Below, piece after piece: positions 1-34,283 of a stretch of 34,283 bases of DNA. This stretch comes from Gracilaria domingensis. Taxonomy: Eukaryota > Rhodophyta > Florideophyceae > Gracilariales > Gracilariaceae. The stretch spans positions 105,988-140,270 of the forward strand of contig VCMS01000269.1 in the NCBI GenBank assembly GCA_022539475.1, read 5' to 3'. Made by a program: the position numbers and the translations under genes. The notes beneath the pieces were generated by a model. That model did not search any database and had not been told where the DNA came from. It was given only the letters and a program-made list of their open reading frames with translations. Position 1 is the stretch's first letter; each line of letters begins with the position of its first letter.

Positions 1-2364
1 CGCCCGGACGGACTGGACACTTGCTCGACGACATTTCCCGGCCCGCCCCCCGTCAAAGGCCCACCGACCGCCGCATGGAGCTGCCTGCCGCGCATCTCGG
101 CGGCAAATGGTGCCTGTCCGGGCGTAGAGCCAGCAGCGGCGTGTCGACGTGCGCTGCTGCCCCCTTTTGTCTAATTCCTTGCCGCGGCTGGGCTCCCTGC
201 GTCCGACAAACAGCGGCTGCGCGAACCGTGCGCCTGCTCCGACTTGACCGTGTTACGAAAACGTCCTACGTGTCGTGATCTGGCCGCGTGTGCTGCTCCT
301 TAAAGCTCACCGCTAAACGTCGTTCTGTGTTCAGGTTGTGTCTCTTCTGACCGCTCTTTTTTCCCGTCGAGTGTTACAGCGGAGGCCCCTCGCGCTGTTA
401 CCCATTCACGCTGGAGCATCAGCAACTTGTTTGCTGTCGCGTCAGTTGCTTGCCGCTTTTTCTGTGGCTCTGTCGCTTGCTGTCACATTATGTGCTCCGA
501 GCGTAAATGACACGCAGCAATGCGTCGGAACATGCGAAGAGAATCGCAACGCTACATTCTTGAACTGGTGAACTCAAATTTAATCATCCACATCTTTCCT
601 CACAGTGTGATCGTTAACTTTTCAAAAGCGTGCGTACGGAAAAGCTTTAACAGACCACCCGTAAAACAACAAAAAATACAAAAGCTGTTGACTTCCAATG
701 CTGTACAGGGGAGGAAGATTCCCGCAAGTTACGACGAAGTTCATTCTTGCGCCCTGAAGTCATTCTGGTGAGTTTTTTATCAGTCTCTTTCTTATTTCAG
801 TCTTCATTCTGGGATAAGTCTGCTCGCTCATGGTATTTAAACTAAAATCAATTGGGTGATAGAAAGACGCCTGGTACCGGAGGCGCGTGACGCGTCGGTC
901 CTTCTCAAGTTTCGAGTTCAAGATTTCAAAACGTTCAATCTCCGTTCAGCATGCCTTTTTCAAGTCTCCTTCTTTTCTTTATAGCGTCTTTCCTCAGTTC
1001 CTCAAATGTCAACCATGCCGCACATGCTGCTTCGACATATTCGATACCTCCTCATTTTTCTGCCCTGGTGCTTCGACAACTCCGTAAGCCTCTCTGAGGT
1101 AGTGCACTGTTCCTGCTTCCGTGACGTCGTACATCAGGACCTGAAGTTTTCTTAATTCTGTAAAGACGGCACCTCCCCTATAAGCCTTTGCTTCCTTTCT
1201 CGCCACGAGTGCAGCACTTGAGCTGTTTCTTGCTTGTCTTTTCCAATAGTTTTCAGACTGTTGCTCTGCAAATACCCAGGCATAACCGCTTTGAGTGAAC
1301 TGAGGCAGCGAGCGAGCTTCAAAGCGCGACATTTTTACCAACACATATGATTCCTATAACCGCAGTCCCTCTGAACAAAGCTCATAATAGCTAATAATTG
1401 TGAGAGAGACACCTTCTTTGCCCGCTACTACCTCACGCCACCCTGTTCCTCAACAGCATCAACTCTCACTTTCCCATACAAAATATCTTCCCACACCAGG
1501 TTCTACCTAATAATCAGGTTTGGACATATATGTCCAATTAGGCGCAATACACCCAACAACTGTCGATTCAAAGCTGTCGACGTTGTACGGAGTGCGTTGG
1601 TACAGAAATTGATTGCCATCATGATCCTCGAAGAGCCTAGTCCTGTGTGCAAAACCACCTCGACGGAAAACAACAAAGCCGCGTCGCAGCGAGCACTTTT
1701 CCTCGCTCCCTCAACTACGAGCGGAAACAACCTCAACGGGACCACCCGCGCGTATCAGCGAGAGCGCCCGATCTGGGATACCAGTAACAGAAGGGTAGAA
1801 TAGCATATCCGAATGGTTCCTGGCGAGAAGGCACAGCGAGTGGTGGGATATCCAGCCCCAACGGTAGTGGGACGCAACAAAAGATCAACACAAAACGGAG
1901 CCGCAGTCTGCGAGCACTGACTCGCCGATAAGCGGAAAACTCCCGAGACACATTAAAACAAACCTCAAGTAGGGCAGAGTACGAAAGCCCGTAAAAGACG
2001 GAAATGAACTACAATAAAATAGATAGAGAACAAGTGCCGTGAACGAACGGATTAGTACTTCTCAGGGATCGGAGTTGTTTGATCCACCGGAATGCGTGCG
2101 GTAATTCCCAGGATGGGGCTGGTGACCGTGCGCAAGCGGGCAAGAAGATCAGAGCCAAAGGCCTCTGTGAGGTTTACTTCCCGTACAGTGCGGCAAGTGC
2201 GCCACTTATATTATCGCGCACTTGAAAATTATCAATTAAATTATCATCTAACTTAGTCCCGCGCGTGCCGCCGAATACACTACAGGTGTGCCCCCGTGGC
2301 ATCTTGCCACGGGGCCCGCGCGATCGGGGCCAACTGGCACACGTGTGCAGAATATACTACCCTT
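1..2364. other. unassigned left flank, no recognisable gene
   Basis: I find no frame longer than about 110 codons and no motif I recognise on either strand. Composition changes along the stretch: about 1-330 is GC-rich, 550-1000 is clearly more AT-rich, and 1950-2280 is mixed. This may be host intergenic DNA. Because the sequence further right shows dense single-base indels, a real gene here could also be hidden by sequence errors. No feature is claimed. Confidence 0.4.
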
Positions 2365-2673
2365 CTAGCATACCCCAAAATTAGGGCATAACCCCAGTAG
2401 CCTCTCATAAACCTGAGGTGTCAAGCGGTAAGGATCAACCAAACTATGAAGAAGCACTCGGTGCATCCCCCAAAGGGCGTTTTGCTCTACAATCTCCCCC
2501 TTCTCACGAGGCGAGACATCCGACTCCGTCTGTCCATACGCCTCGCGATGGAGGTATATAAGGAAGTCTCCAAAGACGGGTCTGCCGAAATCGTGTTCGT
2601 GAAGCCAGCCAACGACTTCCGGTGCAGTACGAACTCTCGCATCTGCTCGAGGCCGCTTGCGCGTATGTCCCAA
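2365..2673 (-). other. unrecognised open segment (102 codons)
   Basis: The minus strand is open for 102 codons with a protein-like composition: balanced, with alternating charged and hydrophobic residues, and a stretch reading VYERLLGLCPNFG near the end. The overlapping plus-strand frames look more like low-complexity shadows. No family is recognised. If the region is error-rich, this may be an error-free piece of a longer gene or of another mobile element that continues in other frames towards 3200. It may equally be chance. Confidence 0.15.
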
Positions 2674-5600
2674 CGCATCCGAACTGGCCCTCCGTCCTCG
2701 ACGGCAGCATCAAGTGTCGAACGCGCCGTTCCGGTCTGTTCCTCTCCGCAGTCGCGGCTGCCCCCAGCCGGGTTCTTTCCGGACAAGATCACGCATCCAG
2801 CTCAGTTTCTGTTCTCTTCTTGCGCCCGTGTGGGATTGGTGTTCAACCGCGAGATGCCAGCTACGCTGGGTGGATGGCCTACCGCAGGCGCGTTAACGCC
2901 ATCCGGGATCCCCATCCGGCCACAGTTTTCCTTTTTGCCCAGGCTCCCTGTTTGACGCCGAAGCCGTTCGGGATACAGAGCTCGTCGACTCGTACGCTGT
3001 CGACGGTCAACTCCCTGGTGGGCTTTCCTCTGAGTTACCGCGTTATGGACTGGATCGCCCGCGTTGCGGTTGAAGCCGAGCTGCCTGTTTGTAGGTCGGA
3101 AACGAGACGACGACATATTCGCTCGTAATGAGATGGCCGCATTGGGTACGCGCGACACTTCCGAGCTCGAACGACACATGCCCGGTGTCCGCACAGTACC
3201 AGACGCATGTGGCACGTTACCTGAACTTTCGGCGAGGTCGGCTACGGTGCGACCATTCTAGCCAACGCGTTGGACCGAAAATTGACCCGATATTCGAATA
3301 CGTTCAGCGCAGCAAGGAGTTGATCCTAGTGGGCGCGGAATGATCCTTCGCGCCGAGTTCCGGTTCCTCTCCGCCGTCCTGGAGCGGTCTCAATTTTCCA
3401 TGAAGGCCTCCGCTTTCGAGTAGAAATTGGCGTTTCCCGCTTCGGGGTATCTGGTGCCGTACCAGTGTCAGCGTAGGTGGAACGCATGCTGCGTCACTCT
3501 ATACCTTGGCGCGATATCTGCCGCTGCCGTCATTTCTGGCCTCGGATCGAAGTCGCCAGCGAGGGGTGCACGTAGCTACCTGCCCCTGCTAACTTAACAT
3601 TAGGCTTTCGTAACTTCATGAATATCCGCTCTCGCGGCCTGTGGAGCAATCCTGGCAACAGAATGGACCGTACGCGTGCGGCTTTCCTCTCATCGAGGCA
3701 TATTGATTCGTACCGGTTCGGTCATACCCGGAATCTCGATCTCGCAATGCGATCCTGAGCGTTGGATCTCTTCCGAAGTGGCTCGGCTTGGTCCGTCAAA
3801 TGCGCGCGAAGCCGAGCCGCGTTGGTGGAGCGTCAATTGCTTAGATTTGACTGGATGAGGTGCCTGCTATTGCAGTTTCCCCGACGGAGTCCGCGGCAGT
3901 CGGACCCCGTTCTCCCGACGGAACGTCACGCCGGCGACTTCCGTATACTGTGACCCTGGATTCTGGGAGGTAATTGGCCCGCTGAGGCGCTGGTCCGCGC
4001 GAGAGAGCGAATTCCCGGAAGGGCACCCGCGTGGGTTTCGTATATCTCGACGATGACGGTGATGACCTGCAGAGGGAAGGAAGTCCCATGATGAGGGGAC
4101 CCAGTGGGGTATTGCCTCGGGAGCCCGACACTTACGGGAGATAACGGACGAAGTCGCTGATCGTTACTCCACTCCGCCTGTGCGGCTCCGCTCCGATCGG
4201 CCCGTGGGCTCAGGATGTAGCATCCGCCGTGGGCGGCAGTTTCTTCTCTCACTGCCGCGAGCGGCGTAATTCGGCGACTTCCTTCCGAGCGTGGGAGTGG
4301 CCCGTTCTCGATCGGTGACTCGATCGAGTCCGGAGTTGCATAGCAATAGCGGCCAGCGCTTCTCCGGGGATCCCGTAGTGGGGCACCCAAGGTGGCTGGC
4401 CGTCTGGTCTGCGTAATTTCATCCTGCTTCGCGATCTCCTAACGGGCTACGGTAGTCCGCGACTACGACCCCGATGATGAGGGGCGACTCAATGTAGAGG
4501 TACAACCTTTCTCCAGCCGTGCTGGCTTGGCTCAAACTCTTTCGTCTTGCTGCTCCCCTTCTCTAGTGGCTGACCTCGTTTGAGGCTTGTTTGCAAATGG
4601 CCCACCAAGAGAGGGGTAACTTTCCGCATCAAGCGGTCTGTAGCGATAAAACTTCCTTAGTCTTCTTCCAGTTTCCCTGGCTCTTCCCTTCTTCTTAGTG
4701 CTTCTTTCTTCTTTATCTTCTCTCTCACTGTAGTTGCTTCCGCATTTCTGCGGGCATGTTGTTCAGCGCAGAAGCTGTCCGCTTAGAGGCGGCCTGGTCC
4801 GCCTTGAGGCGGCTAAGGAATCTCGAGTTACTTCAACAAGTTGCATCCGCTTGACGCGCATATTCTGCGTAAATGCAATAGCTGTTCGCGCATCGAGAGG
4901 CATATTCCGGTCTGGGACGGCTGTGCTCAATAAGAACGTGGTGTCAACCCACTTTGGGCCTTCCAGCTAGCCGTATCGGTGTCCGTGTGCGAGGTGGTAC
5001 TGCTAAGACTTCGAAGCGAGGCAGTGCTCATGGGCTCGTGCGTATCCTCTGAGAGCGTTAGCCGTACTAACGGACTCGATACAGCTAGTTCCCGCGCTCA
5101 GGGGCTAGGCCGTGACTTATCAGACGGCAATGGACATACTCCTCATCCGGAGACTTTCCGCGCAGGATGCGGCTTTTGTCGATGTATCCTTCTCTCGAGG
5201 TGTCGTTGTTAAACCCTCCTCCCCTGTCGTGGGCTTCATTGGTTACTTTGCGGCTTCCGTCCTGACGGCAAGACATCCTGACGCCATCGAGAAGCCATTT
5301 TTGACCAAATGTGTTTTCATGTCATCCGGCTTCAGAGTTCTGGCTTTCTTCCCGTATTGTCGGCTGTTACCGGAGCTTCGTGTTCCGAATGCGAGCTTTC
5401 CGGCGTTCCGCAATGATCTCGAGTGACGGTGAACGGTCCGCAATGCGTTGCCAGCGAGTGGTGCCGTGGCACGTGGCCGGAGGCGACGCCTTTGCCAAGC
5501 ATGTGCTGTGCGTGGGGCCTGGCGCCGTTTGCACGCGGTGGCGTCTGGCTGATTCAAATTCGAATTTCCGTTTTCCGGCGGCCGCAAGTCCTTACATGCG

Positions 5601-6899
5601 GGCACGTGCCCGGCTCGTGTGTTGTCACCCTCCTACTGGAGGCGATCGCCGGCAGGAAGCCAGACACTTGGCGGCAGCGTGCGCCGCGTGTGCAGCGTTG
5701 GCTGCTGCCCACTCTACTGTGGCATGTCGGCCATGCTGTTCGCGCGGTTTGCCTCCGTGTTTTTCAACGGCTTCTATTACTGCGAGTGCTTCATATAAAA
5801 TCTGCGCCGAAATCGGGTCTGGCCGTAAATCAACACGGTCTTTTCTGGACAGCGCTTTCTTTTCCGTGTCTTCCGGTTCTTTTGACGCGCAGTGCAGCTG
5901 CCGCTTGGCCGGCTCGACTGCGGCGGGCTATTAACTTCCGCATTCGGAGCTGTGGCTTGCTGGCGGGTGGTTACCACCTCTTCCGGCGTACCGGTCTCAG
6001 CTGCACAGCTGGGGCCAGGCCTTTGGTCCTTGCCGTCTGTGACGCCGTACAGTGCTATCCGGCGGCGAAGCGGCGACTTCTGCAGCAGCTAATTCCTGGT
6101 GTTCTTTTGCCGTTCTCCGGCTTCGTGCTTGACGCACATGAGGTGGTGGCGTTCCTCTTAGGCTTCCGCGATAAGCTGCGCTTCTCTGCTTTTTCCGAAT
6201 CTCGCTGTACGTCGCGCGTCTCCGCGTGCTTCACCTACGACTTTGCGTGCGGCCCGGAGGCTGCAATAGGCACTTCCGACTGACGGCGCACAACAGAACG
6301 AGGCGACTTACTCCTCCTCCCCTCTCAGCTTGGAGGCGTCGGGGGTGTGGATGAGTACACGCGAGGGGCAGTATCCGCGTGTGGAATTGTGCGGCGTTCG
6401 AGAGCTGGCGGGTTAGCTTCCGCTTTGCGCAAATCATGCAAGTCGCGGCTATGATGCGGGCAGACTGGACAACGAAGCGCGCTCTCCCGCTGTCGCCCGG
6501 CTTGGTCCATCAGTATGGCGTAGCGCCGCTGGTCCGGCGTTTTCCGGTTGCTTTTTTTTCCTGACGAACAGGCTGTGGCGCAGGCGTTACGCGATCGCGC
6601 GAAAACTGCTCGGGTTCACCGCTCATATCGAGGACAACCGTTGTGATCGGTGATAGAAATACCCTGTATGGGCGTTCCGCGTAGGAGACGAGCTTATGCC
6701 TCTCCCCTTTTCCGGGTTATAGTATTTCCTCGCGTAGGAAGCCGTAGTTACCTCCCTGATCTGAGGGGCATCCCTGGCGCATCGTCGGCGTCGGAAATTC
6801 TCGCTTGTACGCGGGCGTTGTCCTATCTGATTGTTTTTGCGTAATGTAGAATGACTGTTCTTAAGGCCAGCTTCAGGCGTCCCTGTGTAGACGAATGGC
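2674..6899. other. GC-rich stretch without recognisable gene
   Basis: Several overlapping frames of 60-286 codons occur on both strands (the longest is on the plus strand at 5423-6283). Their translations are rich in Cys, Arg, Ser and Leu, as expected from translating GC-rich non-coding DNA, and contain no motif I recognise. The part next to 6900 lies where the 3' LTR of the older minus-strand element should be, but I could not find a matching LTR on the other side (after about 11900). Confidence 0.35.
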
Positions 6900-7850
6900 G
6901 AGGGAACTTATCCAAGTTGCTGTGGCTCGATAGCCACGAAGGTGAACGCGTGATAGCAACAAGCCTCGAGACGGTGCGAATCTGAGTAGTGCGATGAACC
7001 TGGGATTCGTGGCTTGTTCACCGCATCGGTGTACTTGATCCAACTGCCACGGATGTTCGGCATACGAATGTCCGTAATTGGCATTGAGCATTGTGCCGTT
7101 AAAACGTTCAACCTGCCCATTACCTGGGGTGTAGTGTTTGTCGTAAACCAGTTTTGATCCGCAAGATGCGGCAAACGTCTTGAAAGAACTTAGCCGTAAC
7201 CTGCGGTCCTATTGTCGCGATAACAGGTCAATCGGAAGGTCCGTAGACAAAACCCAGTGTGTAACGAAAGCTTGGGTCGACCGGCAACTGGCGGTAACCT
7301 TCGTGCAAAGGCAAGTCCGTACCCGTTTAGAAAAACGGTCGTGATCACAAGTAGAGAACGGTTTCCCACGCGGCGAGGCGGATAACACTCGCGCGAGCAA
7401 GTCAAATTGCCAACGGAATTCAAGTGGAGCCCTGGAGGGAAGAGTACCAACTTCTTGGAGTACTTCGCAGTTTGACGCGGTTCTTCTTCCCGCGCAGGTC
7501 AAACATCCCACGAACGTGGCAATAGCGCGTCGAAGCCATTGCTGGCCAGTAAAAGTCCTTCGTAAGGTGTAGTAGCAACTGTCCTGCCAACCAGGGGGCT
7601 GACAACGTCGCGTAGTGGCGACAAATGCAGTATCTCGTGACTGAAGTGAGTGCTGGAACCACAGATCTGTGGCCTGTTCTGACGGTTTCGGATTTAGCAA
7701 TCCTTGTCGTTCTCGACGAAAGGCACTGGCCACCGTTTAGGCGATACGAGATCTCCGTACAAAAACTGGTCGTGTGCTGCTCCCGATGATGTCCTGCCGC
7801 TTGATCGGTACGACCAAGAGCGCCGGTTCGGTTTGTGTCAGACACGGCTA
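6900..7850 (-). pseudogene. integrase remnant of the older Ty3/gypsy element
   Basis: Near 7500-7620 (minus strand) the text resembles the zinc-binding region of retroelement integrase: a TLRRTF-WPAMAST stretch followed by separated Cys residues. Around 7190-7260 and 6930-7100 the catalytic core continues, with words such as TMLNA and AEHPWQLDQVHR, typical of the segment after the catalytic Glu. The pieces lie in at least three frames. In Ty3/gypsy elements this enzyme inserts the cDNA into the genome; here the reading frame is not usable as written. The order after RNase H at 8000-8500 supports the assignment. Confidence 0.65.
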
Positions 7851-7999
7851 AGCAGCTCGTGCATGCTCCCTCCTATCCGATTCTCATCGGCATCGCTCGA
7901 GCCGTCTCCACGAGGAAGCATCGGTATCTCAGATCCATGACTGCGCAGCATTCAGCGCTGTTTTCCAAGCGGACAGTGGCATCAGCTGTAGTGTTCAGG

Positions 8000-8500
8000 A
8001 GTCCTTTCTTAACGGATTCGAATGATATTCCGACAGCCCGAATTCTTGCCATCCATCAAGCGCCAGATGGCTCCTGCTATAGAGAGTAGCCAGCGTAATG
8101 CGAATGATCGGTTAAAGATGACAATGAAGCGGGTTCCCATTAAATAGGGCCGCAGTGGTCTGTAACGCCCAGACAACTGCCAAAGCAACTCCTTCTCGAT
8201 ACCGGTTTCTCTCGTGAACGTTGAGGTCTTCCTTGACCAATACGCAATTGGCAATCGCTCGCACATCATGCTGGTTGGTCTGGAATAGGGCACAGGCCGA
8301 CTTGTAGTGCCCTCGCATCGCGTATCTAAACTGCATATGGCAAACCAGCCTAGGCAGGGATAAGAATACAGTGGCGATGTCACCAGCGTCCAACGAGTCG
8401 ACGAGAACGCCGCGACCTTGCGGTTTGTCGAATTCTTCAGATCGACTGGCTGGCCTTTGCGAAGCAGCTCGTTCAGAAGTGCATGCGAATATCCCAAAAT
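8000..8500 (-). pseudogene. RNase H remnant of the older Ty3/gypsy element
   Basis: The minus strand contains PIAYWSRKTSTFTRETGIEK, then RPYLMGTRFIV and FALRWLLSIAG. These match the conserved blocks of Ty3/gypsy RNase H: the 'PIAYASR' block, the 'E.NY...EKE' block, and the 'TDH.ALRWLL...D.SGRLMRW' block. The catalytic 'TDH' is damaged (it reads as FNRSFALRW). Several one-base shifts move the text between frames. RNase H removes the RNA strand during cDNA synthesis. It lies between the RT and integrase remnants, as expected. Confidence 0.75.
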
Positions 8501-8599
8501 TCGGAATGAAGCGCGATTACACTATTGTGCAGCAAGCCGAGAAAAGATCGGAGTTCCGTCTGCGTCTCGGATCTTAGCCTCTTTGAGGGATTTCACGCT

Positions 8600-9400
8600 A
8601 CTTTCGTTCAATCGACGAAGCCGCCCGGACGGTATAAGCATGGCCGGAGATACTTGACGGTTTCGGTAAAGAAAACTCACACTTCTTGAGCTGTTGTAGC
8701 GTAATGGCCTGCATCGCGTAGGACTCGCATCACATCCCTGTAGCGTGGGTCAAGTGCTCATCAGGTTGCTGGAGTAGACAATGATTGCATCCCAGGTATA
8801 CAGCAAGCTTCCACTTAAAAGCGGGCTATCTAGCAGAATATTCCACAGCTCGTTGTAAAAGTGCTGGCGCGTTCGTTAACAACAAAGGGCATGCCGATGA
8901 ATCGGTAACAATCCTGTCATGACAAACGAAGGGCTGCTTGTCAAACGATCTCAGTCCTGCACGGGAACTTGCCAATACGCCCAATTCGCGTCTAGGGTTG
9001 TGAACATCTTTCGCGTCGCCCAATGAATCGATGATTCATCATTCGTGGAATACGGAATACACATCCTTGACCGTAGCCTGCGTTTACTTGCTGGTAATGC
9101 GATGCAAATCGCCAAGACCCATCAGCTTTGGCGCCGAGCACGGCACCGGGCGATGCCCAAGGTGGGGGGGACCTGGAAAGGGGCCGCGGCTCGATAACTT
9201 CCAGCGGAGCCATTCTCTCACTTGAGCCTTTTCTCCTGCCCTGCCGGAGCTGTCGGTTCCTGTCCCTGTAAGGTGCTGTGAAATGGCCGAGTATCGGTAA
9301 GCAAATCAATCCGCTGTTCGGTAATACCATCTTACCCAGTGTGCCATCCACCATGGGCGGTGAAACTCCCAAGCATGGTGCCGGCAATTAATTCGCGTGA
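8600..9400 (-). pseudogene. reverse transcriptase remnant of the older element
   Basis: On the minus strand the text PWASPGAVLGAKADGSWRF, then VNA, FRIPRM and, in the next frame, GDAKDVHNP and CHDR, follows the fingers and palm of Ty3/gypsy RT. The active-site region near 8790 reads YTWDAIIVYSS, where the family has Y-x-D-D-x-x-x-Y-S. One catalytic Asp is displaced. Most differences are one-base shifts between well-kept words. Confidence 0.75.
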
Positions 9401-9989
9401 GTCTCTGGGACATGTTCAATAGATCCAGAGACTTCCAAGTTCCTGTACTGGCCCTTATACTTCGTGTAGCAGCGAACTCAGTCCGTATCATTACTGTCCG
9501 ACGAAGGTCGGCATTGCCTCCTTCGACAGGCTGCGGTTATTTGCATCCGACGAAGTCGGCGTAGCCATCTCTCGACGAACTGTTCGTCCATGTCGTTCGG
9601 AATGTTCCGTCCGCCCCTCCTCAGCTTCGAGGATTCCCGAGAACCTCGGCAATAGAAACCTGAGTAGGCCTAGCCGCGAGGGTGCGGAAGCAACGAACCA
9701 ATAACTTGGCTCCTGACCAACTGTTGAGAAAACGGCTGAAAGTTCGCAACCAGCACCTGAAGAAGGCTTTCTCGGTTCGGACGAAAACAACCATTAGCGA
9801 GGGCAATCTGATCGCTTCTCTCTGTAGAACGCAGGCAACGGTTTGTACGTTTGTAGCACATGTGGGAGGTCACAGTAACCAGACCTGTGAATGCAGGCGG
9901 ATGAAAATTGGGCCGAGCTACTCGAGCTTTGTAGACTTCGTCATCGTGCACTGTAGGCTTCTGTCCGTCAGGCAAAGGACTTGCTTCTT

Positions 9990-10350
9990 CAGAGCCCGGC
10001 GCCAGGGACGCCGGAAACGTCGGTACAAGTATCCATCTCTCAACTTTCGATGGTCGCTTACCGCGTCGAGTTGCAGTCGACGAAGCGGTCACAGCAGTCT
10101 GCAGCGATGGATAACCGGCGCAGCGAGTTTTGCTTGCAAACCAAGAAATCAGAGCTTCGCACGGTAGCGGCAAGCTGACGAGCAGGTCTATTACTCCCAC
10201 AGTCGAAAGTGTCCTGATTGTTCGCATCCGCTATATCGATCTGCGGCGCCGCACGAACGCGAGAACGCAATGTGCGGCGAATCATAGATCTGCAACCAAA
10301 AAGTCTTGGTCCCAAGCTTGTATCGACACTGGACAATCTGCCGCACCATG
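9990..10350 (-). pseudogene. possible aspartic protease remnant of the older element
   Basis: The minus strand reads ADANNQ, then in another frame TLSTVGVIDLLVSLPLP, which resembles the flap-to-C-terminal part of retropepsins in Ty3/gypsy elements. A VDT triplet about 100 bases upstream could be the start of the D-T/S-G site, but the glycine and following residues are not readable in one frame. Its place between gag-like sequence and RT fits. The assignment is tentative. Confidence 0.4.
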
Positions 10351-10399
10351 TACTGGTCCGGAAACACCTAGGTCGGCGAAACTTTGTAGTTACGTTTCG

Positions 10400-12130
10400 C
10401 CATGAACAGGACTCTATCTCGGGAACCGGCTGTTCTCAGACGTATCCACGGGCTGAACTCAAGACACCAAGGTGTGCAGAGTTCTACGTCTGAGTGGCCA
10501 GTGTCCTCGAAAGATTGTGACGCGGGGAGCGAGCTTCTCAGTCTGCAGGCGCACCTAAACTCCCGTCGCTGGGGGCGCCTCTCCATTGGCTGGAGCTCCT
10601 TGCTCAGTTTTTCTGTAGCGTCGCCGCCAATACTGCGGAGGTTGCGATTCCGCAGGGGCGGTCTACAGTTCGCCATTCCGAGTGGCACCGTTTCCCTGGT
10701 CCAGCTGAGTCTCCGCCTTCGCACGGAAGGTAGCGATTTTGTCGGAACAACGGTTCCAGCTCGCGGGCGTCAAAACGACTCATACTGACGGCAGCCTATT
10801 CTTCGCGATATCCGCGTATGGGCATTAAGCACATTCGGGAAGCGATGTGCTCTTGGCCTGTAACAGGTTGACAAATAAGGTGACGAAGAAGATCCGCGTT
10901 GGGCGGCCGCGCGTCCCTGTCGAGGAGGATACGGGTTCGCCTCCATCCAGGGCTTGGCTTTCGATATCCGCCAGTAGTGCGGCACGGCAACTGCGGACTT
11001 TGACGTCCGGTCGTACAGAGCGGGGTCTCCGTGCCTGTAGAACGCTCAGTCGTCGACGCAAATTCGAACTCGGCATTGAACGCATCGTGCTGTAACAAGG
11101 TGCAGTTCATAACCCCCTTGAACAGAACCTTCGCGGAATGAAGGCAGTGGAGGAAGTCTCGGCCTTCTACATGAAGGAGTTGGCCGTCGTCGCCGCGTCT
11201 TGATCACCAGTGCATCTCGAGCTGCATCTCCCTCCGTTGGGCAAATTGGAACGAGTTCCAGATAGGTAATCCGGGCGTTGTGTCTCCTGATAATGGGCTA
11301 CCGAACGTCCGCAATCTGATCCGTCCAGTCCATCAACAAACATCGGTTCACCGCTCGGTCTGCGGGCACACGTTGCCGAAATCTGTGAAAGCCTATTGCA
11401 GGCGGGTCTGAATAAACCCGGTTTCCGACCTTCGGCTCCTTGCTTCGTGTCTCGTAGCGGCGAGTATGGTGGGACCTTGTTATCGCTTGCCCTGTCGCGT
11501 AAGAGCGCATGGAATATTGTATGCCGCTTCGCCAGCATCGTTTTAAACTCCTCCTTCGGAGGCGCGAGACGACCGCATCGAACCGAATGAATTGATCTTC
11601 GGCTACAGACCCGTGCAAAAAGTACGGCAGCGCGATGGTAGGCTGTGCCTCTCTCATCCGAAAGTACATCGCTTCCGCACGAAGCGGCTAAGAAAATGCC
11701 ATAGACAAGCACACACTGCTTCCCAGAGAAACTTGTGGGGCTTTAACGTGAGCTCCTTTGTCGAGAGATGATTCGCACTTTGCCAGTCCCACGTGGGGTC
11801 CTCTGTGGCGTCGGTGTCCATCAAGTCCGATAATAGCGTAACGATAGTAGCTTCCGATACAGTAAGTTTGTCGCTTCAACGTCCTTCAATCCGAGGTGTG
11901 TCCTTCGCTTTCGTACGGCCTCGTGCACCGCCAGAATGGCTTCGTAGCCCCGAACGGGATGCACGATAGGCGAGAGCGCTCTTCCGCGTCTGCGTCCGAA
12001 GGAGTCGGTAGATCATCCCTTTTTGGGAGCCCTCCTCAATCAGAAAGAGGAATGAAGAGACGAGCAGACTCACCTTGACTCTTTCTTTGCCGGAGCGATC
12101 CCGGGAACGGCGCGAGTGCTGAGAACCTCA
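10400..12130 (-). pseudogene. gag-like region of the older element
   Basis: This lies upstream (minus strand) of the protease and RT remnants. A stretch near 11570-11660 reads LPYFLHGSVAEDQFIRF, which looks like a capsid helix of a retrotransposon Gag, and 11690-11880 has a further protein-like run. No intact CCHC knuckle was found. The identification rests mainly on position. Confidence 0.3.
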
Positions 12131-12137
12131 GAAACCG

Positions 12138-12446
12138 NNNNNNNNNNNNNNNNNNNNNNNNNNNNNNNNNNNNNNNNNNNNNNNNNNNNNNNNNNNNNNN
12201 NNNNNNNNNNNNNNNNNNNNNNNNNNNNNNNNNNNNNNNNNNNNNNNNNNNNNNNNNNNNNNNNNNNNNNNNNNNNNNNNNNNNNNNNNNNNNNNNNNNN
12301 NNNNNNNNNNNNNNNNNNNNNNNNNNNNNNNNNNNNNNNNNNNNNNNNNNNNNNNNNNNNNNNNNNNNNNNNNNNNNNNNNNNNNNNNNNNNNNNNNNNN
12401 NNNNNNNNNNNNNNNNNNNNNNNNNNNNNNNNNNNNNNNNNNNNNN
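12138..12446. other. assembly gap (309 N)
   Basis: A run of 309 unknown bases. To its left is the older element; to its right the sequence enters directly into the middle of the antisense ORF of the tandem element (equivalent to about 23781 in copy 2). The missing part of copy 1 (about 2.35 kb of internal sequence plus an LTR) is much longer than the gap, so either the gap length is nominal or copy 1 is truncated. Confidence 0.99.
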
Positions 12447-13854
12447 GACACGCGCTGCCTGACCAAGTCTGTCGGGAATCAGACGGAACTCAACCAGTTG
12501 GTCCGTACTTCAAATATCCCCAACGAAAATGTGGTCGCCGCACATTCGTGCCATGGGGCTCTCCACCTCGTGGAGGGCACCAAATATACTGCGCAGCAGT
12601 TGGAATGGCTACCTCAACTGCGGTAAGTAACCACAATTGGGGGCCTGAACACGGGTGGGATGTCTAACGACCTGAAAAGTTCATAGCATCGTGGCTTCCA
12701 CAGCAGCACATGGCTGGCGAAGACCCGCATTTGGTAATGAGATACCGTGATGGTGGCTGCGAGGAACTAATGAGTCTCCCGCATGCCTCCGTCGGCACCT
12801 GTACAGCTCCATCCACTCCGACGCAAAGCGTGGCTGCGCCTGTTACAAAAGTGGTCCGGCGAACCCTCAGGCGGCTGCTCAGCCTCCCGGACGGCTGCAG
12901 GGGCCTCTTCGGGTTGGTTTCCAGTCGCTTCGGTGATCGGTGCCCCCTGGTGGGATATGGCGCGATAGGACGCGCTCTGCGCTCGTCTCAGACCCACGCC
13001 TCGATGGTGCACTATTCACCGTCCTGGTTCCCAATGAATCCTCAGCCGCTGTGGATATCTTACAACTTGCTCCCCGTGGTTGCTCACACGAGCGGCCGCA
13101 CTTCTGAGCTGCGACAGTTCCGCGACACTCATTCCAGCGCATCTCCTACCGTGAGGTGACAGCCCTATGTTGGATCAGTGAGCAACCCTTGTGGAAGGCC
13201 ACGCGCCGCTTACATCGACTCCCCTGTGGAAAGTCTATTCAACCACGTACGCTCCTGCGTCATCAGCAACCTGCGACGCAAGGTAGTTCTTTGGTGGCCT
13301 TGGTACGTATTCAAACCTCCCTGGTGGAGCCTCCTGATGGTGATACCTGCGGCACCTTTTCATCACTACCACGCTTGGTCCCTACAACCACACGTTCCTC
13401 TCTCCCTCAGCACAGTTATGGACAGGAGCACCAAGGGTTTCTCAACTGGTTTCCCGCTTCGCTCTCGTTCCGCCGACAGTCCGGTGCTCTAGGCCGCTAC
13501 TGGTCTGAACCCCCGGTGCAGGGCGTCTAGTGGTCTAGCTCGTCGACCTCTGGTGGCTCCCTCCGTCTAGCTTACGCGCCTTCCTTCCATCCACCCACTG
13601 GTCCTGCGAATACCATGCCGGTAGTCAGCAGCGGTACCCCTGCGGACCTGCTGGTACTTCTGCTCCCTTACCAAGTGGTGGTGCGCCACCGAGCGCGCGC
13701 TAGCGGCGGGGGCGGAAGCTCCGCCGGACCTATGTCGGTGTCCTCTGGTCGTGGAGGTTCCGCTTCATCTCGCGGGACCTCCCGTGGACGTGGTCGCGGT
13801 CGTGGAACCAGTCGTGGACGCGGACGTGGCCGTGGGTCCTCCAAGGCCTCCTAA
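12447..13854 (+). pseudogene. antisense ORF, copy 1: 3' part only, frame broken
   Basis: Equivalent to 23781-25154 of copy 2. It spans 1408 bases against 1374, so insertions exceed deletions, and dozens of one-base indels move the frame. From 13615 the frame is open again to the shared stop at 13852-13854 and encodes the same RGRG-rich tail. Because the damage is concentrated beside the N run and fades by about 13700, I read it mainly as uncorrected sequence rather than evolutionary decay. The 5' half is missing. Confidence 0.85.
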
Positions 13855-13892
13855 GTCACCTCGTGGTTCCCTCTCGTGGATTCTTCTCGACT

Positions 13893-13898
13893 AATAAA
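13893..13898 (+). terminator. poly(A) signal of the antisense ORF, copy 1
   Basis: AATAAA lies 38 bases after the stop codon of the plus-strand ORF and is followed by a T/G-rich stretch. It is identical in copy 2 at 25193-25198. It suggests the plus-strand ORF is expressed from its own transcript, convergent with pol. Confidence 0.55.
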
Positions 13899-14004
13899 GT
13901 GTCTTGCATTGTGATCTCTGATCTTCTTTTGTTTTCCTGTTAGGTTAGTTAGTTAGCTTTTCGTGTAGCGTGGCGTTCAACGGCTTCGATAACCCCCCCC
14001 TTCC

Positions 14005-17000
14005 TTAGCGACGCGTACCACGCGAAGCAATACCAGTTGGTGGGGGCGTTCGCCCTTGTTTGCGCCAGTATCGGATGATGAAGTTGTTAGGGATATGACC
14101 AGGTGGTTCCATAGAGTCGTGCTCGGGCGACCATCCATACCATCTTACCCGGTAGCGCATACCCTTTGTGGTGTGTTCGTGACCTACAATGGTGTCAATA
14201 GCGCACTCCTGAGTGTCTACTTGAGGGTGTGACTCTTCCATTTGGTCATGGGGTGCGTGGCTCCCCGTGGGTGGTGTGACCTGTTGGTCTTGCCGAGGCT
14301 CGATCTCCTGTGCCGCTGGGTCGTGGGGTCAGCCGTTACGGCTCTGGTGGAAGGTTGACCGCTCGGCTGACTCATCATAGGAGGGGGTATGGGAGACGTT
14401 TGCTCCCTCTCCGCTTCCTGCTGCGTTGGCTCACCTATTGGTTGTGCATTCGCTGTCGTCAGTTGTGCGGCCTTGACAATCCTGTCGATGGAGACCGTGT
14501 TCTCCAAACCTTCCATTATGACCGTAGCGGTATGCTCGTCGGAGCGAATCACCTTGTATGGTCCCGTGGACTTGGGTAGTAGTTTAGAATTGATATCCTC
14601 CTCAAGGCGGATGTCCTCTTCCATCTCCGCTGGGGTTGGTCGCTTACTTTTGGTGGCACGTCAAGGAAGACCATGTCTCCTGCTACCACTTTGGTCACTT
14701 TGCTCACCGTTCGGTCATAGTCCGCTTTATACCGTTCTTGGGCTGCTGTCATCTTAACTTTGGCAGCAGCCAAAGCGGCGCGTAACTTCTGGAGTATGTC
14801 TCTCTTGACCTTCGCCGGTGTGAGTAACCCGGCCGCTTCCGAGCGGTCAGGTCCGGGCTGGACGATAATACCATGTGGTGTTCGCGAAAGTACCAGGTCG
14901 AATGGGGTTGTTTGAGTGACCCTGTGGACCTGGAGGTTGTACGCATATGTCAATGGTTGGACATACTCCGACCATGTGGTTTGGTGCTCTTCGACATAGT
15001 GCCGTAGGCGTGCCACTAGGGTCTTATTGAAGCGTTCCACTTGGCCGTTTGTTTGCGGATGATAGGCCGTGGTAAAGTAGTGCTTGACCCCTAGCATTGT
15101 ACAAACCGCCTCGAAGAACTTAGAAGCTAGGTTCGAACCGTTATCGGTCAGTAGGTACATGGGAGCACCTTACGGGTAGACCCAATTCTCCAGGAAGGCT
15201 GTCGCTAGTGTCGTTGCCGTTTGGTTCTTCAGAGGTATGGCTCTGGTGAGCTTTGTGAACCTGTCGGTTATGACTACTACAAAGCGGTAACCCTCTGAGG
15301 TCTTGGGCAGGGGCCCCAGTATGTCGATTGCTACGAATTCCAGGGGCCCCGCCGCCGGGAATAGCTTTAGGTACTTCCTGTGCTTCGCCACACCACCTCG
15401 GGTCTTAATGCACGAATTGCATTGCGCCACATAGGTATATACATCGTTAGCCATATGCGGCCAGTAGAATTGCCTCCGAAGGGTATAGTACAACCGCGTG
15501 GCTCCAGGGTGCCCCGAAAGCCGTGGATTGTGTGACAGATATAACACCCTTGTCTTAATGACTCAGGTACGACCTTCTGGAGAGCTCCGTCTAAAGGTGA
15601 GCGTCTGATGAGGTACCCATTGTGGTCGACGTCGAAATGAGAATCCTTCCTTCCAAGTACGTCAGCGAGCGTTTGCACAACCTATCGGTCGACTGTTCGC
15701 GTAAGAATTCCTCACGGGTGATTGGAGCGTGTTCCCCTTCCTCCACAGGAAGGAGGATCTCCACTACCACTTGGTACGTACTGTCATCATGCCAGTATCC
15801 CTTCAGAACTTCATTGACCTCGTGGTTAGCTGGTTCTATAGTAAAGCATGGGATGTCGTCGTCCACTGGGTCAGTGTCCAATCCTTCGGTATTCAACCGG
15901 GACAATGCATCCGCCACTCGGTGCTTGACCCCGGGCGGTACTGCACATCGTACTCAAACTCCGAGAGTCTCAGACGCCATCGGGCCAGACGACCCGATGC
16001 GTCCGCCAAGCCTAATATCCACCTCAAGGAGTCGTGATCCGTTCGGAGCGTGAAGCGCACACCATATAGGTAAGGACGTAGCATGAGCATGCTCCAAACA
16101 ACCGCTAGGCATTCCTTCTCCGTTACGGTGTAGTTCTGCTCCGCTTGGTTAAGAGCTCTACTCCAATACCCAATTGGTGCGAGCTTGCCGTCCTCCTGTT
16201 CCTGCATTAGGCAGCAACCTATTTGGGCGTCCGACGCATCCGTGTCCAGTGTATACGGGAGTCCCGTTTTGGGCAATGCCAGTACCGGTGGGGAGAGAAG
16301 CGCTGCTTTCAATGTATAGAACGCCTCTACCTCGTCCTCTTCCAGGTGGTCAAAGTGTGTGGGCTGCCCCTTCTGCAACCTCCGGTTCAGGGGTGCGGCT
16401 ATCTTTGCAAAACCCTTGATGAACCGCCGGTAGACGTTGCATAGACCTATAAAGGATCGTATGTCCGTCTGCGACGTAGGGAGCTTCGCTTCCTGTACCG
16501 CTCGGATATTCCGTTTGGTCACTTCGAGTTTCCCGGGGCTTATTGTATGCCCTAGGTACTCTACCTCTTGGTTGAAGAACATACACTTTCGTAGTTTGAG
16601 GGTCACGCCTGCCTCTTGTAGCAACTGCAGTACCACTTGGACGTGCGAGAAGTGCTCCTCTATGGACCTCGAGTAGATGACTACGTCATCTATGTATACC
16701 AATGCGGTTGTCCACTTCACTTTAGACAGTTTGATGTCTAACGCCCTTTGGAAGGTAGCGGGGGCGTTTCTTAAACCAAACGGCATGCGTAAGAAGCGAT
16801 ACAGGCCTGCGTGGCATGTAAACGCAGTCTTATCACGGTCACCCTCTGGTATTTCGATCTGCCAATACCCGCAGTTGGCGTCCAGTGTGGTAAAGATGTT
16901 CGCATCTCCTAGGGAGTCGATGCATTCATCCATCCTCGGGATGAGGTACGAGTCCCTTACCGTTACGGCATTAAGTTTTCTGTAGTCAATACAGAACCTC

Positions 17001-18549
17001 ATACGGGTCTCTCCTCGTTTTTGGACTAGCACTACAGGGCTAGCCCATTCCGAGTTTGCCGGTTCTATAACCCCCTCGCGGAGCATCTGCTCTACCTCCT
17101 CCAGCTCTACCTCACGGGCCTTACGTCCCGCGCGGTATGGCTGTTGGTGGATGGGACGGGAGTCCGGTTTGAGGTCAATCCTGTGCTGGGTGGCCTTAAT
17201 GGCTCCCAGCTTACCCGACCACATGGTACTGAATGGCTCCAGGAGTCCAAGGATCCGAGCTCTGAGCTCTTCCCCTTCAAGTCCTATATTCACCTCCGTC
17301 TTCCAATTGGTTACTGAGTCGAGCTCCAGTTTCTGGTCTTCTCGCTCAGCTAGTCGCTGCACCATATGGTCTGTTCGCGACGAATTCAACGAATTGACAC
17401 TGCCCCCCCTTCCTTAGCATTCACGACCTCGTGGGACCATTGTGGTATAATTGTAAAGATCGTACGGGGAGCCGGTAAGGCAAGACCAATTACGGTGTGC
17501 TTTGGCAACTTGACCGGGCGGTTGCTAAAGTTACTCAGGTAGACCTGAAACGGTTTTGTCGGTATGTTGTCGACTATACCATTCGCCATTAAGGTCATGT
17601 GTCGTTCGGCCAACCGTGAATGGTTCTGAATGGATAACAGGCCAGGTTGTTGGCATGTGACCTTCACTACCAAGTGGTTCATAGGCGGTATTGTTACCGC
17701 CTTTGCCAATCGCACCTTGTTGGAGAGTGTGTTTTCCGGGACCGGTTGGTGTTGAGTGCGGTTCTCTTTCGTAGAGGCACCCTTGTGGTTACCAATAATG
17801 GCGATCCGGGGGCCATTATGGAACAGAACTGTCTTAGAACGTGGAAAAATTGCCCTGACATGCTGGTCTATAAAAGTTGTTCCGAGGATACAGTCTGTTG
17901 CCAGTTGGTTGACGACTATGAAGCGAACTCGGACCCTCATGGTATCAATCAATACCATTATGGTAAGCGCTCCCATGACGGTTAGTGGTCTGTTGTTGGC
18001 GTCAACCAGTGGGTTAGTTAATGTACATGGCTGAAGCTTATTAAGTTGTCTGTTAGTTAATAGTTTGGCATTCACCAGATTAGGTCCTGCCCCGGTGTCC
18101 AGGACAGTGACGCATGGTACCAAGTGGTTAGAGGTAAACCCGAGGGTGACGTTTACCTTATAGTTACTATGCTTGAGAAAGCATATCGGTTCGGTGCCGT
18201 CCATGAGGCTCTCCTCCCCTGTAACCAATGGGTAATTGTCCATACTTGCACCACTTGGTTCTGGAAGGCCTTCCGTCTTCGGACAGTTGGGGAAGGCCTC
18301 TATCCCAACTGTTCGGCGTTTTCCGCCTGCGGGGCGGGATCCGTTTGGTCCTGCTCCGCAACGAGGTGTACCTGATGAGGTGTGGCTGCATTGGGTCGCG
18401 CATTTGCGTGTCCCGTGCCTGCGCTCCGTGCCGGGGGCCCAAATATATCCTGGTGGTTCTGCTGGCGAGCAGTCAGGAGAGCGTTCCTGTTCTGCGGAGC
18501 CACACTTGGGCACGCTGTTGCCAAGTGGTGGGGCGACAAACAGAACCAA
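14005..18549 (-). pseudogene. pol polyprotein, copy 1 (broken)
   Basis: Order on the minus strand: protease with DTGA at about residues 151-154 of the first piece (18549-17386), RT with FCIDYRKLNA, MPFGLRNAPATF and an intact YIDD, and RNase H with DTDASDA and RTDHDSLRW (piece 17389-15893). Next come the integrase HHCC domain (H-x6-H-x29-C-x2-C) and the first catalytic Asp (15547-15170), the rest of the DDE core (TDNG then D-35-E), and the chromodomain (14241-14005). Frames are broken at a G7 run (plus 17403-17409; eight in copy 2), near 15940, 15676, 15550, 14648 and 14312, all at homopolymers. There is also an in-frame TAA at 15170-15172. RT residues read SYLIPRM where copy 2 has SYPIPRM. 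It lacks its own start and is probably made by -1 frameshifting from gag. Confidence 0.9.
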
Positions 18550-20567
18550 CAGAGGAGATTGCCGGTTGTGGGGTCCTTCATCGCGAGCGATGACGCGCGC
18601 GATGGGGGACGGCCTCCAGTAGGTACTGCACTCCGTTGCTGCGGGGATGGTCCTCGTTCACCATATTGCTTGAATGGTACCGCTAGGACCGGGCTGACCG
18701 GTACGGATACCTGTGATGGTGGAGCTGAGGTTTGTCTTGAGGGTGGCTCGCTGGATAGCGAGCTGGACCAAGAGGTATTACCGTGCGATCGAGTTGTCGG
18801 TTGCGCATGCACCAAGTGGACTGGGTGACCCTGGGAGGCGTATTGTGTGGACGCCTCCTCCGTAGTGGTCTCCTCTTCCTCTACGTCAAACACTGACCGC
18901 CTCGTTTTTCCTTTCTCCTTCGATGGTTTGCCGAGTGGTGCGGAGTCTTTCCTGGCCCCTGACCGAACGGTGTCGTCTAGTCCCTGTGCATGGCGGGCTA
19001 GTGCGTTGTAGTCGACCGTGCGGTTGGTAGCTAGGTAGTTACGAACCTGTGATCGGATAGACTTCGCCACGTTGTCGGCGTACATCGATTTCAACCTTTT
19101 GGTAGTAAAGACGCTTCCACAGCGGGAGGCTAATGCCCATAAGGAGCGAGCGAATTCCAATTCGGTTTGTCCCGCGCGCTGGCGGTACGCAAGCACCTCT
19201 GCGTACGCCTCCTGGATTACCTCATCGGTCGCGTAGGTTTCCAGTAGGAAGTTAACCACCTGTGGGTATGTTGTCAACATTTCCGTTTGGTCTTCGTCCA
19301 CCGCCATGGTGTTTCCTTGGAGGCGGCTGTGGAGCAACGCTCCAGCCTGACCAGTTAGGTAGAATTGAAACAGCCACATGGCTGCTGCCTCTGAAAACCC
19401 ATTCTGATCACAAGCGATCTTGAACCTTTGAAAGAAATCAATGATCGCTATAGGGTCATCCCCGCTAAAGCGAGTTTCACCCAGTTGGAAACGAAGCTTT
19501 TTATGATGCTTCGTTATCTTCTGAGCTACCTCTTTGGTATACTCAGCCTGTCTGTTCTCTAACCTATAGGTACGATAGTCAACCGCTTTGGTGAATAAAT
19601 CATTGAGCGGCGTAAGCACCTCTAGGTCAGTCTCCTCGTCGGAAGTTGAGTCCGAATCGTTATACCTTTTGGTCTTACCCTTGCGGGGATTCTTTCCTTT
19701 CTTCTTGCGAGAGTCCTTCCTCTTGCGTCGTGAACCTGTACGGTCGTCGTCTCCTGACGAATCCGAATCGGTGTCTGAGGACGAAGAGTCCGAGTCCGAC
19801 CGGCGACTCTTTCTCTTTCCCCTTTTGGTTTTCTTCTTCTTACCATTTGGTTTACGTCGACGCTCGTCTCCTGAGCTCGACGAATCTCCATCAGAGTCTC
19901 CACCACTTGGTCCTGACGGAGCTACACCAGTAGGTTGGGGGAGGTAAACGTACCTCGGGCCCTCCATCCCTGGAGGCTCTGCCCCTTTCCCCATACGGTC
20001 GATAAATCCTTCACCAGTCGGTTGTGTAGGAAGGTTAGGGTGGAGAATACCAAGTGGTTTGGTGGCGTCTACTGCAGGCGGGGGAGCTTGCTTCATGAGC
20101 GCGGCCTGGGCCACCATCTCAGGTTGAAGCTTAGCCCCCTGCTGCTGCAGAGCCAGCATAACCAATCGGTCGATGTGTCCTCGCACCTCGTTTTCGAGGT
20201 ACTGTAACACCACCACAGGTACCTTGTCGAGGACCTCCTGGGAGGCTCGATCAACTACCACTCGGGTGACCTCGTCCAAGTCCAGTCGCGGTCCGACTGG
20301 CACCTCCATTTGGTCTACCACTGGGGTTGTTACAGGAGCGGGCTCCGCCCTTGCGGAGCCTGCTCCTCCGTCCACTTGGTCAGCCCGGGGAAGGGTCGAG
20401 GGGCCCCCAGCCTCTCGGTCTACCTTCTTCCCCCTCGGTGGGCGTTCCTTCCGAATCAGGTCCTCCGGGTTATCCAACACCGGATAGGACACTGAACCCC
20501 GTATGGGGTGACCACTTGGTGGAGCGCTCGGCGCCCTATTTGGGTAGCGCGCGCCCCGTTTCTCCAT
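18300..20567 (-). CDS. Gag polyprotein, copy 1 (intact, 755 aa)
   Basis: This is the structural protein of the retrotransposon particle. The start is the first ATG after the primer binding site, 5 bases beyond it. The N-terminal 200 residues are Pro-rich with a helical stretch. Residues about 225-320 are strikingly charged, with Ser/Asp runs alternating with Lys/Arg blocks. Residues about 320-540 are a helical capsid-like region (FQRFKIACDQNGFSEAAAMW, then the 'YRQRAGQTELEFARSLW' block typical of retrotransposon Gag). A Ser/Pro-rich linker follows, and then a CCHC zinc knuckle (C-x2-C-x4-H-x4-C) at about 673-686 that should bind RNA. It ends with TAG and overlaps pol by about 250 nt in the -1 frame. 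At 755 residues it is longer than most Ty3/gypsy Gags, mainly because of the charged insert. Confidence 0.92.
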   Translation of the reverse strand: MEKRGARYPNRAPSAPPSGHPIRGSVSYPVLDNPEDLIRKERPPRGKKVDREAGGPSTLPRADQVDGGAGSARAEPAPVTTPVVDQMEVPVGPRLDLDEVTRVVVDRASQEVLDKVPVVVLQYLENEVRGHIDRLVMLALQQQGAKLQPEMVAQAALMKQAPPPAVDATKPLGILHPNLPTQPTGEGFIDRMGKGAEPPGMEGPRYVYLPQPTGVAPSGPSGGDSDGDSSSSGDERRRKPNGKKKKTKRGKRKSRRSDSDSSSSDTDSDSSGDDDRTGSRRKRKDSRKKKGKNPRKGKTKRYNDSDSTSDEETDLEVLTPLNDLFTKAVDYRTYRLENRQAEYTKEVAQKITKHHKKLRFQLGETRFSGDDPIAIIDFFQRFKIACDQNGFSEAAAMWLFQFYLTGQAGALLHSRLQGNTMAVDEDQTEMLTTYPQVVNFLLETYATDEVIQEAYAEVLAYRQRAGQTELEFARSLWALASRCGSVFTTKRLKSMYADNVAKSIRSQVRNYLATNRTVDYNALARHAQGLDDTVRSGARKDSAPLGKPSKEKGKTRRSVFDVEEEETTTEEASTQYASQGHPVHLVHAQPTTRSHGNTSWSSSLSSEPPSRQTSAPPSQVSVPVSPVLAVPFKQYGERGPSPQQRSAVPTGGRPPSRASSLAMKDPTTGNLLCWFCLSPHHLATACPSVAPQNRNALLTARQQNHQDIFGPPARSAGTGHANARPNAATPHQVHLVAEQDQTDPAPQAENAEQLG
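18318..18324 (-). promoter_or_regulatory. candidate -1 frameshift site, copy 1
   Basis: On the minus strand the heptamer GGAAAAC sits 15 bases before the gag stop, read as G GAA AAC in the gag frame; slipping back one base gives the pol frame. It is not a textbook X-XXY-YYZ site (the first three bases are not identical), but the A-site part AAC to AAA is typical. The same site occurs in copy 2 at 29623-29629. Confidence 0.35.
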
Positions 20568-20572
20568 TTAGG

Positions 20573-20590
20573 TAACTGGCGTCGGAGCCA
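20573..20590 (-). promoter_or_regulatory. primer binding site, copy 1
   Basis: Minus-strand TGGCTCCGACGCCAGTTA lies two bases (AT) after the LTR end ...GAAGCA and just before the gag ATG. It should pair with the 3' end of a host tRNA ending ...GGAGCCA, i.e. with G as discriminator base. It is not the usual initiator-Met primer (TGGTA...). The tRNA could not be identified from the sequence. Confidence 0.7.
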
Positions 20591-20592
20591 AT

Positions 20593-21428
20593 TGCTTCGG
20601 CAACGGGAACCAAACCACTCGGGTATCTCGTGACTTCCAAATCCTCCATTCCCAAAACCACTTGGTAATCCACAGATTTCTAAGTCGGGAGACCAAAATA
20701 TGTTGTATAACCGATCGGTGCGAGCTGCTAGTGGGAAGCCCCGCGTGGGCTCGACCCGGCGGAGGAGTGAAACGCGTGACACCTAATAGGTCGGCAGCAC
20801 CCACCGTTGCCTATAGTGCACGGTGACCAAGTGGTAAATACGCCCGCACTGGTGTGCGGCAGGCACGTATAACCCTCGAGGTCAGCAAAACTATTAGAGG
20901 ACTACTAGACTTACCAATTGGTGACTGTAGAACCGAACTGGTGTCAAATCAGCCTAGTTGGTGCTTGACTTTACCATTTGGTGTGGGAGGTTGGCGGCTC
21001 GGGGGTTTAGTACACCCGAGCGCCCCTCCGGCTCTCACGGGCCTAGTGCCACGTGGGCCACCGGGAGGTGCATTTGTGGTGCACCACCCCGGCCACATAT
21101 CTACACTACCTAGTAATTATTAATTCCAAATTATCGAGAATAGACTAATTAGTCCTGTCCAAGCCTGCGCTTGCGCGTCCCACGTGGTACAGTAGACACA
21201 CGTGCCCCACTTGCATGTTGACTTAGTCTTCGGCCCTCCCGCGGAGTTCGTCACCTCTTCCCCTGCGCCTCCCTGGGCGGCGCTGGTGTCCCGCCAGTGG
21301 TTTCGACTTTTCCGGTGGGGAAGGTATGGCCAGCTCGGTGTCCGACCATTTCTGTTTGCCACTGGTCCCCTGAGGTGCTGTGGTTGCCACAACGCCAGCC
21401 CCCGTTGATCTGGCCGAGCTATACTACA
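20593..21428 (-). repeat. LTR shared by copy 1 (5') and copy 2 (3'), 836 bp
   Basis: On the minus strand it begins TGTAGTATAGC and ends GAAGCA, so it has TG...CA ends. One edge abuts a primer binding site and the other a polypurine tract, which fixes both ends. It matches the right LTR from 20593 to about 21207 with few differences (for example three substitutions near 21048-21085). After that 0.2 kb of U3 differs, and the last about 30 bases match again. It contains at least five ACCNNNNGGT palindromes, an AT-rich island at about 21110-21155 and several CACGTG boxes. Confidence 0.88.
21112..21154 (-). promoter_or_regulatory. AT-rich island with 12-bp palindrome in LTR (possible core promoter)
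   Basis: The LTR is otherwise GC-rich. This stretch is AT-rich and on the minus strand includes AATTAATAATTA, a TATA-like element, preceded by the perfect palindrome GACTAATTAGTC (plus 21143-21154). The same island is at about 32416-32458 in the right LTR. It could be the core promoter of the sense transcript. This rests on composition alone. Confidence 0.3.
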
Positions 21429-21443
21429 GACCCCCCTCCTACC
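21429..21443 (-). promoter_or_regulatory. polypurine tract of copy 2 (3' PPT)
   Basis: Directly next to the TGTAG start of the 3' LTR the minus strand reads GGTAGGAGGGGGGTC. A purine tract at this place primes plus-strand cDNA synthesis in LTR retroelements. It confirms the LTR boundary and the minus-strand polarity of the element. Confidence 0.75.
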
Positions 21444-22376
21444 GACAGGCACGCCCCGTGGCTGCGAAGGTCCCACGGCGTTTGCCGCCTTTTCACCAAA
21501 CGGTCGTCGGCGCGCATCGCTTGGGGCACGGCGCGTCTCGCGATGACGCGAAGATGGCGCGGTGCACGGCGCGGTTCGCCACATGCACTGCAGCGCCATT
21601 ACCCACGCCGCCGTACCCCCCTGTGGTAGGTGCGATCGTACCTTACGTCCCTCGTGGTATTGGAACGCGAAACCGCGAACCGCGACCATTCAGGTTGATC
21701 TTGTCGCGCGCCTGGTACCACGTGGTTGTCTTCGCCTCTTTGGTCCCTCCCGGAGGAGTCCGTCACTCCATCTTCCCCTGTCCGTCCTCCCCCTGGGCGG
21801 GTTAGTCCCGGCTTACCAGTTGGTTTCGAGCCTCCTTTCGGTGGGGTTCGCAGTTGTCAACCGATCGGCACACCGCCCCCTCGTGGTGTCGCTCCTATTC
21901 TCTGTTGGCCACTTGGTCTTGTGCCGTACTGAGGTGATACCTCGTTGGTTCCGACACGTACTGTCTCTCCGCTTGAGTGAGGGCGCCACTGGGGTGTCGT
22001 TGCCTTGGGCGGCCGCGTCAAGGGTGAGGAGACTCCTGCCCGTGGCTCTTCAGACTTCGTGACCGTACCGGTGCTGACGCCGCTTCTACCTAGTGGTCTG
22101 CCTCATCGGGGTGTTCAGGCTTGATTCAGGTCCAGCCGAGGGGTTTACCCGACTGCGTGGCGTTCAGCGCCCCTCCACCTGGTTCCTCGCGGTCTCCTTC
22201 CGTCCCTTAGGTTCCCTCTGGGGTGGTTGTAACCTCCCTGGTTCACGGAACCCGTCCAGCCGGCGCACAACCCTGGTCATTTTCACGGTGTGTCAGCTCG
22301 CTCGAGCGGCGTGCCCGTTCTCTGTGACCCCTCAGGTTTCATCTAGTCATCCAATTGGTGGTGTTCCCCCTCTCGG
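21444..22376. other. spacer between PPT and antisense ORF (probable promoter/5' UTR)
   Basis: About 0.93 kb without a convincing gene. Plus-strand frames here are short but Pro/Gly/Arg-rich, like the C-terminal half of the following ORF (for example 21380-21805 and the in-frame piece 21726-21932). They may therefore be a decayed N-terminal extension or upstream exons. It carries four exact ACCNNNNGGT palindromes (21495, 21717, 21815, 22088) and several one-mismatch copies. It must hold the promoter of the plus-strand gene if that gene has its own. Confidence 0.45.
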
Positions 22377-25154
22377 TTGGTATCCTCCGTGGCACGCTCT
22401 CGCTCCAACTCGCGCCTTTTATACCTCATGGGTGATCAACCCGCTTCCCCAACGGGGTGGTCGATGACGTTCGAACGCCGTGAAGACGGTGTCGAGGAGG
22501 GCATCACGCGCGCCCTTCCCGTTGTGGTGGACCCCGGGGGTGAGACGGCGCCGTTTCAATCGAATTACCACGTGGTTGACTCTTCGCAGCCCTGTCTGCC
22601 GTCCCAGACCGGTACACCTGTGTCCTTTCCATCGGGCGCCGAGGCTCCCGTGGAGGCCAACCACTTGGTATTGGAGGTGCCGCACTTCGACCCTATAAAG
22701 GGATATTCGGCTTCTGAAGTCTCCCCCTCGGCGGAGGTCAACCGTTCGGTTCGCGAAACTGTTGCCTCCCGGTCGAGGATGGCTGGCAAGACCCCTGGGG
22801 TGGCACGCGGCCGCGGAGGTGGCATCTTCAAGCCTAACACGCGGTCGAGTACGCGATCTCGTCAAGACCCTTACGGTCGCGGTGGGTATGATCCCTACGC
22901 AGCCGCCGCGGGTCCAAGCAACGTTAATCCTCTTGCGGTGGCCGGTACGGTGGAGGCTCAACAGCTGAATCCTCATGACCTTAATAGGACGCACGGGCAG
23001 CCGCATGCCCACTATGGTGCACGCTTTGCCGATATCTCCGCCGAATTGGTCGCTCTGGGGAACTGGCCTTTCCACATCAGTTCCTCACTCTGTCCCTTGC
23101 GGTTCCGCCACATGGGTCTCACGCAGTATACCGCAATTGCCCGTTGGGATTGTCGCCGGTTGGAGGCGGTGCCTATGGCACCTCCTCCACCACGCAAGGG
23201 CGAGAAGCAGAGCCGGTTCGGTCGACAACAGTGTTTCCATGCGCGGCAGCGACACACGAAGTTTCTATACTACATCCCCGTGGCCGTACCGTCGGATCTC
23301 CCCTTCATCCGCTGCGATGGGGAGGTCCACTACTTCCGCCGTTTGGTAGATATCCTTCACCGCTTGGACGAACCTGCTACGCACATCGAGGTCGATCTGG
23401 AGTACGTCGCGTTTGAGCGCCCTTTAGATACCAATTATTGGACTGACCGTGGGAGGTGGGCGACCGATGCGATGGCTGAGAGCCGTGTTCGTCACCGTAA
23501 CAACCGTACGCGGACCATGTTCCTGTTCCACAACGTTGAGTATTGGTCGCAGAGCGACCACAACCGCCGGACATGGTATGTCAATCGACCCTCTTGGTGG
23601 GACCACTATGAAGTATGTCAGTGGCTGGAAGTGCCGACCCCGCCGGTCCTTGCGTACTTTGGTAGTAGCATCTCCCTCGAGAGGAACAACGCATATGCCG
23701 TTTGGTCGGTCGCGCGCAGCGAGTGGGCCGTCATGGTGGCTATCCTCGCCCTTCAGGCTTCCGTGGAAGGTGTGACTTGGGACACGCGCTGCCCTGACAA
23801 GTCTGTCGGGATCAGCGGAACTCAACCAGTTGGTCGTATCTTCAATATTCCCAACGATGTGGTCGGCGACATTCGTGCCATGGGGCTCTCCAACATCGTG
23901 GAGGGCACCAAATATACTGCGCAGCAGTTGGATGGCTACCTCACTGCGGTAAGTAACCACAATTGGGGGCCTGAACAGGGTTGGGATGTCTACGACCCGG
24001 AAGTTCATAGCATCGTGCCTCTCCAACAGCAGCACATGGCTGGCGAAGACCCATTTGGTAATGACGATACCGTGATGGTGGCTGCCGAGAACTATGAGTC
24101 TCCCGCATTGCCTCCGTCGGCACCTGTACAGGCTACTCCTCCGACCAGCGTGGCTGCGCCTGTTCCAAGTGGTCCGGCGAACCCTCAGGCGGCTGCTCAC
24201 CCTCCCGGACGGGCTGCCCAGGGGCCTCTTCGGGTTGGTTTCCAGTCGCTTCCGGTGAATACGGTGCCCCCTGGTGGTGATAGTGGCGCGATACGGAGCG
24301 CTCTGGCTCGTCTCAACCACGCCTCGATGGTGCACTTCAACCGTCCTGGTCCCAATGACATCCTCACCGCTGTGGATACTCTTACCAACTTGCTCCCCGT
24401 GGTTGCTCACCACGAGCGGCGCACTTCTGAGCTGCGACAGTTCCGCGACTACTTCCAGCGCAATCTCTACCGTGAGGTGACAGCCTATGTTGGTCAGTTG
24501 AGCAACCTTGTGGAAGGCCACGCGCCGTTACATCGACCCCCTGTGGAAAGTTTCAACCCGTACGCTCCTGCGTCACAGCAACCTGCGACCCCAATGGTAG
24601 GCTTTGGTGGCCTTGGTACGTATCAACTCCCTGGTGGACCTCCTGATGGTGATCCTGCGGCACCTTTCCATACTCCGCTTGGTCCTCACAACGTTCCTCT
24701 TCCTCCAGCAAGTACTGGGACAGGAGCACCAAGTGGTTTCTCAACTGGTTTCCGTTCGGCTCCGCTTCCGCCGACGTCCGGTGCTCCTAGGCCGCCTACT
24801 GGTCTGACCCCCGGTGCAGGGCCGTCTAGTGGTCTTGCTCCTCCGACCTCTGGTGGCATCCCTCCGTCTAGCTTACCGCCTTCCTTCCATCCACCCACTG
24901 GTCCTGCGAATACCATGCCGGTAGTCAGCAGCGGTACCCCTGCGGGACCTGCTGGTACTTCTGCTCCCTTACCAAGTGGTGGTGCGCCACCGAGCGCGGC
25001 TAGCGGCGGGGGCGGAAGCTCCGCCGGACCTATGTCGGTGTCCTCTGGTCGTGGAGGTTCCGCTTCATCTCGCGGGACCTCCCGTGGACGTGGTCGCGGT
25101 CGTGGAACCAGTCGTGGACGCGGACGTGGCCGTGGGTCCTCCAAGGCCTCCTAA
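22377..25154 (+). CDS. antisense accessory ORF of the retrotransposon (925 aa), function unknown
   Basis: This is the only intact long ORF in copy 2, opposite in direction to gag-pol and between pol and the 3' LTR. The first ATG is used here; ATGs 54 and 84 bases later are equally possible. Residues about 1-190 are low-complexity, with RGRGGG near 140. Residues about 200-540 are a compact, Trp/His/Arg-rich region (e.g. NWPFHISSSLCPLRFRHMG, RTWYVNRPSWWDHYEVCQWL) that looks like a folded domain. Residues about 570-890 are Pro/Ser/Gly/Thr-rich, interrupted near 640-720 by a possible coiled or helical part (HHERRTSELRQFRDYFQ). The last 30 residues are RGRGRG repeats of the nucleic-acid-binding type. 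There is no signal peptide, membrane segment, enzyme motif or envelope-like feature. Extra antisense ORFs at this position are known from some plant Ty3/gypsy lineages, but I see no similarity I can name. Confidence 0.8.
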   Translation: MVSSVARSRSNSRLLYLMGDQPASPTGWSMTFERREDGVEEGITRALPVVVDPGGETAPFQSNYHVVDSSQPCLPSQTGTPVSFPSGAEAPVEANHLVLEVPHFDPIKGYSASEVSPSAEVNRSVRETVASRSRMAGKTPGVARGRGGGIFKPNTRSSTRSRQDPYGRGGYDPYAAAAGPSNVNPLAVAGTVEAQQLNPHDLNRTHGQPHAHYGARFADISAELVALGNWPFHISSSLCPLRFRHMGLTQYTAIARWDCRRLEAVPMAPPPPRKGEKQSRFGRQQCFHARQRHTKFLYYIPVAVPSDLPFIRCDGEVHYFRRLVDILHRLDEPATHIEVDLEYVAFERPLDTNYWTDRGRWATDAMAESRVRHRNNRTRTMFLFHNVEYWSQSDHNRRTWYVNRPSWWDHYEVCQWLEVPTPPVLAYFGSSISLERNNAYAVWSVARSEWAVMVAILALQASVEGVTWDTRCPDKSVGISGTQPVGRIFNIPNDVVGDIRAMGLSNIVEGTKYTAQQLDGYLTAVSNHNWGPEQGWDVYDPEVHSIVPLQQQHMAGEDPFGNDDTVMVAAENYESPALPPSAPVQATPPTSVAAPVPSGPANPQAAAHPPGRAAQGPLRVGFQSLPVNTVPPGGDSGAIRSALARLNHASMVHFNRPGPNDILTAVDTLTNLLPVVAHHERRTSELRQFRDYFQRNLYREVTAYVGQLSNLVEGHAPLHRPPVESFNPYAPASQQPATPMVGFGGLGTYQLPGGPPDGDPAAPFHTPLGPHNVPLPPASTGTGAPSGFSTGFRSAPLPPTSGAPRPPTGLTPGAGPSSGLAPPTSGGIPPSSLPPSFHPPTGPANTMPVVSSGTPAGPAGTSAPLPSGGAPPSAASGGGGSSAGPMSVSSGRGGSASSRGTSRGRGRGRGTSRGRGRGRGSSKAS

Positions 25155-25192
25155 GTCACCTCGTGGTTCCCTCTCGTGGATTCTTCTCGACT

Positions 25193-25198
25193 AATAAA
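25193..25198 (+). terminator. poly(A) signal of the antisense ORF, copy 2
   Basis: AATAAA lies 38 bases after the TAA stop, followed by a T/G-rich tract and GTTAGGTTAGTTAGTTAGC. Only 150 bases separate this stop from the pol stop on the other strand, so the two transcripts converge and probably overlap at their 3' ends. Confidence 0.6.
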
Positions 25199-25292
25199 GT
25201 GTCTTGCATTGTGATCTCTGATCTTCTTTTGTTTTCCTGTTAGGTTAGTTAGTTAGCTTTTCGTGTAGCGTGGCGTTCAACGGCTTCGATAA

Positions 25293-25309
25293 CCCCCCCC
25301 TTCCTTAGC
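25293..25309 (-). repeat. G-rich purine tract at pol end (copy of an internal tract)
   Basis: Minus-strand GCTAAGGAAGGGGGGGG overlaps the pol stop codon (the TAA is inside it). The same 17 bases occur inside pol at 28707-28723. In copy 1 the pair is at 13993-14009 and 17403-17418 (seven G in the latter). It resembles a polypurine tract and could be an extra site of second-strand priming. Confidence 0.4.
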
Positions 25310-28300
25310 GACGCGTACCACGCGAAGCAATACCAGTTGGTGGGGGCGTTCGCCCTTGTTTGCGCCAGTATCGGATGATGAAGTTGTTAGGGATATGACC
25401 AGGTGGTTCCATAGAGTCGTGCTCGGGCGACCATCCATACCATCTTACCCGGTAGCGCATACCCTTTGTGGTGTGTTCGTGACCTACAATGGTGTCAATA
25501 GCGCACTCCTGAGTGTCTACTTGAGGGTGTGACTCTTCCATTTGGTCATGGGGTGCGTGGCTCCCCGTGGGTGGTGTGACCTGTTGGTCTTGCCGAGGCT
25601 CGATCTCCTGTGCCGCTTGGGTCGTGGGGTCAGCCGTTACGGCTCTGGTGGAAGGTTGACCGCTCGGCTGACTCATCATAGGAGGGGGTATGGGAGACGT
25701 TTGCTCCCTCTCCGCTTCCTGCTGCGTTGGCTCACCTATTGGTTGTGCATTCGCTGTCGTCGGTTGTGCGGCCTTGACAATCCTGTCGATGGAGACCGTG
25801 TTCTCCAAACCTTCCATTATGACCGTAGCGGTATGCTCGTCGGAGCGAATCACCTTGTATGGTCCCGTGGACTTGGGTAGTAGTTTAGAATTGATATCCT
25901 CCTCAAGGCGGATGTCCTCTTCCATCTCCGCTGGGGTTGGTCGCTTACCTTTTGGTGGCACGTCAAGGAAGACCATGTCTCCTGCTACCACTTTGGTCAC
26001 TTTGCTCACCGTTCGGTCATAGTCCGCTTTATACAGTTCTTGGGCTGCTGTCATCTTAACTTTGGCAGCAGCCAAAGCGGCGCGTAACTTCTGGAGTATG
26101 TCTCTCTTGACCTTCGCCGGTGTGAGTAACCCGGCCGCTTCCGAGCGGTCAGGTCCGGGCTGGACGATAATACCATGTGGTGTTCGCGAAAGTACCAGGT
26201 CGAATGGGGTTGTTTGAGTGACCCTGTGGACCTGGAGGTTGTACGCATATGTCAATGGTTGGACATACTCCGACCATGTGGTTTGGTGCTCTTCGACATA
26301 GTGCCGTAGGCGTGCCACTAGAGTCTTATTGAAGCGTTCCACTTGGCCGTTTGTTTGCGGATGATAGGCCGTGGTAAAGTAGTGCTTGACCCCTAGCATT
26401 GTACAAACCGCCTCGAAGAACTTAGAAGCTAGGTTCGAACCGTTATCGGTCAGTAGGTACATGGGAGCACCTTACGGGTAGACCCAATTCTCCAGGAAGG
26501 CTGTCGCTAGTGTCGTTGCCGTTTGGTTCTTCAGAGGTATGGCTCTGGTGAGCTTTGTGAACCTGTCGGTTATGACTACTACAAAGCGGTAACCCTCTGA
26601 GGTCTTGGGCAGGGGCCCCAGTATGTCGATTGCTACGAATTCCAGGGGCCCCGCCGCCGGGAATAGCTTTAGGTACTTCCTGTGCTTCGCCACACCACCT
26701 CGGGTCTTAATGCACGAATTGCATTGCGCCACATAGGTATATACATCGTTAGCCATATGCGGCCAGTAGAATTGCCTCCGAAGGGTATAGTACAACCGCG
26801 TGGCTCCAGGGTGCCCGAAAGCCGTGGATTGTGTGACAGATATAACACCCTTTGTCTTAATGACTCAGGTACGACCTTCTGGAGAGCTCCGTCTAAAGGT
26901 GAGCGTCTGATGAGGTACCCATTGTGGTCGACGTCGAAATGAGAATCCTTCCTTCCAAGTACGTCAGCGAGCGTTTTGCACAACCTATCGGTCGACTGTT
27001 CGCGTAAGAATTCCTCACGGGTGATTGGAGCGTGTTCCCCTTCCTCCACAGGAAGGAGGATCTCCACTACCACTTGGTACGTACTGTCATCATGCCAGTA
27101 TCCCTTCAGAACTTCATTGACCTCGTGGTTAGCTGGTTCTATAGTAAAGCATGGGATGTCGTCGTCCACTGGGTCAGTGTCCAATCCTTCGGTATTCAAC
27201 CGGGACAATGCATCCGCCACTCGGTGCTTGACCCCGGGGCGGTACTGCACATCGTACTCAAACTCCGAGAGTCTCAGACGCCATCGGGCCAGACGACCCG
27301 ATGCGTCCGCCAAGCCTAATATCCACCTCAAGGAGTCGTGATCCGTTCGGAGCGTGAAGCGCACACCATATAGGTAAGGACGTAGCATGAGCATGCTCCA
27401 AACAACCGCTAGGCATTCCTTCTCCGTTACGGTGTAGTTCTGCTCCGCTTGGTTAAGAGCTCTACTCCAATACCCAATTGGTGCGAGCTTGCCGTCCTCC
27501 TGTTCCTGCATTAGGCAGCAACCTATTTGGGCGTCCGACGCATCCGTGTCCAGTGTATACGGGAGTCGCGTTTTGGGCAATGCCAGTACCGGTGGGGAGA
27601 GAAGCGCTGCTTTCAATGTATAGAACGCCTCTACCTCGTCCTCTTCCAGGTGGTCAAAGTGTGTGGGCTGCCCCTTCTGCAACCTCCGGTTCAGGGGTGC
27701 GGCTATCTTTGCAAAACCCTTGATGAACCGCCGGTAGACGTTGCATAGACCTATAAAGGATCGTATGTCCGTCTGCGACGTAGGGAGCTTCGCTTCCTGT
27801 ACCGCTCGGATATTCCGTTTGGTCACTTCGAGTTTCCCGGGGCTTATTGTATGCCCTAGGTACTCTACCTCTTGGTTGAAGAACATACACTTTCGTAGTT
27901 TGAGGGTCACGCCTGCCTCTTGTAGCAACTGCAGTACCACTTGGACGTGCGAGAAGTGCTCCTCTATGGACCTCGAGTAGATGACTACGTCATCTATGTA
28001 TACCAATGCGGTTGTTTACTTCACTTTAGACAGTTTGATGTCTAACGCCCTTTGGAAGGTAGCGGGGGCGTTTCTTAAACCAAACGGCATGCGTAAGAAG
28101 CGATACAGGCCTGCGTGGCATGTAAACGCAGTCTTATCACGGTCACCCTCTGGTATTTCGATCTGCCAATACCCGCAGTTGGCGTCCAGTGTGGTAAAGA
28201 TGTTCGCATCTCCTAGGGAGTCGATGCATTCATCCATCCTCGGGATGGGGTACGAGTCCCTTACCGTTACGGCATTAAGTTTTCTGTAGTCAATACAGAA

Positions 28301-28706
28301 CCTCATACGGGTCTCTCCTCGTTTTTGGACTAGCACTACAGGGCTAGCCCATTCCGAGTTTGCCGGTTCTATAACCCCCTCGCGGAGCATCTGCTCTACC
28401 TCCTCCAGCTCTACCTCACGGGCCTTACGTCCCGCGCGGTATGGCTGTTGGTGGATGGGACGGGAGTCCGGTTTGAGGTCAATCCTGTGCTGGGTGGCCT
28501 TAATGGCTCCCAGCTTACCCGACCACATGGTACTGAATGGCTCCAGGAGTCCAAGGATCCGAGCTCTGAGCTCTTCCCCTTCAAGTCCTATATTCACCTC
28601 CGTCTTCCAATTGGTTACTGAGTCGAGCTCCAGTTTCTGGTCTTCTCGCTCAGCTAGTCGCTGCACCATATGGTCTGTTCGCGACGAATTCAACGAATTG
28701 ACACTG

Positions 28707-28723
28707 CCCCCCCCTTCCTTAGC
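28707..28723 (-). promoter_or_regulatory. internal purine tract in pol (possible central PPT)
   Basis: Minus-strand GCTAAGGAAGGGGGGGG encodes N-A-K-E-G-G-G at the protease-RT junction. It is an exact 17-base repeat of the tract at the pol stop (25293-25309). Central polypurine tracts inside pol are known in lentiviruses and in Ty1 and Ty3-like elements. Function here is inferred from position and composition only. Confidence 0.35.
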
Positions 28724-29604
28724 ATTCACGACCTCGTGGGACCATTGTGGTATAATTGTAAAGATCGTACGGGGAGCCGGTAAGGCAAGACCAATTACGG
28801 TGTGCTTTGGCAACTTGACCGGGCGGTTGCTAAAGTTACTCAGGTAGACCTGAAACGGTTTTGTCGGTATGTTGTCGACTATACCATTCGCCATTAAGGT
28901 CATGTGTCGTTCGGCCAACCGTGAATGGTTCTGAATGGATAACAGGCCAGGTTGTTGGCATGTGACCTTCACTACCAAGTGGTTCATAGGCGGTATTGTT
29001 ACCGCCTTTGCCAATCGCACCTTGTTGGAGAGTGTGTTTTCCGGGACCGGTTGGTGTTGAGTGCGGTTCTCTTTCGTAGAGGCACCCTTGTGGTTACCAA
29101 TAATGGCGATCCGGGGGCCATTATGGAACAGAACTGTCTTAGAACGTGGAAAAATTGCCCTGACATGCTGGTCTATAAAAGTTGTTCCGAGGATACAGTC
29201 TGTTGCCAGTTGGTTGACGACTATGAAGCGAACTCGGACCCTCATGGTATCAATCAATACCATTATGGTAAGCGCTCCCATGACGGTTAGTGGTCTGTTG
29301 TTGGCGTCAACCAGTGGGTTAGTTAATGTACATGGCTGAAGCTTATTAAGTTGTCTGTTAGTTAATAGTTTGGCATTCACCAGATTACGTCCTGCCCCGG
29401 TGTCCAGGACAGTGACGCATGGTACCAAGTGGTTAGAGGTAAACCCGAGGGTGACGTTTACCTTATAGTTACTATGCTTGAGAAAGCATATCGGTTCGGT
29501 GCCGTCCATGAGGCTCTCCTCCCCTGTAACCAATGGGTAATTGTCCATACTTGCACCACTTGGTTCTGGAAGGCCTTCCGTCTTCGGACAGTTGGGGAAG
29601 GCCT

Positions 29605-31871
29605 CTATCCCAACTGTTCGGCGTTTTCCGCCTGCGGGGCGGGATCCGTTTGGTCCTGCTCCGCAACGAGGTGTACCTGATAAGGTGTGGCTGCATTGGG
29701 TCGCGCATTTGCGTGTCCCGTGCCTGCGCTCCGTGCCGGGGGCCCAAATATATCCTGGTGGTTCTGCTGGCGAGCAGTCAGGAGAGCGTTCCTGTTCTGC
29801 GGAGCCACACTTGGGCACGCTGTTGCCAAGTGGTGGGGCGACAAACAGAACCAACAGAGGAGATTGCCGGTTGTGGGGTCCTTCATCGCGAGCGATGACG
29901 CGCGCGATGGGGGACGGCCTCCAGTAGGTACTGCACTCCGTTGCTGCGGGGATGGTCCTCGTTCACCATATTGCTTGAATGGTACCGCTAGGACCGGGCT
30001 GACCGGTACGGATACCTGTGATGGTGGAGCTGAGGTTTGTCTTGAGGGTGGCTCGCTGGATAGCGAGCTGGACCAAGAGGTATTACCGTGCGATCGAGTT
30101 GTCGGTTGCGCATGCACCAAGTGGACTGGGTGACCCTGGGAGGCGTATTGTGTGGACGCCTCCTCCGTAGTGGTCTCCTCTTCCTCTACGTCAAACACTG
30201 ACCGCCTCGTTTTTCCTTTCTCCTTCGATGGTTTGCCGAGTGGTGCGGAGTCTTTCCTGGCCCCTGACCGAACGGTGTCGTCTAGTCCCTGTGCATGGCG
30301 GGCTAGTGCGTTGTAGTCGACCGTGCGGTTGGTAGCTAGGTAGTTACGAACCTGTGATCGGATAGACTTCGCCACGTTGTCGGCGTACATCGATTTCAAC
30401 CTTTTGGTAGTAAAGACGCTTCCACAGCGGGAGGCTAATGCCCATAAGGAGCGAGCGAATTCCAATTCGGTTTGTCCCGCGCGCTGGCGGTACGCAAGCA
30501 CCTCTGCGTACGCCTCCTGGATTACCTCATCGGTCGCGTAGGTTTCCAGTAGGAAGTTAACCACCTGTGGGTATGTTGTCAACATTTCCGTTTGGTCTTC
30601 GTCCACCGCCATGGTGTTTCCTTGGAGGCGGCTGTGGAGCAACGCTCCAGCCTGACCAGTTAGGTAGAATTGAAACAGCCACATGGCTGCTGCCTCTGAA
30701 AACCCATTCTGATCACAAGCGATCTTGAACCTTTGAAGGAAATCAATGATCGCTATAGGGTCATCCCCGCTAAAGCGAGTTTCACCCAGTTGGAAACGAA
30801 GCTTTTTATGATGCTTCGTTATCTTCTGAGCTACCTCTTTGGTATACTCAGCCTGTCTGTTCTCTAACCTATAGGTACGATAGTCAACCGCTTTGGTGAA
30901 TAAATCATTGAGCGGCGTAAGCACCTCTAGGTCAGTCTCCTCGTCGGAAGTTGAGTCCGAATCGTTATACCTTTTGGTCTTACCCTTGCGGGGATTCTTT
31001 CCTTTCTTCTTGCGAGAGTCCTTCCTCTTGCGTCGTGAACCTGTACGGTCGTCGTCTCCTGACGAATCCGAATCGGTGTCTGAGGACGAAGAGTCCGAGT
31101 CCGACCGGCGACTCTTTCTCTTTCCCCTTTTGGTTTTCTTCTTCTTACCATTTGGTTTACGTCGACGCTCGTCTCCTGAGCTCGACGAATCTCCATCAGA
31201 GTCTCCACCACTTGGTCCTGACGGAGCTACACCAGTAGGTTGGGGGAGGTAAACGTACCTCGGGCCCTCCATCCCTGGAGGCTCTGCCCCTTTCCCCATA
31301 CGGTCGATAAATCCTTCACCAGTCGGTTGTGTAGGAAGGTTAGGGTGGAGAATACCAAGTGGTTTGGTGGCGTCTACTGCAGGCGGGGGAGCTTGCTTCA
31401 TGAGCGCGGCCTGGGCCACCATCTCAGGTTGAAGCTTAGCCCCCTGCTGCTGCAGAGCCAGCATAACCAATCGGTCGATGTGTCCTCGCACCTCGTTTTC
31501 GAGGTACTGTAACACCACCACAGGTACCTTGTCGAGGACCTCCTGGGAGGCTCGATCAACTACCACTCGGGTGACCTCGTCCAAGTCCAGTCGCGGTCCG
31601 ACTGGCACCTCCATTTGGTCTACCACTGGGGTTGTTACAGGAGCGGGCTCCGCCCTTGCGGAGCCTGCTCCTCCGTCCACTTGGTCAGCCCGGGGAAGGG
31701 TCGAGGGGCCCCAGCCTCTCGGTCTACCTTCTTCCCCCTCGGTGGGCGTTCCTTCCGAATCAGGTCCTCCGGGTTATCCAACACCGGATAGGACACTGAA
31801 CCCCGTATGGGGTGACCACTTGGTGGAGCGCTCGGCGCCCTATTTGGGTAGCGCGCGCCCCGTTTCTCCAT
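29605..31871 (-). pseudogene. Gag polyprotein, copy 2 (one-base frameshift)
   Basis: Same protein as the intact copy 1 Gag: capsid-like region, charged Ser/Asp and Lys/Arg insert, CCHC knuckle, TAG stop at 29605-29607. One C is missing in a C-run near 31709-31712 (four instead of five), which separates the first about 53 codons (31871 down) from the rest, open from 31680 or earlier. A single homopolymer change may be sequence error. Other differences are few (for example FLQRF for FFQRF, PYQV for PHQV). Confidence 0.9.
29623..29629 (-). promoter_or_regulatory. candidate gag-pol -1 frameshift site, copy 2
   Basis: Minus-strand GGAAAAC, in the gag frame G GAA AAC, 15 bases before the gag stop. 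Going back one base reads GGA AAA CGC, the pol frame, continuing towards the protease. The downstream sequence GGCCTTC...GAAGGCC (plus 29570-29605, on both sides of TCCGTCTTCGGACAG) can fold into a hairpin, as frameshift stimulators do. Confidence 0.4.
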
Positions 31872-31876
31872 TTAGG

Positions 31877-31894
31877 TAACTGGCGTCGGAGCCA
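31877..31894 (-). promoter_or_regulatory. primer binding site, copy 2
   Basis: Same 18 bases as in copy 1 (TGGCTCCGACGCCAGTTA on the minus strand), two bases inside the LTR end and just ahead of the gag start. The leader between LTR and gag is only 25 bases, so most of the 5' untranslated RNA must lie within the LTR. Confidence 0.7.
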
Positions 31895-31896
31895 AT

Positions 31897-32576
31897 TGCT
31901 TCGGCAACGGGAACCAAACCACTCGGGTATCTCGTGACTTCCAAATCCTCCATTCCCAAAACCACTTGGTAATCCACAGATTTCTAAGTCGGGAGACCAA
32001 AATATGTTGTATAACCGATCGGTGCGAGCTGCTAGTGGGAAGCCCCGCGTGGGCTCGACCCGGCGGAGGAGTGAAACGCGTGACACCTAATAGGTCGGCA
32101 GCACCCACCGTTGCCTATAGTGCACGGTGACCAAGTGGTAAATACGCCCGCACTGGTGTGCGGCAGGCACGTATAACCCTCGAGGTCAGCAAAACTATTA
32201 GAGGACTACTAGACTTACCAATTGGTGACTGTAGAACCGAACTGGTGTCAAATCAGCCTAGTTGGTGCTTGACTTTACCATTTGGTGTGGGAGGTTGGCG
32301 GCTCGGGGGTTTAGTACACCCGAGCGCCCCTCCGGCTCTCACGGGCCTAGTGTCACGTGGGCCACCGGGAGGTGTATTTGTGGTGCACCGCCCCGGCCAC
32401 ATATCTACACTACCTAGTAATTATTAATTCCAAATTATCGAGAATAGACTAATTAGTCCTGTCCAAGCCTGCGCTTGCGCGTCCCACGTGGTACAGTAGA
32501 CACACGTGCCCGGGAGCCCGTGACGTCACCACTTGGTCTTGTAGAGCCCCCGTTGATCTGGCCGAGCTATACTACA
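31897..32576 (-). repeat. 5' LTR of copy 2, 680 bp, altered U3
   Basis: It matches 20593-21207 of the shared LTR to about 32507, then has about 45 unrelated bases in place of about 195, then matches again over CCCCGTTGATCTGGCCGAGC and the terminal TACA at 32576. The TG...CA ends are kept (minus strand TGTAG...GAAGCA). The flanking sequence to the right is AT-rich and unrelated, so this is the outer end of the array. Confidence 0.85.
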
Positions 32577-34283
32577 CGTCAACTAACATTTATGCCGCTC
32601 AGAGGTCATCTTTTTTCGAGATGAATATCACGTTGGCTTTGGCAAAGTCGACGGCAATGTGATCAATATGTTCAAAACATATAGAGCTCATGAGCAGTAT
32701 TGTAGAGACCCTATCTTAGCGTTTCATTCAAATGTTCTTTTCTTGCATGGCATATATGTTAAGAATGTAGAGATCTTTCAGTTTGCTAATTTTGAGCATG
32801 CAAAATGAGAAATTATGACGGTTGTAAAATAGAAATATGTTCCGAAAAAAGTTAATATATGCTCCATACAAATGCACACCGTTACGTTGGCCGCTTTTAT
32901 TATTGTCAAAAGTGCACTTCCTGTTAATCTTGTGTTACTGGTCTGCAATTTTAGCTAAAATGAATCAAAATGTTGTCTTTCTACCTAAAGATATAAGCGT
33001 CTCGAACTTTGCAGAAAAGTACATATATCACCGACTTGAAATATTTGGAATATGTTGTGCACATCTTGGCATTATCGCCACGTTTCAGGCTACTTAGCCC
33101 GAGTTGGCGATGTATATATCTCTGCAAAATATGTCACGTTGTGACACGTGCTACCCAAAGGACATTTCCCACACGTCACTTGTAAAGCATTGAAACGCGT
33201 CTTAAAACGTTCTTCAAAATTGATGAGGATGTACACTCGAAAATACTGCAAGAACTGTCAATCAGAACAGGTTTTAATAAATTAGCTTTTTTCGAATAAG
33301 GCCTATTTTTCGCTGCTCCTTGCGGGAAAATGCGGGAAAATTGTAAACCAACAAACGCGTAAGGCAACGTTCATAGAATCTGCGATTTGTAAGAGAATAA
33401 AAACCTGACGAAAAATTTAAATAGTAGAAAGACATAATGTAAGGTAGATAAAACTTTCGTAATGTTTTCTCACGTGAGAAGCATAACACCAGCACTTAAC
33501 TCTATTGCTGCCGCCTTATTTACCGAGGATAAATACTTCAGAAACCTTGAGAATATTGTACTGTTCTTCAACACACCAAACAACACATCGTGATGTGTCT
33601 AATGTTATCATTGATGACTAATGTCAACTTCTTGAGACTAAAGAAAAGGAATGAAGTTCCGATTGAGACCCTAATCTAATTTTAGTCTTACATTTGTCTA
33701 TGAGAGTGGTTTGTACGTGAAATGTAACAAAATGACAATGCGTAGTAAAAGATATATAAAGTCTCACCTCGCTAAATTAAAAGAAACTGCAAAAAGGTCT
33801 ACTTTGTAACTTCTGCACTTTATATTTGGTTCATTCTCAGATGTGAAACTGCTGCATTCACGAAAGAATTACAATACGGCAACAAGTATGTTAGATATCT
33901 TAGACTGACCACACTTCTAACCATGAAGCTCAGGCCCAAAAACTGTGATGTTATCAAAGTTATCATCACAACTTAGCATGATAACTCTGATGCTATCATG
34001 TGATAACTTCGTAGTTATCATTATAATAATTCTAAGAGAATTGTCGCCGTATGTCTTCTTTTGAGGTCTTTTGTGTATTGTGCACCTTCTAATTTTTGCT
34101 CACAACAATGCTTTTCTCTGAATCGTTGTAACTTACATACACAAAAGCTTACTCGAAATGAATTTCAACGCTTCATTTATATGTATGCGTTACAAGATAT
34201 ATTTTATTTTTATGTCTTTCTTAGTTTCCGCATTTCTCGCATTTTCCTGGTGTTTTGAAGCTCTCGCTGTGAAGATCGGCTCC
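32577..34283. other. AT-rich right flank, no recognisable gene
   Basis: Composition drops sharply in GC at 32577, the LTR edge. Frames on both strands are 60-86 codons and unlike known proteins. Small structures are visible: TGCGGGAAAA twice in tandem (33321-33340) and a cluster of GATAAC/GTTATC words (33945-34020). This is probably host intergenic DNA into which the element array inserted. Confidence 0.6.
34001..34020. repeat. perfect inverted repeat TGATAACT-TCGT-AGTTATCA
   Basis: Eight-base arms with a four-base loop, inside a cluster of TGATAA/TTATCA words between 33945 and 34025 (for example GTTATCAAAGTTATCATCA). It could be the end of a small inverted-repeat transposon or simply AT-rich palindromic sequence. 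No partner element was found in the window. Confidence 0.4.

Follow-up and report, generated by a model that had tools for sequence, protein, structure and literature searches.

A Ty3/gypsy chromodomain retrotransposon (chromovirus) of the red alga Gracilaria domingensis is saturated with a short dyad, and the 10-bp palindrome in question is one family's form of a CC…GG dyad common to a clade of gypsy elements. The first-pass annotation of the window (the whole 34,283-nt stretch of DNA analysed) had described a 10-bp palindrome; it holds as one family's version of the clade-wide dyad, but its spacer varies and its two central bases are asymmetric. We propose, with a probability of roughly 0.38, that the dyad is a selected, family-specific cis-element of this clade, built on a CC-(4 to 10 nt)-GG plan and forming mini stem-loops in genomic RNA that are captured by Gag.

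Organization of the element

Pfam matches in broken frames identify the element: PF00078, PF17917/PF17919, PF13683 with 21.9 bits (below the cut-off of 26.5) and PF00385 with 27.9 bits (cut-off 25.1). A C-X2-C-X4-H-X4-C zinc knuckle was recognized by eye in the gag translation. The ends of the units were also read by eye, from a 32-bp repeat (21397-21428 and 32545-32576) and the adjoining purine-rich tract. The two units (Table 1) are 98.3% identical between 12447-21207 and 23781-32511, over an aligned 8.8 kb. For the 925-aa ORF opposite to gag-pol, we found no match in Pfam or PDB and no protein relatives at E 1e-3, and the predicted structure of residues 241-600 was unusable (mean pLDDT 31.7). 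Rfam gave no matches in the window, L036 or L043, and a search of viral contigs returned five pattern matches and no relatives.

Table 1. Features of the two units, with their ACCN4GGT sites.
Feature	Position	Strand	Description
Unit B	21429..32576	-	From the 5' LTR start (32576) to the base preceding the middle LTR
Unit A	12447..21428	-	Truncated second unit, middle LTR start at 21428; 51 ACCN4GGT, 20 strict
gag reading frame	29605..31773	-	14 ACCN4GGT
pol1	28016..29962	-	Weak protease (PF13975 below cut-off), first part of RT (PF00078); 11 ACCN4GGT
pol2	26669..28015	-	Second part of RT (PF00078), RNase H (PF17917, PF17919); 4 ACCN4GGT
pol3	25305..26471	-	Integrase end (PF13683 below cut-off), chromodomain (PF00385 above cut-off); 9 ACCN4GGT
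925-aa ORF	22377..25154	+	Antisense to gag-pol, with an RG-rich tail; 9 ACCN4GGT
LTR/leader part of unit B	31774..32576	.	8 ACCN4GGT, 9.9 per kb (over 31774-32580)
Non-coding 3' side of unit B, with part of the middle LTR	21208..22376	.	4 ACCN4GGT, 3.4 per kb

The dyad is enriched and occurs in all frames and in non-coding DNA

Between 21495 and 32537 we counted 61 loose sites (ACCNNNNGGT) and 26 strict sites (ACCANNTGGT), where the first-pass annotation had 53 and 25. The saturation is real and larger than claimed; unit A, which the first-pass annotation had missed, adds further sites of both kinds (Table 1). Unit B holds 61 ACCN4GGT with about 5 expected, 26 of them being ACCANNTGGT. The whole window has 114 ACCN4GGT, where 100 dinucleotide shuffles gave 9.5±3.2 (largest 19), and 46 ACCANNTGGT, where they gave 0.47 (largest 2); region 21208-32580 has 61 ACCN4GGT versus about 4.7 in 200 dinucleotide shuffles. 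Compared with 500 order-2 Markov sequences, the unit B region shows 61 loose sites versus 8.3 (maximum 20) and 26 strict sites versus 0.64 (maximum 5). Shuffles and Markov sequences together thus put the excess at about 7-13x for the loose form, below the claimed value of about 20x, and at 40-100x for the strict form, for which more than 100x had been given. The flanks agree with the earlier counts, with two loose and no strict sites in positions 1-12137 and none of either to the right of 32537.

ACC-N4-GGT ranked first among all gapped 3+3 words (gaps of 0-15). The series ACC-Nk-GGT in the unit B region is 5, 4, 1, 6, 61, 38, 17, 8, 2 and 6 for k=0 to 9; the spacer of the window family is therefore flexible (61, 38 and 17 sites at k=4, 5 and 6), and ACC-N4..6-GGT falls once per ~100 bases.

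Every codon frame has sites, as have both coding strands and the non-coding DNA. Five coding parts contain 47 of the 61 unit B sites, the density being highest in the LTR/leader part, and within gag ACCN4GGT starts in all three frames (5/4/5), in accordance with the several frames noticed previously. Codon-preserving shuffles (300 per reading frame, five frames), a control that had been called for, never reached the observed counts in four frames: gag (14 versus 2.6, maximum 8), pol1 (11 versus 3.2, maximum 7), pol3 (9 versus 3.1, maximum 8) and the antisense ORF (9 versus 2.3, maximum 6). In pol2 the observed count was 4 versus 1.3, and the largest shuffle also gave 4. A protein repeat, as already argued from the use of different frames, codon usage and composition were rejected as the cause on the basis of the codon shuffles, the three frames and the non-coding sites. 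Spread of the dyad by tandem repeats was likewise rejected, as the window contains no tandem arrays.

Related gypsy elements carry their own words

CC-Nk-GG is enriched in 9 of 12 other gypsy loci, all in one RT clade with the window element, and GG-Nk-CC shows no matching enrichment in these nine. The 12 loci comprise L031 and 11 taken from 100 listed RT places (973 in all), chosen for different RT words and limited to 4 kb each. In the comparison with other LTR families and with host DNA, also proposed earlier, the gypsy relatives in the same RT clade share the enrichment, whereas three outgroup gypsy loci do not (in the outgroup L042, a long branch of the RT tree, CC4-6GG is at 1.38x). Host chaperonin loci (10 loci from 16 matches, one on a plastid-like contig) are at chance, with 3 ACCN4GGT in the 10 loci, hairpins at 0.86-1.47x and, in the nuclear ones, CC4-6GG at 0.73-1.09x. 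Six Copia loci of 150 were scored; three are raised at low counts, L055 with CC4-6GG at 1.92x and CC6-10GG at 1.80x, L058 with CC6-10GG at 2.16x and hairpins at 1.54x, and L057 with CC4-6GG at 1.46x. Single GG-Nk-CC peaks were observed in L037, L039 and the left flank of the window. Among other red algae, protein relatives occur in Chondrus crispus and Agarophyton chilense.

The enriched loci fall into two classes, which were defined on the same data they describe. Class I consists of the window family (of which L032 is a member), L035 and L043, with k=4-6 and family-specific words, namely ACC[A-A/C-N-T]GGT in the window family and CCG-NN-CGG in L035 and L043; support for its branch in the RT tree is weak (47/25). 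Class II consists of seven loci with k=5-10 and self-complementary arms of ~4 bp. CpG decay from CCGNNCGG to CCANNTGG was considered as a possible change and set aside. The definition of the classes on the same data, and the relatedness of the class II loci, whose sites are therefore partly shared, would suit an unrecognised compositional or coding effect, such as a bias in codon pairs or the common descent of sites; the gap-matched controls, the codon shuffles and the outgroup gypsy and host loci speak against such an effect, which we regard as very improbable.

Arms and centre of the dyad

At gap 4 in the window family, words with one altered base in the inner CC/GG are no more frequent than expected, but those in which both bases of the loop-side pair have changed and still pair are in excess (ACA-TGT 6 versus 1.7, ACG-CGT 8 versus 2.8, ACT-AGT 5 versus 1.8). 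The next inner pair covaries as well, being complementary in 36 of 61 sites versus 24.8 (p=0.0002). Other Watson-Crick pairs (CCC-GGG 8 versus 4.3, GCC-GGC 5 versus 3.5, TCC-GGA 4 versus 4.4) do not substitute for the outer A-T pair (61 versus 8.2), which looks like sequence reading. Moreover, the centre is oriented: position 2 of the sense loop is A or C in 53/61 sites and the mirrored position in 32/61 (Fisher p=6e-5). Position 2 is also A-rich at k=4 in L035 (17/42) and L043 (21/46), so that the oriented loop motif is seen in class I; class II loops have no clear sequence preference. A bHLH E-box was rejected as the whole story, since the A and T that flank the centre show only partial conservation once ACC/GGT is fixed.

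Class II arms have many sequences that covary as Watson-Crick pairs. CCxy-N4-y'x'GG occurs 77 times versus 7.9 and all 16 xy words exceed expectation, counts that are not independent because the seven loci are related. The -2 pair is at background and the arms are bounded at 4-5 bp. Inverted 4-bp arms are in excess at gaps of 1-9, most strongly at gap 4 (3.16x). Plain-complement pairs are in excess too, by up to 1.77x (gap 4), and direct repeats by up to 1.4x (gaps 2 and 5).

These features bear on the alternative of double-stranded DNA operators along the whole element. They would be bound by a dimeric protein, either of the host or encoded by the element, as the product of the 925-aa ORF might be, and would serve in anti-silencing of the VANC type or mark chromatin. 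Family-specific words, PWM-like outer preferences, the near-dyad symmetry of ACCANNTGGT and CCGNNCGG, the presence of sites in both LTR and internal DNA, and the absence of an RNA-folding signature in the energy and flank tests below all fit with such operators. However, the flexible spacing (4-6 in the window family and 5-10 in class II), the covarying class II arms and the oriented centre make a rigid dimer a poor fit, and the 925-aa ORF has no recognisable DNA-binding domain (Pfam, PDB; structure model unusable). Altogether, we consider such operators unlikely, albeit the strongest of the alternatives.

Hairpins and folding energy

The 4-bp hairpin excess is 2.80x in class II and 1.45x in the window family, with 2.08x in MS2, 1.75x in Qbeta and 1.05x in the outgroup. 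The spacer distribution resembles that of hairpin loops (window-family k series, class II peak at gap 4), which we count in favour of stem-loops. Folding energy (up to 110 windows per set) is barely below that of shuffles, with a mean z of -0.3 to -0.8 and no clear strand difference, versus -1.2 to -2.7 for the MS2 and Qbeta sense strands. Native flanks (up to 260 hairpins per set) do not favour hairpins in class II (-0.007±0.022) or in the window family (+0.021±0.031), the phage values being +0.098±0.037 for Qbeta and +0.049±0.034, itself weak, for MS2. A thermodynamically selected RNA hairpin is therefore a poor fit. The interpretation given in the first-pass annotation is supported in part, and either of its alternatives, a dimeric protein on double-stranded DNA or a repeated RNA hairpin, may hold. 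The excess of stems with one G.U does not surpass that of stems with one A.C. The missing G.U excess was initially taken as a sign of DNA, a use of G.U counting that we dropped, since MS2 and Qbeta behave alike and the count decides nothing.

Mini-hairpins could also form in single-stranded cDNA during reverse transcription, where they would be bound by nucleocapsid or affect strand transfer. Their geometry would be equally hairpin-like, and the exclusive use of Watson-Crick pairs and the occurrence in one RT clade only, among the loci sampled, are consistent with them. The class I loop orientation, however, suits RNA or cDNA alike; we consider cDNA hairpins improbable.

Retention and young mutations

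Retention of the dyads exceeds matched controls in most comparisons. Both halves are retained at 0.418 in class II (n=6260; 21 pairs in both directions, not mutually independent) versus 0.290 in controls (n=14574), and at 0.422 between L035 and L043 (n=135) versus 0.274 (n=756); the window family against L035/L043 shows little retention (0.237, n=190, versus 0.198, n=1003). Intact stems in class II number 752/4223 versus 998/14081 and are above control in 21/21 pairs, and compensatory changes make up 795/1777 of the double changes versus 2256/5877. L035 and L043 keep 8/70 intact 4-bp stems versus 40/564, with a per-pair identity under the control (0.468 versus 0.501). The L037 LTR pair was set aside as a clock, since the differences between the two LTRs form a mosaic from which no reading could be taken.

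Young polymorphism in the window family reveals no clear site protection (singletons at 28/168 versus 706/4892 positions, shared variants at 4/168 versus 173/4892). In 28 near-identical copies of the family, the 210 singletons produce 2 gains and 13 losses of ACC-N4..6-GGT (random 1.2 and 13.7), and the 168 shared variants 0 gains and 9 losses (random 1.3 and 9.8). Young mutations therefore gain and lose dyads as random ones do, suggesting that mutation bias is not the builder and that long-term selection is the simplest account in the window family. Biased mutation by the clade's reverse transcriptase, with short template switches copying one arm from the other and no selection, would explain the exclusive Watson-Crick pairing, the strand symmetry and lack of spacer preference in class II, and some compensatory excess. 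In addition to the mutations of the 28 copies, which come from the window family only, the bounding of the arms at 4-5 bp and the fixed class I word, unexpected from such a process, render it as improbable as cDNA hairpins.

Discussion

As a putative mechanism, we favour Gag-captured mini stem-loops in genomic RNA over a DNA-bound dimer; the RNA level, Gag as the reader and packaging as the function are the parts that we infer. The dyads would act as mini stem-loops with a 3-5 bp stem and a loop of ~4-6 nt, formed in the single-stranded genome of the element, above all in sense genomic RNA. The Gag nucleocapsid may capture them through many weak packaging or assembly contacts, and every family would drift to its own word, as ACC[A-A/C-N-T]GGT differs from the CCG-NN-CGG of L035 and L043.

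Genome-scale ordered RNA structure is a pattern found at synonymous sites across a genome. The window-family pattern is likewise genome-wide and at synonymous sites; unlike such structure, whose energy lies well below that of shuffles, it has only a weak folding-energy signature.

The RNA packaging signals dispersed over the genomes of ssRNA viruses (PMC6281560) are many short stem-loops with a common recognition motif. The dyads resemble them in the many stem-loop-like sites genome-wide and in a numerical 4-bp hairpin excess near that of MS2 and Qbeta, but they lie in an LTR retrotransposon, their word differs by family, energy and context do not favour the hairpins in folded RNA, and the Gag contact is putative. 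The RM boxes of Sireviruses (PMC2829016), which are Ty1/copia elements, are repeated motifs described in the LTRs and upstream of ENV; like the dyads, they are high-copy, dyad-symmetric, family-specific words of LTR retrotransposons with a common GC core (CGG-CCG), whereas the window element is a Ty3/gypsy with sites throughout, the majority of them within gag, pol and the antisense ORF. VANC targets of Arabidopsis VANDAL transposons (PMC5735166) are non-coding motifs, often in tandem repeats, with a known TE-encoded binder. A short element-specific motif that changes among related elements is common to both systems, but the sites of the window family are mostly coding, form no tandem arrays and have a putative binder.

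More broadly, with odds that we put just short of even, the dyads may constitute a clade-wide second cis-code over gag, pol and LTR, in which each family's reader, Gag or another element-encoded protein, evolves together with the word and its spacing, and which marks the nucleic acid of the element as self for packaging or anti-silencing.

Beyond a few models, little is understood of how LTR retrotransposons tell their RNA from that of the host or mark the DNA that is theirs. With a candidate mark that is present in every gene, varies by family and is absent from sister loci, this question becomes testable. It would show that synonymous sites of a retroelement are densely selected for reasons unrelated to its proteins, and the clade-wide variants of the word point to a second code written over the protein code.

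The element and its copies

The assembly holding the window comprises 77.9 Mb in 680 contigs, and the window carries two units, A and B, of one Ty3/gypsy chromodomain family arranged in tandem. Their broken frames give matches to RT, RNase H, integrase and chromodomain, with gag upstream of these. The family is common: all 40 places scored among 646 candidates match, 39 of them at 98-100% identity and one at 94%. Named proteins among the 120 RT-RNase H relatives listed include four from Chondrus crispus, three from Agarophyton chilense and one from a bacterial MAG. The DNA of a 925-aa ORF, for which no Pfam, PDB or protein relatives were found at the thresholds applied, was present at 40 of 40 scored places (143 candidates), its own place included, with 90-100% identity.

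Features of the window, with coordinates and strand
Feature	Position	Strand	Remarks
Unit B, Ty3/gypsy	21429-32576	minus	ends judged by eye
Unit A, same Ty3/gypsy family	12447-21428	minus	middle LTR common with unit B; stops at N run; ends judged by eye
925-aa ORF, RG-rich tail	22377-25154	plus	antiparallel to gag-pol

A run of 309 N occupies positions 12138-12446. The stretch of unit A next to it shows many scattered indels and substitutions relative to unit B, whereas some dozen differences are all that separate the gag-pol parts of the two units. From 12447 the window looks like low-quality assembly, and the tandem arrangement may therefore be an assembly product. The LTRs share 32 bp, continue with 33 bp in the 5' LTR of unit B (32512-32544) versus 189 bp in the middle LTR (21208-21396), and rejoin after.

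Motif excess along the element

A palindromic motif had been described in the first-pass annotation as scattered through the whole retrotransposon far above chance, and the counts bear this out. Unit B holds 61 ACCN4GGT, versus about 4.7 in dinucleotide shuffles and 8.3 under an order-2 Markov model, and 26 copies of the stricter ACCANNTGGT, versus 0.64 under the same model. ACCN4GGT tops the enrichment among all gapped 3+3 words scored, and ACCANNTGGT occurs 4164 times genome-wide versus 1620 for the same word reversed. Five coding parts contain 47 of the 61 sites, the two end parts 12, and 2 lie between parts; density ranges from 3.0 per kb (pol2) to 9.9 per kb (LTR/leader). Site starts in gag are spread over the three frames (5/4/5), in line with the different codon frames noticed earlier. 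In four of the five reading frames codon-preserving shuffles fall short of the count seen; the exception is pol2, with four sites. A protein-level origin is excluded for most of the element; the earlier reading had dismissed a protein-level repeat throughout. Host chaperonin loci were at chance for 3-bp stems (pooled ratio 1.06). A chaperonin match lies at 173-175 kb of G000:C680, a contig of GC 0.29 that is probably the plastid genome; from this contig and the red-algal protein relatives we infer that the source is a florideophyte.

A CC…GG plan within one gypsy clade

Twelve further gypsy loci were compared: 11 drawn from a list of 100 of the 973 RT places, and L031, reached via a second pattern. 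ACCN4GGT itself occurs at most four times in each, per 3-4 kb, versus 28 in 5.2 kb of the window family. When the motif was generalised to CC-Nk-GG, seven loci (L031, L034 and L036-L040, here class II) were enriched within k 5-10 and two (L035 and L043, class I together with the window family) at k 4-5; in the outgroup loci L033, L041 and L042 no k reached the 3-sd mark. For the opposite order, GG-Nk-CC, there were just isolated peaks at that level, in L037 and L039. Of the six Copia loci, four gave ratios near 1, and L055 and L058 gave raised ones at low counts. With L057 included, three Copia loci showed raised CC…GG or hairpin ratios at low counts, to which flanking sequence may contribute.

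An RT tree separated ten loci, the window element among them, from L033, L041 and L042, the last a long branch, with support of 100/100; class II grouped together (100/99), and class I was unsupported as a branch (47/25). The pattern is a CC…GG dyad plan common to those members of a single gypsy clade that were sampled. L035 (contig C2) and L043 (contig C12) use CCG-NN-CGG (24 versus 3.1 expected in L043), which follows the CC-X-NN-X'-GG plan of the window family.

The L037 element shows raised density from LTR to LTR; past one end it returns to background (4 and 2 versus 4.8 in the final two 500-base tiles of L063), and past the other it is still raised over the 0.2 kb read. Its LTRs (L062:223-807 and L063:2352-2935) are 81.6% identical, forming a mosaic in which identical blocks stand beside strongly divergent ones; despite this, no more than two in-frame stops interrupt the 3.7 kb of its pol part. 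Window positions 4000-8000 match 40 other places at 83-87% identity, and since at least four of these matches (on C5, C7, C15 and C16) are no more than 1 kb away from an RT match, the left flank seems, by sequence comparison, to be an old gypsy copy. The class II pattern is present there, more weakly.

Anatomy of the dyads

Spacing in the window family is flexible, with 61, 38 and 17 ACC-Nk-GGT at k of 4, 5 and 6 versus about 5 expected each, and near background at k of 8. With a gap of 4, words that differ by one base in the inner CC or GG do not exceed expectation; words with the outer A or T changed are raised (CCC-GGT 25 versus 7.3, TCC-GGT 24 versus 9.3), and alternative Watson-Crick pairs at the outer positions score weakly (CCC-GGG 8 versus 4.3, GCC-GGC 5 versus 3.5, TCC-GGA 4 versus 4.4). 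An excess is seen for complementary double changes of the loop-side C-G pair (6 versus 1.7, 8 versus 2.8 and 5 versus 1.8). The next inner pair covaries, being complementary in 36 of 61 sites versus 24.8 expected (p=0.0002), with C facing G in 6 of 9 (p=0.0005). Complementary flanking pairs are rarer than expected (6 versus 14.9, p=0.004). The two central bases have an orientation: read along gag-pol, the first of them is A or C at 53 of the 61 sites, as against 32 of 61 for the mirrored position (p=6e-5). The symmetry first attributed to the site fails at its centre; given the covariation of the inner pair, the outer-base preference and the oriented centre, the site is partly paired, partly sequence-read and directional.

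Class II arms are Watson-Crick complementary for about four pairs, the sequence inside CC/GG being free: CCxy-N4-y'x'GG occurs 77 times versus 7.9 expected, with 16 of 16 words above expectation. Complementarity does not reach past the -2 pair, and the spacer is 3-5 nt of flat composition. Codon shuffles gave far fewer dyads (96 versus 33.6 in L031, 67 versus 22.4 in L037, 62 versus 22.7 in L034; the remaining four loci were 3.7-7.3 sd above), and the three outgroup frames stayed within 1.5 sd.

Retention of the dyads

We scored retention of both halves of CC…GG between loci, with wider-spaced pairs as controls. CC-N5..10-GG was retained in 41.8% of 6260 class II cases versus 29.0% of 14574 controls, and between L035 and L043 in 42.2% of 135 versus 27.4% of 756; the outgroup gave 18.6% of 279 versus 17.9% of 1038. 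Between the window family and L035/L043 only 23.7% of 190 were retained (controls 19.8% of 1003), and in L032, the 94% copy, 85.1% of 47 (81.4% of 295). Whole 4-bp stems were intact in 752 of 4223 class II cases versus 998 of 14081 controls, and double changes were compensatory in 795 of 1777 versus 2256 of 5877. Stems of L035-L043 differed little from their controls (8/70 versus 40/564).

Among 28 near-identical window-family copies, 210 singletons removed 13 dyads and created 2 (13.7 and 1.2 for random changes), and 168 shared variants removed 9 and created none (9.8 and 1.3). Singletons were not rarer within sites (28/168 versus 706/4892 elsewhere), as expected of copies that no longer matter. 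Because present-day mutation would erase the dyads, class I is most simply explained by selection acting in the longer term.

Possible recognition of the dyads

Stems with one G.U were raised 1.14x in class II and those with one A.C 1.16x, so that G.U is no more raised; in the RNA phages MS2 and Qbeta G.U is likewise not raised over A.C, with hairpin excesses of 2.08x and 1.75x (class II 2.80x). Folding energies were only slightly under those of shuffles, the strands did not differ clearly, and native flanks did not favour hairpins; in Qbeta they do, in MS2 weakly. The sites therefore do not belong to any stable RNA fold.

Searches of open-licence papers showed no earlier description of a pattern that spans a whole gypsy element in this way. 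The closest known systems are the RM boxes of Sireviruses, non-coding palindromes built on a CGG-CCG core (PMC2829016), and dispersed viral packaging signals (PMC6281560). We regard the dyads as related in kind to such dispersed recognition motifs, and see a fair chance that they lie further away.

The first-pass annotation had offered a dimer on double-stranded DNA or a repeated RNA hairpin. Recognition by a DNA-bound dimer appears less likely to us, since a rigid dimer fits poorly with flexible spacing, with arms free in sequence yet complementary, and with an oriented centre. We therefore favour mini stem-loops captured by a protein, a tentative reading to which we give a probability of roughly 0.4. 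The natural candidate for this protein is Gag, with a zinc knuckle visible by eye in its translation; we infer for the CC…GG dyads a function in which Gag would capture them.
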